Source of the DNA: Pseudonocardia sp. SCN 73-27
GTDB taxonomy: Bacteria > Actinomycetota > Actinomycetes > Mycobacteriales > Pseudonocardiaceae
Direction: 5' to 3'
Length of the DNA: 64,000 nt
Assembly (NCBI GenBank): GCA_001725415.1
Contig: MEGH01000010.1
Coordinates: 51,677 to 115,676 of the forward strand
In this document: positions 1 through 64,000 of the stretch, one piece after another
Layout of the letters: every line of letters begins with the position of its first letter
How positions within the stretch are numbered: position 1 is the stretch's first letter
Made by a program: the position numbers and the translations under genes
The notes under the pieces: model-generated
Databases searched by the model: none
The model's input: only the letters and a program-made list of their open reading frames with translations
What the model was told of the DNA's origin: nothing

Positions 1-114
1 CCGATCCCGGCCAGCTCGACGACTCTCAGTCCTGCCAGCGGCCCCTTGCCCACACCGACTCCTTCGTCCGCACCGACGTCCTTGCGCCGACCCTAGATCA
101 GGGACGGTCGCGCC

Positions 115-162
115 TCATGCGACGGCGGTCTCATGCGACGGCGGTCTCACGCGACGGCGATG
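115..162. repeat. Three tandem 16-bp units at the 3' end of the mocR-like gene
   Basis: Unit TCATGCGACGGCGGTC occurs at 115-130 and again, identical, at 131-146. A degenerate third copy at 147-162 forms the last codons and stop of the regulator gene on the minus strand. The 16-bp period is not a multiple of three, so copy-number change would only move downstream stops. I see no gene in 1-114. Confidence 0.85.
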
Positions 163-1622
163 GGATCCTGGTCACCGGTGACGACAGCGCCGTCGAGGCC
201 GTACCAGGCCTGGGCGAGGTCGTCGAGGGCAGCGTCCATGCGGTCACGGCGCAGGGTGAACGGCAGCCGCAGGTTGCGTTCGAACGCGCCGTCGATGCCG
301 AACCGGGGCCCGGCGGCGAGGAGTACGCCGTGGCGGCGGGCGGCCGAGGTGAGCCTGCTCGACACCGGGGCGCCGAGGTCGAGCCACAGGCTGAGGCCGC
401 CGCCGGGGCGGGCCGAGGTCCAGGTGGGGAACAGCTCGGCGAGCCGGCCACGCAGGTGGTCGCGGGCGGCGAGCAGCTCGGTCCGGCGGGCGTCGGCGAC
501 GGTGGCGATGTCGTCGATCAGCCGGGCGGCGAGGAGGTGGTCGAGGACGGCGCCGCCGAGGTCGATGGCCGGCCGGACCGACGCCAGCCTGCGGATGGTC
601 GCCGCCGGGCCCCGGATCCAGCCGACGCGCAGACCGCCCCAGAAGATCTTGGACGCCGAGCCGACCGTGATGACCAGCGACGACTCCGCGGCCCCGCCGA
701 AGGTGGCGAACGGTGCCGGCTGCGGCACCGACAGGGGGAGCTCGCTGAGCGTCTCGTCGATGACGAGGGTCGTGCCGGTGCGCCGGGCCAGCGCGACGAG
801 CGCCTCCCGGTCGTCGGGCGGCATCAGGTGGCCGGTGGGGTTCTGGAAGTCCGGGATCAGGTAGGCGAGCCGGGGCGCGGCGTCGCGGACCCCGGCGGTG
901 ACCTGGTCGAGGTCCCAGCCGTCGGCGGTGAAGGGCACGGGCACGGGCCGGCCGCCGCGGACACGGATCGCGTCGAGCGCGTTGGGGTAGGTCGGGTGCT
1001 CGACCAGGACCCGGTCGCCCGGGGTGACGAGCGCGTTGAGGACGAGCGCGATCGCGTTCTGCGCGCCGGACGTCACGAGGATCTGGTCGGGCGTGGTGGG
1101 CAGGCCGCGCTGGGTGTAGCGGCGGGCGATGGCGGCGCGCAGCACGGGGAGGCCGGTGACGTCGTAGCCGTGGTTGCTCAGGTGGGCGTCGAGGTCGCCG
1201 ACGGCGGCCGCGGCGGCGGCCCGCACCGCGTCGAGCGGCGCCGGGAGCGCGGCGAAGGCCAGGTCGTGGACGGTGTCGTCGTGGACCGGCGTGAACGCCC
1301 CCAGCGGTGGGGTTTGTTCGCCTGCCCGGGCGTCGGGCAGCCGGGTCCAGCTGCCGGAGCCGCGCCGGCTGTGCAGGAACCCGTTCTCGCGCAACGACTC
1401 GTACGCGGTGGCGACGGTCGTGCGGCTCACCTCGAGGGCGCCGGCGAGTTCGCGTTCGGCGGGGACGCGGGTACCGAGGGGGAGTCGGCCGTCGAGGACG
1501 AGGAGCCGGATCTGGTCGGTCAGCGCGGACGCCAGGGCGCGGCCCTCGGGCGGACGCCACGCGCCGAGGATGCGCGCGAACGTCTGGGCGCCGATGCGCC
1601 GTTCCAGGTCGTCATGGGGCAT
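147..1622 (-). CDS. MocR/GabR-type regulator (GntR winged helix fused to a PLP aminotransferase-like domain)
   Basis: The 491-residue protein has the MocR architecture. Residues ~25-95 form a GntR-type winged helix (GTRVPAERELA, then the VSRTTVATAYESLRENG recognition region). Residues ~120-485 form a fold-type I aminotransferase domain. Cofactor residues are visible: FQNPTG around N261, D289 in VIDE, and K325 in GSASK, the predicted PLP-binding lysine. Such proteins usually sense PLP or an amine ligand and control a divergent or adjacent gene. The ATG is preceded by GGAGAGAG on the minus strand. It is divergent from a small membrane-protein gene across a 62-bp gap that contains a dyad. Family assignment is firm; the ligand and target are unknown. 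Confidence 0.9.
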   Translation of the reverse strand: MPHDDLERRIGAQTFARILGAWRPPEGRALASALTDQIRLLVLDGRLPLGTRVPAERELAGALEVSRTTVATAYESLRENGFLHSRRGSGSWTRLPDARAGEQTPPLGAFTPVHDDTVHDLAFAALPAPLDAVRAAAAAAVGDLDAHLSNHGYDVTGLPVLRAAIARRYTQRGLPTTPDQILVTSGAQNAIALVLNALVTPGDRVLVEHPTYPNALDAIRVRGGRPVPVPFTADGWDLDQVTAGVRDAAPRLAYLIPDFQNPTGHLMPPDDREALVALARRTGTTLVIDETLSELPLSVPQPAPFATFGGAAESSLVITVGSASKIFWGGLRVGWIRGPAATIRRLASVRPAIDLGGAVLDHLLAARLIDDIATVADARRTELLAARDHLRGRLAELFPTWTSARPGGGLSLWLDLGAPVSSRLTSAARRHGVLLAAGPRFGIDGAFERNLRLPFTLRRDRMDAALDDLAQAWYGLDGAVVTGDQDPIAVA

Positions 1623-1641
1623 GACGGGCCACTCTCTCCGA

Positions 1642-1666
1642 ATTGGCTATGCCGGACCAGGCCAAT
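1642..1666. promoter_or_regulatory. Candidate operator dyad in the mocR divergent intergenic region
   Basis: ATTGGC (1642-1647) and GCCAAT (1661-1666) are perfect inverted half-sites separated by 13 bp, lying between the two divergent starts at 1622 and 1685. The placement suits autoregulation by the MocR-type protein. Binding is inferred only. Confidence 0.45.
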
Positions 1667-1684
1667 CGTAGACACGATAGAGGC

Positions 1685-1942
1685 ATGACACCACTATTGG
1701 TTCTCGTTCTGGTCCTCACCGCCCTCGCCGCAGCGGCCACCCGCTACGGCGCCGACAGCCGCGAACGCACCGGCGACGACGCCTTCGAGCGGCCACCGCG
1801 CCGGCACACGCTCATCGGTGACCTGGCGGCGCTGGGCTCACGGCTGGCCCGGGCCGCCGCCCGCCCACAGCACACCACCGACACGCGCGCCGCTCAGGGA
1901 GTCCACTCCCAGTACCCGCGCGCGAAGACCTCCACCGCGTGA
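1685..1942 (+). CDS. Small hypothetical protein with one N-terminal membrane segment
   Basis: An 85-residue protein begins with MTPLLVLVLVLTALAAAATR, a clear hydrophobic segment or signal anchor, followed by a hydrophilic, Arg-rich tail. No family is recognised. The ATG at 1685 puts the hydrophobic stretch at the N-terminus; in-frame upstream starts (TTG 1643, ATG 1649) would overlap the operator-like dyad. The gene is divergent from the MocR-type regulator and could be its target. Its last 49 bp overlap the 3' end of the small minus-strand gene at 1894-2157. Confidence 0.5.
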   Translation: MTPLLVLVLVLTALAAAATRYGADSRERTGDDAFERPPRRHTLIGDLAALGSRLARAAARPQHTTDTRAAQGVHSQYPRAKTSTA

Positions 1943-2157
1943 CCGCCACGGTCGCGACGCTCGGCGGTGTAGTGGTAGCGACCCGGCTGCCACCTGTCGT
2001 GCATCGCGACCGCGGCGAGGTGGTCGAGCGCCCACTGCTCCCACACCAGCGGCACCTCCGGCAACGGCTCGGGGGCGTCGCACTCGATGTCGGTGAACGG
2101 GTGCATGTGGCCGCGTAACGGCGTCCACATCTGCACGTCGAGCCACACCACGTCCAT
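1894..2157 (-). CDS. Small hypothetical protein (87 aa)
   Basis: The protein is rich in Trp, His and acidic residues (start MDVVWLDVQMWTPLRGH, end ARGYWEWTP), with no membrane segment or recognised domain. GGCGGAGGCGATC immediately before the ATG gives a good ribosome binding site. It lies downstream of, and on the same strand as, the response regulator and SCP2-like genes, with a 72-bp gap. The low Arg/Ala bias compared with shadow frames supports a real gene. Function unknown. Confidence 0.55.
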   Translation of the reverse strand: MDVVWLDVQMWTPLRGHMHPFTDIECDAPEPLPEVPLVWEQWALDHLAAVAMHDRWQPGRYHYTAERRDRGGHAVEVFARGYWEWTP

Positions 2158-2229
2158 GATCGCCTCCGCCGGGAGTATCGGCGGGGACGACGCCCATGAC
2201 CTGCGGAGTCACCCGAACAGGCGTCCCTC

Positions 2230-2640
2230 TCAGGCGTCGAGCAGGTCCGCGCGCCCGGCCTCCTCGAGGCTCTGCCGGTACGGCCCGAACAGGCCCTTGG
2301 CCAGCGGCAGCACCGTCAACAGCTTCGCGACGGGCCCCTTCGCCCGCACCTGTCCCTTCGCCAGAGCCACCGGCAGCACGACCTTGCCCAACCAGAACCT
2401 GTTCCCGGTGTCGGCCGACATGAACAGCTCGACGTTCGGCGTCGGCCCCTGGCCCGCACCGGTGTGCAGCTCGGCGTTCGGCATGTCGACGGTGATCACC
2501 GCATCCGGGTCGGTGTAGGTCACCCGCAGCACGACGCCCGACGGCTTCAGCTTGGCCACCAGGTCCGGGTTCTCCATCCCGATGCGGAACACCCCGCCCA
2601 GGAACCGGTAGACCTCGTCCTCGTTCGCGAACGCCGCCAC
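2230..2640 (-). CDS. SCP2 sterol-binding-domain-like protein
   Basis: A 136-residue protein starts at GTG 2640, chosen because GGGAGGAG lies 7 nt upstream; a longer reading frame begins at 2910 but would overlap the regulator gene. The body (LRVTYTDPDAVITVD, then VELFMSADTGNRFWLGK, then the LPLAKGLFGPYRQSLEEAG tail) resembles SCP2/lipid-transfer domains that bind acyl or sterol ligands in a hydrophobic tunnel. It is cytosolic, with no signal peptide. It lies 95 bp downstream of the response regulator on the same strand. The family call is by pattern recognition; the ligand is unknown. Confidence 0.65.
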   Translation of the reverse strand: MAAFANEDEVYRFLGGVFRIGMENPDLVAKLKPSGVVLRVTYTDPDAVITVDMPNAELHTGAGQGPTPNVELFMSADTGNRFWLGKVVLPVALAKGQVRAKGPVAKLLTVLPLAKGLFGPYRQSLEEAGRADLLDA

Positions 2641-2735
2641 GGCGCGACTCCTCCCGTCGACTGCCGGGCAGTCTGTCCGACGCCGGGCCCCGCGCACGAC
2701 TCCCTGATCGGGCCACGGTTGGCCCGGCTGGGCCG

Positions 2736-3392
2736 TCAGCGGGGTTCGTCCAGCAGACCCGCCCGCCCCGCCAGCGCCGCCGCCTCGATTCGGTTCGCCG
2801 CACCCAGCTTGTGCAGCAACGACGCGATCATCCGCTTGGCCGTCCGCTCGCTCACCAGCAGCGGTCGCGCGATCTCGCTGGTCTCGCACCCGCGGGCGAG
2901 CATCGTCCACAGCTCGACGTCGCGCTCGGTGAGCCTCTCCAGCAGCCCGTCCGCCGTGCGGTCGGCGGCGACGAGCAGCGCGTCGAGCAGCTCGGCGCGC
3001 ACCACCCGCACCCCCGCCACCAACGCCAGCAGCGGCGCCACCAGCACCTGCGGATCGGCCGACTTCCCGAGATAGCCGTCGGCACCCGCGCGCAGCGCCG
3101 CGGCCGCCAGCTCCAGGTCCTCGGTACCCGACAACGCCAGCACCCGCGTCGCCGGATACGCCGCCTTCACCCGGCGGATCGTCTCCACCCCGCCCAGCGG
3201 CGGCAGCGCGAGATCCACGATCGCGATGTCGGCCGCGTGCTTGCCGACCAGCGCGACGGCCTCCTCACCCGCCGTCGTCGACCCCGCCACGACGAACGCG
3301 TCACCCGCGCGCGACTCCAGCAGCAACGCCAGGCCCTCCGCGAAGAGGGCATGGTCGTCGACGATGACGACGACGTGCCGACCGTCCTGCAC
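2736..3392 (-). CDS. LuxR/NarL-family response regulator
   Basis: The 218-residue protein has an N-terminal receiver domain: acidic pair D12-D13, predicted phospho-acceptor D60 (IAIVDLALPP), S88 and K110. A C-terminal LuxR-type helix-turn-helix follows (LTERDVELWTMLARGCETSEI, then VSERTAKRMIASLLHKLG). The start is GTG 3392. It is divergent from a histidine kinase gene at 3415 with only 22 bp between starts, so the two probably share a promoter region and act as a pair. Downstream on the same strand are the SCP2-like and small genes. The target genes are not evident. Confidence 0.88.
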   Translation of the reverse strand: MQDGRHVVVIVDDHALFAEGLALLLESRAGDAFVVAGSTTAGEEAVALVGKHAADIAIVDLALPPLGGVETIRRVKAAYPATRVLALSGTEDLELAAAALRAGADGYLGKSADPQVLVAPLLALVAGVRVVRAELLDALLVAADRTADGLLERLTERDVELWTMLARGCETSEIARPLLVSERTAKRMIASLLHKLGAANRIEAAALAGRAGLLDEPR

Positions 3393-3414
3393 GGCGTGAC
3401 CCTACTGTCGGCGC

Positions 3415-4656
3415 GTGCATCCGCGGCAGGACAGCCCACACGACAGAGCCACCGACGAACAGTGGACGACGTCCGTCCTGCGCCTGCTCGTCGTCGCCGC
3501 TGTCGCGCTCGCGCTGGTCATCGGGCCCCAGCTGGCACGCGGGATGCTCACCGCCGCATGGGTCCTCGTCGCCGCGACCACCGGCTACGCCGTCGCGCAG
3601 ACCGTCGCCACCTGGCGCGGCCGCCCTCTGCTCCCGCCCTGGCTGGTGACGGTCGTCGACGGGCTCCTCGTCGTCGTCGGCTGCGCGTGGACCGGTGGTG
3701 CCGACAGCATCATGGTCGCCGCGCTGCCCCTGGTCGCGATCGCCGCCGCCGTGCGGGGAGGGGCCGTCGCCGGCCGGGTCGGCGCCCTGCTGCTGGGGCT
3801 GGCCTACACGGTCGCCGCCGTCGTCGGATCCGATGCCGACGTGCCCCTGGGCGAGCGGTTCCTCGCCGGTGCCTGGTGGACCGGTTTCCTCGTCTCGTTC
3901 GTCGTCCTGGTCGGGGTGCTCGTGCGGCTCCTGGAACGGCAGGCCCGCGACGCCGAGGCCGAACGCGCCGTGCGGGCCCGGCTCGTCGAGACCCAGCGCG
4001 CCCGCGTCGACGGCGTCCGCGTCGTCCTCCACGAGTTCCGCACGCCGGTCGCGTCGCTGTCCGCGCTGGCCGCCGACCTCGCGGCCGGGCGTCTCGACGG
4101 CCCCGCCCGCGACCGCGCCCTCACCCTGCTCGCCGACCACGCCACCCACCTCGACGACATGCTCGACGGCCTCGCCGACCTGGCGCTGACCGACGGCAGC
4201 CCGCTCGGCCGGGTCCGTGACCGTGCCGTCCCGCTCGCCGAGCTGGCCGCTGCCGTCCTCGACGCGGCCGGTGTCGACCCCGCGCGCCGGGTCGCGACCG
4301 TCCGTCCGCCGGACGCCGCCGTCCGCGCCGACCCCCAACGGCTGCGTCGGCTCCTCACCAACCTGGTCGAGAACGCCGCCCGGCACGGCGCCGACGCCCC
4401 CGTCGAGCTGGTCCTCGCGCACGCCGGCGGCCGCCTGACCGCCGAGGTCCGCGACCGCGGTCCGGGACTTCCCGCAGGTCAGGAGGGCATCGTCACGGCC
4501 AAGGGTGTCGCGCTGGGGGAGCGGCGGGGCACCGCAGGGCTGGGACTGTGGATCGTCGAAGCGCTGGTGACGTCGATGGACGGGGAGCTGACCCTGCTGC
4601 CCCGCGACGGCGGCGGCCTCGTCGCCCGCCTGAGCCTCCCGCTCCCCCCGGCCTGA
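3415..4656 (+). CDS. Membrane sensor histidine kinase
   Basis: The 413-residue kinase has about five or six hydrophobic segments in residues ~20-170 and almost no extracytoplasmic domain, suggesting it senses through the membrane. A linker helix (~172-200) leads to a HisKA-like box with H206 in LHEFRTPVASL. The ATPase domain has an N-box (LLTNLVENAARHG, N316/N320), G1 box DRGPGLP (347-353) and G2 box GLGLWIV (375-381), so it should be active. The start is GTG 3415, divergent from the NarL-type regulator. HisKA-type kinases more often pair with OmpR-type regulators, so this pairing is unusual. Confidence 0.85.
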   Translation: MHPRQDSPHDRATDEQWTTSVLRLLVVAAVALALVIGPQLARGMLTAAWVLVAATTGYAVAQTVATWRGRPLLPPWLVTVVDGLLVVVGCAWTGGADSIMVAALPLVAIAAAVRGGAVAGRVGALLLGLAYTVAAVVGSDADVPLGERFLAGAWWTGFLVSFVVLVGVLVRLLERQARDAEAERAVRARLVETQRARVDGVRVVLHEFRTPVASLSALAADLAAGRLDGPARDRALTLLADHATHLDDMLDGLADLALTDGSPLGRVRDRAVPLAELAAAVLDAAGVDPARRVATVRPPDAAVRADPQRLRRLLTNLVENAARHGADAPVELVLAHAGGRLTAEVRDRGPGLPAGQEGIVTAKGVALGERRGTAGLGLWIVEALVTSMDGELTLLPRDGGGLVARLSLPLPPA

Positions 4657-4778
4657 GCCGGGCCGCCGGTTCTTGCAGGGGCCGGGAGGTCACGCGAACG
4701 GGTGGTGGCACCCGCGGGACAGCGCAGGCGCGGGTGAACCGGTGTGCAAGCGACGTGATGGGGGTCATGCTTCCCGCC

Positions 4779-5885
4779 ATGCGGACGACGGCAGCGGTGC
4801 TGTGGGAGGTCGGGGGGAAGTGGGAGGTCGGCGAGGTCGACCTCGATCCGCCGGGCCCGGGTGAGGTGCTCGTCGAGCTGACGGCGAGCGGCCTGTGTCA
4901 TTCCGACGAGCACCTGGTGACGGGCCAGCTGCCGGTGGGGCTGCCGATCGTCGGCGGCCACGAGGGTGCGGGGCGGATCGCCGCGCTGGGCGAGGGCGTC
5001 ACCGAGGTGGCGGTCGGCGATCCCGTCGTGCTGGCGTTCCTGCCGTCGTGCGGGCGCTGCACATGGTGCGTCCGCGGCATCACCAACCTGTGCGACGACG
5101 GCGCCGGCGCCACGCTGGGCCCGCAGCTCGACGGCACGTACCGCTTCCACTCGGGCGCCGAGGACATCGGTCAGATGTGCCTGCTGGGGACGTTCTCGAA
5201 GCACACCGTCGTCCCTGTGAAGTCGGTCGTGCCCATCGACGAGGGCTTCCCGCTGCACCTCGCGGCGCTGGTCGGCTGCGGTGTGACGACGGGCTACGGC
5301 TCGGCGACGAAGACTGCCGATCTGCGCGCGGGCGACACCGCGGTGGTGATCGGCGTCGGCGGGGTAGGGGCCAACGCGATCCAGGGTGCCCGGATCGCGG
5401 GGTGCCGTCACGTCGTCGCGGTGGACCCGGTGGAGTTCAAGCGGGAGCAGGCGACGGTGTTCGGCGCGACCCACACCGCGCCCGACCTGAACGCGGCGTG
5501 GGAGCTGGTGTCGGAGCTGACCCGAGGCCGGCTGGCCGACGCGGCGATCATCACGACGGGTGTCGCCGAGGGCGAGATGGTGCAGCCGGCGCTGGAGCTC
5601 GTCGGGAAGCGGGGGCGGGTCGTCGTGACGGCGCTGGCGCCGCACGAACAGGAGACGGCGACGATGTCGCTGCTCGACCTCACGGTCTACGAGAAGCAGG
5701 TCAAGGGCGCGATGTTCGGCAGCGCGAACAGTCAGCACGACATCCCACGGCTGCTGGAGCTGCACAACACCGGCCAGTTGAAGCTCGCGGAGCTGATCAC
5801 GGCCGAGTACGCGCTGGAGGACGTCAACCGCGGCTACGACGACATGCGCGCGGGCCGCAACATCCGCGGCCTGATCCGTTACTGA
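4779..5885 (+). CDS. Zinc-dependent alcohol dehydrogenase, NDMA-dependent (mycothiol-era actinobacterial) family
   Basis: The 368-residue medium-chain dehydrogenase oxidises alcohols with a tightly bound nicotinamide; the natural electron acceptor of this family is uncertain and NDMA is the assay acceptor. Catalytic zinc ligands C40 and H61 (GHE) are visible, structural zinc cysteines are at C91, C94, C97 and C105, and the Rossmann loop is VIGVGGVGANA. SGLCHSDEHLVTG, LVGCGVTTGYGSA and the terminal NIRGLIRY are typical of the NDMA-dependent group. ATG 4779 matches the family N-terminus (MRTTAAVLWE); in-frame starts at 4758-4767 are possible. It lies 16 bp upstream of the R2-like oxidase and is likely co-transcribed with it. 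Confidence 0.88.
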   Translation: MRTTAAVLWEVGGKWEVGEVDLDPPGPGEVLVELTASGLCHSDEHLVTGQLPVGLPIVGGHEGAGRIAALGEGVTEVAVGDPVVLAFLPSCGRCTWCVRGITNLCDDGAGATLGPQLDGTYRFHSGAEDIGQMCLLGTFSKHTVVPVKSVVPIDEGFPLHLAALVGCGVTTGYGSATKTADLRAGDTAVVIGVGGVGANAIQGARIAGCRHVVAVDPVEFKREQATVFGATHTAPDLNAAWELVSELTRGRLADAAIITTGVAEGEMVQPALELVGKRGRVVVTALAPHEQETATMSLLDLTVYEKQVKGAMFGSANSQHDIPRLLELHNTGQLKLAELITAEYALEDVNRGYDDMRAGRNIRGLIRY

Positions 5886-5901
5886 TTCGGGGGAGAGCGC
5901 A

Positions 5902-6876
5902 ATGACGCGCAGCATCGAGCACGGCAAGCGCAACGGCTTCGCGAGCCTCGGCCGCGGAGGGCTCAACCGGGACTCCTTCCCGATGCGGCTGTTCGCCAAG
6001 GGCAACGCCAAGCAGTGGAACCCGGCCGACATCGACTTCTCCCAGGACGCCCGCGACATCGCTGCGATGACCGACGACGAGCGCTGGTGGACCTTCGCCC
6101 TGGCCGCGCAGTTCATGGCGGGGGAGGAGTCGGTGACGCAGGATCTGCAGCCGTTCGTCGCCGCGATGGCCGCGGAGGGCCGGTTGGCGGACGAGATGTA
6201 CCTGACGCAGTTCGTCTTCGAGGAGGCCAAGCACACGGACGCGTTCCGGCGCTGGTTCGACGCCGTCGGGATGACCGACGACCTCCACTCCTACATCGAG
6301 TTCAACGAGCACTACATGGAGATCTTCACGAAGGCGCTGCCGGCGAGCCTGTACGCGCTGGCCGACGACCCGTCGCCGCGCAACCAGGTGCGGGCGTCGG
6401 TGACCTACAACCACATCGTCGAGGGCACGCTCGCGCTCACGGGGTACTTCACGTGGGCGAAGATCTGCACGAGCCGCGGCATCCTGCCGGGGATGCAGCA
6501 GGTCATCAAGCACATCGGTGACGACGAGCGGCGCCACATGGCGTGGGGGACGTTCACCTGCCGTCGCCACGTCGCCGCCGACGACGCGATGTACGACGTG
6601 GTCGACGAGCGGATGCAGGAGCTGATCGTGCCGTCGATGGGCGTGGTCACGGGCACGTTCGACAAGGTCGAGCAGGACGGCGGGCAGGTGCCTTTCGGCG
6701 TCGACATGAACGAGCTCGCCGAGTACGCGATGGACAAGCTGGGCCGCCGCCTCGGGGCGATCGAGTCGGCGCGGGGGGCGGATCTCGCGGTGATCGACGT
6801 CGACGCCTCGCCGGAGGCACTGGAGGAGCGGTTCCATGTGGAGGACTCCCGTGAACTTGCTGCGGCAGCGCCATGA
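5902..6876 (+). CDS. R2-like ligand-binding oxidase (Mn/Fe, R2lox)
   Basis: The 324-residue ferritin-like protein carries the full R2lox signature. Predicted metal ligands are E75, E108, H111, E174, E209 and H212. V78 and Y169 occupy the positions of the Val-Tyr ether crosslink in characterised R2lox proteins. This family assembles a Mn/Fe centre that activates oxygen and binds a long-chain lipid-like ligand; its physiological substrate is unknown. It is related to M. tuberculosis Rv0233 and is not a working ribonucleotide reductase R2. ATG 5902 has GGGGGAGAG upstream. It sits between an alcohol dehydrogenase and a DUF2236 gene that overlaps its 3' end. Confidence 0.92.
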   Translation: MTRSIEHGKRNGFASLGRGGLNRDSFPMRLFAKGNAKQWNPADIDFSQDARDIAAMTDDERWWTFALAAQFMAGEESVTQDLQPFVAAMAAEGRLADEMYLTQFVFEEAKHTDAFRRWFDAVGMTDDLHSYIEFNEHYMEIFTKALPASLYALADDPSPRNQVRASVTYNHIVEGTLALTGYFTWAKICTSRGILPGMQQVIKHIGDDERRHMAWGTFTCRRHVAADDAMYDVVDERMQELIVPSMGVVTGTFDKVEQDGGQVPFGVDMNELAEYAMDKLGRRLGAIESARGADLAVIDVDASPEALEERFHVEDSRELAAAAP

Positions 6877-7810
6877 GCGGCGCGACGCGCTCGCCCGGCT
6901 CGACCCCGGCAAGGACTTCCACGAGATCTACCGGCAGTTGTCGCTGTACGAGTTCCCGTGGGACATCAACCAGGCACTGAGCTTCGCGCTGTTCCGGACG
7001 TACGCGGTGCCGTCGATCGGGAGGCTCCTGCACACGACGGGGGAGTTCACCAGTCGCGTGCAGAAGCGCTACGACGACACCGGCCTGCTGCTGGAGGCGG
7101 TGCTGGAGCACGGCCTGTCCTCCCAGGAGGGCCGCACGGCCGTCCGTCGGATCAACGGGATGCACCGGTCCTACGACATCTCCGACGACGACATGCGCTA
7201 CGTGCTGTCGACGTTCGTGGTGACGCCGATCCGCTGGCTCGACTCCTACGGCTGGCGGCGGTTGACCGAGGCCGAGAAGGTGGCGTCGGCCAACTACTAC
7301 CGCGAGCTGGGCCGCCACATGAACATCCCGGACATCCCGGCGACGTGGCAGGACTTCGAGACGCTGCTCGACGAGTACGAGGCCGCGCACTTCGCCTACG
7401 ACCCGGGGTCGCGGGCAGTGGCCGACGCGACGCTGGCCCTGTTGGCGACGTTCCCGCCGAACCATCTGGCGCCGCGTCCGGCGGTGGACGCGTTCGCGCG
7501 GTCCCTGATGGACGCGCCGCTGCGCCGGGCGCTTGCCTACCCGTCGCCGCCGAAGGTCGTGGAAGTGTTGTCGCGCAGGGCTCTCCGCGCGAGAGGGTGG
7601 TTCGTCCGGTTCATGCCGGTGCGGACGGAGCCCAGCATGTTCCGCGACCTGCCGGGGGTGCGCAGCTACCCGACGGGATTCACGGTCGAGGGACTCGGGA
7701 CGTTCCCGAAGGGGTGTCCGGTGACTCAGGGCAGTGACGGTTCCGGCACCCGGCCGCAACACGCCCTCCGTTCGGACCAACTTGGCGACGGGACCACAAC
7801 TCGTCAGTAA
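6836..7810 (+). CDS. DUF2236 / MpaB-like (latex-clearing-protein fold) putative oxygenase
   Basis: The ~324-residue protein matches the DUF2236/oxygenase MpaB pattern: FALFRTYAVPSIGRLLHTTG, then INGMHRSYDISDDDMRYVLS and PIRWLDSYGWR. Family members are thought to be helical haem or oxygenase-like proteins; a function for this subgroup is not established. Two starts are credible: ATG 6836 (GGAGGAG 7 nt upstream) and GTG 6851 (TGGAGGA 5 nt upstream). Either overlaps the end of R2lox, implying translational coupling. The last ~35 residues are low-complexity (Gly/Ser/Thr/Gln/Arg). Confidence 0.75.
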   Translation: MWRTPVNLLRQRHERRDALARLDPGKDFHEIYRQLSLYEFPWDINQALSFALFRTYAVPSIGRLLHTTGEFTSRVQKRYDDTGLLLEAVLEHGLSSQEGRTAVRRINGMHRSYDISDDDMRYVLSTFVVTPIRWLDSYGWRRLTEAEKVASANYYRELGRHMNIPDIPATWQDFETLLDEYEAAHFAYDPGSRAVADATLALLATFPPNHLAPRPAVDAFARSLMDAPLRRALAYPSPPKVVEVLSRRALRARGWFVRFMPVRTEPSMFRDLPGVRSYPTGFTVEGLGTFPKGCPVTQGSDGSGTRPQHALRSDQLGDGTTTRQ

Positions 7811-7913
7811 CCCACCTCGACCAGCCTCGTTGACCGGTTGTCGGTAGCCGACTGCGCGCTCCCCAGCACCCGCGGCGGTCTACCGCATTCATGGTCGAAT
7901 GGAGGCGCGTCGC

Positions 7914-8954
7914 GTGCCGGGTGTCGAGGTGAAGGTCGACGGGCTGTCGAAGTCCTTCGGGCGCGCGAACATCTGGTCGGACGTGTCGCTCACGCTGCCT
8001 CCGGGCGAGGTGAGCGTGCTGCTGGGCCCGTCGGGCACCGGCAAGTCGGTGTTCCTGAAGACCCTGATCGGGCTGCTCAAGCCGGAGAAGGGCTCGATCG
8101 TCATCCACGACACCGACCTGGTGCACTGCTCGGAGACGCGGCTGTACGAGCTGCGCAAGCTGTTCGGGGTGCTGTTCCAGGACGGCGCCCTGTTCGGCTC
8201 GATGAACCTGTACGACAACATCGCGTTCCCGCTGCGGGAGCACACGAAGTTCGCCGAGTCGAAGATCTCCGACATCGTCGCCGAGAAGATGGAGATGGTC
8301 GGCCTCACCGGCGACGAGAAGAAGCTGCCCGGTGAGATCTCCGGCGGGATGCGCAAGCGGGCCGGGCTGGCCCGGGCGCTGGTGCTCGACCCGGAGATCA
8401 TCCTGTTCGACGAGCCCGACTCGGGCCTCGACCCGGTCCGCACGGCCTACCTGAACCAGCTGATCATCGACCTGAACGCGCAGACCGACGCGACGTTCCT
8501 GATCGTCACGCACGACATCAACACCGCGCAGACCGTCCCGGACAACATCGGGATGCTCTACCGCAAGCACCTGGCGATGTTCGGGCCGCGGGAGGTCCTG
8601 CTCACCAGCGAGGAGCCCGTCGTATCCCAGTTCCTGAACGGGCGGCGGCAGGGCCCGATCGGGATGAGCGAGGAGAAGGACACCGCGCAGGCCGAGCGGG
8701 AGATGGCCGAGGCGGGCGACCTCGACGGGCTGCCGCCGCTCAAGCCGCAGCTGGAACCGTCGGCGGGGCTGCCGCAGCGGCGCGCCGTCGGGAGGCGCCG
8801 GGAGCGTGTCGAGTCGATGATGCACACGCTGCCGTACGCCGCCCAGGAGGCGATCCGGGAGTCCTACGAGCAGCCGACGCAGTGGATGCCGGCCGTCGAC
8901 CAGCCCACCGCGCAAATCCCTGTGGTGGACGAGGGGCGGCACCGCTCGTCATGA
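7914..8954 (+). CDS. mkl: Mce-system ABC transporter ATPase (MceG/Mkl)
   Basis: The 346-residue protein is the ATPase that energises Mce lipid import, equivalent to MlaF. It has Walker A GPSGTGKS (38-45), Q-loop Q89, signature SGGMR (143-147), Walker B ending at E167 (ILFDEPDSGLDP) and switch H200. A ~90-residue C-terminal extension beyond the ATPase fold is typical of actinobacterial MceG. GTG 7914 is preferred because GGAGG lies 8 nt upstream; ATG 7899 is an alternative. It heads the operon and its stop overlaps the first permease start (ATGA). In mycobacteria the gene is usually unlinked from mce operons. Confidence 0.92.
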   Translation: MPGVEVKVDGLSKSFGRANIWSDVSLTLPPGEVSVLLGPSGTGKSVFLKTLIGLLKPEKGSIVIHDTDLVHCSETRLYELRKLFGVLFQDGALFGSMNLYDNIAFPLREHTKFAESKISDIVAEKMEMVGLTGDEKKLPGEISGGMRKRAGLARALVLDPEIILFDEPDSGLDPVRTAYLNQLIIDLNAQTDATFLIVTHDINTAQTVPDNIGMLYRKHLAMFGPREVLLTSEEPVVSQFLNGRRQGPIGMSEEKDTAQAEREMAEAGDLDGLPPLKPQLEPSAGLPQRRAVGRRRERVESMMHTLPYAAQEAIRESYEQPTQWMPAVDQPTAQIPVVDEGRHRSS

Positions 8955-9730
8955 CCTCCCCGACGCTCGTCACCCGGGCCCTGACCCCGGTCGGCAACCT
9001 GTTCGCGCTCGGCGCCTCCGTGGTGCGGATGACGTTCAGACGGCCGTTCCAGCTCGGCGAGTTCATCGAGCAGACCTGGTTCGTCACCAAGGTCTCGGCG
9101 CTGCCGACGGCACTGTTCACGATCCCGTTCGGCGCGACGATCGCGCTGCTGCTGGCCGAGCTGACCCGCCAGTTCGGGGCGCAGAGCCAGACGGGCGCGG
9201 GCAGCGTGCTGGCGATCGTTCAGCAGGCCGCGCCGATCGTCACCGCGCTGCTGATCTCCGGCGCCGGCGGCAGCGCCGTGTGTGCCGACCTCGGGGCCCG
9301 CACCATCCGCGAGGAGATCGCCGCGATGGAGGTACTGGGCATCTCGCCGATCCAGCGGCTCGTCGTGCCGCGGGTCCTCGCGATGACGGTGACGGCCGTG
9401 GTGCTCAACGGGCTGGCGACGGTCGTGGGCGTCGGCGGCGGCTACTTCTTCAACGTCGTGATCCAGGGCGGGACGCCGGGCGCCTACGTCGCGAGCTTCT
9501 CCGCGATCGCGCAGGTGTCCGACATCGTGGTGTCGGAGATCAAGGCGGCCCTGTTCGGCTTCACGGCCGGCGTTGTCGCCGCGTACCGCGGGCTCAACCC
9601 ACCGCCGGGCGCGAAGGGCGTGGGCGACGCCGTGAACCAGGCCGTCGTCATCTCGTTCGTGCTGGTCTTCCTGATCAACCTCGTGCTCACGGCCCTGTAT
9701 CTGCAGATCGTCCCGCCGAAGGGCGTCTGA
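8951..9730 (+). CDS. yrbEA: MlaE/YrbE-family Mce permease A
   Basis: The 259-residue permease is one half of the inner-membrane heterodimer that works with the MceG-type ATPase. It contains about five transmembrane segments and the conserved MlaE stretch GARTIREEIAAMEVLGISPI, predicted to contact the ATPase. The ATG overlaps the ATPase stop by 4 bp, and the stop overlaps the next permease by 1 bp, so the genes are tightly coupled. The YrbEA label follows operon order. Confidence 0.92.
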   Translation: MTSPTLVTRALTPVGNLFALGASVVRMTFRRPFQLGEFIEQTWFVTKVSALPTALFTIPFGATIALLLAELTRQFGAQSQTGAGSVLAIVQQAAPIVTALLISGAGGSAVCADLGARTIREEIAAMEVLGISPIQRLVVPRVLAMTVTAVVLNGLATVVGVGGGYFFNVVIQGGTPGAYVASFSAIAQVSDIVVSEIKAALFGFTAGVVAAYRGLNPPPGAKGVGDAVNQAVVISFVLVFLINLVLTALYLQIVPPKGV

Positions 9731-10572
9731 TGGCCACCTCGATCGGCACCCGGGCCCGGCGCGCGATGCGCGGCCCGCTCGACCAGCTCGAGGAGCTGGG
9801 CGACCAGCTGTCGCTGTATGCGCGGGCGATCGCGTGGATCCCGCGCACGCTGCGCCGGTACCGCAAGGAGATCGCCCGGCTGCTGGCCGAGGTGAGCTTC
9901 GGGTCGGGCGCACTGATCGTCATCCTCGGCACGGCGGGCGTGATGGCGGCGCTGTCGCTGTTCGTCGGCTCGCTCGTCGGCCTGCAGGGCTTCCGTGCGC
10001 TCGACTCGCTCGGCGTCGAGGCCCTGACCGGCTTCATCACGGCGTACTTCAACACTCGCGACATCGCGCCCCTGGTCGCGGCGGCGGCACTGACGGCGAC
10101 GCTCGGCGCCGGGTTCACCGCGCAGCTGGGCGCGATGCGGATCTCCGAGGAGGTCGACGCGCTCGAGGTCATGGCGGTGCCGAGCGTGCCGTTCCTGGTC
10201 ACGACGCGGGTGATCGCGGGGATCGTCGCTGTCATCCCGATGTACACGATCGGTCTGCTGGCCAGCTTCGTCGCCTCACGGCTCAACGTCACGGTGATCA
10301 ACGGGCTGCCGGGCGGCACGTACGACCACTACTTCGACCTGTTCCTCCCGGTCAGCGACGTGCTGTTCTCCTATCTCAAGGTCATCGTGTTCGCCACGGT
10401 GATCATCCTGATCCACTGCCACTACGGCTACCGCGCCAAGGGCGGCCCGGCCGGTGTCGGTGTGGCGGTGGGCCGGGCGGTGCGGCTGTCGATCGTGTCG
10501 ACGGCGATCCTCGACTTCTTCCTGACGCTGGTGATCTACGGGACGTCGACGTCGGTGCAGGTGGCCGGATGA
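9730..10572 (+). CDS. yrbEB: MlaE/YrbE-family Mce permease B
   Basis: The 280-residue second permease pairs with YrbEA. An amphipathic N-terminal helix (LDQLEELGDQLSLYARAIAW) precedes about five membrane helices. The MlaE signature AQLGAMRISEEVDALEVMAV is present. ATG 9730 shares its A with the preceding TGA, and the downstream mceA start overlaps by 4 bp. Together with the ATPase and Mce proteins it should form one lipid importer. Confidence 0.92.
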   Translation: MATSIGTRARRAMRGPLDQLEELGDQLSLYARAIAWIPRTLRRYRKEIARLLAEVSFGSGALIVILGTAGVMAALSLFVGSLVGLQGFRALDSLGVEALTGFITAYFNTRDIAPLVAAAALTATLGAGFTAQLGAMRISEEVDALEVMAVPSVPFLVTTRVIAGIVAVIPMYTIGLLASFVASRLNVTVINGLPGGTYDHYFDLFLPVSDVLFSYLKVIVFATVIILIHCHYGYRAKGGPAGVGVAVGRAVRLSIVSTAILDFFLTLVIYGTSTSVQVAG

Positions 10573-11942
10573 GGTCGACGCGCAAGGTGCTGCAGGGCGT
10601 CGCATTCGTCGCGGTGATGGTCCTGCTGGTCGGGCTCGCCGTCGCGAAGTACGCGGGGTCGTTCCGGTCGGGCGTGCCGGTGACGCTGCAGGTCGACAAG
10701 GCGGGCACGCAGCTGGCGACGCGGGCCGACGTGAAGGTCCGCGGGATGGTCGTCGGCCAGGTCGACGACATCTCCACCAGCGGCGGCGTCGTCACCGTCA
10801 GCATGAGCCTCGACCCCGACAAGATCGCCGCGGTCCCGGCGGGGGTGTCGGCGCGGCTGCTGCCCAAGACGTTGTTCGGCGAGAAGTACGTGTCCCTGGT
10901 GCCGCCCACGGCGTCGACGGGCAGGCACCTGCAGGCGGGCGACGTCATCCCCGAGGACCGAAGCCAGACGGCGCGGGAGCTCGAACGGGTCCTCGACGGG
11001 CTGCTGCCGCTGCTGCGCGACGTCGAGCCGCAGAAGCTGGCCACGACGCTGGGCGCGCTGTCGCAGTCGCTGTCGGGCCGCGGCGAGGAGCTGGGCCGGA
11101 CGTTGGTGCAGCTGAACACGCTGGTGAAAGGCCTGAACCCGAGCCTGCCCGACCTGACCGCCGACATCACCCAGCTCGCCGACTACGCCGACAACCTCAA
11201 CGGCGCCGCTCCCGACCTGCTCGACGCCCTCGAGGACCTGACGACGACGAGCCGGACGCTGGTCGACGAGAGCGCGAACCTGCAGGCGTTCGCGTCGTCG
11301 GTCACCGGGGCCTCCGACGACCTGACGGGCTTCCTGCGGGCCAACGGCGACAACATCGTCGCGCTGTCGGCGTCGAGCCGGCCCACGCTGGAGTCGCTGG
11401 CCCGCTACGCCCCCGAGTTCCCGTGCTTCTTCCAGCAGATGGCCGGGCTGATCCCGTTCGCCGACAACGCGTTCGGCGAGGGCTCCGCCCACCCGGGCAT
11501 CCACATCACGCTGGAGATCACCAACAACAAGGGCAAGTACAGCCCCGGCGAGGAGCCCCGCTACCTCGACGACCGCGGCCCGCGCTGCTACCCGATCACC
11601 TACCCGGGCGCGCAGTCCCCGCCCGACGGGCCGTTCCGCGACGGGTCGAAGCCCTCACCGCCCGCGGTGGGCAACCCCGTCGGCAACCCGGAGGCGTTCG
11701 GCGTCAACACCTTCGGCACCTACGACGGCCGCCAGTCGTGGAACGGGGTCCGCGGCGGGACGGTGAACAACGAGCCGGCGTCGTGGCGGACCGGGATGGG
11801 GCTGGCCAACTCGCCTGCCGACCGGCAGATGGTCTCCGAGGTCGTGGCCGTGCAGCAGGGCGTCCCGCCCGGGCAGGTCCCGGCGTGGAGCAGCATGCTC
11901 GTCGGACCGCTGTACCGCGGCAGCGAGGTGACGCTGACGTGA
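10569..11942 (+). CDS. mceA: MceA-type substrate-binding/tunnel protein
   Basis: The 457-residue protein has one N-terminal membrane anchor (~7-25) and an MCE/MlaD domain (~35-120; VKVRGMVVGQVDDI and LLPKTLFGEKYVSLVPP). A long helical region (~125-300) is expected to form a hydrophobic tube with the other Mce subunits. The C-terminal part (PCFFQQMAGLIPFADNAFG and following) is characteristic of MceA. It is the first of six mce genes; ATG 10569 overlaps the YrbEB stop and the TGA overlaps mceB. Substrate unknown, probably a lipid or sterol. Confidence 0.9.
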   Translation: MRSTRKVLQGVAFVAVMVLLVGLAVAKYAGSFRSGVPVTLQVDKAGTQLATRADVKVRGMVVGQVDDISTSGGVVTVSMSLDPDKIAAVPAGVSARLLPKTLFGEKYVSLVPPTASTGRHLQAGDVIPEDRSQTARELERVLDGLLPLLRDVEPQKLATTLGALSQSLSGRGEELGRTLVQLNTLVKGLNPSLPDLTADITQLADYADNLNGAAPDLLDALEDLTTTSRTLVDESANLQAFASSVTGASDDLTGFLRANGDNIVALSASSRPTLESLARYAPEFPCFFQQMAGLIPFADNAFGEGSAHPGIHITLEITNNKGKYSPGEEPRYLDDRGPRCYPITYPGAQSPPDGPFRDGSKPSPPAVGNPVGNPEAFGVNTFGTYDGRQSWNGVRGGTVNNEPASWRTGMGLANSPADRQMVSEVVAVQQGVPPGQVPAWSSMLVGPLYRGSEVTLT

Positions 11943-13075
11943 GCCGTGTCCCCGTCGCACCGCTGGTCAAGTTCCTGGTGTTCGCCGTCGTCACCGCCCT
12001 GGCCACCACGGTCCTCGCGTTGACGATCGCCAACTCCCAGGGCGGGGAGCGCACCGCCTACAGCGCCCGCTTCACCGACGCGTCGGGCCTGCTCGCGGGC
12101 GACGACGTGCGGATCGCGGGCGTCGTGGTCGGCACGGTCGACTCGGTGGAGATCGTCGACCGACGGTTCGCCCAGGTCGAGTTCAGCGTCGACTCCGCGC
12201 AGCGGCTGCCCGGCTCGGTCACCGCGGCCGTCCTCTACAAGAACCTGATCGGGCAGCGCTTTCTCGCGCTCGCCCAGGGCGAGGGCGGCAACCCGGTGCC
12301 GCTGCCGCCGGGCGGGGAGATCCCGGTGCAGCGCACGACGCCGCCGCTCGACCTGACCACGCTGTTCAACGGGTTCCAGCCGCTGTTCGCGGCGCTCGAC
12401 CCGGAGCAGGTCAACAAGCTGTCGATGGAGATCGTCGAGGTCCTGCAGGGTCAGGGCGGCACGATCGACAGCCTGCTGTCGAGCACGGCGTCGCTGACCA
12501 GCACGATCGCCGACCGCGACCAGGTGATCGGCCAGGTCGTGGACAACCTGAACGCGGTGCTGCAGACGGTGTCGGACAACGACCAGCAGCTCGACGACCT
12601 CATCGTGTCGCTGCGCGAGCTGGTGTCGGGGCTGGCAGGGGACCGCAAGCCGATCGGTGACGCCATCGCGTCCCTCGGCGACCTGACCACGACCACGGCG
12701 GGGCTGCTCGAGGAGGGCCGGCCCGCGCTCAAGCAGGACATCGCGTCGCTGGGCAACCTGTCCGACCAGCTGAACCAGGGTGAGCCGACGATCGAGCACT
12801 TCCTGCAGTTCGCCCCGTACAAGCTCAACAAGCTCGGCCGGGCAGCCAGCTACGGCAGCTGGTTCCAGTTCTACCTCTGCGGGCTCTCCGGGTCGGTCGG
12901 CATCGGCGGCCTGGTCCCCGCGCAGGAGCTGCCCGTCTTCCAGTCCGACGCGCCGCGCTGCGGGGCCGACCCGTCCGGTTCCGGGGGCGAGAGCCCGCCC
13001 CTGCTGCCGGCCCCGTCGAACCTGCCGATCCCGACGCAGCTGCCGAACCTCCCTGTCCTCGGAGGTGGCTCGTGA
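11939..13075 (+). CDS. mceB: MceB-type protein
   Basis: The 378-residue protein has an N-terminal membrane anchor (~9-28), an MCE domain (~38-115; DDVRIAGVVVGTVDSVEI) and a long helical segment with Ser/Thr-rich heptads (~150-300). An MceB-like C-terminus follows (YGSWFQFYLCGLSGSVG). The start GTG 11939 overlaps the mceA stop. The protein ends LGGGS because the ribosome binding site of mceC (GGAGGTGG, 13061-13068) lies within its last codons. Confidence 0.9.
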   Translation: MSRVPVAPLVKFLVFAVVTALATTVLALTIANSQGGERTAYSARFTDASGLLAGDDVRIAGVVVGTVDSVEIVDRRFAQVEFSVDSAQRLPGSVTAAVLYKNLIGQRFLALAQGEGGNPVPLPPGGEIPVQRTTPPLDLTTLFNGFQPLFAALDPEQVNKLSMEIVEVLQGQGGTIDSLLSSTASLTSTIADRDQVIGQVVDNLNAVLQTVSDNDQQLDDLIVSLRELVSGLAGDRKPIGDAIASLGDLTTTTAGLLEEGRPALKQDIASLGNLSDQLNQGEPTIEHFLQFAPYKLNKLGRAASYGSWFQFYLCGLSGSVGIGGLVPAQELPVFQSDAPRCGADPSGSGGESPPLLPAPSNLPIPTQLPNLPVLGGGS

Positions 13076-14037
13076 CGTTGTCACAGCGGCCCGTCGCGCT
13101 CGCCACGATCGGCATCGTCGTCCTGCTCGTCGCCGGGCTCCTGGCCTTCAACGGCCCGTCGCTGTTCGGCGGCACCACCTACTCCGCCGAGTTCACCGAG
13201 GCCGCGGGCCTGCAGCCCGGCGACAAGGTCACCGTCGCCGGCGTCGAGACCGGGCGGGTGCGCAGCGTCGAGCTCGACGGTGACCACGTCCTCGTGACCT
13301 TCCAGGTCGACGACGCGTGGCTCGGCGACCGCACCACCGCGTCCATCGGTATCCGCACCCTGCTCGGCGCCAAGTACCTCGCGCTCGACCCACAGGGCGG
13401 CAACGACCTCGACCCCGACACGGTCATCCCGCGCTCGCGCACCGCGTCGCCGTTCGATGTCGTCGAGGCCTTCAACGGGCTGTCCGGCACCCTCGACCAG
13501 CTCGACACCGACCAGCTCGCGAAGAGCCTCACCACGCTGGCCGACACCTTCCGCGACACTCCGCCCGAGGTCCGCGGTGCGCTCGACGGCCTCACCCGGC
13601 TGTCGACGACGATCGCGAGCCGCGACGACCAGCTCCGCAGCCTGCTGGCCGGCACCCGCACCCTGTCGACCACGCTCGCCAACCGCCGCGGCGACATCGA
13701 CCAGCTGCTGTCCGACGGCAACCTGCTGCTCGGCGAGCTGCAGCAGCGTCGTGACGCCATCTCCACGCTGCTGTCGGGCACCCGCGCGCTGTCCGAGCAG
13801 CTGCGCGGGCTCGTCGCCGACAACACCGAGCAGCTGCGCCCCACCCTCGAGGCCCTCGACCGGGTCGTCGAGGTCCTGCAGCGCAACCAGGACAACCTCG
13901 CCCAGGTGCTGGAGAAGGAAGCCGTGTTCGTGCGGCTGTTCGCCAACTCCGTCGGCAACGGTCGCTGGTTCGACAACTACGTCTGCGGATTGCTCCCGAC
14001 ACCGAGCATCGGCCCGCTCAACCCGGGGGGATGCTGA
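13072..14037 (+). CDS. mceC: MceC-type protein
   Basis: The 321-residue protein has a membrane anchor (~8-26), an MCE domain (~37-110; GDKVTVAGVETGRVRSVEL, then LLGAKYLALDP) and a helical region with repeated LSTTLANRRGDIDQLL-like heptads. The C-terminal NGRWFDNYVCGLLP is typical of MceC. It is shorter than many MceC proteins because it lacks a long Pro-rich tail. GTG 13072 overlaps the mceB TGA by 4 bp. Confidence 0.9.
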   Translation: MTLSQRPVALATIGIVVLLVAGLLAFNGPSLFGGTTYSAEFTEAAGLQPGDKVTVAGVETGRVRSVELDGDHVLVTFQVDDAWLGDRTTASIGIRTLLGAKYLALDPQGGNDLDPDTVIPRSRTASPFDVVEAFNGLSGTLDQLDTDQLAKSLTTLADTFRDTPPEVRGALDGLTRLSTTIASRDDQLRSLLAGTRTLSTTLANRRGDIDQLLSDGNLLLGELQQRRDAISTLLSGTRALSEQLRGLVADNTEQLRPTLEALDRVVEVLQRNQDNLAQVLEKEAVFVRLFANSVGNGRWFDNYVCGLLPTPSIGPLNPGGC

Positions 14038-14038
14038 C

Positions 14039-15334
14039 ATGCCGGAATGGGCCCGGGACAGGTCCCGCATGCAGCTCGTCGCGCTCGTCTCGGTGATCGC
14101 GGTGCTGCTCGCCGCCGGCATCTGGCTGGTCACCGGTCAGCCGGGTCGCAAGATCACGGCGTACTTCACCAACGCGTCCGCACTCTTCGACGACAACTCC
14201 GTCCGCGTCCTCGGCGTCGGCGTCGGCACCATCGACAAGGTCACGCCCGAGGGCACGCAGGTGCGCGTCGACATGACGATCACCGACGACGAGGTGAAGC
14301 TCCCCGCCGACGTGAAGGCCGTCGTCATCTCGCCGAGTCTCGTCACCGGCCGCTACGTCCAGCTCACCCCGGTGTGGACGTCCGGCCCGGAGATGTCCGA
14401 CGGCGCCGTCATCCCGTTGGAGCGCACCGCGGTGCCGCTGGGCGTCGACGACCTCAGCCGCACCGCCACCGAGCTCGCCCGTGCCCTCGGCCCCGACGGC
14501 GCGAACAAGCAGGGCGCGGTGTCCGACGCGCTCGACGTCGGCGCCGCCAACCTCGCCGGCAACGGCCAGGCCCTCAACGACACGATCCACAACCTCGGCC
14601 AGCTGTCGACGACGCTCTCCGGCTCCAGCGACGACCTGTTCGGCACCATCACCGAGCTGCAGAAGTTCACCGAGACCCTCAAGAACAGCGACGGCACCGT
14701 CCGCGAGTTCGCGGGCCGCCTCGACTCCGTCACCAAGATCCTCGCCGACCAGCGCGAGGACCTCGGCGGCGCGCTGCGCGACCTGTCGCTGGCCCTCGGC
14801 GAGGTGCAGCAGTTCATCGCCGACAACCGCGAGGCGCTCAGGTCGAACGTCGACAAGCTGACCGAGGTCACCGGCGTGCTCGCGGACGAGCAGCGGGCGC
14901 TGGCCGAGATCCTCGACGTCGCACCCACAGCCGTCGGCAACCTCGCCAACACCTACAACGGCGCTTCGGGCACCCTCGACACCCGCGCGAACATCAACGA
15001 GCTGACGTTCCCGCCCGTGCTGTTCCTGTGCACGATGCTGCGCCGCTCCGGCCCGGTCCCGGCCAACCTGACCGACGCCTGCAACGCGCTCGAACCCGTC
15101 ATCTCCGGGACGGTGCCGCTGCCCAGCGCGGCCGCGGTCATCACGTCGCTGCAGCAGGGGACGGTGCCGCCGTTCCCGGCCATGGCCGTGCCGCTCGACC
15201 CGCCGCCCGGGCTGGCACTCGCCCCCGCCACGCAGGCGCCCCCGCCGACCACCGCGACCCGGACGGCACCACCGCCGACCACCACGACCATCGCGCCCGG
15301 TCTGCTCCCCGGCCTGCTCGGAGGTGGCCGATGA
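14039..15334 (+). CDS. mceD: MceD-type protein
   Basis: The 431-residue protein has a membrane anchor (~12-30), an MCE domain (~38-115; NSVRVLGVGVGTIDKV, then ISPSLVTGRYVQLTP), a long coiled region (~150-300), and a Pro/Thr-rich tail ending GLLGGGR. The tail sequence is set by the GGAGGTGG ribosome binding site of mceE embedded at 15320-15327. The start lies 1 bp after the mceC stop, the only non-overlapping junction among mceA-F. Confidence 0.9.
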   Translation: MPEWARDRSRMQLVALVSVIAVLLAAGIWLVTGQPGRKITAYFTNASALFDDNSVRVLGVGVGTIDKVTPEGTQVRVDMTITDDEVKLPADVKAVVISPSLVTGRYVQLTPVWTSGPEMSDGAVIPLERTAVPLGVDDLSRTATELARALGPDGANKQGAVSDALDVGAANLAGNGQALNDTIHNLGQLSTTLSGSSDDLFGTITELQKFTETLKNSDGTVREFAGRLDSVTKILADQREDLGGALRDLSLALGEVQQFIADNREALRSNVDKLTEVTGVLADEQRALAEILDVAPTAVGNLANTYNGASGTLDTRANINELTFPPVLFLCTMLRRSGPVPANLTDACNALEPVISGTVPLPSAAAVITSLQQGTVPPFPAMAVPLDPPPGLALAPATQAPPPTTATRTAPPPTTTTIAPGLLPGLLGGGR

Positions 15335-16605
15335 AGGCCCGGCTCGTCGCCCTGCTCGGGGCCGCCGCGCTGCTGCTGTCGGGCTGCGGGGTCCTCTCCG
15401 GCGGGCTGCGCGGCGTCGACCTCCCCGGTGGCGCCGACCTCGGTGACGATCCCTACACCGTGACCATCCAGTTCGCCGACGTCGCCGACCTCGTCCCGCA
15501 GTCGCTGGTCAAGGTGGCCGACGTGTCCGTCGGCAGCGTGTCCGACATCCGCGTCGACCCCACCACCTGGAACGCCCTGGTCACGGTGAAGGTCAACCGC
15601 GGCGTCACCCTGCCCGGCAACAGCCGCGCCACCGTCCGCGCCACCAGCCTGCTCGGTGAGAAGTTCGTCGAGCTCGCCCCGCCCACCCAGGGCGCCACCG
15701 GCACCCTGCGCGACGGCACCACCATCCCGATCGCCGCGACCGGCCGCGCCGCCGAGGTCGAGGAGGTCCTGGGCGCGCTGTCGATGCTGCTCAACGGTGG
15801 CGGCGTCGGCCAGATCAAGACGATCTCCACCGAGCTCAACAAGGCCCTCTCGGGCAACGAGCCCGAGATCCGGTCGCTGCTGACCAACCTGGACACCCTC
15901 GTCGGCACCCTCGACGCCCACAAGTCCGAGATCACCCGCGCGCTCGACTCGATCAACAGGCTCGCAGCCACCCTCGCCGACCGCCGCGGCCAGATCGCCG
16001 ACGCCCTGCAGCAGCTCGGCCCCGGCATCAAGGAGCTGTCCGACCAGCGCGAACAGCTCGTCGACATGCTCAAGGCGCTCGACCGGCTCTCCGGCGTCGC
16101 GACCGACGTCGTCGACCGCAGCCGCGACGACCTCGTCGCCGACCTGCGCGCCCTGCAGCCGACCCTGGCCAAGCTCGCCGAGTCCGGGCAGAACCTGCCC
16201 GACTCCCTGGAGATGCTGGGCACGTTCCCGTTCACCGACGCGGCCGTCCCCGCCTTCGCGGGCGACTACGCCAACCTCTACGTCCGCGCCGACCTCGACC
16301 TCAAGGACCTGCTCGACAACCTGTCCCGGTCGCGCGAACCCCTCGTCGGGCCCGACGCCCCACTGCTCAACCAGCTCCCCGGGACGGCCGCGCTGCTGGC
16401 ACCGCTGCTCGGCGGCGACCCGAACCGGCCCGCGTTCCCGCTGCTCGGCGAGGTCCCGACACCGCTCACCCCGGACACCCCGCAGACGTCGCCGCCCCCA
16501 CCGCCGCCCGCCGACGCCACCACACCCGGCCCCCCGCCCGGCACCACGACCGCGCCCCCGGGTGGCGGCGGGCTGCTCGGCGGCATCCTCGGAGGTGGCC
16601 GGTGA
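15331..16605 (+). CDS. mceE: MceE-type lipoprotein (LprN-like)
   Basis: The 424-residue protein begins with a lipoprotein signal peptide, lipobox LSGC with the modified cysteine at ~19. It then has an MCE domain (~40-125; VKVADVSVGSVSDI, then ATSLLGEKFVELAPP), a helical region and a Pro/Thr-rich, low-complexity tail ending GILGGGR. MceE is normally the only lipidated subunit, as seen here. ATG 15331 overlaps the mceD stop. The embedded GGAGGTGG (16591-16598) drives mceF. Confidence 0.92.
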   Translation: MKARLVALLGAAALLLSGCGVLSGGLRGVDLPGGADLGDDPYTVTIQFADVADLVPQSLVKVADVSVGSVSDIRVDPTTWNALVTVKVNRGVTLPGNSRATVRATSLLGEKFVELAPPTQGATGTLRDGTTIPIAATGRAAEVEEVLGALSMLLNGGGVGQIKTISTELNKALSGNEPEIRSLLTNLDTLVGTLDAHKSEITRALDSINRLAATLADRRGQIADALQQLGPGIKELSDQREQLVDMLKALDRLSGVATDVVDRSRDDLVADLRALQPTLAKLAESGQNLPDSLEMLGTFPFTDAAVPAFAGDYANLYVRADLDLKDLLDNLSRSREPLVGPDAPLLNQLPGTAALLAPLLGGDPNRPAFPLLGEVPTPLTPDTPQTSPPPPPPADATTPGPPPGTTTAPPGGGGLLGGILGGGR

Positions 16606-17828
16606 TCACCCGCACCGTCAAGCTGCAGCTCATCGCGCTGCTCGCCGTCACACTGCTCGGCGTCGGCTACGTCGGCTTCCGCTACGCCGGGCTCGGCAAC
16701 GTCTTCGGCGCCACCACCTACCCCGTGACGATGAAGCTCGCCGACTCCGGCGGCATCTTCTCCGGGGCCGACGTCACCTACCGCGGTGTCAGCGTCGGCC
16801 GCGTCGGCGACCTCACCGTCACCGCCGACGGCGTCGACGTCCGGCTCGACATCCGCAGGACCGCGCCCGACATCCCGGCCGACCTGCGCGCCGCCGTCCG
16901 CAACCTCTCCGCGATCGGCGAGCAGTACGTCGACCTCACCCCGCAGACCGCCGGCGGCGCCATGCTCGGGTCCGGCTCGGTCATCCCCGTCGACCGCACG
17001 TCGGTCCCGGTCCCGGTGAACGACCTCGTCGCGAGCCTCGACGACTTCGTCCGCTCCGTGCCGCTCGACTCCCTGCGCACCGTCATCGACCAGCTCGGCA
17101 CCGCCTTCGCCGGCACCGCCCAGCCACTGCACCAGCTGCTCGACTCCTCCAACGAGTTCACGGGCGCCGCCGTGAACGCTCTCCCGCAGACGAAAGCGCT
17201 GCTCGCCGACGGCCGCACCGTCCTCACCACGCAGAACGACATCTCCGGCCAGTTCACCGACTTCAGCCACAACCTCGCGCTGCTCGCCGCCCAGCTGAAG
17301 ACGTCCGACCCCGACCTGCGACGGCTCATCGAAGCCGGACCCGGTGCGGCGCAACAGGTCTCCGCGCTGCTTTCGGAGAACGGAAGCGGGCTCGGCACCG
17401 TCATCGACAACCTGCTGACGGTCAGCCGCGTCGCCGAACCCCGCCAGGCCGGGCTGCGGCAGCTGCTCGTCACCTACCCCGGCGTCGTCGCCAGCGGCTA
17501 CACCGTCGTCCCCGGCGACGGCACCGCCCACCTCGGCCTCGCCGTCAACCTCTTCGACCCCATCGTCTGCGCCAAGGGCTACGAGACCACCCAGCGCCGC
17601 GCAGGCAACGACGTCGCGGAGACCCCCGTCAACGCGAAGGCCTACTGCGCCGAACCGCCCGGCAGCCCCAGCGACGTCCGCGGTGCGCAGAACGTCCCGC
17701 GCGCCTCGACGCCGAAGCCGCCCCCGGGCACCCGCAGCGGCGGCGCCGGCCAGATCCTCCCCGCCGGCTCCGACCCGGACCCGTGGCGCATCCCGCTGAC
17801 CACCCCGGCGCAGATCCTCGAACCCTGA
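16602..17828 (+). CDS. mceF: MceF-type protein
   Basis: The 408-residue protein has an N-terminal membrane anchor (~7-26), an MCE domain (~40-120; GADVTYRGVSVGRVGDL, then LSAIGEQYVDLTPQ) and a helical region. A conserved C-terminal part follows (TYPGVVASGYTVVPGDGTAHLG). It is the last of the six mce genes. GTG 16602 overlaps the mceE stop by 4 bp. The next gene starts 83 bp downstream. Confidence 0.9.
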   Translation: MITRTVKLQLIALLAVTLLGVGYVGFRYAGLGNVFGATTYPVTMKLADSGGIFSGADVTYRGVSVGRVGDLTVTADGVDVRLDIRRTAPDIPADLRAAVRNLSAIGEQYVDLTPQTAGGAMLGSGSVIPVDRTSVPVPVNDLVASLDDFVRSVPLDSLRTVIDQLGTAFAGTAQPLHQLLDSSNEFTGAAVNALPQTKALLADGRTVLTTQNDISGQFTDFSHNLALLAAQLKTSDPDLRRLIEAGPGAAQQVSALLSENGSGLGTVIDNLLTVSRVAEPRQAGLRQLLVTYPGVVASGYTVVPGDGTAHLGLAVNLFDPIVCAKGYETTQRRAGNDVAETPVNAKAYCAEPPGSPSDVRGAQNVPRASTPKPPPGTRSGGAGQILPAGSDPDPWRIPLTTPAQILEP

Positions 17829-17911
17829 CCAGCGATGATCCCTGGACCCGTGCTCAACAGAGTGAACGCAGTCCCCGATGGCCGGCTCCCCGCCGCCGGA
17901 TGGAGTGCCCG

Positions 17912-18487
17912 ATGACGACGCACGCCCCGGAACGACCCGACACCTCCGCCTCGGACTCCGGTGGTCACACGGCCGCCGCGGTGCCCTCGTCCGGGCTCCG
18001 CCGCGGGCTCTCGATCGCCGTGGCCGTCGGTGCCGTCCTCGTGCTCGTCACCGGGGTGCTGTGGATCGTCGCCGCCACCAGCGGCAGCACCCGCCTCGCC
18101 GACGACCGCGACGCCGCGCTCGTCGCCGCCCGGCAGGCCGCCACCACGGTCACGTCCGTCGACAAGAACGACGCCGACGCCACCCTCGCCCGGTGGGAGT
18201 CCGTCGCCGCCGACGCCCAGCTCGACGAGTTCCGCACCAGCCACGACCAGTACGCGCAGATGATCGGGCAGTTCCCGGCGAGCGCGCACGGCACCGTCAC
18301 CGACGCGGCCGTCGGTGAGCTCGACGAACGGGCCGGCACGGCGCGCGTCATCGTCGGAATGGACGTCGCCCTCGACGACGGCGGCAAGACCCCGCCCACC
18401 CGGCAGCGCCTCCAGATGCAGATGAAGCGCACCGACGACGGCTGGAAGGTCGTCAAGATCGCCCCGGTCGGCGGCGCGACCGGCTGA
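17912..18487 (+). CDS. Mce-associated membrane protein
   Basis: The 191-residue protein has a hydrophilic N-terminus, one membrane helix (~35-57; SIAVAVGAVLVLVTGVLWIVAA) and a periplasm-side domain resembling Mce-associated (Mas) proteins, with a fold like SnoaL/NTF2 (ends MKRTDDGWKVVKIAPV). ATG 17912 has TGGAG 6 nt upstream. These proteins are thought to stabilise Mce complexes. It lies directly after mceF and is probably in the same transcript. Confidence 0.8.
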   Translation: MTTHAPERPDTSASDSGGHTAAAVPSSGLRRGLSIAVAVGAVLVLVTGVLWIVAATSGSTRLADDRDAALVAARQAATTVTSVDKNDADATLARWESVAADAQLDEFRTSHDQYAQMIGQFPASAHGTVTDAAVGELDERAGTARVIVGMDVALDDGGKTPPTRQRLQMQMKRTDDGWKVVKIAPVGGATG

Positions 18488-18547
18488 GCCCGGTCCCGCG
18501 ATCCGCCCCGGTCCCCGAGGTCGACCGACTCCCAGGAGGTCACCGAC

Positions 18548-19438
18548 ATGCCCCCGACCCACCGCCGCCGCCCCGCCGGCATACGCGCCCCCCGCGTCGC
18601 GGGCCGCGTCCCCGCGGGCACCACCCCTCGCCCCGCCGACGACCGGGGCCCCGAGCCCGTCACCACCGAGACGCTCGCCTCCGAGGCCGACGTCGAGCCC
18701 ACCCGCACCGCCCCGACCCGCCGGCGCTCGCGCCCCCGCGGGGTCGCCGCGGTCGTCCCGGCCCGTGCGCGCCGCCCCGAGGCCGTCGACGAGGTGGAGG
18801 AGCCCTCGGAGGAGCCCTCGGAAGAGATCGACGTGCCGGAGGACTCGGCGGAGGTCGAGGCCGGCGAGGTCGCGGGGCAGGACGAGCCCCGGAAGGGCTC
18901 GCTGCTCGACCGACTGCCCGTCGCCACCACGCGGAAGGCGACGGCGCTGGTCGCGGCGGTGGCGGTCGTGCTGCTCGCCGCCGCGGTGTTCATGGGCGTC
19001 TCCTGGTGGCGCACCGCGCACTCGCCCGCGGCCGAGAACGCCGCGCTCGTCGACGTCGCCACCACCGCCCAGGTGTCCCAGCAGCTCGGCGACGCGGTGA
19101 AGAAGGTCTACTCGTTCGACTACACCCGGCTCGACCAGAACGAGAAGGCCGCCCGCGACGTCATCACCCCCGACTTCCAGGCCGACTACGACAAGCTGTT
19201 CGAGCAGGTCCGGAACCTCGGCACGCAGCAGCAGGCCGTCGTGACCGCCACGATCTCCCAGATCGCGGTCCGCGAGATCCACGGTGACACCGCGACCGCG
19301 GTCGTGTTCGTCGACCAGCAGGCCACCAAGGCCGCCTCGACCGACGGCCAGACCCAGGCGGCGTCCGCGGGCCGGCTGACCGTCACGGGCAAGCTGGTCG
19401 ACGGCGTCTGGAAGATCGCGGACGTGCAGGTCCTGTAG
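18548..19438 (+). CDS. Mce-associated membrane protein with disordered charged N-terminus
   Basis: The 296-residue protein has a ~130-residue disordered N-terminus: Arg/Pro-rich, then an acidic stretch with a near-repeat EEPSEEPSEE. A membrane helix follows (~138-158) and then an extracytoplasmic Mas-like domain ending VTGKLVDGVWKIADVQVL. The ATG has a perfect ribosome binding site AGGAGGTCAC 4 nt upstream. It is the last gene before a 40-nt palindrome and is likely the operon end. Confidence 0.8.
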   Translation: MPPTHRRRPAGIRAPRVAGRVPAGTTPRPADDRGPEPVTTETLASEADVEPTRTAPTRRRSRPRGVAAVVPARARRPEAVDEVEEPSEEPSEEIDVPEDSAEVEAGEVAGQDEPRKGSLLDRLPVATTRKATALVAAVAVVLLAAAVFMGVSWWRTAHSPAAENAALVDVATTAQVSQQLGDAVKKVYSFDYTRLDQNEKAARDVITPDFQADYDKLFEQVRNLGTQQQAVVTATISQIAVREIHGDTATAVVFVDQQATKAASTDGQTQAASAGRLTVTGKLVDGVWKIADVQVL

Positions 19439-19444
19439 GACGTT

Positions 19445-19484
19445 GTGAGCGGTAGTGATCGCCATGGCGACCACTACCGCTCAC
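19445..19484. terminator. Near-perfect 40-nt palindrome ending the mce operon
   Basis: GTGAGCGGTAGTG (19445-19457) pairs exactly with CACTACCGCTCAC (19472-19484). The interior TCGCCATGGCGA is itself palindromic, leaving one A/C mismatch pair. It begins 7 nt after the last mce-associated stop codon. It could act as a rho-independent terminator lacking a T-run, or be a dispersed repeat; no other copy was noticed in the window. Confidence 0.7.
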
Positions 19485-19557
19485 GACCGTGCTCGCGCAG
19501 TCCCGAGCGGGTACCCCGCTCTCCGCGGCCTGCGGCCGGGCGCGTACCCTCGACGAC

Positions 19558-19771
19558 GGTTCCACCGAAGACCGCAGGTCTGCGGGTCCGGGGCGAGTGT
19601 CCCGGAGCCGTACGAAGGTCCCGTGCACACGGGCGGCCCGCGCAGGAGGACGAGGTTCCCGGGCCGCAATCGTGTGCCCCTACGCCCCGTGCGCTCCTGC
19701 GCCGGGGCGTTCGTCGTTTCCTCGGGAGTCGGAGGCGGTGGATCGCACCGACACCGAGAGGAGGCACAGGG
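19558..19771 (+). promoter_or_regulatory. L10 leader of the rplJ-rplL operon
   Basis: The region contains CCGAAGACCGCAGGT, matching the L10(L12)4-binding core remembered from actinobacterial rplJ leaders. Further on, ACGCCCCG (19682-19689) pairs with CGGGGCGT (19703-19710), followed by TCGTCGTTTCC, a terminator-like attenuator. Known L10 leaders mediate feedback by the L10-L12 complex. A possible -10 (TACCCT, 19545-19550) lies just upstream but has no good -35. Confidence 0.75.
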
Positions 19772-20344
19772 ATGGCCCGACCCGACAAGGTCGAGGCGGT
19801 CGACGAGATCGCCAACCGGTTCCGGGGCGCGACCGCCTCGGTGGTCACCGAGTACCGCGGCCTCACCACGGCCCAGCTCACCGAGCTGCGCCGCTCGCTC
19901 GGCCCGGACGCCACGTACCGCGTTGCCAAGAACACCCTGGTGAAGCGGGCGGCCGAGGACGCAGGCGTCGAGGGTCTCGACGCGCTGCTGACCGGCCCGA
20001 CGGCCATCGCCTTCGTCAAGGGCGAGCCCGTCGACGCGGCCAAGGCGCTGCGCGACTTCGCCAAGGCGAACCAGGGCATGGTCATCAAGGGCGGCTTCAT
20101 GGACGGTCGCCCGCTGACCGTCGCCGAGGTCAACCAGCTGGCCGACCTGGAGTCCCGTGAGGTCCTGCTGGCCAAGCTGGCCGGCGCGATGAAGGGCAAC
20201 CTGGCGAAGGCCGCCGGCCTGTTCGCGGCGCCCGCGTCGCAGGTCGCGCGTCTCGCGCAGGCCCTGGCCGACAAGCGTGCCGAGGGTGGGGACGCCCCCG
20301 CCGCCGAGGCCGCGAGCGAGTCCGACGCCGAGGCGTCCGAGTAA
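19772..20344 (+). CDS. rplJ: 50S ribosomal protein L10
   Basis: The 190-residue L10 is the base of the ribosomal stalk; it binds 23S rRNA and anchors L7/L12 dimers. Sequence [34 protein letters not shown] and [12 protein letters not shown] are standard. The acidic tail after ~170 is common in actinobacteria. ATG 19772 has GAGAGGAGGCAC upstream. The usual rplK-rplA neighbours are absent; an mce operon lies upstream instead. Confidence 0.96.
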
Positions 20345-20406
20345 CTCGGTGACCGGCGAGAGCCGATCACCCCACCCGAAGCTGTAACCGAGAAAGAGAG
20401 CCGACA

Positions 20407-20799
20407 ATGGCGAAGCTGTCCACCGACGACCTGCTCGACGCGTTCAAGGAGCTCACGCTCATCGAGCTGTCGGAGTTCGTCAAGAAGTTCGAGGAGACCT
20501 TCGAGGTCACCGCCGCCGCCCCCGTCGCCGTGGCCGCTGCCGGTCCCGCTGCCGGTGGCGCCCCCGCCGAGGCCGAGGCCGAGAAGGACGAGTTCAACGT
20601 CGTCCTCGACGCCGCCGGTGACAAGAAGATCCAGGTCATCAAGGTCGTCCGCGAGCTCGTCTCGGGCCTGGGCCTGAAGGAGGCCAAGGACCTCGTCGAG
20701 TCGGCCCCGAAGCCGATCCTCGAGGGTGTCGCCAAGGACGCGGCCGAGGCCGCCAAGGCGAAGCTCGAGGAGGCCGGCGCGAAGGTCAGCCTGAGCTGA
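20407..20799 (+). CDS. rplL: 50S ribosomal protein L7/L12
   Basis: The 130-residue stalk protein has an N-terminal dimerisation domain (~1-35), an Ala/Pro/Gly hinge and a C-terminal factor-binding domain ([20 protein letters not shown]). It recruits elongation-factor GTPases. It is 62 bp downstream of rplJ, preceded by GAGAAAGAGAG, and followed by a strong terminator. Confidence 0.97.
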
Positions 20800-20817
20800 C
20801 GTCGTACCGCTTCACAA

Positions 20818-20854
20818 CCGAAGGGCGGCACCGGGTTCCGGTGCCGCCCTTCGG
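20818..20854. terminator. Bidirectional terminator between rplL and the convergent ligase gene
   Basis: CCGAAGGGCGGCACCGG (20818-20834) and CCGGTGCCGCCCTTCGG (20838-20854) form a perfect 17-bp stem with a 3-nt loop. It lies between two converging stop codons and can serve both strands. Confidence 0.9.
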
Positions 20855-20878
20855 CGTTCGTGGCGTCGGGGGAGGGGC

Positions 20879-22555
20879 TCAGCGCCCGCGCAGCTCCCGG
20901 CGCAGCAGCTTGCCCGACGCGGTCTTGGGGATCTCGTCGAGCACCTCGACCTGGCGCGGGTACTTGTAGGCGGCCATGCGCCCCTTGGCGAACGCGATGA
21001 GCTCGGCGGGGGTGACGTCGTGGCCGGGGCGCAGGCTCACGAACGCCTTGACGGTCTCGCCGCGGTACTCGTCGGGCACGCCGACGACGGCGGCCTCCCG
21101 GACGGCCTCGTGCTCGTAGAGGACGTCCTCGACCTCGCGGGGCCACACCTTGTACCCGCCCGCGTTGATCTGGTCCTTCTTGCGGTCGACGATGTAGAAC
21201 CAGCCCTGGTCGTCCATGTAGCCGACGTCGCCGGTGCGCAGCTCGCCGTCCGGGAACGTCTTCGCCGTCTCATCGGGCTTGTTCCAGTACCCGGGGACGA
21301 CCTGGGGCCCGCGGATCGCGATCTCGCCGACCTCGCCGGGCGCCAGCTCCTGCCCGTCGTCGCCGACGATGCGGGAGTCGGTGTCGAACCAGGGGAGCCC
21401 GACCGAGAGGGCCCCGGACGTCTCGTCGACGGGAGCGGTCGCGCCGCGGGGGACGGCATGGCTGGGGGAAGTGGTCTCGGTGAGGCCGTAGATGTTGTGG
21501 ATGTAGCGGCCGTACTGGCGCTGGAAGGCCTCGACCGTCGACGGCGGGATGGGCGCCCCGCCGGACCACAGCTTCGTCATCGAGGAGAAGTCGTCGGCGG
21601 TGGCGCCGTCGACGTTCATGAGCGCGATGTAGACGGTGATGGACGCGACGGTGAAGGTGGGCCGGTGCTCGCGGACGGCGTCGACGGCCACGCCGGGTTC
21701 GAAGCGGTGGAACAGCACGAGCGGGGCACCGGTGAGCATGGAGAGCGCGATTCCGGCGACGAGCCCGGTGATGTGGAACAGCGGCGCGACGCCGTAGACG
21801 ACGTCTCTCGGGCCGATGGAGCACCAGTGCCGGAAGGCCTCGGCGTTGAACGTCATGTTGCCGTGGCCGTTCATGGCGCCCTTGGGCGGGCCGGTGGTGC
21901 CGGAGGTGTAGGTGAGCATCGCGACGTCGTCGGAGGCGAGCGTGACGGGCGGCGGGGTGGTGCCGCGGAAGCGCTCGAGCAGCTCGGCCATGTCCACGAC
22001 GGACACTCCCGCGGGGGCGGTCTGCTCCTTCGCGGGGATGCGGGTGACGCCGGAGAAGAGGCGGGAATCGTTGCGGGACTGGTACTCCAGCTCCGAGGTG
22101 GTGACGACGGTGCGCACCGGGGTGCGCTCGACCACCGACGCGGCGACGTCGCGGTAGAGCGACTCCAGCGTCACCAGGACGGTGGATCCGGAGTCGTTGA
22201 GCAGGAGCTCGACCTCGCGTTCGCGGTTCATCGGGTTGACCGAGACGGCGATACCCCCGGCCTTCCAGATGCCGACGAGCCCGATCACGAACTGGGGCAC
22301 GTTCTGCAGGTAGAGGGCGACGCGGCCGCCGCGTTCGAGGCCGGCGTCGAGCAGGGCGGAGGCGAAGGCGTCGGAGAGGGTGTCGACGTCGCGGCGGGTG
22401 AGGCTGCCGTCGAAGTAGTGGATCGCGACGCCGTCGGGGTCGGCCTCGACGCCTCCGCGGAACATGCTCAGCGCGTCGGGGTACGCGGCCGTGACCGTGT
22501 CGGGTTTCCCCGCCTCGTAGAGCGCGGTCCACGGCTTGTCGGCGTACGCGGTCAT
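20879..22555 (-). CDS. Long-chain acyl-CoA ligase (AMP-forming, FadD-like)
   Basis: The 558-residue adenylate-forming enzyme should activate a fatty or carboxylic acid to its CoA ester. The core motif LTYTSGTTGPPKGAM (P-loop), YGLTETTSPSH, GELRTGDVGYMD and the C-terminal catalytic-lysine region PKTASGKLLRREL are all intact. ATG 22555 is selected by AAGGAG 6-7 nt upstream. It is the only gene between rplL and rpoB and is on the opposite strand. Chain length is not predictable; lipid or steroid side-chain acids are possible given the nearby mce operon. Confidence 0.88.
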   Translation of the reverse strand: MTAYADKPWTALYEAGKPDTVTAAYPDALSMFRGGVEADPDGVAIHYFDGSLTRRDVDTLSDAFASALLDAGLERGGRVALYLQNVPQFVIGLVGIWKAGGIAVSVNPMNREREVELLLNDSGSTVLVTLESLYRDVAASVVERTPVRTVVTTSELEYQSRNDSRLFSGVTRIPAKEQTAPAGVSVVDMAELLERFRGTTPPPVTLASDDVAMLTYTSGTTGPPKGAMNGHGNMTFNAEAFRHWCSIGPRDVVYGVAPLFHITGLVAGIALSMLTGAPLVLFHRFEPGVAVDAVREHRPTFTVASITVYIALMNVDGATADDFSSMTKLWSGGAPIPPSTVEAFQRQYGRYIHNIYGLTETTSPSHAVPRGATAPVDETSGALSVGLPWFDTDSRIVGDDGQELAPGEVGEIAIRGPQVVPGYWNKPDETAKTFPDGELRTGDVGYMDDQGWFYIVDRKKDQINAGGYKVWPREVEDVLYEHEAVREAAVVGVPDEYRGETVKAFVSLRPGHDVTPAELIAFAKGRMAAYKYPRQVEVLDEIPKTASGKLLRRELRGR

Positions 22556-22890
22556 CGGGCTCCTTCGCACTCGGCGGCGACCACGGTGGCGCCGTCCCGG
22601 GCGGCTGATGCACCTGCATCGGGCCGTCGCGGCCGATCGTCAGGTGCCCCTGTTCCCGTGTCAAGGTGGGCACCGTCGCGCTGCGTGACCGTGGCGGGGC
22701 CGCGGCGTACGGGGGTACCGCCCGTCGTTCGGACGAGCGGTCGGAGCGTGGAGGGGGCCGACCCGTCGGGCGGTCGCCGGGCCTCCGCGAGGGGTTGTCG
22801 CAGGCCGGGAGGCTGCAGTCCGGCGCACCGCTCGACGGGGGCGCTTGCCGGTCGTCCGCCGAAACAGACCACTTACCGACGGGTAGAGCC

Positions 22891-22919
22891 TTGACTCGGT
22901 GCGCCTGTCAGGTCACTCT
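22891..22919 (+). promoter_or_regulatory. Candidate upstream rpoB promoter
   Basis: TTGACT (22891-22896), 17-bp spacer, CACTCT (22914-22919). The -35 is good and the -10 is weak; housekeeping sigma type. Confidence 0.4.
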
Positions 22920-22962
22920 TAGGTCTCGATGGTTCCCTAGCCGAGAGGCTCGGATACCCATC

Positions 22963-22991
22963 TCGACAGCGGCTGCGTTTGCGGCTAGACT
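22963..22991 (+). promoter_or_regulatory. Candidate main rpoB promoter
   Basis: TCGACA (22963-22968), 17-bp spacer, TAGACT (22986-22991). This closely matches housekeeping sigma promoters and gives a ~245-nt leader before rpoB. Confidence 0.65.
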
Positions 22992-23240
22992 GCTTCTTTG
23001 CGCTGCCTCCGCCCAGGTGACGTGTGCGCGCTGTCGAGAGTCTCCCCGATCGGGGCTGGTTCCGGCCGCGGACTCGGAACCTGGTCAGAGGCGACGCGTC
23101 GACAATAGACGGCGTCCATCGATCCTCGACCAGCCCGACGATCGCCTGTCCGGACCTCCCGCCCGGACGGGACGAGCAGACGGTAGCGCCTGAGGGTCGG
23201 TGTACGCCAGACGAGAGCGTAGTTCTCGGAAGGACGCATC

Positions 23241-26200
23241 TTGGCTGTCTCCCGCGCCACCGTGACCACTGCGACCCCCGGCTCCGCCGTCTCGGCAAAC
23301 CCGAGTTTCCCGGGTGCGCCGACCCGGGTGTCGTTCGCGAAGATCCGCGAACCGCTCGAGGTGCCCGACCTCCTCGACCTCCAGATCCAGTCGTTCGAAT
23401 GGCTGATCGGGAGCGAGAACTGGTTCCAGCGTCGTATCGACGCCGGTGACGAGAGCCCTGTCGGTGGTCTCGAGGAGATCCTCACGGAGATCTCTCCGAT
23501 CGAGGACTTCTCCGGCTCCATGTCCCTGTCGTTCTCGGACCCGCGCTTCGACGAGGTCAAGGCCTCCGTCGAGGAGTGCCGCGACAAGGACATGACCTAC
23601 GGCGCCCCGCTGTTCGTCACCGCGGAGTTCACCAACAACACCACCGGCGAGATCAAGAGCCAGACGGTGTTCATGGGTGACTTCCCCGTGATGACCGACA
23701 AGGGCACGTTCATCATCAATGGCACCGAGCGCGTCGTCGTGTCGCAGCTCGTGCGTTCGCCCGGCGTGTACTTCGACCACGCCATCGACAAGACCACCGA
23801 GAAGGACGTCTACTCGGTCAAGATCATCCCGAGCCGCGGGGCGTGGCTCGAGTTCGATGTCGACAAGCGCGACACGGTCGGTGTCCGCATCGACCGCAAG
23901 CGCCGGCAGCCGGTCACGGTGCTGCTGAAGGCGCTGGGCTGGACCAACGAGCAGATCCAGGAGCGTTTCGGGTTCTCCGAGACGATCATGGCGACGTTGG
24001 AGAAGGACCACACCGCCGGGCAGGACGAGGCGCTGCTCGACATCTACCGCAAGCTGCGTCCGGGTGAGCCGCCCACGCGGGAGAGCGCGCAGACCCTCCT
24101 GGAGAACCTGTTCTTCAAGGACAAGCGCTACGACCTGGCCAAGGTCGGCCGCTACAAGGCCAACAAGAAGCTGGGCCTGGCCATCGAGAACTCGGTCGGC
24201 ACGCTGACCGAGGAGGACATCGCCACGACCATCGAGTACCTCGTCCGGCTGCACGCCGGCGAGACCTCGATGCCCGGCGGCGGCACCGGTGCGGCCGGCA
24301 TCCCCGGGGAGACCGTCCCCGTCGAGACCGACGACATCGACCACTTCGGCAACCGTCGCCTGCGCACCGTCGGCGAGCTCATCCAGAACCAGGTCCGTGT
24401 CGGCCTGTCCCGGATGGAGCGCGTCGTCCGCGAGCGCATGACGACGCAGGACGTCGAGGCGATCACGCCGCAGACCCTGATCAACATCCGGCCCGTCGTG
24501 GCCGCGATCAAGGAGTTCTTCGGCACCTCCCAGCTGTCGCAGTTCATGGACCAGCACAACCCGCTGGCCGGTCTGACGCACAAGCGGCGTCTGTCCGCGC
24601 TGGGCCCGGGTGGTCTGTCCCGTGAGCGGGCAGGCTTCGAGGTCCGCGACGTGCACCCGTCGCACTACGGCCGCATGTGCCCGATCGAGACCCCTGAAGG
24701 CCCGAACATCGGCCTGATCGGCTCGCTCTCGACGTTCGCGCAGGTCAACCCGTTCGGCTTCATCCAGACCCCGTACCGCAAGGTCGTCGACGGTGTCGTG
24801 ACGGAGCAGATCGACTACCTGACCGCCGACGAGGAGGACCGCTACGTCGTCGCGCAGGCCAACGCGCCGCTCAACGACGACGGCTCCTTCACCGAGGAGC
24901 GCGTCCTGGTGCGCCGCAAGGGTGGCGAGGTCGACTACATCACCCCGGCCGGCGTCGAGTACATCGACGTCTCGCCGCGCCAGATGGTGTCGGTCGCGAC
25001 GGCCCTGATCCCGTTCCTCGAGCACGACGACGCGAACCGCGCCCTCATGGGCGCGAACATGCAGCGTCAGTCGGTCCCGCTGCTGCGCAGCGAGTCCCCG
25101 CTCGTCGGTACGGGCATGGAGCTGCGTGCCGCGGTCGACGCGGGCGACGTGCTCGTGGCCGAGAAGGCCGGTGTGGTCGAGGAGCTGTGCGCCGACTACA
25201 TCACCGTCATGGCCGACGAGGGCACCCGCCAGACCTACCGCCTCAACAAGTTCCGGCGGTCGAACCAGGGCACCTGCAACAACCAGAAGCCCATCGTCGA
25301 CGAGGGGCAGCGGGTCGAGGTCGGGCAGGTCCTGGCCGACGGTCCGTGCACCGAGAACGGCGAGATGGCGCTCGGCAAGAACCTCCTCGTGGCGATCATG
25401 CCGTGGGAGGGTCACAACTACGAGGACGCGATCATCCTCTCGCAGCGCCTGGTGCAGGACGACGTCTTGACGTCGATCCACATCGAGGAGCACGAGATCG
25501 ACGCCCGCGACACCAAGCTGGGCGCCGAGGAGATCACCCGGGACATCCCGAACGTCTCCGAGGAGGTCCTGGCCGACCTCGACGAGCGCGGCATCATCCG
25601 GATCGGCGCCGAGGTCCAGCCCGGCGACATCCTGGTCGGCAAGGTCACGCCCAAGGGCGAGACGGAGCTGACCCCGGAGGAGCGCCTGCTCCGTGCGATC
25701 TTCGGCGAGAAGGCGCGCGAGGTGCGCGACACGTCGCTGAAGGTGCCGCACGGCGAGAACGGCAAGGTCATCGGCATCCGGGTCTTCTCCCGCGACGACG
25801 ACGACGAGCTCGCCCCGGGCGTCAACGAGCTGGTCCGGGTCTACGTCGCCCAGAAGCGCAAGATCCAGGACGGCGACAAGCTCGCCGGTCGCCACGGCAA
25901 CAAGGGCGTCATCGGCAAGATCCTCCCCGCCGAGGACATGCCCTTCCTGCCCGACGGCACGCCTGTCGACATCATTCTCAACACCCACGGTGTCCCGCGT
26001 CGTATGAACATCGGCCAGGTCCTGGAGACCCACCTCGGGTGGATCGCCAAGTCCGGGTGGGAGATCGAGGGCAAGCCGGAGTGGGCGTCGAAGATGCCCG
26101 AGGAGCTCTACTCCGTCGCGCCGAACACGAACACGGCCACGCCGGTGTTCGACGGTGCGAAGGAGCAGGAGATCACCGGTCTGCTCGCGTCGACGCTGCC

Positions 26201-26768
26201 GAACCGCGACGGCGACCGCATGGTCGGCCCGGACGGCAAGGCCCAGCTGCTCGACGGGCGTTCCGGCGAGCCGTACCCGTTCCCGGTCGCGGTCGGCTAC
26301 ATGTACATCCTGAAGCTCGCGCACCTGGTGGACGACAAGATCCACGCGCGTTCCACGGGTCCGTACTCGATGATCACCCAGCAGCCGCTCGGCGGTAAGG
26401 CCCAGTTCGGTGGCCAGCGCTTCGGTGAGATGGAGTGCTGGGCGATGCAGGCCTACGGCGCGGCATACACGCTGCAGGAGCTGCTCACCATCAAGTCCGA
26501 CGACGTGGTGGGCCGGGTCAAGGTCTACGAGGCCATCGTCAAGGGGGAGAACATCCCCGAGCCGGGCATCCCGGAGTCGTTCAAGGTGCTGCTGAAGGAG
26601 CTTCAGTCGCTGTGCCTGAACGTCGAGGTGCTGTCCAGCGACGGTGCGGCCATCGAGATGCGCGACACCGACGACGAGGACCTCGAGCGGGCCGCGGCGA
26701 ACCTGGGCATCAACCTGTCCAGCCGTCCGGGCTCCGACTCGATGACCGTCGACGACGTCGTCAACTGA
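23241..26768 (+). CDS. rpoB: RNA polymerase beta subunit
   Basis: The 1175-residue beta subunit is full length for actinobacteria. The rifampicin-binding region (residues ~428-460: [20 protein letters not shown], then [11 protein letters not shown]) has the sensitive-type residues. [14 protein letters not shown] (basic catalytic region) and the C-terminal [18 protein letters not shown] clamp segment are intact. The start is TTG 23241 with GGAAGGA 6 nt upstream, the usual N-terminal extent for the family. rpoC follows after 43 bp. Confidence 0.98.
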
Positions 26769-26811
26769 CCCTGCCCAGAGCCGAGTAACGAAGGAACAGA
26801 GGACTCACATA

Positions 26812-30714
<3,903 letters not shown>

Positions 30715-30768
30715 GAGGAAGCGTGACGGGGCCTGCGACGGCGGGCCCCGCCCCGAGGACGGTCCCGG

Positions 30769-30811
30769 ACGGGGCCGGACACTGCTCTCCCGTGGCGGTG
30801 TCCGGCCCCGT
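30769..30811 (+). terminator. rpoBC terminator hairpin
   Basis: ACGGGGCCGGACAC (30769-30782) pairs with GTGTCCGGCCCCGT (30798-30811), a 14-bp stem with a 15-nt loop, starting 55 nt after the rpoC stop. No strong T-run follows. Confidence 0.75.
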
Positions 30812-31164
30812 TCGGCGTTCCCGGGCCACGCCGAGGTGTCGGGCGGATGGCGTGGCGGTGACCGTTCAGGGTCGGATTCCGTTGCCGGGCAACGGGTGCG
30901 GCGTTCGCCGCCGGGGTGGGCCGGATCACCGACCGCCCCACCCGGGTCAGCTCGGGGGCCGCGCCGCATCACCGCGTGGATCCGGCCGGTGATCGGGAAT
31001 CATTCCCCGCCCAGGGGCGTTGAGGACGTCGACAGCAGGGGATTCGCATGTCCTGAGGTGCGACGAGCGGGCGTTCGCGAGCGGCGAGCGGGTGAGTCGG
31101 CTTGCGAGGACAGCGGTCGTCGGGCACGCTGCGGGGACCCAGCGTCGCCGACATCGGACCCGTT
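30812..31164. other. Intergenic stretch between rpoC terminator and str promoter
   Basis: About 350 bp without a gene I can support; reading frames across it lack ribosome binding sites and start signals. No repeat or structured element was recognised. Confidence 0.5.
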
Positions 31165-31194
31165 TTGACCCTCTCGTCAGAGGGCGGGTACTCT
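31165..31194 (+). promoter_or_regulatory. str operon (rpsL) promoter
   Basis: TTGACC (31165-31170), 18-bp spacer, TACTCT (31189-31194). A 6-bp dyad CCCTCT-CGTC-AGAGGG (31169-31184) overlaps the -35 and spacer. Transcription would start near 31201, giving a ~250-nt leader. Confidence 0.7.
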
Positions 31195-31340
31195 GTTGTC
31201 TTGCGCTCGACCATGGTCGGGTAGCTCCGTGTGCTGTCGTCCCGGCGCGCCGGCCCCCCGGGGTTCTGGCAGTGCCGATCGGTCCAGCCGCGGCCGCTCG
31301 GACTCCCGTCAGGGTTTCCCCGCCCTGGAGTGGGGTTCAC

Positions 31341-31449
31341 CGAGCGCGACACGCCCGACCTCGGGATACGGGAGCCTCCGGGTTCCTCGTGCCCCGGGCA
31401 GAACGAGCAAGTACAGCCGAGCACGCCGACGGGAAGAAGCACACGGTCC
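31341..31449 (+). promoter_or_regulatory. rpsL leader segment shared with the rpsJ leader
   Basis: Positions 31341-31363 are identical over 23 nt to 35940-35962 upstream of rpsJ; the core is GCGACACGCCCGACC. Similarity appears to continue weakly (GGAGCC shortly downstream in both). Probably a conserved RNA element or processing site of ribosomal-protein operons. Confidence 0.6.
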
Positions 31450-31824
31450 ATGCCCACGATCCAGCAGCTGGTCCGCAAGGGCCGCCAGGACAAGGTCGCC
31501 AAGACCAAGACCGCCGCGCTCAAGGGAAGCCCCCAGCGCCGCGGGGTCTGCACGCGCGTGTACACGACGACCCCCAAGAAGCCGAACTCCGCGCTGCGCA
31601 AGGTCGCCCGCGTCCGCCTGTCCAGCCTGATCGAGGTCACGGCCTACATCCCGGGTGAGGGCCACAACCTGCAGGAGCACAGCATCGTGCTCGTTCGCGG
31701 CGGCCGTGTGAAGGACCTGCCCGGCGTCCGCTACAAGATCGTCCGCGGTTCGCTCGACACGCAGGGCGTGAAGAACCGCAAGCAGGCCCGCAGCCGGTAC
31801 GGCGCGAAGAAGGAGAAGAGCTGA
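31450..31824 (+). CDS. rpsL: 30S ribosomal protein S12
   Basis: The 124-residue decoding-centre protein has K43 ([12 protein letters not shown]) and K88 ([10 protein letters not shown]), the streptomycin-sensitive residues, and the conserved [11 protein letters not shown] loop. First gene of the str operon. The TGA shares its A with the rpsG ATG. Confidence 0.98.
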
Positions 31825-32294
31825 TGCCCCGCAAGGGTCCCGCCCCGAAGCGGCCGTTGGTCTCCGACCCCGTGTTCAGCTCACCGCTGGTCACCCAGCT
31901 GGTGAACAAGGTCCTCAAGGACGGCAAGCGCTCCCTCGCCGAGCGCATCGTGTACGCCGCGCTCGAGGGCACCCGGGAGAAGACCGGCACCGACCCCGTC
32001 GTGACGCTGAAGCGCGCGCTGGACAACGTCAAGCCGGCCCTCGAGGTCCGCAGCCGCCGTGTCGGTGGCGCGACCTACCAGGTCCCGGTCGAGGTCCGCG
32101 CCACCCGGCAGACCACGCTGGGCCTGCGCTGGCTGGTGTCGTACGCCGGGCAGCGCCGCGAGAAGACCATGGTCGAGCGACTCATGAACGAGCTCCTCGA
32201 CGCGAGCAACGGCCTCGGCGCCAGCGTCAAGCGGCGCGAGGACATGCACAAGATGGCGGAGTCCAACAAGGCCTTCGCCCACTACCGCTGGTGA
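31824..32294 (+). CDS. rpsG: 30S ribosomal protein S7
   Basis: The 156-residue primary 16S rRNA-binding protein nucleates the 30S head. [32 protein letters not shown] and [10 protein letters not shown] are standard. It overlaps rpsL by 1 bp; fusA follows after 44 bp. Confidence 0.98.
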
Positions 32295-32338
32295 CGGGCC
32301 CGATCGTCCGCGCCAACCGCTGAGGGAGAGAGCTGACA

Positions 32339-34438
32339 GTGGCACGGGACGTGCTGACGGACCTGGGCAAGGTCCGCAACATCGGCATCATGGCGCACAT
32401 CGATGCCGGCAAGACCACCACCACCGAGCGGATCCTGTTCTACACCGGGATCAACTACAAGATCGGTGAGGTCCACGACGGCGCGGCCACGATGGACTGG
32501 ATGGAGGAGGAGCAGAAGCGCGGCATCACGATCACGTCCGCCGCGACCACCTGCTTCTGGAAAGACCACCAGATCAACCTGATCGACACCCCCGGGCACG
32601 TCGACTTCACCGTCGAGGTGGAGCGGAACCTGCGGGTGCTCGACGGGGCCGTGGCCGTGTTCGACGGCAAGGAGGGGGTCGAGCCGCAGTCCGAGCAGGT
32701 CTGGCGGCAGGCCACCAAGTACGACGTCCCCCGCATCTGCTTCGTCAACAAGATGGACAAGCTGGGCGCGGACTTCTACTTCACCGTCGGCACGATCCAG
32801 GACCGGCTCGGCGCCAAGCCGCTGCCGATCCAGCTGCCCATCGGCTCGGAGAACGACTTCATCGGCGTCATCGACCTGGTCGAGATGCGCGCCCTCACGT
32901 GGCGCGGCGAGGTCCAGAAGGGCGAGGACTACGCCGTCGAGGAGATCCCGGCCGACCTCAAGGACCGCGCGGAGGAGTACCGCACCGCGCTGGTCGAGGC
33001 CGTAGCCGAGACCGACGACGACCTCATGGAGGCATACCTCGGCGGCGAGGAGTTCACCGTCGAGCAGATCAAGCAGGGCATCCGCAAGATCGTGAACCTG
33101 CGCAGCGCGTACCCCGTGCTGTGTGGTTCGGCGTTCAAGAACAAGGGCGTCCAGCCCCTGCTCGACGCGGTGATCGACTTCCTGCCGTCGCCGATCGACC
33201 TCCCGCCCGTCGAGGGCACGCTGACCGACGGGGAGACCCCGGCCAGCCGCAAGCCCGAGAAGGAGGAGCCGTTCTCGGCCCTGGCCTTCAAGATCGCTGC
33301 GCACCCGTTCTTCGGCAAGCTGACCTACATCCGGGTGTACTCGGGTCGGGTCGCCTCCGGCGCCCAGGTCGTGAACTCGACCAAGGACCGCAAGGAGCGC
33401 ATCGGGAAGATCTTCCAGATGCACGCCAACAAGGAGAACCCGGTCGACGAGGCCCTCGTCGGCCACATCTACGCGGTCATCGGCCTCAAGGACACCACCA
33501 CCGGTGACACCCTGAGCGACCCGCAGAAGCCGATCGTGCTCGAGTCGATGACGTTCCCGGACCCGGTCATCCAGGTCGCGGTGGAGCCGAAGACGAAGGC
33601 CGACCAGGAGAAGCTGTCGACGGCGATCCAGAAGCTCGCCGAGGAGGACCCGACGTTCCAGGTCTCCCTCGACGACGAGACGGGTCAGACCATCCTCGCC
33701 GGCATGGGTGAGCTGCACCTCGAGGTGCTGGTGAACCGCATGAAGAGCGAGTTCAAGGTCGAGGCCAACATCGGCAAGCCGCAGGTCGCGTACCGGGAGA
33801 CCATCCGCAGGACGGTCGACAAGTACGAGTACACGCACAAGAAGCAGACCGGTGGTTCGGGTCAGTTCGCCCGCGTCATCATCAAGCTCGAGCCGCTCGA
33901 CACGGCCGATGGTGCGCTGTACGAGTTCGACAACAAGGTCACCGGCGGTCGCGTCCCGCGCGAGTACATCCCGTCGGTCGACGCCGGTGCCCAGGACGCC
34001 ATGCAGTACGGCGTGCTGGCCGGCTACCCGCTCACGGGCATCAAGCTGACGCTGCTCGACGGCCAGTACCACGAGGTCGACTCCTCGGAGATGGCCTTCA
34101 AGGTCGCCGGCTCGATGGCGCTCAAGGAGGCGGCCCGCAAGGCGGACCCCGCCATCCTCGAGCCGATGATGGCCGTCGAGGTCACCACGCCCGAGGACTA
34201 CATGGGCGACGTGATCGGCGACCTGAACTCCCGCCGTGGCCAGATCCAGGCCATGGAGGAGCGGGCCGGCGCCCGGATCGTCAAGGCGCTCGTCCCGCTG
34301 TCGGAGATGTTCGGCTACGTCGGCGACCTCCGGTCGCGGACCCAGGGCCGGGCCAACTACACGATGGTCTTCGACTCCTACGCGGAGGTTCCGACCAACG
34401 TGGCCAAGGAGATCATCGCGAAGGCGACGGGCGAGTAA
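32339..34438 (+). CDS. fusA: Elongation factor G
   Basis: The 699-residue translocase GTPase has G1 AHIDAGKTT (19-27), switch-2 DTPGHVDF and NKMD for guanine specificity, followed by domains II-V of normal length. It drives tRNA-mRNA translocation and ribosome recycling. GTG 32339 has GAGGGAGAG upstream. It lies between rpsG and tuf, with a hairpin before tuf. Confidence 0.98.
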
Positions 34439-34446
34439 GAGGCTCC

Positions 34447-34473
34447 GGCCGCGGACCTGTAAGGTCCGCGGCC
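34447..34473 (+). terminator. Hairpin between fusA and tuf
   Basis: GGCCGCGGACCT (34447-34458) and AGGTCCGCGGCC (34462-34473) form a perfect 12-bp stem with a 3-nt loop, 9 nt after the fusA stop. It may attenuate read-through into tuf, or process the transcript so that tuf can be expressed separately. Confidence 0.65.
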
Positions 34474-34579
34474 CGGTGGCTCGTCACCCGTCACCACCCG
34501 GCGCCGGACCCCGGCTCCACCCCCCAAGACCTGCCGTCAGCACGGCGGACACAAGTACTCAGTCCAGGAGGACACTGCA

Positions 34580-35773
34580 GTGGCGAAGGCGAAGTTCGAG
34601 CGGACCAAGCCGCACGTCAACATCGGCACCATCGGTCACATCGACCACGGCAAGACCACGCTGACGGCGGCCATCACCAAGGTTCTGCACGACAAGTACC
34701 CGGACCTCAACGAGGCCTCGGCGTTCGAGAACATCGACAAGGCTCCCGAGGAGCGTCAGCGCGGCATCACGATCTCGATCGCGCACGTCGAGTACCAGAC
34801 CGAGAAGCGGCACTACGCGCACGTCGACTGCCCCGGTCACGCCGACTACATCAAGAACATGATCACCGGTGCGGCGCAGATGGACGGCGCCATCCTGGTG
34901 GTCGCGGCGACCGACGGCCCGATGCCCCAGACGCGTGAGCACGTGCTGCTCGCCCGCCAGGTCGGTGTGCCCTACATCGTGGTCGCGCTGAACAAGGCCG
35001 ACATGGTCGACGACGAGGAGATCCTCGAGCTCGTCGAGCTGGAGGTCCGCGAGCTGCTGTCGTCGCAGGAGTACCCGGGCGACGACCTGCCGATCGTCCG
35101 CGTCTCGGCGCTCAAGGCCCTCGAGGGCGACGCCGAGTGGGGCGCCAAGCTCCTCGAGCTCATGGACGCGGTCGACGAGTCGATCCCGGAGCCCGAGCGC
35201 GACACCGACAAGCCGTTCCTCATGCCGATCGAGGACGTCTTCACGATCACCGGTCGCGGCACGGTCGTCACCGGCCGTATCGAGCGCGGCATCGTCAAGG
35301 TCAACGAGACCGTCGAGATCGTCGGCATCCGCGAGAAGAGCACCTCGACCACCGTCACCGGTGTCGAGATGTTCCGCAAGCTGCTCGACGAGGGTCGCGC
35401 CGGTGAGAACGTCGGCCTGCTGCTGCGCGGCATCAAGCGCGAGGACGTCGAGCGCGGCCAGGTCGTCGTGAAGCCGGGCTCGATCACCCCGCACACCGAG
35501 TTCGAGGGTCAGGTCTACATCCTGTCCAAGGACGAGGGTGGTCGGCACACGCCGTTCTTCAACAACTACCGCCCGCAGTTCTACTTCCGTACCACGGACG
35601 TGACGGGCGTCGTGACCCTGCCTTCGGGCACCGAGATGGTCATGCCCGGCGACAACACCACCATGAGCGTCGCGCTGATCCAGCCGATCGCCATGGAGGA
35701 GGGCCTGCAGTTCGCCATCCGTGAGGGTGGTCGGACCGTCGGCGCCGGCCAGGTCACCAAGATCAACAAGTAA
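34580..35773 (+). CDS. tuf: Elongation factor Tu
   Basis: The 397-residue GTPase delivers aminoacyl-tRNA to the ribosome. G1 GHIDHGKT (19-26), DCPGHADY and NKAD are intact and all three domains are complete. GTG 34580 has AGGAGGACA upstream. Last gene of the str operon, followed by a 14-bp hairpin. Confidence 0.98.
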
Positions 35774-35833
35774 GTACCCCCGGTTGGGGAGGCCGCACAG
35801 CCGTGTGGCATCCTTGACGGGTTGCGCGTCGAC

Positions 35834-35866
35834 CGCGGCGCGCGGGACCTGTTCCCGCGCGCCGCG
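35834..35866 (+). terminator. tuf terminator hairpin
   Basis: A 14-bp GC-rich stem, 35834-35847 with 35853-35866 and a 5-nt loop, begins 60 nt after the tuf stop. It separates the str and S10 operons. Confidence 0.75.
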
Positions 35867-35939
35867 TTCGATGCCAGCCCCCAGAAAGCTCTCGAGCATC
35901 CCCCGTGGATGCACGTGACCCGGGGACCAGTCTGCAGGA

Positions 35940-36123
35940 CGAGCGCGACACGCCCGACCTCGTGGACCGGAGCCCAGGGAGTGAGACCTGAACAGAGCGC
36001 GAGCCCACGGCGGATGTCGTACGGACATCGGCGCAGAGGCACGAATTCGGGTGCGGGGCTCCTCCGCGGGCGCTACCCGGTGGACCGTGAAGCAGCGGTA
36101 GGAAGAAGAGGACGACCGAGGAC
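35940..36123 (+). promoter_or_regulatory. rpsJ (S10 operon) leader
   Basis: The leader begins with the 23-nt block shared with the rpsL leader (35940-35962). No convincing -35/-10 pair was found between the tuf hairpin and this block, so the promoter is not assigned. The leader may mediate S10-operon control, as L4 does in other bacteria, but no L4 site can be claimed from sequence. Confidence 0.55.
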
Positions 36124-36429
36124 ATGGCGGGACAGAAGATCCGCATCAGGCTCAAGGCCTACGACCACGAGGCAATCGACGCGTCCGCTCGCAAGATCGT
36201 CGAGACGGTGACGCGTACCGGTGCCCGGGTCGTCGGGCCGGTGCCGCTGCCGACCGAGAAGAACGTGTACTGCGTCATCCGCTCGCCGCACAAGTACAAG
36301 GACTCGCGCGAGCACTTCGAGATGCGCACGCACAAGCGGCTGATCGACATCCTCGACCCGACGCCGAAGACGGTCGACGCGCTCATGCGCATCGACCTGC
36401 CGGCCAGCGTCGACGTGAACATCCAGTAG
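36124..36429 (+). CDS. rpsJ: 30S ribosomal protein S10
   Basis: The 101-residue 30S head protein also binds NusB/NusG-type transcription factors in other bacteria. [21 protein letters not shown] and [13 protein letters not shown] are standard. First gene of the S10 operon, ATG 36124 preceded by a GGAAGAAGAGGACGACCGAGG purine tract (length 21, here partly described). rplC follows after 13 bp. Confidence 0.97.
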
Positions 36430-36442
36430 GGCTGACCAGGCG

Positions 36443-37096
36443 ATGACTGACAGGCAGATCACCGGGATCCTGGGCAAGAAGCTCGGGATGACCCAGGTAT
36501 TCGACGAGAACAACCGGGTCGTCCCGGTCACCGTGGTCCAGGCCGGACCCAACGTGGTGACCCAGATCCGAACCCAGGAGACCGACGGCTACGTCGCCGT
36601 CCAGCTGGCCTACGGCGCGGTCGACCCGCGCCGGGTGAACAAGCCCGAGACGGGCCACTTCGCCAAGGCCGGCGTCACGCCGCGGCGCTACACCGTCGAG
36701 CTGCGCACGACCGACGCGGGCGAGTACTCGCTCGGCCAGGAGATCACCGCCGAGGCCTTCGAGGCCGGCGCCCTGGTCGATGTCGTCGGCACCAGCAAGG
36801 GCAAGGGCTACGCCGGTGTCATGAAGCGGCACAACTTCAAGGGCCTCGGCGCCAGCCACGGCACCCAGCGCAAGCACCGCTCGCCGGGTTCCATCGGCGG
36901 CTGCGCGACCCCGGGTCGTGTCTTCAAGGGCCTGCGGATGGCCGGTCGCATGGGTTCGGTGCGCGTCACCACCCAGAGCCTGACCGTCCACCGGGTCGAC
37001 GCCGAGCGCGGCCTGCTGCTGATCAAGGGCGCTGTGCCCGGTCCGCGCGGCGGCCTCGTCGTCGTCAAGACGGCCGCGAAGGGTGGTGTGCAGTAA
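36443..37096 (+). CDS. rplC: 50S ribosomal protein L3
   Basis: The 217-residue L3 is an early 23S rRNA-binding assembly protein reaching toward the peptidyl transferase centre. [31 protein letters not shown] and the loop [12 protein letters not shown] are standard. The stop overlaps the rplD start by one base. Confidence 0.97.
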
Positions 37097-38031
37097 TGAC
37101 TTCCTCTGGGACCTCGGTCGAGGTCAAGAACGCCGAGGGCAAGGCTGACGGCAACGTCGACCTGCCCGGCCACGTCTTCGACGTGACGGCGAACATCCCG
37201 CTGATGCACCAGGTCGTCGTGGCCCAGCAGGCCGCGGCCCGCCAGGGCACGCACAGCACCAAGACCCGCGGCGAGGTCCGCGGCGGTGGGCGCAAGCCGT
37301 ACCGCCAGAAGGGCACCGGCCGCGCCCGTCAGGGCTCGGTGCGCGCGCCGCAGTTCACCGGTGGTGGCGTCGTCCACGGCCCCACACCGCGCGACTACTC
37401 GCAGCGGACCCCGAAGAAGATGAAGGCCGCCGCCCTGCGTGGCGCCCTCTCCGACCGGGCCCGTGGCGGTCGCGTGCACGTGGTGTCCGGCCTCGTCGGT
37501 GGGGACACCCCGTCGACCAAGGCTGCGCGCCAGGCCCTCGAGGCCGTCGTCGGCGCCGAGTCGCGCGGCGTTCTCGTCGTCGTCGGCCGCGACGACTCGG
37601 TGAACCTGTTGAGCCTGCGCAACCTGCCGCAGGTGCACCTCATCGCCCCCGACCAGCTCAACACGTACGACGTGCTGGTCAACGACGACGTCGTGTTCAC
37701 GTCGGAGTCGCTCGAGGCGTTCCTCGCCGGCCCGGTCGCGGCCGCGCCGTCGAAGCGTCGCGCCGCGAAGATCGGCCTGCTGAAGGCCGCGTCCGGTGAC
37801 GCCGCCCCGCACGGATCGGGCAGCCACGCGCCGCTCGACGACGTGTCGGTCGCGCCCGAGGGATTCCCGATCAAGGGCAACGAGGACTCGAAGCTGTACC
37901 ACGTGCCGGGCTCCGCCTTCTACGACCGCACGGTCGCCGAGGTGTGGTTCGCCACCGCGGCTGACGCCGAGGCCGCGGGCTTCGCTCTGCCGCCGTCACA
38001 GCGCAAGGTCGCTGAGGAGGAGAGCAAGTGA
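37096..38031 (+). CDS. rplD: 50S ribosomal protein L4 with a fused C-terminal module
   Basis: Residues ~1-230 are a normal L4, with the exit-tunnel loop [19 protein letters not shown] (64-82). At 311 residues the protein is about 85-95 longer than usual. Residues 242-304 form a separate module ([38 protein letters not shown]) that recurs at the end of L17 in this window, 46/63 identical by hand alignment. The module resembles the sunset-domain pattern found in actinobacterial proteins. L4 binds 23S rRNA and shapes the tunnel; the module's role is unknown. The stop overlaps rplW by 4 bp. Confidence 0.95.
37819..38007 (+). repeat. Coding segment for the L4 copy of the shared module
   Basis: Codons 242-304 of rplD. 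The amino acid sequence is strongly similar to rplQ codons 166-228 (54316-54504), including the linker GSHAPLDD. At nucleotide level several blocks are near-identical, for example around TTCTACGACCGCAC in both. Confidence 0.9.
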
Positions 38032-38327
38032 TCGCCGATCCGCGCGACATCCTGCTCGCGCCGGTGGTGTCGGAGAAGAGCTACGGGCTGCTCGACGAGC
38101 GCCAGTACACCTTCGTCGTCCGCCCGGACGCGAACAAGACCGAGATCAAGATCGCCGTGGAGAAGGTGTTCGGGGTCAAGGTGCTCAGCGTCAACACGCT
38201 GAACCGCCCGGGCAAGCGCAAGCGCTCCCGCACCGGCTACGGCAAGCGCAAGGACACCAAGCGCGCGATCGTCACGCTGTCCGAGGACAGCAAGGCGATC
38301 GACGTGTTCGGCGGCCGGGCGAGCTGA
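38028..38327 (+). CDS. rplW: 50S ribosomal protein L23
   Basis: The 99-residue protein sits at the polypeptide exit and docks trigger factor and SRP in other bacteria. [20 protein letters not shown] and the basic [19 protein letters not shown] loop are standard. GTG 38028 overlaps the rplD TGA; GAGGAGGAGAG upstream lies inside rplD. Confidence 0.97.
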
Positions 38328-38343
38328 GGGAGCGAGCAGACCC

Positions 38344-39177
38344 ATGGGCATCCGCAAGTACAAGCCGACGACCCCCGGTCGTCGTGGTTCGAGCGTCTCG
38401 GACTTCGCCGAGATCACCCGCTCGACGCCGGAGAAGTCGCTGCTGCGTCCCCTGCACAACAAGGGTGGCCGCAACGCGCACGGCAAGGTGACCGCCCGCC
38501 ACCAGGGCGGCGGCCACAAGCGTGCGTACCGGCTGATCGACTTCCGTCGCAACGACAAGGACGGCGTGCCGGCCAAGGTCGCGCACATCGAGTACGACCC
38601 CAACCGGACCTCGCGCATCGCGCTGCTGCACTACGCGGACGGCGAGAAGCGCTACATCCTCGCGCCGGCGAAGCTCAAGCAGGGCGACGTCGTCGAGGCG
38701 GGGCCGAAGTCCGACATCAAGGTCGGCAACAACCTGCCGCTGCGCAACATCCCGACCGGCACCGTGGTGCACGCGATCGAGCTCCGCCCCGGCGGCGGCG
38801 CGAAGATCGCCCGCTCCGCGGGGTCGAGCGTGCAGCTGGTCGCCAAGGACGGGCCCTACGCGCAGCTGCGCATGCCGTCCGGTGAGATCCGCAACGTCGA
38901 CGTGCGCTGCCGCGCCACCATCGGCGAGGTGGGCAACAGCGAGCACTCCAACATCAACTGGGGCAAGGCCGGCCGCATGCGGTGGAAGGGCAAGCGCCCG
39001 ACCGTCCGCGGTGTCGCCATGAACCCGGTCGACCACCCGCACGGTGGTGGTGAGGGCAAGACCTCCGGTGGTCGCCACCCGGTCAACCCCAACGGCAAGC
39101 CCGAGGGGCGTACCCGCCGCACCAAGCCGTCCGACAAGTTGATCGTCCGCCGGCGCCGTACCGGCAAGAAGCGCTGA
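38344..39177 (+). CDS. rplB: 50S ribosomal protein L2
   Basis: The 277-residue L2 is needed for subunit association and peptidyl transferase centre assembly. It has [19 protein letters not shown] and the C-terminal [19 protein letters not shown] with its conserved histidine. It starts 16 bp after rplW. Confidence 0.98.
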
Positions 39178-39193
39178 GCAGGGAGGTAAAGAC

Positions 39194-39475
39194 ATGCCGC
39201 GCAGCCTGAAGAAGGGCCCGTTCGTGGACGACCACCTGCTCAAGAAGGTGGACGCGCTCAACGAGTCGGGCAAGAAGACCGTCATCCGGACCTGGTCCCG
39301 GCGGTCCACGATCATCCCCGACATGATCGGCCACACGATTGCGGTGCACGACGGCCGCAAGCACGTGCCGGTGTTCGTGTCGGACGCGATGGTCGGCCAC
39401 AAGCTGGGGGAGTTCGCGCCCACGCGGACCTTCCGTGGCCACATCAAGGACGACCGCAAAGCGCGTCGGCGCTGA
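39194..39475 (+). CDS. rpsS: 30S ribosomal protein S19
   Basis: The 93-residue 30S head protein begins [19 protein letters not shown] and has [26 protein letters not shown] precedes the ATG. Spaced 16 bp after rplB. Confidence 0.98.
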
Positions 39476-39510
39476 GCGGCCCGAGTAGCGACTAGGAGAG
39501 GTGGAGAGAC

Positions 39511-40760
<1,250 letters not shown>

Positions 40761-40763
40761 GCC

Positions 40764-41183
40764 ATGCTGATCCCGCGCAAGGTGAAGCACCGCAAGCAGC
40801 ACCGGCCGCACCGCACCGGCGCCTCGACGGGCGGGACCCGGGTCACCTTCGGTGACTACGGCATCCAGGCCCTCGAGCCCGCCTACGTGACGAACCGGCA
40901 GATCGAGTCCGCCCGTATCGCCATCAACCGGCACATCCGCCGTGGTGGCAAGGTGTGGATCAACGTCTTCCCGGACCGGCCGCTGACCAAGAAGCCCGCC
41001 GAGACCCGCATGGGTTCCGGTAAGGGCTCGCCGGAGAAGTGGGTGACCAACGTGAAGCCCGGACGGGTGCTCTTCGAGATGAGCTTCCCGAACGAGCAGA
41101 CGGCTCGTGAGGCGCTGCGTCGCGCCATCCACAAGCTGCCCATGAAGTGCCGGATCGTGACCCGCGAGGGTGGTGACATCTGA
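40764..41183 (+). CDS. rplP: 50S ribosomal protein L16
   Basis: The 139-residue protein lies beside the A-site tRNA elbow and helps complete the peptidyl transferase centre. [19 protein letters not shown] and [13 protein letters not shown] are standard. It follows rpsC by 3 bp and overlaps rpmC by one base. Confidence 0.98.
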
Positions 41184-41425
41184 TGGCCTCCGCGGGTACC
41201 ACCGCTGCCGAGCTGCGCGAGCTGACCGACGAGGAGCTCGTGCTGCGCGTCAAGGAGTCCAAGGAGGAGCTGTTCAACCTCCGATTCCAGATGGCGACCG
41301 GGCAGCTGGACAACAACCGGCGGCTGCGGACCGTCCGCCACGACATCGCGCGCATCTACACGGTGATGCGCGAGCGTGAGCTGGGCCTGTCCGTCGCCCC
41401 GACCGACAACGAGGGCGCAGCATGA
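41183..41425 (+). CDS. rpmC: 50S ribosomal protein L29
   Basis: The 80-residue exit-site protein, an antiparallel helical hairpin: [20 protein letters not shown], then [13 protein letters not shown]. The stop overlaps the rpsQ start by 4 bp. Confidence 0.96.
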
Positions 41426-41694
41426 GCGAGGAGAACGCCACGCAGCGCGGGGAGCGCAAGGTCCGCGAGGGACTCGTCGTGTCCGACAAGATGGACAAGA
41501 CGATCGTCGTCTCGCTCGAGGACCGCGTGAAGCACCCGCTCTACGGCAAGGTCATCCGGCGGACGAGCAAGGTCAAGGCGCACGACGAGGCCAACACGGC
41601 CGGCGTCGGCGACCGCGTCCGCCTGATGGAGACCCGACCGCTGTCCGCCACGAAGCGCTGGCGCCTGGTCGAGATCCTGGAGAAGGCGAAGTGA
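41422..41694 (+). CDS. rpsQ: 30S ribosomal protein S17
   Basis: The 90-residue OB-fold protein binds 16S rRNA early in assembly. [20 protein letters not shown] and the [19 protein letters not shown] loop are standard. ATG 41422 overlaps rpmC and the TGA overlaps rplN. Confidence 0.97.
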
Positions 41695-42059
41695 TCCAGC
41701 AGGAGTCGCGTCTGCGCGTCGCCGACAACACCGGTGCCAAGGAAATCCTGTGCATCCGGGTGCTCGGCGGCTCCGGCCGACGCTACGCGGGGATCGGCGA
41801 CATCATCGTCGCCACGGTGAAGGAAGCCATCCCGGGCGCCGGGGTGAAGCGCGGTGACGTCGTCAAGGCCGTCATCGTCCGCACCGTCAAGGAACGGCGC
41901 CGACCGGATGGTTCCTACATCCGTTTCGACGAGAACGCCGCCGTGCTGATCAAGCCGGACGGCGAGCCGCGAGGGACTCGCATCTTCGGGCCCGTCGGTC
42001 GCGAGCTGCGCGACAAGCGGTTCATGAAGATCATCTCCCTCGCGCCGGAGGTGCTGTGA
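41691..42059 (+). CDS. rplN: 50S ribosomal protein L14
   Basis: The 122-residue intersubunit-bridge protein starts at GTG 41691 ([19 protein letters not shown]), the family's usual N-terminus, overlapping rpsQ by 4 bp. The end [12 protein letters not shown] is standard. In many bacteria this is the first gene of the spc operon; here it is continuous with S10. Confidence 0.97.
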
Positions 42060-42061
42060 GC

Positions 42062-42391
42062 ATGAAGGTCAAGAAGGGCGACACCGTCGTGGTGATCGCC
42101 GGCAAGGACAAGGGTGCGCGGGGCAAGGTCATCCAGGCCTATCCCGACCGCGACCGCGTCCTCGTCGAGGGCGTCAACAGGATCAAGAAGCACACGCGCG
42201 TCAGCCAGAACCAGCGCGGCGCGCAATCCGGCGGCATCGTGACGCAGGAGGCCGCCATCCACGTCTCGAACGTGATGGTCGTCGACTCCGACGGCAAGCC
42301 GACCCGCGTCGGCAAGAAGGTCGTCGAGTCCGAGGACGGCGGCAAGGCCAAGCGCGTCCGGATCTCCCGCCGCACCGGGAAGGAGATCTGA
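42062..42391 (+). CDS. rplX: 50S ribosomal protein L24
   Basis: The 109-residue assembly-initiating protein contains the KOW motif [23 protein letters not shown] 42062 is chosen over GTG 42056 because GGAGGTG (42047-42053) is then 8 nt away instead of 2. rplE follows after 1 bp. Confidence 0.96.
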
Positions 42392-42392
42392 C

Positions 42393-42956
42393 ATGACGAC
42401 CGCCGAGAAGGTGGCGCCGCGCCTCAAGCAGCGCTACCGCGACGAGATCAAGGGCGAGCTGCGCGAGCAGTTCTCCTACTCGAACGTCATGCAGATCCCG
42501 GGCGTCGTCAAGGTCGTCGTGAACATGGGTGTCGGCGACGCCGCCCGTGACGCGAAGCTGATCGACGGTGCCGTCCGCGACCTGGCCGCGATCACCGGCC
42601 AGCGTCCGCAGGTCCGTCGCGCCACGAAGTCGATCGCACAGTTCAAGCTGCGCGAGGGCATGCCGATCGGCGCGAAGGTCACGCTGCGGGGCGACCGGAT
42701 GTGGGAGTTCCTCGACCGTCTGCTGACGATCGCGCTGCCCCGTATCCGCGACTTCCGCGGGCTGTCGGCCACACAGTTCGACGGTCGGGGCAACTACACC
42801 TTCGGTCTCACGGAGCAGTCGATGTTCCACGAGATCGACCCCGACTCGATCGACCGTCCGCGCGGCATGGACATCACGGTCGTGACGACGGCGACCACCG
42901 ACGAGGAAGGCCGGGAGCTGCTGCGCAAGCTCGGCTTCCCCTTCAAGGAGAGCTGA
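42393..42956 (+). CDS. rplE: 50S ribosomal protein L5
   Basis: The 187-residue 5S rRNA-binding protein contacts the P-site t[43 protein letters not shown] and [20 protein letters not shown] are standard. AAGGAGATCTGAC precedes the ATG. Confidence 0.98.
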
Positions 42957-42961
42957 CCCGC

Positions 42962-43147
42962 ATGGCCAAGAAGGCACTGCGAATCAAGGCGGAGAAGACG
43001 CCGAAGTTCAAGGTCCGCGGCTACACGCGCTGCCAGAAGTGCGGGCGCCCGCGTGCAGTCCTGCGGAAGTTCGGCCTCTGCCGCGTCTGCGTGCGCCAGA
43101 TGGCGCACGCCGGCGAGCTGCCGGGCGTGAGCAAGTCCAGCTGGTAA
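42962..43147 (+). CDS. rpsN: 30S ribosomal protein S14, zinc-binding type
   Basis: The 61-residue short S14 carries two CxxC pairs (CQKC and CRVC) that bind zinc. Standard [20 protein letters not shown]. Zinc-independent paralogues often exist elsewhere under zinc control. It lies 5 bp after rplE. Its stop codon falls in the loop/stem boundary of a terminator-like hairpin. Confidence 0.97.
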
Positions 43148-43165
43148 TCACCAGCTGCTTTTCCT
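43138..43165 (+). terminator. Terminator-like hairpin inside the spc operon (rpsN/rpsH)
   Basis: CAGCTGGT (43138-43145) pairs with ACCAGCTG (43150-43157), an 8-bp stem with a 4-nt loop, followed by CTTTTCCT. The hairpin overlaps the rpsN stop and precedes the 88-bp rpsN-rpsH gap, unusually long for this operon. It may be an attenuator. Confidence 0.55.
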
Positions 43166-43235
43166 GATCGCCACAGGCCCCGCACGCGTCCAGTCATCTG
43201 GGCCGGGGGGAACCAGGGCGGGAAAGTAGTACGCC

Positions 43236-43634
43236 ATGACGATGACCGATCCGATCGCAGACATGTTGACCCGTCTGCGGAACGCGAACTCGGCATATCA
43301 CGACCAGGTCGTGATGCCGCACTCCAAGTTGAAGGTCGCCATTGCGGAGATCCTTCAGAAGGAGGGCTACATCGCGTCGCACCACACCGAGGACGCCGAG
43401 GTCGGCAAGTCTCTCGTGGTCGAGCTCAAGTACGGCCGCAACCGCGAGCGCAGCATCGCCGGTGTGCGCCGGGTCTCCAAGCCCGGCCTGCGGGTCTACG
43501 CGAAGTCCAACAACCTGCCGCGGGTCCTCGGAGGCCTCGGCGTCGCGATCATCTCGACGTCGAAGGGTCTCCTGACGGACCGTCAGGCCAATCGGGACGG
43601 CGTGGGTGGGGAAGTCCTCGCCTACGTCTGGTGA
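43236..43634 (+). CDS. rpsH: 30S ribosomal protein S8
   Basis: The 132-residue protein binds central-domain 16S rRNA and autoregulates spc translation in E. coli. [18 protein letters not shown] and the end [11 protein letters not shown] are standard. Its position after the only long gap in this cluster fits a control point. Confidence 0.98.
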
Positions 43635-43650
43635 GAAGGGAGAAGTAGCG

Positions 43651-44190
43651 ATGTCGCGCATCGGGAAACTGCCGATCACCGTTCCGTCGGGCGTCGACGT
43701 GGCCATCGAGGGCCGCACCGTCACGGTCAAGGGGCCCAAGGGCACCCTGTCGCACACCGTGATCGAGCCGATCAGCGTCGAGCGTGGTGACGACGGCGCA
43801 GTGGTCGTGAAGCGTCCGGACGACGAGCGGAAGTCGAAGGCCTACCACGGCCTCACCCGCACACTCGTCAACAATCTCGTCATCGGCGTCACCGCCGGTT
43901 ACGAGAAGAAGCTCGAGATCGTCGGTGTCGGTTACCGCGTCGCGCTGAAGGGGTCGAACCTCGAGTTCGCGCTCGGCTTCAGCCACCCGGTCGTCGTCAC
44001 GCCGCCCGCGGGCATCACCTTCGCCGTCGAGTCGCCCACCAAGTTCTCGGTGGCGGGCATCGACAAGCAGCTCGTCGGCGAGACCGCCGCGAACATCCGC
44101 AAGATCCGCAAGCCGGAGCCGTACAAGGGCAAGGGTGTGCGGTACGCGGGCGAGGTCGTCCGCCGCAAGGTCGGAAAGACGGGTAAGTGA
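43651..44190 (+). CDS. rplF: 50S ribosomal protein L6
   Basis: The 179-residue protein near the factor-binding site has [17 protein letters not shown] and [21 protein letters not shown] 43651 has AAGGGAGAAGTAG upstream; an in-frame start at 43606 is inside rpsH and unlikely. It overlaps rplR by one base. Confidence 0.98.
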
Positions 44191-44600
44191 TGGCTCAGAC
44201 AGAGACGATCTCGGCCAACGCCAAGAAGCGCGCCGCGTCGAACATCTCCAGCACCCGGCGGGTGGCGCGCACGCGTCGCCACGCGCGGCTGCGGAAGAAG
44301 ATCCACGGCACGGCGAACCGTCCCCGGCTCGCGGTCAAGCGCAGCTCGCGGCACATGTTCGTGCAGCTGATCGACGACCTGGCCGGCCACACGCTGGCGT
44401 CGGCCTCGACCCTCGACGCCGACGTGGCGTCGCTGGAGGGCGACAAGAAGGCCAAGGCGGCCAAGGTGGGCGAGCTCATCGCGGCCCGCGCCAAGGCCGC
44501 CGGTGTCGACGCGGTCGTCTTCGACCACGGCGGCAACGGCTACCACGGCCGGATCGCAGCTCTGGCCGACGCCGCCCGCGAGGGCGGGCTGGAGTTCTGA
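44190..44600 (+). CDS. rplR: 50S ribosomal protein L18
   Basis: The 136-residue 5S rRNA-binding protein has an Ala/Arg-rich N-terminal extension before the conserved [20 protein letters not shown]. The tail [19 protein letters not shown] is standard. ATG 44190 is taken; GTG 44187 is also in frame. Confidence 0.97.
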
Positions 44601-44631
44601 TGACCATGAAGCACACTGAAGGGAACGTCTG

Positions 44632-45267
44632 ATGCCGGGACGTACGCGGCGTGACGGCGGAGGCCCCGGTGGCGGCAGCGGCGACAACCGCGACCGCCGG
44701 GACCGCCGCGACGGAGGCCGTGGCGGGGCGGCCCAGGACAAGACCCCGTACATCGAGCGGCTGGTCACGATCAACCGTGTGGCCAAGGTCGTCAAGGGTG
44801 GTCGGCGCTTCAGCTTCACCGCGCTGATGATCGTGGGCGACGGCGACGGCCTCGTGGGCGTCGGCTACGGCAAGGCCAAGGAGGTCCCGGCGGCGATCGC
44901 CAAGGGTGTCGAGGAGGCGAAGAAGAACTTCTTCCGCGTCCCCCGCATCGGCGGCACGATCGTCCACCGGGTCCAGGGCGAGGCGGCCGCGGGCGTGGTC
45001 ATGTTGCGCCCCGCGAGCCCCGGTACCGGTGTCATCGCCGGTGGCCCGGTCCGCGCGGTCCTGGAGTGCGCCGGCATCCACGACATCCTGTCGAAGTCGC
45101 TCGGCAGCGACAACGCGATCAACGTCGTCCACGCGACGATCGCGGCGCTCAAGATGATCCAGCGTCCGGAGGAGGTCGCGGCCCGCCGTGGCCTGCCGCT
45201 GGAGGACGTCGCCCCGGCCGCCATGCTCCGTGCGCGCGCCGAGGCCGCCGCGGCTGCGAGGGTGTGA
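44632..45267 (+). CDS. rpsE: 30S ribosomal protein S5
   Basis: The 211-residue fidelity protein has a ~38-residue Gly/Arg/Asp-rich N-terminal extension, then [20 protein letters not shown] and [20 protein letters not shown]. The spectinomycin-loop region is wild type. The stop overlaps rpmD. Confidence 0.97.
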
Positions 45268-45464
45268 GCGACGTGGCCGACAAGAAGCTGAAGGTCACGC
45301 AGGTCCGCAGCGCCATCGGGCGTAAGCAGAACCAGCGCGAGACCCTGAAGTCCCTCGGGCTTCGCAAGATCCGTCAGTCCGCGGAGTGGGACGACAACCC
45401 CCAGGTCCGCGGCATGATCAACACCGTACGGCACCTCGTGACGGTGGAGGAGGTCGGTTCCTGA
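45264..45464 (+). CDS. rpmD: 50S ribosomal protein L30
   Basis: The 66-residue protein has [20 protein letters not shown] and [17 protein letters not shown] 45264 overlaps rpsE by 4 bp; GTG 45273 (VADKKLK) is an alternative with better spacing from GAGGGT. It overlaps rplO by one base. Confidence 0.95.
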
Positions 45465-45913
45465 TGACCGAGTCCATCAAGATCCACGACCTGCGTCCCG
45501 CGCCCGGCGCCAAGACCGCGAAGACCCGTGTCGGTCGTGGTGAGGGCAGCAAGGGCAAGACCGCGGGCCGCGGTACCAAGGGCACCAAGGCGCGCAAGAC
45601 GGTCTCCCCGGCCTTCGAGGGCGGGCAGATGCCGCTGCACATGCGGCTGCCCAAGCTCAAGGGCTTCAAGAACCGCTTCCGCGTCGAGTACCAGGTCGTG
45701 AACGTCGGCGACCTCGCGGTGCTCTTCCCGGAGGGTGGCGAGGTCGGCCCGGCCGAGCTCGTCGCCGCCGGTGCGGTGCGCCGCAACGAGCTCGTCAAGG
45801 TGCTCGGCACCGGGGAGCTCGACGGTGTCGCGCTCACCGTGACCGCGCACAAGTTCTCCGGCAGTGCCAAGGAGAAGATCGTCGCAGCCGGCGGGACCGC
45901 CACCGAGCTGTGA
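45464..45913 (+). CDS. rplO: 50S ribosomal protein L15
   Basis: The 149-residue late-assembly protein has [20 protein letters not shown] and [32 protein letters not shown] upstream lies inside rpmD. It ends the L14-L15 run; a 234-bp gap separates it from secY. Confidence 0.98.
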
Positions 45914-45963
45914 GCTGGCCGACGCCGCTCGTTCCCTCATCGTCCCCGTCGAGTACGGGGCGC

Positions 45964-45994
45964 GGGAACGGGCGGCGTCGCCGCTGTTAGAGTC
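45964..45994 (+). promoter_or_regulatory. Possible stress-sigma-type promoter before secY
   Basis: GGGAAC (45964-45969), 16-bp spacer, GTTAGAG (45986-45992). The pattern resembles GGAAC...GTT promoters of ECF sigma factors, with spacing at the short end. TTAGAG could alternatively be a weak housekeeping -10. Confidence 0.3.
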
Positions 45995-46147
45995 GCTCGC
46001 GTCCGCCACTCGCACCTGCGGTGTGCGGACGCCGGGTCGTAGCCGGCCGTCTCGGCCCCCGTGCGGGGCCCGGCGCCGCAGGCCCCACCAGCAGCCGGTG
46101 AAGCCGGCCACCGGCGGTCCGCCGCCGACGTAGTAGGAGGGGCCCGA

Positions 46148-47458
46148 GTGCTCAGCGCGTTCCGGTCAGCACTGACGACGCCAGACCTACGGAAGAAGAT
46201 CCTCTTCACGCTGGGTGTCGTCGCGGTCTACCGCCTGGGGGCGAACATCCCGTCGCCCGGGGTGTCCTTCCCGAACGTCCAGCAGTGCATCGCCGCCGTC
46301 GAGGGCGGCGCGAACTCGGGCGTCTACTCGCTCATCAACCTCTTCTCGGGCGGCGCGCTCCTGCAGCTGTCGATCCTCGCGCTCGGGATCATGCCGTACA
46401 TCACGGCCAGCATCATCGTCCAGCTGCTCACCGTCGTCATCCCGCGGTTCGAGCAGCTGAAGAAGGAAGGGCAGTCGGGTCAGGCCAAGCTGACCCAGTA
46501 CACCCGCTACCTCACGATCGCCCTGGCGATCCTGCAGGCCACGGGCATCGTGGCCCTCGCGGTGCGCGGTGTGCTGTTCCAGGGCTGCAACGTCCCGGTC
46601 ATCCCGGACCAGAGCATCTTCACGCTCGCCGTCATGGTCATCGTGATGACCGCCGGCTGCGCCATCGTCATGTGGCTGGGTGAGCAGGTCACCGAACGCG
46701 GCATCGGCAACGGCATGTCGCTGCTGATCTTCGCCTCGATCGCGCACCGCATCCCGGCCGAGGGCAAGAACATCCTCGACAACTCCGGCGGCCTGGTGTT
46801 CGCCGGTGTCTGCGTGTTCGGCCTGGCCATCATCGCGAGCGTCGTGTTCGTCGAGCAGGGCCAGCGGCGCATCCCCGTGCAGTACGCCAAGCGCATGGTG
46901 GGCCGCCGCATGTACGGCGGCACGTCGACGTACCTGCCGCTCAAGGTCAACCAGGCCGGTGTCATCCCGGTGATCTTCGGCAGCTCGCTGCTGTATCTGC
47001 CCAGCCTGATCGCGCAGCTCGCGGGCAGCGGCGACAGCTGGTTCCAGCGCTTCGTGCAGACCTATCTCGTCGACCAGTCGAACTGGTTGCACATCGTGTT
47101 GTACGTAGCACTGATCATCTTCTTCACGTACTTCTACGTCGGCATCACGTTCAGCCCCGAGGAGCGGGCCGACGAGATGAAGAAGTTCGGCGGCTTCATC
47201 CCGGGCATCCGCCCGGGCAGGCCGACGGCCGAGTACCTCAACTTCGTGCTCTCCCGCATCACGCTGCCGGGATCGCTGTACCTGGGCATCATCGCGGTGC
47301 TGCCGAACTTCTTCCTCGGCGTCACCGGCAGTGGCCAGAACCAGAACTTCCCGTTCGGTGGTACGGCCGTGCTGATCATGGTCGGCGTGGGCCTCGACAC
47401 CGTGAAGCAGATCGAGAGCCAGCTCATGCAGCGGAACTACGAGGGTTTCCTGCGTTAA
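46148..47458 (+). CDS. secY: Protein translocase subunit SecY
   Basis: The 436-residue channel protein of the Sec translocon has about ten membrane helices, including [20 protein letters not shown] and the cytoplasmic loop [21 protein letters not shown] that contacts the ribosome and SecA. GTG 46148 has AGGAGGGGC upstream and matches the family N-terminus ([18 protein letters not shown]). Confidence 0.98.
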
Positions 47459-47586
47459 GGTGCGATGGACGGCAGTCGGCGCGGCGCGTCACCCGCAGCC
47501 GCACGCTGCCCCGTCCCGCCGCTCGCCGCACCCCGCCGGCGACTTCGGCACCACCGCGATCGTGTTCTCAGGGAGGTTGGTTTCGC

Positions 47587-48135
47587 GTGCGACTCGTTCT
47601 GGTCGGTCCGCCGGGGGCGGGCAAGGGTACTCAGGCTGTGCGGATCGCCGAGCAGCTCGGCATCCCGCACATCTCCACCGGTGACCTGTTCCGGGCCAAC
47701 CTCGCCGAGGAGACCCCGCTGGGGCTCGAGGCGAAGGGCTACATGGACGCGGGCAACCTCGTCCCCGACTCGGTGACCGTCGGCATGGTCAAGGCGCGCC
47801 TGGCCGACCCCGACGCGGCCAAGGGCTTCCTTCTCGACGGGTTCCCGCGCACCACGTCGCAGGCCGACGCGCTCGGCGAGATCCTGTCGGAGAGCGGCGA
47901 CGAGCTCGACGCCGTCGTGGAGCTGCAGGTCTCCGAGGACGTCGTCGTCGAGCGGCTGCTCGCGCGCGGCCGCTCCGACGACACCGAGGCCGTCATCCGC
48001 AACCGGCAGCAGGTCTACCGCGACGAGACCGCGCCGCTGCTCGACTACTACCGCGACCGGCTCGTCACCGTGGACGCCGTCGGCGAGGTCGCCGAGATCA
48101 CCGACCGGGTGTTCGCGGCCCTGCCCGAGAGATGA
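47587..48135 (+). CDS. adk: Adenylate kinase
   Basis: The 182-residue enzyme interconverts ATP, AMP and ADP. P-loop GPPGAGKGT has K13; [10 protein letters not shown] and DGFPRTTSQ bind AMP. It is the short form without the zinc lid, normal for actinobacteria. GTG 47587 has GGGAGGTTGG upstream; 128 bp after secY, a usual arrangement. Confidence 0.97.
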
Positions 48136-48197
48136 CACGGTCGGAGCGCTGAGTCCCGCTTCGGCGGCGGCGCCACGAGTTTCCAAGGAGCGCGTCG

Positions 48198-49022
48198 ATG
48201 AACGGCGGCAGAGGCGGGGTGCGGGGTGCGTTGGCCCGTTTCCGTGGACGTGACATCGAGCTGAAGACGCCGGGTGAGATCGAGGCCATGCGGGTGGCGG
48301 GGATCCTCGTCGCCCGCACCCTCGCCGCGGTGCGCGCGCTCGCCGCACCCGGCGTCAGCACCGCCGACCTCGACGCGCTGGCCGAGACGACGATCCGCGA
48401 GGGCAACGGGGTGCCGTCGTTCCTCGGCTACCACGGCTACCCGGCGTCGATCTGCGCGTCGGTGAACGACCAGATCGTCCACGGCATCCCGTCGGCTGCG
48501 CAGGTGCTGGCCGAGGGCGACATCATCTCCGTCGACTGCGGCGCGGTCGTCGAGGGCTGGCACGGCGACTCGGCGGTCACGCTGGAGATCGGCGCCGTGT
48601 CCGAGGCCGACCACCAGCTGTCGGTGGCGTGCGAGGAGTCGCTGTACGCGGGGATCGCCGCGGCGCTGCCCGGTGGCCGCCTCACCGACATCTCGCACGC
48701 GGTGCAGAACGCTGTCGAGAAGGCCGCGAACCGCGACCGGGCCGACTACGGGATCGTCGCGGAGTACGGCGGCCACGGCATCGGCACGTCGATGCACATG
48801 GACCCGTTCCTGCCCAACTACGGCGACCCGGGCCACGGCGTGAGGCTGCGCCCGGGCGTGGTGCTGGCCATCGAGCCGATGATCACGGCCGGCGAGCCGG
48901 AGACCCGGGAGCTCGAGGACGGCTGGACCGTCGTCACGGCCGACGGGAAGCGGGCGGTGCACTGGGAGCACACGGTGGCGATCACCGACGACGGCCCGCG
49001 GGTGCTGACGGCCGCACCCTGA
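48198..49022 (+). CDS. map: Methionine aminopeptidase type I
   Basis: The 274-residue enzyme removes initiator methionine. The five metal ligands are visible: D113, D124, H193, E226 and E257. CCAAGGAGCGCGTCG precedes the ATG. It is 62 bp after adk. The next gene on the plus strand, infA, is 1.7 kb away because an exporter gene intervenes. Confidence 0.97.
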
Positions 49023-49026
49023 CCAT

Positions 49027-50394
49027 TCAGGGCGCGCCGACCTCGTCGCCCGCGTGCTCGTCTGCCGTGCCTTCCGAGGCGGGCGCCGCCGGGGGAGCGG
49101 TGTCGAGCGGGTGGGCGAGCTCGTCGCGGTCGAGCCGCCAGCCGACGACGGCCGCCACCGCGAGCAGCACCGGCACGGTCCCGGCGAGCAGGAACGTCAG
49201 CGGGATGCCGACCCACTCGCCGATCGGCCCGGCCAACGCCATCGACACGGGCATCAGGGCGAGCGAGACGAAGAAGTCGAGGCTCGACACCCGGCCCAGC
49301 AGGTGCGGCGGCACGCGCCGCTGCAGCAGCGTCCCCCAGATGACCATCGCGCCGGCGCTCGTGACGCCGACGGCGAACGCGATGACGACCATGACCAACA
49401 GCAGGTTCGTCAGCCCGATGAAGGCGAGCGGGACGCCGCCGATGCCCCAGGCCAGGATCATCACCGTCAGGTAGCGGCGTGGGAGCCGGATCGACGACGT
49501 CGCGATCGACCCGACGGCGCTGCCGATCCCGAAGGCACCGAGCACGAGGGCGTACTCGCTGGGGCCGCCGCCGGTCTGGTCGCGGACCGCGAACGGCAGC
49601 AGCACCTCGATCGGTCCGATGACGACGAGCACGTACAGCGACGAGAACGCGAGCGTCGCGAAGAGCCAGCCGGTGCGCAGCAGGTAGGCGAAGCCCTCGC
49701 GGACGTCGGCGAGCACGGACGGGCGCCCGTCCGTGCCGACGGGGTCACCGGGAGGGGTGCGGTCGATCGCGGGGGTCCGGCGCATCGCCAGCAGGGGCGG
49801 CAGCGCGAGGCAGAAGCCGATCGTAGCGGCGAGCAGCCCGGCGGCGGGGAACAGCGCCCCGACGACGAGCCCTGCGACCGCGGGCCCGGCCGCCTGCACG
49901 GCGACCGGCCGCAGCGTGCCCTCGACACCGTTGGCGGCCAGCAGCTCGTCGGCCGGCAGCAACGAGGGCAGGATCGCCGACGCGGACGGATAGTAGAAGG
50001 CGTCGGCCGTGCCGAGCAGGAACGCGACGACCGCGAGGTGCCAGAGCGCGAGAGTTCCGGTGAGCGCGAGCGTCGCCGCCACGGCCGCCGACGCGATGCG
50101 CACGGTCTCGACGGCGCCCAGTACACGTCGGCGGGGGAGCCGGTCGGCGGCCACCCCGCCCGCGAGCACGCTCAACAGCAGGCCGGCGCTGCCCGCCGCG
50201 GCGACCAGCGACAGCTGACTCGGGCCGCCGCCCAGCTCGATGACCTGCCAGACGATCGCGACCAGCCAGATGCCCGTCGCGAACAGGGAGAACAGCATCG
50301 ACGACGCCAGCAGCCGGTACTCGCGGTGGCGGAACGGCCGCAGTGCCCGGGGGAGGCGGGTAGGGCCGGGTGCGGCGTCGTGACGGATCTCCAC
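49027..50394 (-). CDS. MFS exporter (drug/siderophore-type, 12 TM)
   Basis: The 455-residue major-facilitator protein has about twelve hydrophobic helices and the loop-2/3 motif [18 protein letters not shown]. Pattern and length fit the EntS/macrolide-exporter-like group, but the substrate is unknown. It converges on map with a 4-bp gap and is divergent from infA, interrupting the common map-infA order. GTG 50394 is the start; the promoter prediction places the RNA start at about the same base, so the mRNA may be leaderless. Confidence 0.85.
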
Positions 50395-50400
50395 ATCGGG

Positions 50401-50431
50401 ATGCGACCACCTCGACCCGGGTCCAGGTCAA
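50401..50431 (-). promoter_or_regulatory. MerR-type promoter/operator of the MFS exporter
   Basis: On the minus strand TTGACC (50431-50426), 19-bp spacer, TCGCAT (50406-50401). A 20-bp dyad lies at 50409-50428 (ACCTCGACCC and GGGTCCAGGT, 9 of 10 positions symmetric). An over-long spacer filled by a dyad is the hallmark of MerR/SoxR-family activation. No merR gene is visible in the window. Confidence 0.5.
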
Positions 50432-50514
50432 GTGAATTGTCCGTTCCGGCAGGGATGTGGCGGGGCCGGTCCCGCGCGCGTGTACCCGACTGTGAAGGCC
50501 CTCCGCAAGACCCG

Positions 50515-50520
50515 TACACT
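50515..50520 (+). promoter_or_regulatory. Possible -10 element of the infA promoter
   Basis: TACACT at 50515-50520 is a good -10; TGTGAA at 50491-50496 with an 18-bp spacer is a poor -35. It would give a ~175-nt leader for the infA-rplQ operon. Confidence 0.4.
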
Positions 50521-50700
50521 GGTTGTTCGGCGCGTTGGATGCGCCGGTTCCGTCGTGCCTCCCGCATGTCGCCTCCGGTGTCCCTCGTGCCCACCGGACG
50601 CGGTGACCGCAGCCAGAAATTCCTGTCGGCGGTCGTTGCCGTCCGCAGCACCACCTGTCAGATGCACGTCGTACGCACGACCTCACGGAACGCGGAGGAC

Positions 50701-50922
50701 ATGGCCAAGAAAGACGGGGCGATCGAGGTCGAGGGCCGGGTCGTCGAACCCCTGCCGAACGCGATGTTCCGCGTGGAGCTGGAGAACGGGCACAAGGTCC
50801 TGGCTCACATCAGCGGGAAGATGCGGCAGCACTACATCCGGATCCTCCCGGAGGACCGGGTGGTCGTGGAGCTCTCACCCTACGACCTGTCCCGCGGCCG
50901 AATCGTCTACCGCTACAAGTGA
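50701..50922 (+). CDS. infA: Translation initiation factor IF-1
   Basis: The 73-residue OB-fold protein blocks the A site during initiation. [20 protein letters not shown] and RGRIVYRYK are standard. ATG 50701 has ACGCGGAGGAC upstream. First gene of the alpha-operon run. Confidence 0.97.
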
Positions 50923-50956
50923 TCGCCCGCTCCACCGGAACAAGAAGGCAGAAGAC

Positions 50957-51070
50957 GTGAAGGTCAAGCCGAGCGTCAAGCCGATCTGCGACAAGTGCAA
51001 GGTGATCCGCCGTCACGGCCGGGTCATGGTGATCTGCGAGAACCTGCGCCACAAGCAGCGCCAGGGCTGA
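50957..51070 (+). CDS. rpmJ: 50S ribosomal protein L36, zinc type
   Basis: The 37-residue protein starts at GTG 50957 ([20 protein letters not shown]). Zinc ligands are C11, C14, C27 and a C-terminal His (RHKQRQG). It is 34 bp after infA. Confidence 0.97.
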
Positions 51071-51163
51071 GCAGCACCGGCACGTCGCGGTCGTCTCGAC
51101 CGCAGCTCTCACGAGCGTAAGAAGCACCCGACGCACCTGTCGCGCCACACGGGCGCGGCCCAC

Positions 51164-51183
51164 CCCCGGCCCCCAGGCCGGGG
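51164..51183 (+). other. Hairpin in the rpsM leader
   Basis: CCCCGGCC (51164-51171) and GGCCGGGG (51176-51183) form an 8-bp stem in the 185-bp rpmJ-rpsM gap. It could be part of an S4-type translational control element, but this cannot be claimed from sequence alone. Confidence 0.35.
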
Positions 51184-51255
51184 CCCGGACCACGAGTCGG
51201 ACCGGGGCGGACGTCGGGCAGACCTGGGGATCAGAACAGAGGAGAACACCGCCGC

Positions 51256-51636
51256 ATGGCACGACTCGCAGGCGTCGACCTCCCCCGCGACAAGCGGATG
51301 GAGATCGCGCTCACCTACATCTTCGGGATCGGGCGTACCCGGTCGCTGGAGATCCTGAACGCCACGGGTATCAGCAAGGACCTCCGGTCGAAGGACCTGA
51401 CCGACGAGGACCTGTCCGCCCTGCGCGAGTACATCGAGGCCAACTTCCGCGTCGAGGGTGACCTCCGCCGCGAGGTGCAGGCCGACATCCGCCGCAAGAT
51501 CGAGATCGGCTGCTACCAGGGGATCCGGCACCGCCGGGGCCTGCCGGTGCGTGGCCAGCGCACCAAGACCAATGCCCGCGGCCGCAAGGGACCGAAGAAG
51601 ACGGTCGCCGGCAAGAAGAAGGCAGGTAAGAAGTAA
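51256..51636 (+). CDS. rpsM: 30S ribosomal protein S13
   Basis: The 126-residue head protein contacts the P-site tRNA and 50[41 protein letters not shown] and the Lys-rich tail are standard. GAGGAGAACACC precedes the ATG. It overlaps rpsK by one base. Confidence 0.98.
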
Positions 51637-52043
51637 TGCCGCCCCGTACCCGTGGCGCGGCCGGACCGAAGAAGGTCCGCCGCAAGGAGAAGAAGAACGT
51701 CGCGCACGGCCACGCGCACATCAAGTCGACGTTCAACAACACCATCGTGTCCATCACTGACCCGACCGGTGCCGTGATCGCGTGGGCCTCCGCCGGCCAC
51801 GTCGGTTTCAAGGGCTCCCGCAAGTCGACGCCGTTCGCGGCGCAGATGGCCGCGGAGAACGCCGCCCGCAAGGCCGCCGAGCACGGCATGAAGAAGGTCG
51901 ACGTGTTCGTCAAGGGCCCCGGCTCCGGTCGTGAGACCGCGATCCGTTCGCTGCAGGCCGCCGGACTCGAGGTCGGCACCATCAGCGACGTGACCCCCCA
52001 GCCGCACAATGGGTGCCGCCCGCCCAAGCGGCGCCGGGTCTAA
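51636..52043 (+). CDS. rpsK: 30S ribosomal protein S11
   Basis: The 135-residue platform protein has [20 protein letters not shown] and the end [18 protein letters not shown] with its conserved asparagine. ATG 51636 overlaps the rpsM stop. Confidence 0.98.
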
Positions 52044-52063
52044 GGGAGAGGGAGTAACCAGAC

Positions 52064-52669
52064 ATGGCTCGTTACACCGGACCCATGACCCGCAAGTCCC
52101 GCCGACTGAAGGTCGACCTCGTCGGCGGCGACCAGGCGTTCGAGCGCCGTCCCTACCCGCCCGGCCAGCACGGCCGGATCCGGATCAAGGAGACGGAGTA
52201 CCTCCTGCAGATGCAGGAGAAGCAGAAGGCGCGCTTCGCCTACGGCGTTCTGGAGAAGCAGTTCCGCCGCTACTACGAGGAAGCCAACCGGCGTCCCGGT
52301 AAGACCGGTGACAACCTGCTGCAGATCCTCGAGTCGCGGCTCGACAACGTCGTCTACCGGGCGGGCCTCGCGCGCACCCGGCGGATGGCCCGTCAGCTGG
52401 TGAACCACGGTCACTTCCTGGTCAACGGCCAGAAGGTGAACATCCCCAGCTTCCGCGTCGGCCAGTACGACATCATCGACGTCAAGCCGAAGTCGCTGGG
52501 CACCGACCCGTTCGTGATCGCCAAGGAGCTCGTCGGCGACCGTCCGGTCCCGGCCTGGCTCCAGGTCGTCCCGTCGAACCTGCGCATCCTCGTGCACCAG
52601 CTGCCCGAGCGCGCGCAGATCGACACCCAGGTCACCGAGCAGCTGATCGTCGAGCTCTACTCGAAGTAA
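52064..52669 (+). CDS. rpsD: 30S ribosomal protein S4
   Basis: The 201-residue assembly initiator has the S4 RNA-binding domain (LESRLDNVVYRAGLARTRRM). It lacks the N-terminal zinc cysteines of some S4 proteins. AGGGAGAGGGAG precedes the ATG. Confidence 0.98.
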   Translation: MARYTGPMTRKSRRLKVDLVGGDQAFERRPYPPGQHGRIRIKETEYLLQMQEKQKARFAYGVLEKQFRRYYEEANRRPGKTGDNLLQILESRLDNVVYRAGLARTRRMARQLVNHGHFLVNGQKVNIPSFRVGQYDIIDVKPKSLGTDPFVIAKELVGDRPVPAWLQVVPSNLRILVHQLPERAQIDTQVTEQLIVELYSK

Positions 52670-52695
52670 GGCTGTATTCCCCCTCGTCAGAGGGT

Positions 52696-52722
52696 CCCCC
52701 CGCCCTGAAGTGGGGCGGGGGG
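52696..52722 (+). terminator. GC hairpin between rpsD and rpoA
   Basis: CCCCCCGCCC (52696-52705) pairs with GGGCGGGGGG (52713-52722), a 10-bp all-GC stem with a 7-nt loop. A small CCCTC/GAGGG stem-loop (52681-52694) precedes it. It may tune rpoA expression relative to the ribosomal genes. Confidence 0.6.
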
Positions 52723-52774
52723 CTCACTGCGGCATCAAATAGTGGTTGCCGCGGCATACACAAGGAGAATCACT

Positions 52775-53818
52775 GTGCTGATCTCTCAGCGCCCCACCCT
52801 GACCGAGGACTCGGTCACCGAGACCCGGTCGCGGTTCGTCATCGAGCCGCTCGAGCCCGGCTTCGGCTACACGCTCGGCAACTCGCTCCGCCGGACCCTG
52901 CTGTCCTCCATCCCCGGCGCGGCCGTGACCAGCATCCGCATCGACGGCGTGCTGCACGAGTTCACCACCGTCCCCGGGGTCAAGGAGGACGTCACCGACA
53001 TCATCCTGAACCTCAAGGAGCTCGTCGTGAGCTCCGAGGAGGACGAGCCGGTGACGATGTACCTGCGCAAGCAGGGCCCCGGCCCGGTCACCGCCGGCGA
53101 CATCGTGCCCCCGGCCGGTGTCACCGTGCACAACCCGGACCTGCACATCGCCACCCTGAACGACAAGGGCCGCCTCGAGGTGGAGCTCGTCGTCGAGCGG
53201 GGCCGCGGCTACGTGCCGGCCATGCAGAACAAGGCCACCGGCGCCGAGATCGGCCGCATCCCGGTCGACTCGATCTACTCGCCGGTCCTGAAGGTGACCT
53301 ACAAGGTCGAGGCCACCCGTGTCGAGCAGCGCACCGACTTCGACAAGCTGGTGCTGGACGTCGAGACGAAGCCGTCGATCACCCCGCGCGACGCGCTCGC
53401 GTCGGCAGGCAAGACCCTCGTCGAGCTGTTCGGCCTCGCCCGCGAGCTGAACGTCGACGCCGAGGGCATCGAGATCGGCCCGTCGCCGCAGGAGGCCGAC
53501 ACCATCGCGGCCTTCGCGATGCCGATCGAGGAGCTCGACCTCACGGTCCGCTCCTACAACTGCCTCAAGCGCGAGGGCATCCACACCGTGGGTGAGCTGG
53601 TGGGCCGGTCCGAGGCCGACCTGCTCGACATCCGCAACTTCGGCGCCAAGTCGATCGACGAGGTCAAGATGAAGCTCGTCGGCCTCGGCCTCGCGCTGAA
53701 GGACAGCCCGCCCGGATTCGACCCGTCGGCCGCGGCCGTCGAGTACGGCTCCGACGGGTTCGACCCCGACAACTTCGGGGACGACGGTCAGGACTACGCA
53801 GAAACGGAGCAGCTGTAG
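52775..53818 (+). CDS. rpoA: RNA polymerase alpha subunit
   Basis: The 347-residue alpha subunit has a dimerising N-terminal domain ([20 protein letters not shown]), a linker and a C-terminal DNA-binding domain ([20 protein letters not shown]). GTG 52775 has AAGGAG 7 nt upstream; an in-frame start at 52742 gives an atypical extension. The acidic C-terminal tail is typical of actinobacteria. rplQ follows after 2 bp. Confidence 0.98.
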
Positions 53819-53820
53819 CC

Positions 53821-54588
53821 ATGCCTCAGCCCACCAAGGGTCCCCGCCTCGGCGGTTCGCCCGCGCACCAGAGGCTGATCCTGGCCAACCTGGCCACGCA
53901 GCTGTTCGAGCACGGTCGCATCACCACCACCGAGGCCAAGGCCCGGCGGCTGCGTCCGTACGCGGAGCGCCTGATCACCAAGGCCAAGAAGGGCGACCTG
54001 CACAACATCCGGCAGATCGCCAAGGTGATCCGGGACAAGGACGTCATCCACCGTCTCGTCACCGACATCGGCCCGTTCTTCGCCGACCGCAACGGCGGCT
54101 ACACCCGCATCACCAAGACGCTGCCGCGCAAGGGCGACAACGCCCCCATGGCCGTGATCGAGCTGGTGTCGCAGAAGACGGTCACCGACGAGGCCGACCG
54201 CGCCCGTCGCGTCGCGGCGTCGCAGAACAAGGCCGAGGACAAGGTCCAGGCCGCTGCGGCTGCTCCGGCGTCGGAGGAGCCCGCAGCCGAGGAGTCGACC
54301 GCGCCGTACGGCGAGGGCAGCCACGCCCCGCTGGACGACCCGCAGGAGGCCCCCGAGGGCTTCCCGGTCAAGGGCAACGCCGACTCGATGCTGTACCACC
54401 TCCCCGGGACGTCGTTCTACGACCGCACCGTGGCCGAGGTCTGGTTCACCGACGCGGTCACCGCCGAGGCCGCGGGCTTCTCGCTGCCGAAGTCGCAGCA
54501 GGAGCTCGAGGAGGACGCCGACGCGTCCGTCGAGAAGGCCGAGGCCGACGCTGAGGCCGACGCCGGCGACGCCAAGGGCGACGCCTGA
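53821..54588 (+). CDS. rplQ: 50S ribosomal protein L17 with a fused C-terminal module
   Basis: Residues 1-~120 are standard L17 ([20 protein letters not shown], then [20 protein letters not shown]). At 255 residues the protein is about twice the core length. After an Ala/Glu-rich linker (~135-163), residues 166-228 are the module also found at the end of L4 ([38 protein letters not shown]). An acidic Asp/Glu/Ala tail follows. L17 lies near the tunnel exit on 50S; the module's function is unknown. Confidence 0.95.
54316..54504 (+). repeat. Coding segment for the L17 copy of the shared module
   Basis: Codons 166-228 of rplQ, 46/63 identical in protein to codons 242-304 of rplD by hand alignment. 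Conserved positions cluster in [18 protein letters not shown] and AEAAGF. Confidence 0.9.
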
Positions 54589-54604
54589 GCATCACCCCGC
54601 ACCA

Positions 54605-54642
54605 CGACGAGCCCGCCGCCCACCCGGACGGCGGGCTCGTCG
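54605..54642 (+). terminator. Terminator-like hairpin after rplQ
   Basis: A 14-bp stem, 54605-54618 with 54629-54642 and a 10-nt loop, begins 17 nt after the rplQ stop and ends 5 nt before the truA start. It would limit read-through into truA or sequester its initiation region. Confidence 0.7.
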
Positions 54643-54647
54643 CCGTC

Positions 54648-55469
54648 GTGCCCACTGTGCCTGCTCCCACGAACAGGTACCGGCTCGACATCTCCTACGA
54701 CGGCACGGACTTCTCCGGCTGGGCGCCGCAGCCGTCGCGGCGCACCGTGTACGGCGAGATCTCCGATGCGCTGCACCGTCTTCTGCGCGAGCCGGTCTCG
54801 CTGACGGTCGCGGGTCGTACCGACGCCGGGGTGCACGCGAGCGGGCAGGTGGCCCACGTCGACCTGGCCGTCTCCCTGGCGATCGAGCCGGACCGGCTCG
54901 TCCGCCGGCTCGCCCGGCTGCTGCCCCCCGACGTGCGGGTGCGCGACGTGCGCGTCGTGCCGCCCGACTTCGACGCCCGCTTCTCCGCGCTGCGCCGCCA
55001 CTACGTCTACCGCGTCACGACGTCGCCGTGGGGCGCCGACCCGTTGCGCGCCAGGGACACCCTCGCCTGGCCGCACCCCGTCGACCTCGACGCCGTCGCC
55101 GCCGCCTCCGCCGGGCTGGTCGGCGAGCACGATTTCGCGGCCTTCTGCAAACGCCGCGAGGGCGCCACGACCATCCGCGAGCTGCTGCGCTTCGACTGGT
55201 CGCGCGACGCCGACGGCGTCCTGCACGCCGAGCTGAGCGCCGACGCGTTCTGCCACAGCATGGTGCGCAGCCTGATCGGCGCGATGCTCGACGTCGGCCG
55301 GGGCCGTCGTCCCGTCGACTGGCCGGCGAGCCTTCTGGACCGCACCGAACGCGTCTCCGACGTCGCCGTCGCTCCCGCGCACGGGCTGACGCTGGTGCGC
55401 GTCGACTACCCGGCGGACGACGAGCTCGCCGCCCGCGCGGCGGTCACGCGCAACGTCCGCACGCGCTGA
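54648..55469 (+). CDS. truA: tRNA pseudouridine(38-40) synthase TruA
   Basis: The 273-residue enzyme has the catalytic Asp D59 in [12 protein letters not shown] and [21 protein letters not shown] 54648 is the first start; GTG 54657 is equally possible. Neither has a clear ribosome binding site, and a hairpin lies just upstream. truA after rplQ is the usual order. Confidence 0.95.
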
Positions 55470-55474
55470 CGCCC

Positions 55475-55496
55475 CGCGGCGCGCACCCGCGCCGCG
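55475..55496. terminator. Hairpin after truA
   Basis: CGCGGCGCG (55475-55483) pairs with CGCGCCGCG (55488-55496) between convergent truA and the DUF1707 gene. Confidence 0.6.
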
Positions 55497-55584
55497 TCGA
55501 GTTCGAGACCCCTTGAACCCCGACATGATCGAACCAATCCGACGTCGAACTCGGCGGAGTCTCCGAGGCGCCCGCGCAGCAGGA

Positions 55585-56001
55585 TCACGTGGCGGTCAGG
55601 CGTTCCTCGCGGCGGCGCGCGATGCGGGCGTGCACGAACAGGCTCAGCGCCAGCCAGAACATCGGCCACGCGGGCCAGAAGAACGGGGCCGCCGACGTCG
55701 CCCAGCCGATGATCAGCATCGTCGCCATGGCCGCGACGACGATCGCGTGCACGCCCAGCCGGGTCCGGGCCTGCTTCGACAGCGGCGGCGCGGGCGGCGG
55801 GGGCGGGACGGGCAGGTCGGCGGTCAGCTCGACGAGATCGGACTCGAAGCGCGCCGCGTAGGCGGCGGTCTGCCGCTCGTCGGCCTCCTCGAGCGTCAAC
55901 CGGCCCTCCGCCAGCGCGGTGCGGATGCGCTCGGTGGCGCCCTCGCGATCGGCGTCGCCGATCCGGACCGGGCGGGTGGGGTGCTGCGGGAGCGTGGTCA
56001 T
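55585..56001 (-). CDS. DUF1707 and 2TM-domain membrane protein
   Basis: The 138-residue protein has an N-terminal DUF1707 domain (IGDADREGATERIRTALAEG, then LTLEEADERQTAAYAAR). A Pro-rich linker and two membrane helices (~82-120) follow. DUF1707 is common in actinobacterial membrane and regulatory proteins and has no established activity. Divergent from the histidine kinase at 56199. Confidence 0.85.
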   Translation of the reverse strand: MTTLPQHPTRPVRIGDADREGATERIRTALAEGRLTLEEADERQTAAYAARFESDLVELTADLPVPPPPPAPPLSKQARTRLGVHAIVVAAMATMLIIGWATSAAPFFWPAWPMFWLALSLFVHARIARRREERLTAT

Positions 56002-56198
56002 CGGAAGCCTCCTGGGGCGTCTCCTCGGCGTCGACGTCGAGCATGGCGTCGAGGTGGGTGTGAGCGCGTCGGGCCGTGGAGGGCTCTCGACGTCGACCTC
56101 CGGTAGGCCTCCGGGACACCGGCGTACGCCCGGGGGAGTACGGGAGGCGTCGCCGCGGCGACGATGACGCGGCAGGCGGGCGGCCCTACCGTTGGGCC

Positions 56199-57374
56199 GT
56201 GATCTCCGACCAGCCCGTCGCCGCGGCGCGGCCGAACGCCGCCGCGGCCACTCGTCGGCTGAAGGTCGTCGTGCCGGCGGTGGTCGTCGGGATCATCCAG
56301 GTCGGGGCGTGCACCGTCGCCGGCCGCTGGCAGCCCGACGCCCGCCCGCTCGACGTCTGGGCCTACCTGCTGCTGGTCGCCGGGCCCGCGGCGCTGCTCG
56401 TCGTCCGCCGCTACCCCGTCCCGGTGCTGATCGCGACGGTCGCGGCCTCGTTCGCGTACTTCAGCCTCGGCTACCCGGGCGGCCCGGCCGTCCTCGCGGC
56501 GATCGTCGCGCTGGTGGCCACGGTCGTCGCCGGGCAACGGCTCGCAGCATGGCTGGTGGGGGTCGTCGGGATCGGCGGCTACCTGCTGGGACACGCATTG
56601 GCGGGCGACGCGATCGCCGGACCCGGGGTGGGCGCGCTGGTGGGCTGGACGCTCGTCGTGCTCGTCGGGTCCGAGGGGGTACGGATCCGGCGTGAGCGGA
56701 TCGCCGAGGAACGCCGCCGGGCCGAGGAGTACGGGCTGCGCTGCGCCACCGAGGAGCGGCTGCGCATCGCCCGCGAGCTGCACGACGTCCTGGGCCACCA
56801 CATCTCGCTGATCAACGTGCAGGCCGGTGTCGCGCTGCACCTCATGGACGGTGGCGGCGATCCCGCGCAGACGCGCGAGGCGCTGACGGCGATCAAACGG
56901 TCGAGCAAGGAGGTCCTGCGGGAGATGCGCACGACGCTGGGGGTGTTGCGGGACGCCGACGAGGCCGCGCCGCGGGGCCCGGTGCCGGGGCTCGGCGCCA
57001 TCCCGGACCTGGTCGGACGGGTGCGCGAGGCGGGCGCGGACGTCCGGCTGGTCGACGACGGGCCGTTCGGCGAGGTCGGCGAGCAGACCGGTCTCGCGGC
57101 ATACCGGATCGTGCAGGAGGCGCTGACCAACGTCCGCCGGCACGCGCCGGGCGCGGCGACTGTCGTCTCCTTGCGGCGCACCGGGTCCGAGCTGCACGTG
57201 ACGGTCGTCGACGACGGTGTCGGGGCCCCGGCGGCGAGAGCCGAGGACGGGGCCGGGCGAGGGATCGCGGGGATGACCGAGCGGGCCGCTGCGCTCGGCG
57301 GGACTCTCACCGCGGCACCGGTCCCGAGCGGCGGGTTCCGTGTCGACGCGGTCCTCCCGGTGGGGGCGGCGTGA
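56199..57374 (+). CDS. Sensor histidine kinase, NarL/DesK-type (HisKA_3)
   Basis: The 391-residue kinase has about five or six N-terminal membrane helices (~22-160). A dimerisation domain with phospho-acceptor H195 (ARELHDVLGHHISLINVQAG) and a HATPase domain (VQEALTNVRRHAPGA, DDGVGAP, GRGIAGMTERAAALGG) follow. GTG 56199 is the start before the first membrane helix. The stop overlaps its response regulator by 4 bp. Signal unknown; the family often reports membrane or envelope state. Confidence 0.9.
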   Translation: MISDQPVAAARPNAAAATRRLKVVVPAVVVGIIQVGACTVAGRWQPDARPLDVWAYLLLVAGPAALLVVRRYPVPVLIATVAASFAYFSLGYPGGPAVLAAIVALVATVVAGQRLAAWLVGVVGIGGYLLGHALAGDAIAGPGVGALVGWTLVVLVGSEGVRIRRERIAEERRRAEEYGLRCATEERLRIARELHDVLGHHISLINVQAGVALHLMDGGGDPAQTREALTAIKRSSKEVLREMRTTLGVLRDADEAAPRGPVPGLGAIPDLVGRVREAGADVRLVDDGPFGEVGEQTGLAAYRIVQEALTNVRRHAPGAATVVSLRRTGSELHVTVVDDGVGAPAARAEDGAGRGIAGMTERAAALGGTLTAAPVPSGGFRVDAVLPVGAA

Positions 57375-58045
57375 GCATCCGGGTCCTGCTGGCCGACGAC
57401 CAGGCCCTCGTCCGCGCCGGCTTCCGCGCCCTGCTCGACGCCCAGCCCGACGTGTCGGTCGTCGCCGAGGCCGCCGACGGCCGAGACGCCGTCAGCCTCG
57501 CCGCCGCGGAGAAGCCCGACGTCGTCCTCATGGACATCCGCATGCCCGTCATGGACGGCCTCGCGGCGACGCGGGAGATCGCGTCGGACCCCGGGCTCGC
57601 GGGCGTGCACGTCGTCGTGCTGACGACATTCGCCGAGGACGAGTACGTCTTCGAGGCGATCCGCTCCGGCGCGAGCGGGTTCCTGGTGAAGGACACCGAA
57701 CCGGCGGAGCTGGTGCACGCGGTGCGGGTCGTCGCCGGTGGGGACGCGCTGCTGTCGCCGGGCGTGACGCGCCGGCTGATCGAGGAGTTCGCGGTCCGGT
57801 CCTCGCCCGCCGGCAGCTCGGTGGCCGCAGCACTCGCGGTGCTCACCGACCGTGAACGTGAGGTCGTCGCCCTCGTCGCGGGCGGGCTCACCAACGACGA
57901 CATCGCCGAGCGGCTCGTCGTGAGCCCGGCAACGGCGAAGACGCACGTCAGCAGGGCCATGGGCAAGCTCGGCTGCCGCGACCGGGCGCAGCTGGTGGTG
58001 CTCGCCTACGAGAGCGGGCTGGTGCGGCCGGGCTGGGCCGGCTGA
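57371..58045 (+). CDS. NarL-family response regulator
   Basis: The 224-residue regulator has a receiver domain (D9, D10, phospho-acceptor D55 in LMDIRMP, K in LVKDTEPAE). The LuxR-type HTH is LTDREREVVALVAGGLTNDD, then VSPATAKTHVSRAMGKL. GTG 57371 overlaps the kinase stop. It sits just upstream of the ESX-type locus, with a 54-bp gap to eccB, so read-through is possible. Confidence 0.92.
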   Translation: MSIRVLLADDQALVRAGFRALLDAQPDVSVVAEAADGRDAVSLAAAEKPDVVLMDIRMPVMDGLAATREIASDPGLAGVHVVVLTTFAEDEYVFEAIRSGASGFLVKDTEPAELVHAVRVVAGGDALLSPGVTRRLIEEFAVRSSPAGSSVAAALAVLTDREREVVALVAGGLTNDDIAERLVVSPATAKTHVSRAMGKLGCRDRAQLVVLAYESGLVRPGWAG

Positions 58046-58099
58046 CGGGTTTCCCCGAACGCCCACGGGCGGGGTGGTCGCGCGGATACGGTCCGCGCC

Positions 58100-59299
58100 A
58101 TGGTCCGCCCGACCGCTCCCGCCCCGGCGCGGACGCCCGCCACCCGCGACCAGGCCGACGCCTACCGCTTCGGGATGCGCCGCATGGAGGCCGCGCTCGT
58201 CCGCGGTGACACGGTGCTGCTGCACGAGCAGCTGCGCTCGCAGCGGCGCGCCGCGTTCGCCGGTGTGCTGCTCGCGCTGCTGGTGCTCGGCGGGGTGGCC
58301 GCGCACGGGACGTTCACGTCGGCGACCGACTGGACGAAGGAGAAGCTCGTCGTCGCGAGGACCGCCGGGACCATGTTCGCGGTCGTGGCGGACCCGCCGA
58401 GACTGGTCCCGGTCGCGAACCTGGCGGCGGGGCGGCTGCTGCTCGCCGCGTACCGCGTCGGGGGCGGCCCGACGGCGCTGCCGAGACCCGTCGCCGACGA
58501 GCAGCTCGCCGGCGCGCCCCGGACGGCCGTGGCCGCGGTGCCGGGCGCGTCCGGTGTCCGGCCCGACACCCCCGGCCCGACGGCCGGCTGGGCGGTGTGC
58601 GACACCATCGAGAACTCGGCGCTGACGAGCACGACCGTCGTCGCCGGGGTGGTACCCGACGACCTGCCCGGGACGGGCGCGGCCGTGCTTGCCGAGAGCG
58701 GCGGGCAGGCGTGGGTGATCGCCGACAACCGCCGCTATCGCGTCGACCCCGGGGACCGGGCCGTGCTCGACGCGCTCGGCGCCGACCGGCGCGCCGTCCG
58801 GCCCGTCGGGGCGGCGCTGCTCGCGTCGCTGCCCGAGGGCCCGGCGCTCACCACGGCCTCCCGTGGACGCTCGGGCGACTGGCCGCGCCCACCCGCGCGG
58901 TGGGCCGACGCCACGTCGGAACCGGTGCTGTGCCGGGTGGCGACACCCGCCGACCCCCGGCACCCTCAGGTCGTCGCGGCCGCGGTCGTGCCCGCCACCG
59001 CGGGGGCCGTCACCGTCGGCCTCGCGCAGGCCGACCAGGCCGGCCCGCGTGCCGACGCCGTCGTGCTCGGCGCAGGCGCCGGCGGCCCGATCCGGCTCGC
59101 CTCGGACCCGTCACGGCTCGCGCTGGTGTCGACGACCGGTGTGCTGCACCCGGTCACCGACGAGGGAACGGCCGAGGCCCTCGGCATCGGGGACGCCGCC
59201 GACGCACCGGACTGGGCGCTGCGGCTGCTGCCCGTCGGCCCGGCCCTCGACCTCGCCGCCGCGACGCGCATGGTCGACGTCCTCGACCGCGTGGGCTGA
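58100..59299 (+). CDS. eccB: Type VII secretion protein EccB (ESX-4-like)
   Basis: The 399-residue membrane-anchored core component has the family N-terminus (TRDQADAYRFGMRRMEAALV), one membrane helix (~52-70) and a large extracytoplasmic domain. Residues CDTIENSALTSTTVV and DPSRLALVSTTGVLHPVTDE fit EccB. It is shorter than ESX-1 EccB. Conserved order with mycP, eccD and eccC supports ESX-4. ATG 58100. Confidence 0.9.
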   Translation: MVRPTAPAPARTPATRDQADAYRFGMRRMEAALVRGDTVLLHEQLRSQRRAAFAGVLLALLVLGGVAAHGTFTSATDWTKEKLVVARTAGTMFAVVADPPRLVPVANLAAGRLLLAAYRVGGGPTALPRPVADEQLAGAPRTAVAAVPGASGVRPDTPGPTAGWAVCDTIENSALTSTTVVAGVVPDDLPGTGAAVLAESGGQAWVIADNRRYRVDPGDRAVLDALGADRRAVRPVGAALLASLPEGPALTTASRGRSGDWPRPPARWADATSEPVLCRVATPADPRHPQVVAAAVVPATAGAVTVGLAQADQAGPRADAVVLGAGAGGPIRLASDPSRLALVSTTGVLHPVTDEGTAEALGIGDAADAPDWALRLLPVGPALDLAAATRMVDVLDRVG

Positions 59300-59360
59300 G
59301 CTCATCCCGACGAGCGCCGCCGCGTCCCGTCCGGGTCGTCCTCCGGGCAGCTTGCCCGAT

Positions 59361-59390
59361 CATCGTTGTAGCGTCGGCGGGACAACGATG
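59361..59390. promoter_or_regulatory. Operator-like dyad before the alpha/beta hydrolase
   Basis: CATCGTTGT (59361-59369) and ACAACGATG (59382-59390) are perfect 9-bp inverted repeats separated by 12 bp, ending 21 bp before the hydrolase GTG. The layout suits a TetR-like repressor site; no such gene is visible nearby. Confidence 0.5.
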
Positions 59391-59411
59391 TCGACGACCC
59401 GAGGAGCGCAC

Positions 59412-60203
59412 GTGTCGACGGACGGAGCCCGGGTTCTCGGCGAGAGCGGGCCGGCGGTGCTACTGATACCCGGCGGAGCGGAGACGAGCGACGGGTTCTT
59501 CCCCGGACTCCCCGAAGGCCTTCGGGACGACCCGGGCTGCCGGGTGATCCTCTACGACCGGCCCGGCGCCGGCAGCTCGTCGCGGGACGGCTCGCTCGCC
59601 GACGCCTCCGGCCACATCGCCGCCATGATCGACGAGCTCGGCTGCGGCCCGGTCGTCGCCGTCGGGCAGAGCCTCGGCGGCGCCGTCGCCGCGCTGCTCG
59701 CCCGCGACCATCCCGAGGCCGTCGCCGGGCTCGTGTTCCTCGACCCCACTCCGCTCAACGACCCGGCCGGCTGCGCCCGGCTGGAGCGCAGCTTGGGTGC
59801 GATCGTCGCGCTGAGCAGGGTCCCGTTGCTGCGCAACGTCTTCGCCGCCGCGCTACGAGCCTCGTTCGCACGGCAGCGGCGCCGGCTGCGGATGCGTCCC
59901 GACTGCGCGGAGGCCCACGAGCGGATCGGCGACCTCGACATCCCGAAGCTTGCCCGCGCGGTGCAGGGCATCACCGCGGTGTCGGCGGGCTTCCGGGAGT
60001 CGGACCTGCCGCGGGTGCCGGCCGTCGTCGTCACCGCGGACAGGCTGCCGCACAACAAGATCCGGATGGCGCACGCCCGGCTCGCGGCCGCGCTCGACGC
60101 CCCGCTGGTGTCGTGGCCGGGGGCGCAGCACAACCTGCAGCTCGATCATCCCGACGAGACCCTCACGACCGTCCGCGACCTCGTCCGCAGAACCACCGTC
60201 TAG
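59412..60203 (+). CDS. Alpha/beta hydrolase
   Basis: The 263-residue hydrolase has oxyanion-side IPGGAETSDGFFPGLPEG, nucleophile elbow GQSLGG and a late His in PGAQHNLQLDHP, forming a plausible triad. LLIPGG and LYDRPGAGSS are typical. GTG 59412 has GAGGAG 5 nt upstream; ATG 59388 overlaps the dyad. It is inserted between eccB and mycP and shares its stop region with mycP (CTAG). Substrate unknown. Confidence 0.85.
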   Translation: MSTDGARVLGESGPAVLLIPGGAETSDGFFPGLPEGLRDDPGCRVILYDRPGAGSSSRDGSLADASGHIAAMIDELGCGPVVAVGQSLGGAVAALLARDHPEAVAGLVFLDPTPLNDPAGCARLERSLGAIVALSRVPLLRNVFAAALRASFARQRRRLRMRPDCAEAHERIGDLDIPKLARAVQGITAVSAGFRESDLPRVPAVVVTADRLPHNKIRMAHARLAAALDAPLVSWPGAQHNLQLDHPDETLTTVRDLVRRTTV

Positions 60204-61447
60204 GGACGGCGGCGCAGCGACCGGACCACCAACGGCAACGCGGCCGCGCACGCGACGACGATCGCGACCGCCGCCCCCGGCGCGAGCGGCGGCTCGACGT
60301 CGACCCGCTCGCCCAGGCCGGGGAGCGGCGCAGTGGGCCGCCCGGTCGGGGGTGGTTCCGGCGGAGTCGCGGGCGCCTGGGCTGCTGCCGTGTCGGCCGT
60401 CGGGTGCCGGGCCAGCGCTGCCACGGGATCGACCAGACCGTTGCCCACCGCGTCCCGCGGGACGGAGGGTAGCGACCGCGCCGTCGCGACGATGGTGTCG
60501 ACGATCTCGCGGGCGCTCGCGTCGGGACGCTGCTGCGTCAGCAGCGCCGCGGTGCCGGCGACGAGCGGTGCCGCGAAGCTGGTTCCCCGCACCGGGTCCC
60601 GGGTGAATCCCGCGGGCGCGCCGAGTGTGGTGAGCCCGGCGCCGGGTGCGGCGACGTCGACCCACGGGCCGCGGACGCCGAACGGCGCGGGCCCGCCCCG
60701 CGCGTCGAGGGCGCCGACGGTGAGCACGTCCTCCCCGAGCCAGCCGGGCAGCGCCACCTGCCCGTCGGTGCAGGCACCCTCGCCGACGTTGCCGGCTGCG
60801 GCCACCACGACGACGTCGTTCTCCGAGGCGTACCGCAGCGCCGTGCGCAGGGGAGCAGCGGCGTTCTCGGCCTCGGCGGGGGTGACGCACGCGGCCTCCG
60901 ACACGTTGACGACGTCGACGCCGGCCCGGACGGCGACGACGAGTGCGTCGGCGAGCGTGCGGGTGTCGCCCACGCCCGTGGGCGAGTCGGCCAGGGTGAA
61001 CTTCCTGCTCGACTGCCGGATCGAGAGCAGCATCGCGTCCGGGGCGACGCCGCGGAACCCGTCGTCGGCGCCCGCGGACGCGGCGAGCAGCCCCGCGACC
61101 GCGGTGCCGTGGCCGTCGCAGTCCTCCAGACCCGATCCGCCGCGGACGTAGTCGCCGCCGCCCGCGACCCGCCCGGCCAGCCGCGGGTGCGGGGCGATGC
61201 CGGTGTCGATGACGGCGATGCGGACGCCGCGGCCCGTCGCGAACCGGTGTGCCGCATCGAGTCCGAGCGCCGCGAGCTGCGGGTCGAGTTTCCGTGGGCC
61301 AGGCGCGCCGCCGGTGTCCTCACACGCGTCGGGCGCCTGCAGGCCCGTCACCGGGACACGCGGCGGGCTTCCCGGGGGCAGCGTCGCCTCGACCGCCGGC
61401 AGCGGACCGACGGCCAGCACCACGGCAACAGCGAGCGCGGTGATCAC
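60200..61447 (-). CDS. mycP: Type VII secretion subtilisin-like protease, mycosin (MycP)
   Basis: The 415-residue membrane protease has an N-terminal signal peptide (~1-21). The subtilisin triad is D81 (VIDTGIAPH), H113 (DGHGTAVAG) and S290 (GTSFAAPLVAG), with oxyanion N220. A Pro-rich linker and a C-terminal membrane helix (~387-406) follow. GTG 61447 overlaps the eccD stop by 4 bp. In ESX systems mycosin stabilises the core complex. The longer reading frame to 62365 is a shadow. Confidence 0.93.
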   Translation of the reverse strand: MITALAVAVVLAVGPLPAVEATLPPGSPPRVPVTGLQAPDACEDTGGAPGPRKLDPQLAALGLDAAHRFATGRGVRIAVIDTGIAPHPRLAGRVAGGGDYVRGGSGLEDCDGHGTAVAGLLAASAGADDGFRGVAPDAMLLSIRQSSRKFTLADSPTGVGDTRTLADALVVAVRAGVDVVNVSEAACVTPAEAENAAAPLRTALRYASENDVVVVAAAGNVGEGACTDGQVALPGWLGEDVLTVGALDARGGPAPFGVRGPWVDVAAPGAGLTTLGAPAGFTRDPVRGTSFAAPLVAGTAALLTQQRPDASAREIVDTIVATARSLPSVPRDAVGNGLVDPVAALARHPTADTAAAQAPATPPEPPPTGRPTAPLPGLGERVDVEPPLAPGAAVAIVVACAAALPLVVRSLRRRP

Positions 61448-62895
61448 AGCACGTGCACCACGGCGAGCAACCCCGACGCGGCGACGGCCAGCGGGGCGGC
61501 GGCCGCGACCAGCGCGGCCTCGACCATGTCGAGCGCCCGTCGCGCGACGGGCGAGAGCGTCGGCGTCACCGGTCCCGAGTCGCCCAGCACGGCGACCCCC
61601 CCGACGAGCGCGGCCACGGCGATCGCCGCGCCCGCCGTACCGGCGAGCGCGACCGGCACCAGCCCGGCCAGACCGGCGACCACGCATGCGCCCGTCAGGA
61701 CCCGGGTCACGCTCGCGTCGGTCGTCCCCCGGGTGCGCAGCCCGAGCACCACGGCGACGACGCCCGCCAGCGCGGCGCCGGACCAGCCCGCAGGGGAGGC
61801 GAGCGATGCCGCTCCTGCCGCGACCACGGCGACCGCGCCCGCGGTGCCCGTCAGGTAGCCGCGGGCGAGGTCGGCACGGTCGGCCAGCTCGTCGGGGGAG
61901 AGCCCACACGCCGGGTCGGCGGAGGCCAGGTCGTCGAGGTCGGACGCGACGATCGGGCGCGGCACCCCCGCCAGCCGCAGCGCACACCGGGGCAGAAACG
62001 GCGCGACCGCCACCGCGACCGCCGCGACGATCGCCGCGACCTGGGGGCCGTCGGCGCCGGTGAGCAGCGCCCCGGTCGCGGCGAGCGACAACGTCGCGGC
62101 CACGGTGACCGCGGCAAGCAGCGCCGGCGTCACGACCCGGACGACGAGCTGGCCCGCCGCGGCGACGACCCCGGCCGCGGTGGCTGCCAGCAGCAGGCCC
62201 GCCGCGCCGCCGGGCAGCGCGGTCCAGCCCGCCGCGGCGGCGAAGGGCACCGCGGCCAGCGCGGCGACCCGGGCCTCGCGCAGCCCGTCGTCGTCGGGCG
62301 GGCGGCGTCCGGCGACGACCACCCCACCGAGGGCGAGCACCCCCGCGACCGCGGCTGCCGGCCACCCGGCGCCTCCCGCGGTCAGGACGCCCGCGGCGAC
62401 CGTCGCGAGCAGCAGCGCGAGCACCGTCCGCAGCGCGTCGCCGCGCCCAGGCGCGTGCTCACCGGCCGCGCGGGCCAGCACGTCGACGGGATCGTCGAGC
62501 ACCGGCGGCGGCGGCGTGATCGCGTCGGGACGGAACTGCAGCAGCTCCCCGTCGAGCAGCCCCAGCGCCGCGAGGGAGGCGGCGGGCGGCAGCGCGACCC
62601 CCGACGACGTCATCAGCCGCCACCGCGCCGGGGTCGTGGCCACGGGCGGGCGGCCCAGCAGGTCGAGCAGCATCGGGACCAGCTCGGCCACCGGTATCCC
62701 CGTCGGGAGCGCGACGTCGGCGGTGCGGTGGGGCGCGCACACCGTCACGCGGCACCACGCCGACGCGGTGACGACGGGCGGGTCGGCCTCGGGACGGCCG
62801 GCGCGTGCCGCGGCGGCGCGGCGGGCAGCGGCGAACGGGTCGCCACCCATCGGCACGGTGGCGCCGGGATCGGGCGGGGCCGGGAACGGCGTCAC
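61444..62895 (-). CDS. eccD: Type VII secretion integral membrane protein EccD
   Basis: The 483-residue protein has a Pro/Ala-rich N-terminus, a ubiquitin-like domain (~50-125; CRVTVCAPHRTADVALPTGI) and about eleven membrane helices. GTG 62895 is chosen with GAGGT 5 nt upstream. It forms the ESX membrane channel with EccB and EccC. It is co-oriented with mycP and divergent from eccC. Confidence 0.88.
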   Translation of the reverse strand: MTPFPAPPDPGATVPMGGDPFAAARRAAAARAGRPEADPPVVTASAWCRVTVCAPHRTADVALPTGIPVAELVPMLLDLLGRPPVATTPARWRLMTSSGVALPPAASLAALGLLDGELLQFRPDAITPPPPVLDDPVDVLARAAGEHAPGRGDALRTVLALLLATVAAGVLTAGGAGWPAAAVAGVLALGGVVVAGRRPPDDDGLREARVAALAAVPFAAAAGWTALPGGAAGLLLAATAAGVVAAAGQLVVRVVTPALLAAVTVAATLSLAATGALLTGADGPQVAAIVAAVAVAVAPFLPRCALRLAGVPRPIVASDLDDLASADPACGLSPDELADRADLARGYLTGTAGAVAVVAAGAASLASPAGWSGAALAGVVAVVLGLRTRGTTDASVTRVLTGACVVAGLAGLVPVALAGTAGAAIAVAALVGGVAVLGDSGPVTPTLSPVARRALDMVEAALVAAAAPLAVAASGLLAVVHVL

Positions 62896-63091
62896 GGGGC
62901 ACCTCGGTCTTCGGTCCGGGCGAGGCGGTTCCGGGTGCAACGTGATTGCCGGAACGGCCTCGCCGAGGGCGGGGTGGTGCCTACTGTCGCCGCGCACCCG
63001 GCCCACCGTGGGCCGTTCCGGGAAAGCCGGTGGCAGATCGTTCGCACCTGATCGCACGCCGCCGCCGGGCAGAGGCGCGGGAGGACGGCGC
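62896..63091. promoter_or_regulatory. Divergent eccD/eccC intergenic region
   Basis: This 196-bp gap must hold the promoters of the mycP/eccD and eccC transcripts. No convincing -35/-10 pair or dyad was found by eye. Confidence 0.4.
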
Positions 63092-64000
63092 GTGGGCACG
63101 ATCGGGAAGGCGCGGGCACGTCGCGTCGTGGCGCCGATGCCGGGTGGCGAGCTGCTGCTGGAGCCGCCGCCGGAGCTCGAACGCGTCGTCCCGGGCGGGA
63201 TGCTCGCCCGGCTGCTGCCGATCGGGATGATCACGGCGTCGATCGGGATGATGTGGGTGCTCGCGCGAGAGAACCCGTCGATGTGGATGTTCGGCGCGAT
63301 GATGGTGCTCTCCAGCATCGCGATGCTGGTGTCGGGCAACTCCGCCGGGCAGGGCGGCGCCGCGCGGGCCGCGGGGCTCGACGAGGACCGCCGCGACTAC
63401 CTGCGCTACCTCCGGGTCCAGCGCGACCGGGTCGTCGCCGTCGCCGACGCGCAACGGGCCGCGCTCCTCGGAACCCATCCGGACCCCGCGGCGTGGCCCG
63501 ACGTCGTCGCCGCCGGGCGGCACTGGGAACGCGGCCCGGCCGACCCCGACTTCGCCCAGGTCCGCGTCGCGCTCGGTGTCCAACGGCTCGCGACGCGGCT
63601 CACCGCACCCGAGACCGGGCCTGTCGACGGCGTCGAACCCGTCACCGCGGCGGCGTTGAGGCGCTTCCTCGGCCGGCACTCCGTCGTCGCCGACCTGCCC
63701 GTCGCGCTCGACCTGCGCGCCGGCGCGACGGTCCGGCTCGAACGCACCGGCACCGGCCCCGGCCCGGCGCGCGGCCTGGCTCGCGCGATCATCGCCCAGT
63801 ACGTGCTCTGGCACGGCCCCGCCGACGCGGTCGTCGCCGTCCTCGCCGCCGACCCCAAGCCGTGGGACTGGGTGAAATGGCTGCCGCACAACGCCCACGG
63901 CCGCACCGTCGACGCGCTCGGCCCGGTCCGGCTCGTCACCTCGGACCCGGACGAGCTGCGCAGGTTGCTGGCCGCCGACCTCGCGGCGCGCCCGCCAGGC
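63092..64000 (+). CDS. eccC: Type VII secretion ATPase EccC, N-terminal part (runs off the window)
   Basis: The reading frame is open from GTG 63092 (GGGAGG 7 nt upstream) to the window end, 303 codons. The N-terminus has the EccC pattern MPGGELLLEPPPEL, then two membrane helices (~39-57 and ~63-81) and a cytoplasmic domain (DRRDYLRYLRVQRDRVVAVA, DPKPWDWVKWLPHNAHG). The FtsK/SpoIIIE-type ATPase domains lie beyond the window. It powers substrate secretion. Confidence 0.9.
   Translation, partial: MGTIGKARARRVVAPMPGGELLLEPPPELERVVPGGMLARLLPIGMITASIGMMWVLARENPSMWMFGAMMVLSSIAMLVSGNSAGQGGAARAAGLDEDRRDYLRYLRVQRDRVVAVADAQRAALLGTHPDPAAWPDVVAAGRHWERGPADPDFAQVRVALGVQRLATRLTAPETGPVDGVEPVTAAALRRFLGRHSVVADLPVALDLRAGATVRLERTGTGPGPARGLARAIIAQYVLWHGPADAVVAVLAADPKPWDWVKWLPHNAHGRTVDALGPVRLVTSDPDELRRLLAADLAARPPG

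What the first reader, a model, noticed from the sequence alone, without database searches (positions are those of the whole stretch)
37819..54504. A shared C-terminal module on ribosomal proteins L4 and L17
rplD (module 37819-38007) and rplQ (54316-54504) both end in a ~63-residue module: GSHAPLDD linker, [24 protein letters not shown]. Hand alignment gives 46/63 identities, far above any relation between L4 and L17 cores. L4 is ~311 residues and L17 ~255, each about 90-130 longer than the conserved core. The module resembles the sunset-domain pattern seen in actinobacterial proteins. Both L4 and L17 belong to 50S, so the ribosome would display two copies of one surface module. This suggests a docking site for a shared partner (hibernation factor, nascent-chain factor, RNase or membrane anchor) or a zinc/nucleic-acid-binding patch. 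The function is inference; the duplication is directly visible.
Basis: partly seen in the sequence, partly recalled or inferred. Interest (0 to 1): 0.85.

Follow-up and report, generated by a model that had tools for sequence, protein, structure and literature searches.

The report
Sunset domains on ribosomal L4 and L17
Two ribosomal proteins of a soil actinobacterium end in copies of the same small, already catalogued add-on domain of unknown function that keeps being copied onto the tail ends of unrelated proteins; it probably serves as a docking knob on a flexible tether, but nobody has shown what it binds.

Summary
In detail: the C-terminal 63-residue stretches of uL4 and bL17 match at 46/63 positions; BLASTP 50/72, E 7e-35. 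The module is NCBIfam's "sunset" domain (NF051437), and both proteins pass the cut-offs of "50S L4 / L17, sunset domain variant". The kind is known, though I found no paper on it. The genome is a Pseudonocardia. Of 62 congeners both genes carry it in 27, only L17 in 22, only L4 in 1, neither in 9; 3 are unresolved. The window's two copies group with their own host genes, so they are not a recent duplication; in another genome rplD and rplQ share a 245/252-nt cassette. In 143 of 143 ORFs (130 distinct) the module ends within 28 residues of the C-terminus. Added here: profile evidence that it is a zinc-less relative of the Ada metal-binding domain, and capture by uL22. Best mechanism: a ligand-binding docking knob on a flexible tether, ligand unknown. 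Zinc binding is not supported.

The parts
37096..38031 (+). rplD, ribosomal protein uL4, 311 aa, sunset variant
   Evidence: NF051449 50S_L4_sunset 430.3 bits, cut-off 385; Pfam Ribosomal_L4 at residues 21-208
37732..37818 (+). linker between L4 core and module (29 residues, Ala-rich, net charge +4)
   Evidence: identity falls to 17-64% in 11 of 14 relatives in which core and module hold 73-88% (in the 3 closest it is 86-97%); charge
37819..38007 (+). C-terminal module of L4 (63 residues); the sunset HMM match is 37870-37986
   Evidence: fold model
38008..38028 (+). short tail after the module, 7 residues before the stop
53821..54588 (+). rplQ, ribosomal protein bL17, 255 aa, sunset variant
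   Evidence: NF051448 50S_L17_sunset 350.1 bits, cut-off 280; Pfam Ribosomal_L17 at residues 21-116
54175..54315 (+). linker between L17 core and module (47 residues, Ala/Glu-rich, net charge -4)
54316..54504 (+). C-terminal module of L17 (63 residues); the sunset HMM match is 54367-54483
54505..54585 (+). acidic tail after the module (27 residues before the stop)

Best explanation
Both tails end in a sunset domain, a small C-terminal module that spreads between unrelated proteins, mainly in Actinomycetota. Shown: what it is, that it sits at the C-terminus, that it hangs on a variable linker, and that in L4 it is conserved like the core. Supported by profiles but not by structure: it is a zinc-less relative of the metal-binding domain of Ada. 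Inferred: it works as a folded ligand- or partner-binding knob at the end of a flexible tether on the solvent side of the 50S subunit, near the polypeptide exit side, recruiting the same kind of ligand that other sunset carriers recognise. It is an accessory that is present or absent between close relatives, not part of ribosome mechanics. My confidence: sunset identity 0.97, Ada kinship 0.65 (lowered from 0.7 after the ribosomal-only control), docking mechanism about 0.45; the number below is for the whole.
For: Identity: NF051437, NF051449 and NF051448 over cut-off. Flexible tether: the C. acnes uL4 extension is solvent-exposed without density (PMC10085706, passages), and that chain carries the module (8crx_e, E 8.6e-13). 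Selection: against 14 relatives the L4 module keeps 74-100% identity, the core 73-97% and the linker 17-97%; module dN/dS is 0-0.53. Placement: 143 of 143 ORFs (130 distinct) have the last module within 28 residues of the C-terminus. Avidity-like arrays: 2, 3 or 4 modules in one protein, including a bL17 with two. Site: in M. smegmatis L17, L22 and L29 are said to surround the tunnel exit, and extra density there was ascribed to L4/L17/L22/L29 extra domains (PMC3286452, passages); L4, L17 and L22 are among the hosts. Ada kinship: hhalign score 27.2 over 49 columns against 9.5 +/- 2.3 for column-shuffled Ada profiles, 0 of 200 as high; without the nuclease-type and viral rows 26.4 over 42 columns, 0 of 100; one nuclease tail passes the cut-offs of both sunset (42.9, cut-off 27) and Ada_Zn_binding (23.6, cut-off 23).
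Against: No ligand or partner is identified. In 16 of the 27 class-sample genomes with a ribosomal copy no non-ribosomal copy was found, so a partner that itself bears the module is not required. The L17 module is less constrained than its core (71-86% against 75-99% in the 14 of 15 relatives other than the near-identical L090; dN/dS up to 1.26), which fits weak constraint. With ribosomal-host modules alone the Ada alignment shrinks to 15 columns (score 24.6, still above 100 of 100 shuffles). Foldseek found no PDB match with E under 0.001, and Ada-named viral models appear only at E 2.9 and 3.5. Pfam gives no Ada match to the window modules at E 10.
Confidence: 0.5

Rival explanations
1. Folded C-terminal cap: the module only protects long disordered tails from proteases that start at a C-terminus, and binds nothing.
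For: C-terminal in 143 of 143 ORFs; hosts that look cytosolic, membrane-bound and secreted share only a linker before it (by eye).
Against: Tandem arrays of 2-4 modules put copies inside proteins; 27 further residues, acidic, follow the module in this L17; congeners do without the module.
Confidence: 0.22
2. Nucleic-acid-binding accessory, as one might expect of an Ada relative: it touches rRNA, mRNA or DNA near the ribosome.
For: Kinship with Ada; outside Actinomycetota the module is found in plasmid genes annotated thermonuclease and endonuclease/exonuclease/phosphatase (40 of 82 records listed), C-terminal in the one of each that I opened, and in a protein that looks ComEC-like with a metallo-beta-lactamase fold (by eye).
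Against: Ribosomal copies are net acidic, mean -3.5 for 56 ORFs (range -9 to 2), while 11 Cys-type secreted copies average +2.3 (range -1 to 7); no zinc ligand set.
Confidence: 0.15
3. Near-neutral mobile extension: a module copied onto gene ends by recombination and tolerated because the tail hangs free.
For: Patchy distribution, host switches on the module tree, recent 245/252-nt cassette shared by rplD and rplQ in one genome, weak constraint in L17.
Against: The L4 module is held as well as the L4 core while its linker is not; K19, G20, N21, S24, Y27, H28, Y35, E41, F44, A50 and G54 are invariant in the 59 rows of A2.
Confidence: 0.15

Closest known systems
NCBIfam NF051449 / NF051448: 50S ribosomal protein L4 / L17, sunset domain variant
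   Same: Same core, same C-terminal module; both window proteins over the curated cut-offs
   Different: No difference seen; the window adds one more genome in which both occur together
NCBIfam NF051451 (30S S2), NF051450 (50S L20) and NF051433 (ArfC) sunset variants
   Same: The module part of these models matches both window proteins
   Different: Other host proteins; ArfC is named a channel accessory protein (its membrane role is recalled, not tested)
uL4 of Cutibacterium acnes 70S (PDB 8crx, 8cvm and others)
   Same: Solved ribosome whose L4 carries the module, E 8.6e-13
   Different: The tail has no density (PMC10085706, passages); the search with the L17 module found no ribosomal chain other than this L4
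Pfam PF02805 Ada_Zn_binding
   Same: Colinear profile alignment over 49 columns, 0 of 200 shuffles as high; an intermediate tail passes both families
   Different: Window modules lack the Cys ligands and do not match PF02805 at E 10

Membership tests
NF051437 sunset domain | profile score over the curated cut-off of 27 bits | tested here: met
   77.6 bits (L4) and 67.8 bits (L17)
NF051437 sunset domain | C-terminal position (inferred from hosts, not from the family text, which I did not see) | tested here: met
   8 residues (L4) and 28 residues (L17) after the module match; 143 of 143 ORFs at most 28
NF051449 50S_L4_sunset / NF051448 50S_L17_sunset | whole-protein score over 385 / 280 bits | tested here: met
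   430.3 and 350.1
PF02805 Ada_Zn_binding | score over Pfam gathering cut-off | tested here: not met
   no match of either module at E 10
PF02805 Ada_Zn_binding | four Cys zinc ligands | tested here: not met
   0 Cys in either module; aligned positions are His28, Ser32, Pro58, Gln61 (my reading of the alignment)
PF02805 Ada_Zn_binding | common fold | tested here: inconclusive
   hhalign positive; PDB Foldseek nothing under E 0.001; two viral Ada-named models only at E 2.9 and 3.5
Docking/adapter module | a binding partner | not testable with these tools
   needs pull-down or cross-linking

The most novel reading that the evidence does not exclude
A zinc-less descendant of the Ada metal-binding domain has become a plug-in docking handle that ribosomes acquire again and again on solvent-side proteins, several of them around the polypeptide exit (uL4, bL17, uL22, with bL20 and uS2), by cassette copying between genes of one genome. 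A common cellular partner then reads ribosome-borne and non-ribosomal copies alike.
Probability: 0.2. Interest if true: 0.8.

Novelty: new member of a known kind. Interest (0 to 1): 0.45.

Why it matters
Ribosomal proteins are among the most conserved proteins, so repeated capture of one mobile C-terminal domain by at least five of them (L4, L17, L22 and S2 seen here; L20 by NCBIfam model name) is a natural experiment on how ribosomes gain surface functions. The module has curated names but no known function that I could find. The Ada link gives a first structural hypothesis, and the genus offers near neighbours with both, one or no copy for a direct comparison.

Tried and rejected
Recent duplication or gene conversion in this genome: rejected. 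The window L4 module groups with Pseudonocardia L4 modules and the L17 module with L17 modules, and codon sharing is near expectation. A recent copy does exist elsewhere (G264).

Zinc site: rejected for the window modules (no Cys).

Homotypic tether of ribosomes to the third sunset protein of the same genome (L003): not needed in general, since 16 of 27 class-sample genomes with ribosomal copies show no other carrier. It is not excluded where both exist. That L003 is membrane-anchored is itself unsure: its best 19-residue hydropathy window is only 1.0.

Fold comparison with the PDB: no useful match. The pdb_via library was not available. Promoter/terminator scan of 54200-54800: nothing.

Literature: 'sunset domain' is held by one paper, on library associations; searches found no papers; others (6 papers; 2 papers) listed none whose title or abstract start is about the module; one search listed two, one of them the C. 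acnes ribosome paper. Passages were seen in two papers only.

Errors of mine: the first Ada alignment used minus-strand loci unreversed and was meaningless; it was redone, where one of 30 rows (L155) was dropped by a Cys-pattern filter. L153 was left out of alignment A2 because its segment holds a stop. The strict pattern missed several carriers; one search repeated nine loci with an HMM and one search did all. One search includes one pointless 100-base region. In one search some L4 cores were compared over about 175 of 212 residues because of how the start was trimmed.
Full report
What is there. rplD encodes a 311-residue uL4 and rplQ a 255-residue bL17. The Pfam cores end at residues 208 and 116.

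What it is. NCBIfam release 20.0 contains this as NF051437, 'sunset domain-containing protein' (L4 77.6 bits, L17 67.8 bits, cut-off 27). Both window proteins exceed the cut-offs of 'exception' models made for such proteins, NF051449 (L4, 430.3 against 385) and NF051448 (L17, 350.1 against 280). Further models in the same hit lists are S2, L20 and ArfC sunset variants. Pfam has no model that matches the modules at E 10. So the pattern is known to annotators. In the held library of papers 'sunset domain' occurs in one unrelated paper, and other searches listed nothing on the module (titles and abstract starts only).

Genome and relatives. The L4 module is 100% identical to that of Pseudonocardia sulfidoxydans NBRC 16205, so the window is from Pseudonocardia. 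The genome holds three copies over the cut-off: L4, L17 and a 238-residue protein on another contig (L003/L202). That third protein has a short hydrophobic stretch near its N-terminus by eye, but its best 19-residue hydropathy window is only 1.0, so a membrane anchor is unsure; among the sunset variants it matches ArfC_sunset best, under the cut-off (79 against 100). In 62 genomes of the genus the L4 variant passes its cut-off in 28 and the L17 variant in 49. Joint result: both 27, L17 only 22, L4 only 1, neither 9, unresolved 3. The association (Fisher p 0.013) is not corrected for relatedness. In the family, 89 of 100 genomes carry some sunset domain. In an even draw over the class, 61 of 295 do. 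Hosts in those 61, after reading all hits over the cut-off (loci): L4 in 18 genomes, L17 in 10, S2 in 3, L4 and L17 together in 3. 16 genomes have ribosomal carriers only, 11 both kinds, 34 non-ribosomal only. I had references for L4, L17, S2 and L22 only; I recognised no L20 by eye among the rest.

How the copies move. In a tree of 82 modules (73 columns; 37 of 79 inner branches open) the labels L4 and L17 need 6 changes, and four groups together need 10 against 28.8 for shuffled labels. Window L4 sits with three Pseudonocardia L4 modules (97*), window L17 with eight other L17 modules, all but one named Pseudonocardia (96*). So the pair is not a recent duplication. One Pseudonocardia L4 (L073) falls among L17 modules, without a star, and the other Pseudonocardia L4 modules are not joined into one clade. 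Elsewhere host switches are supported: Psychromicrobium L4 with its own L17 (99*), Nakamurella L4 with a third protein (96*), and Ilumatobacter L4 with Acidimicrobiales L22 (95*); these are SH-aLRT values of a quick tree with long branches and deserve caution. The clearest case is genome G264: rplD and rplQ share an 84-residue linker-plus-module segment with 245 of 252 nucleotides and 79 of 81 codons of identical residues the same, a recent cassette copy. uL22 carries the module in three Acidimicrobiales or unplaced actinobacterial MAGs (L108, L133, L134); the one scanned against NCBIfam meets no L22-sunset model.

Anatomy. All 140 scanned loci gave a module ORF, 143 ORFs in all, 130 distinct by their last 90 residues; the last module always ends within 28 residues of the C-terminus, median 3. 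Tandem arrays of 2, 3 and 4 modules exist, including a bL17 with two. Non-ribosomal hosts, by eye, are single-span membrane proteins with long linkers, secreted repeat proteins and secreted nucleases. Outside the actinobacteria, most of the 82 plasmid records with a match are from Pseudomonas and Rhizobium (40 listed), many annotated thermonuclease or endonuclease/exonuclease/phosphatase; in the one of each that I opened the match ends within 8 codons of the gene's end. Phage G gp605 is little more than the module. AlphaFold2 on 59 aligned modules gives pLDDT 81.9, order beta-beta-alpha-beta-alpha, with a low-confidence first ten residues.

Kinship with Ada. The window modules do not match PF02805. 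But one Pseudomonas nuclease tail passes both the sunset cut-off (42.9 bits) and, narrowly, the Ada_Zn_binding gathering score (23.6, cut-off 23). A profile-profile alignment of 139 sunset and 29 Ada sequences covers 49 columns colinearly, score 27.2, probability 65.5. 200 column-shuffled Ada profiles gave 9.5 +/- 2.3, maximum 16.8, and the reversed profile 6.4. Without the nuclease-type and viral rows the score is 26.4 over 42 columns; with ribosomal hosts alone it is 24.6, but over only 15 columns; 0 of 100 shuffles were as high in either case. In the alignment the four Cys ligands fall on His28, Ser32, Pro58 and Gln61, so zinc binding is not expected; this mapping is my reading. Foldseek against the PDB gave nothing under E 0.001; against viral models phage G gp605 scores probability 1.00 (E 0.034), and two Ada-named models appear at E 2.9 and 3.5. 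I take the kinship as likely, not proven.

Constraint. Against 14 relatives, L4 module identity (74-100%) equals that of the L4 core (73-97%), while the linker ranges from 97% down to 17%; module dN/dS is 0 to 0.53. Against 15 relatives the L17 module is less constrained (71-98% against 75-100% for the core; dN/dS up to 1.26), and the window lineage's L17 module has changed fast: 99% core but 80% module identity to P. dioxanivorans. Ribosomal modules average net charge -3.5 (56 ORFs), Cys-type secreted ones +2.3 (11), others -1.7 (76).

Place on the ribosome. For C. acnes the authors state that the uL4 extension is solvent-exposed, 100 residues longer than in E. coli, and has no density (PMC10085706, passages); that chain carries the module. 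For M. smegmatis L17, L22 and L29 are said to surround the tunnel exit, and extra density there is ascribed to L4/L17/L22/L29 extra domains (PMC3286452, passages); those were not shown to be sunset domains.

Verdict. It is a catalogued domain, not a new kind. The most likely mechanism is a tethered docking knob; a protease cap, a nucleic-acid binder and a near-neutral mobile tail remain open. The host switching, the rplD-rplQ cassette, the uL22 hosts and the Ada link are the parts I did not find described in the searches named above.

Noticed in passing
L202:2430-3146 (G000 contig C25, outside the window): Third sunset protein of this genome: short hydrophobic stretch near the N-terminus by eye (hydropathy weak), an Ala/Glu/Lys repeat, and the module at the C-terminus; it follows an ORF that looks like a photolyase (by eye).
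   Followed up: partly
L197 and L198 (G264): rplD and rplQ of one genome share an 84-codon tail segment at 245 of 252 nucleotides, a recent cassette copy between two ribosomal protein genes.
   Followed up: partly
L192 (G302): A bL17 ending in two tandem sunset modules; membrane-type proteins with three and four modules in L195 and L193.
   Followed up: partly
L108, L133, L134: uL22 proteins of Acidimicrobiales or unplaced actinobacterial MAGs end in a sunset module; no L22 sunset model was hit in NCBIfam for the one scanned.
   Followed up: partly
54316-54504: The L17 module of the window and P. sulfidoxydans has diverged fast: 80% identical to P. dioxanivorans although the L17 core is 99% identical.
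   Followed up: no
L186 (NZ_LR134464.1): A Tsukamurella record labelled plasmid carries infA, rpmJ, rpsM, rpsK, rpsD, an RNA polymerase alpha gene and rplQ, so it is probably a chromosome piece under a plasmid label.
   Followed up: no
49027-50394, - strand: A 455-residue ORF that looks like an MFS transporter (by eye) lies within the ribosomal protein region, facing the other way.
   Followed up: no
L151, L152 and L033: Small lipoprotein-like and secreted nuclease-like carriers have a Cys before KGN and a Cys at the Trp43 position, which suggests a disulfide in exported versions and Trp in cytosolic ones (by eye).
   Followed up: no
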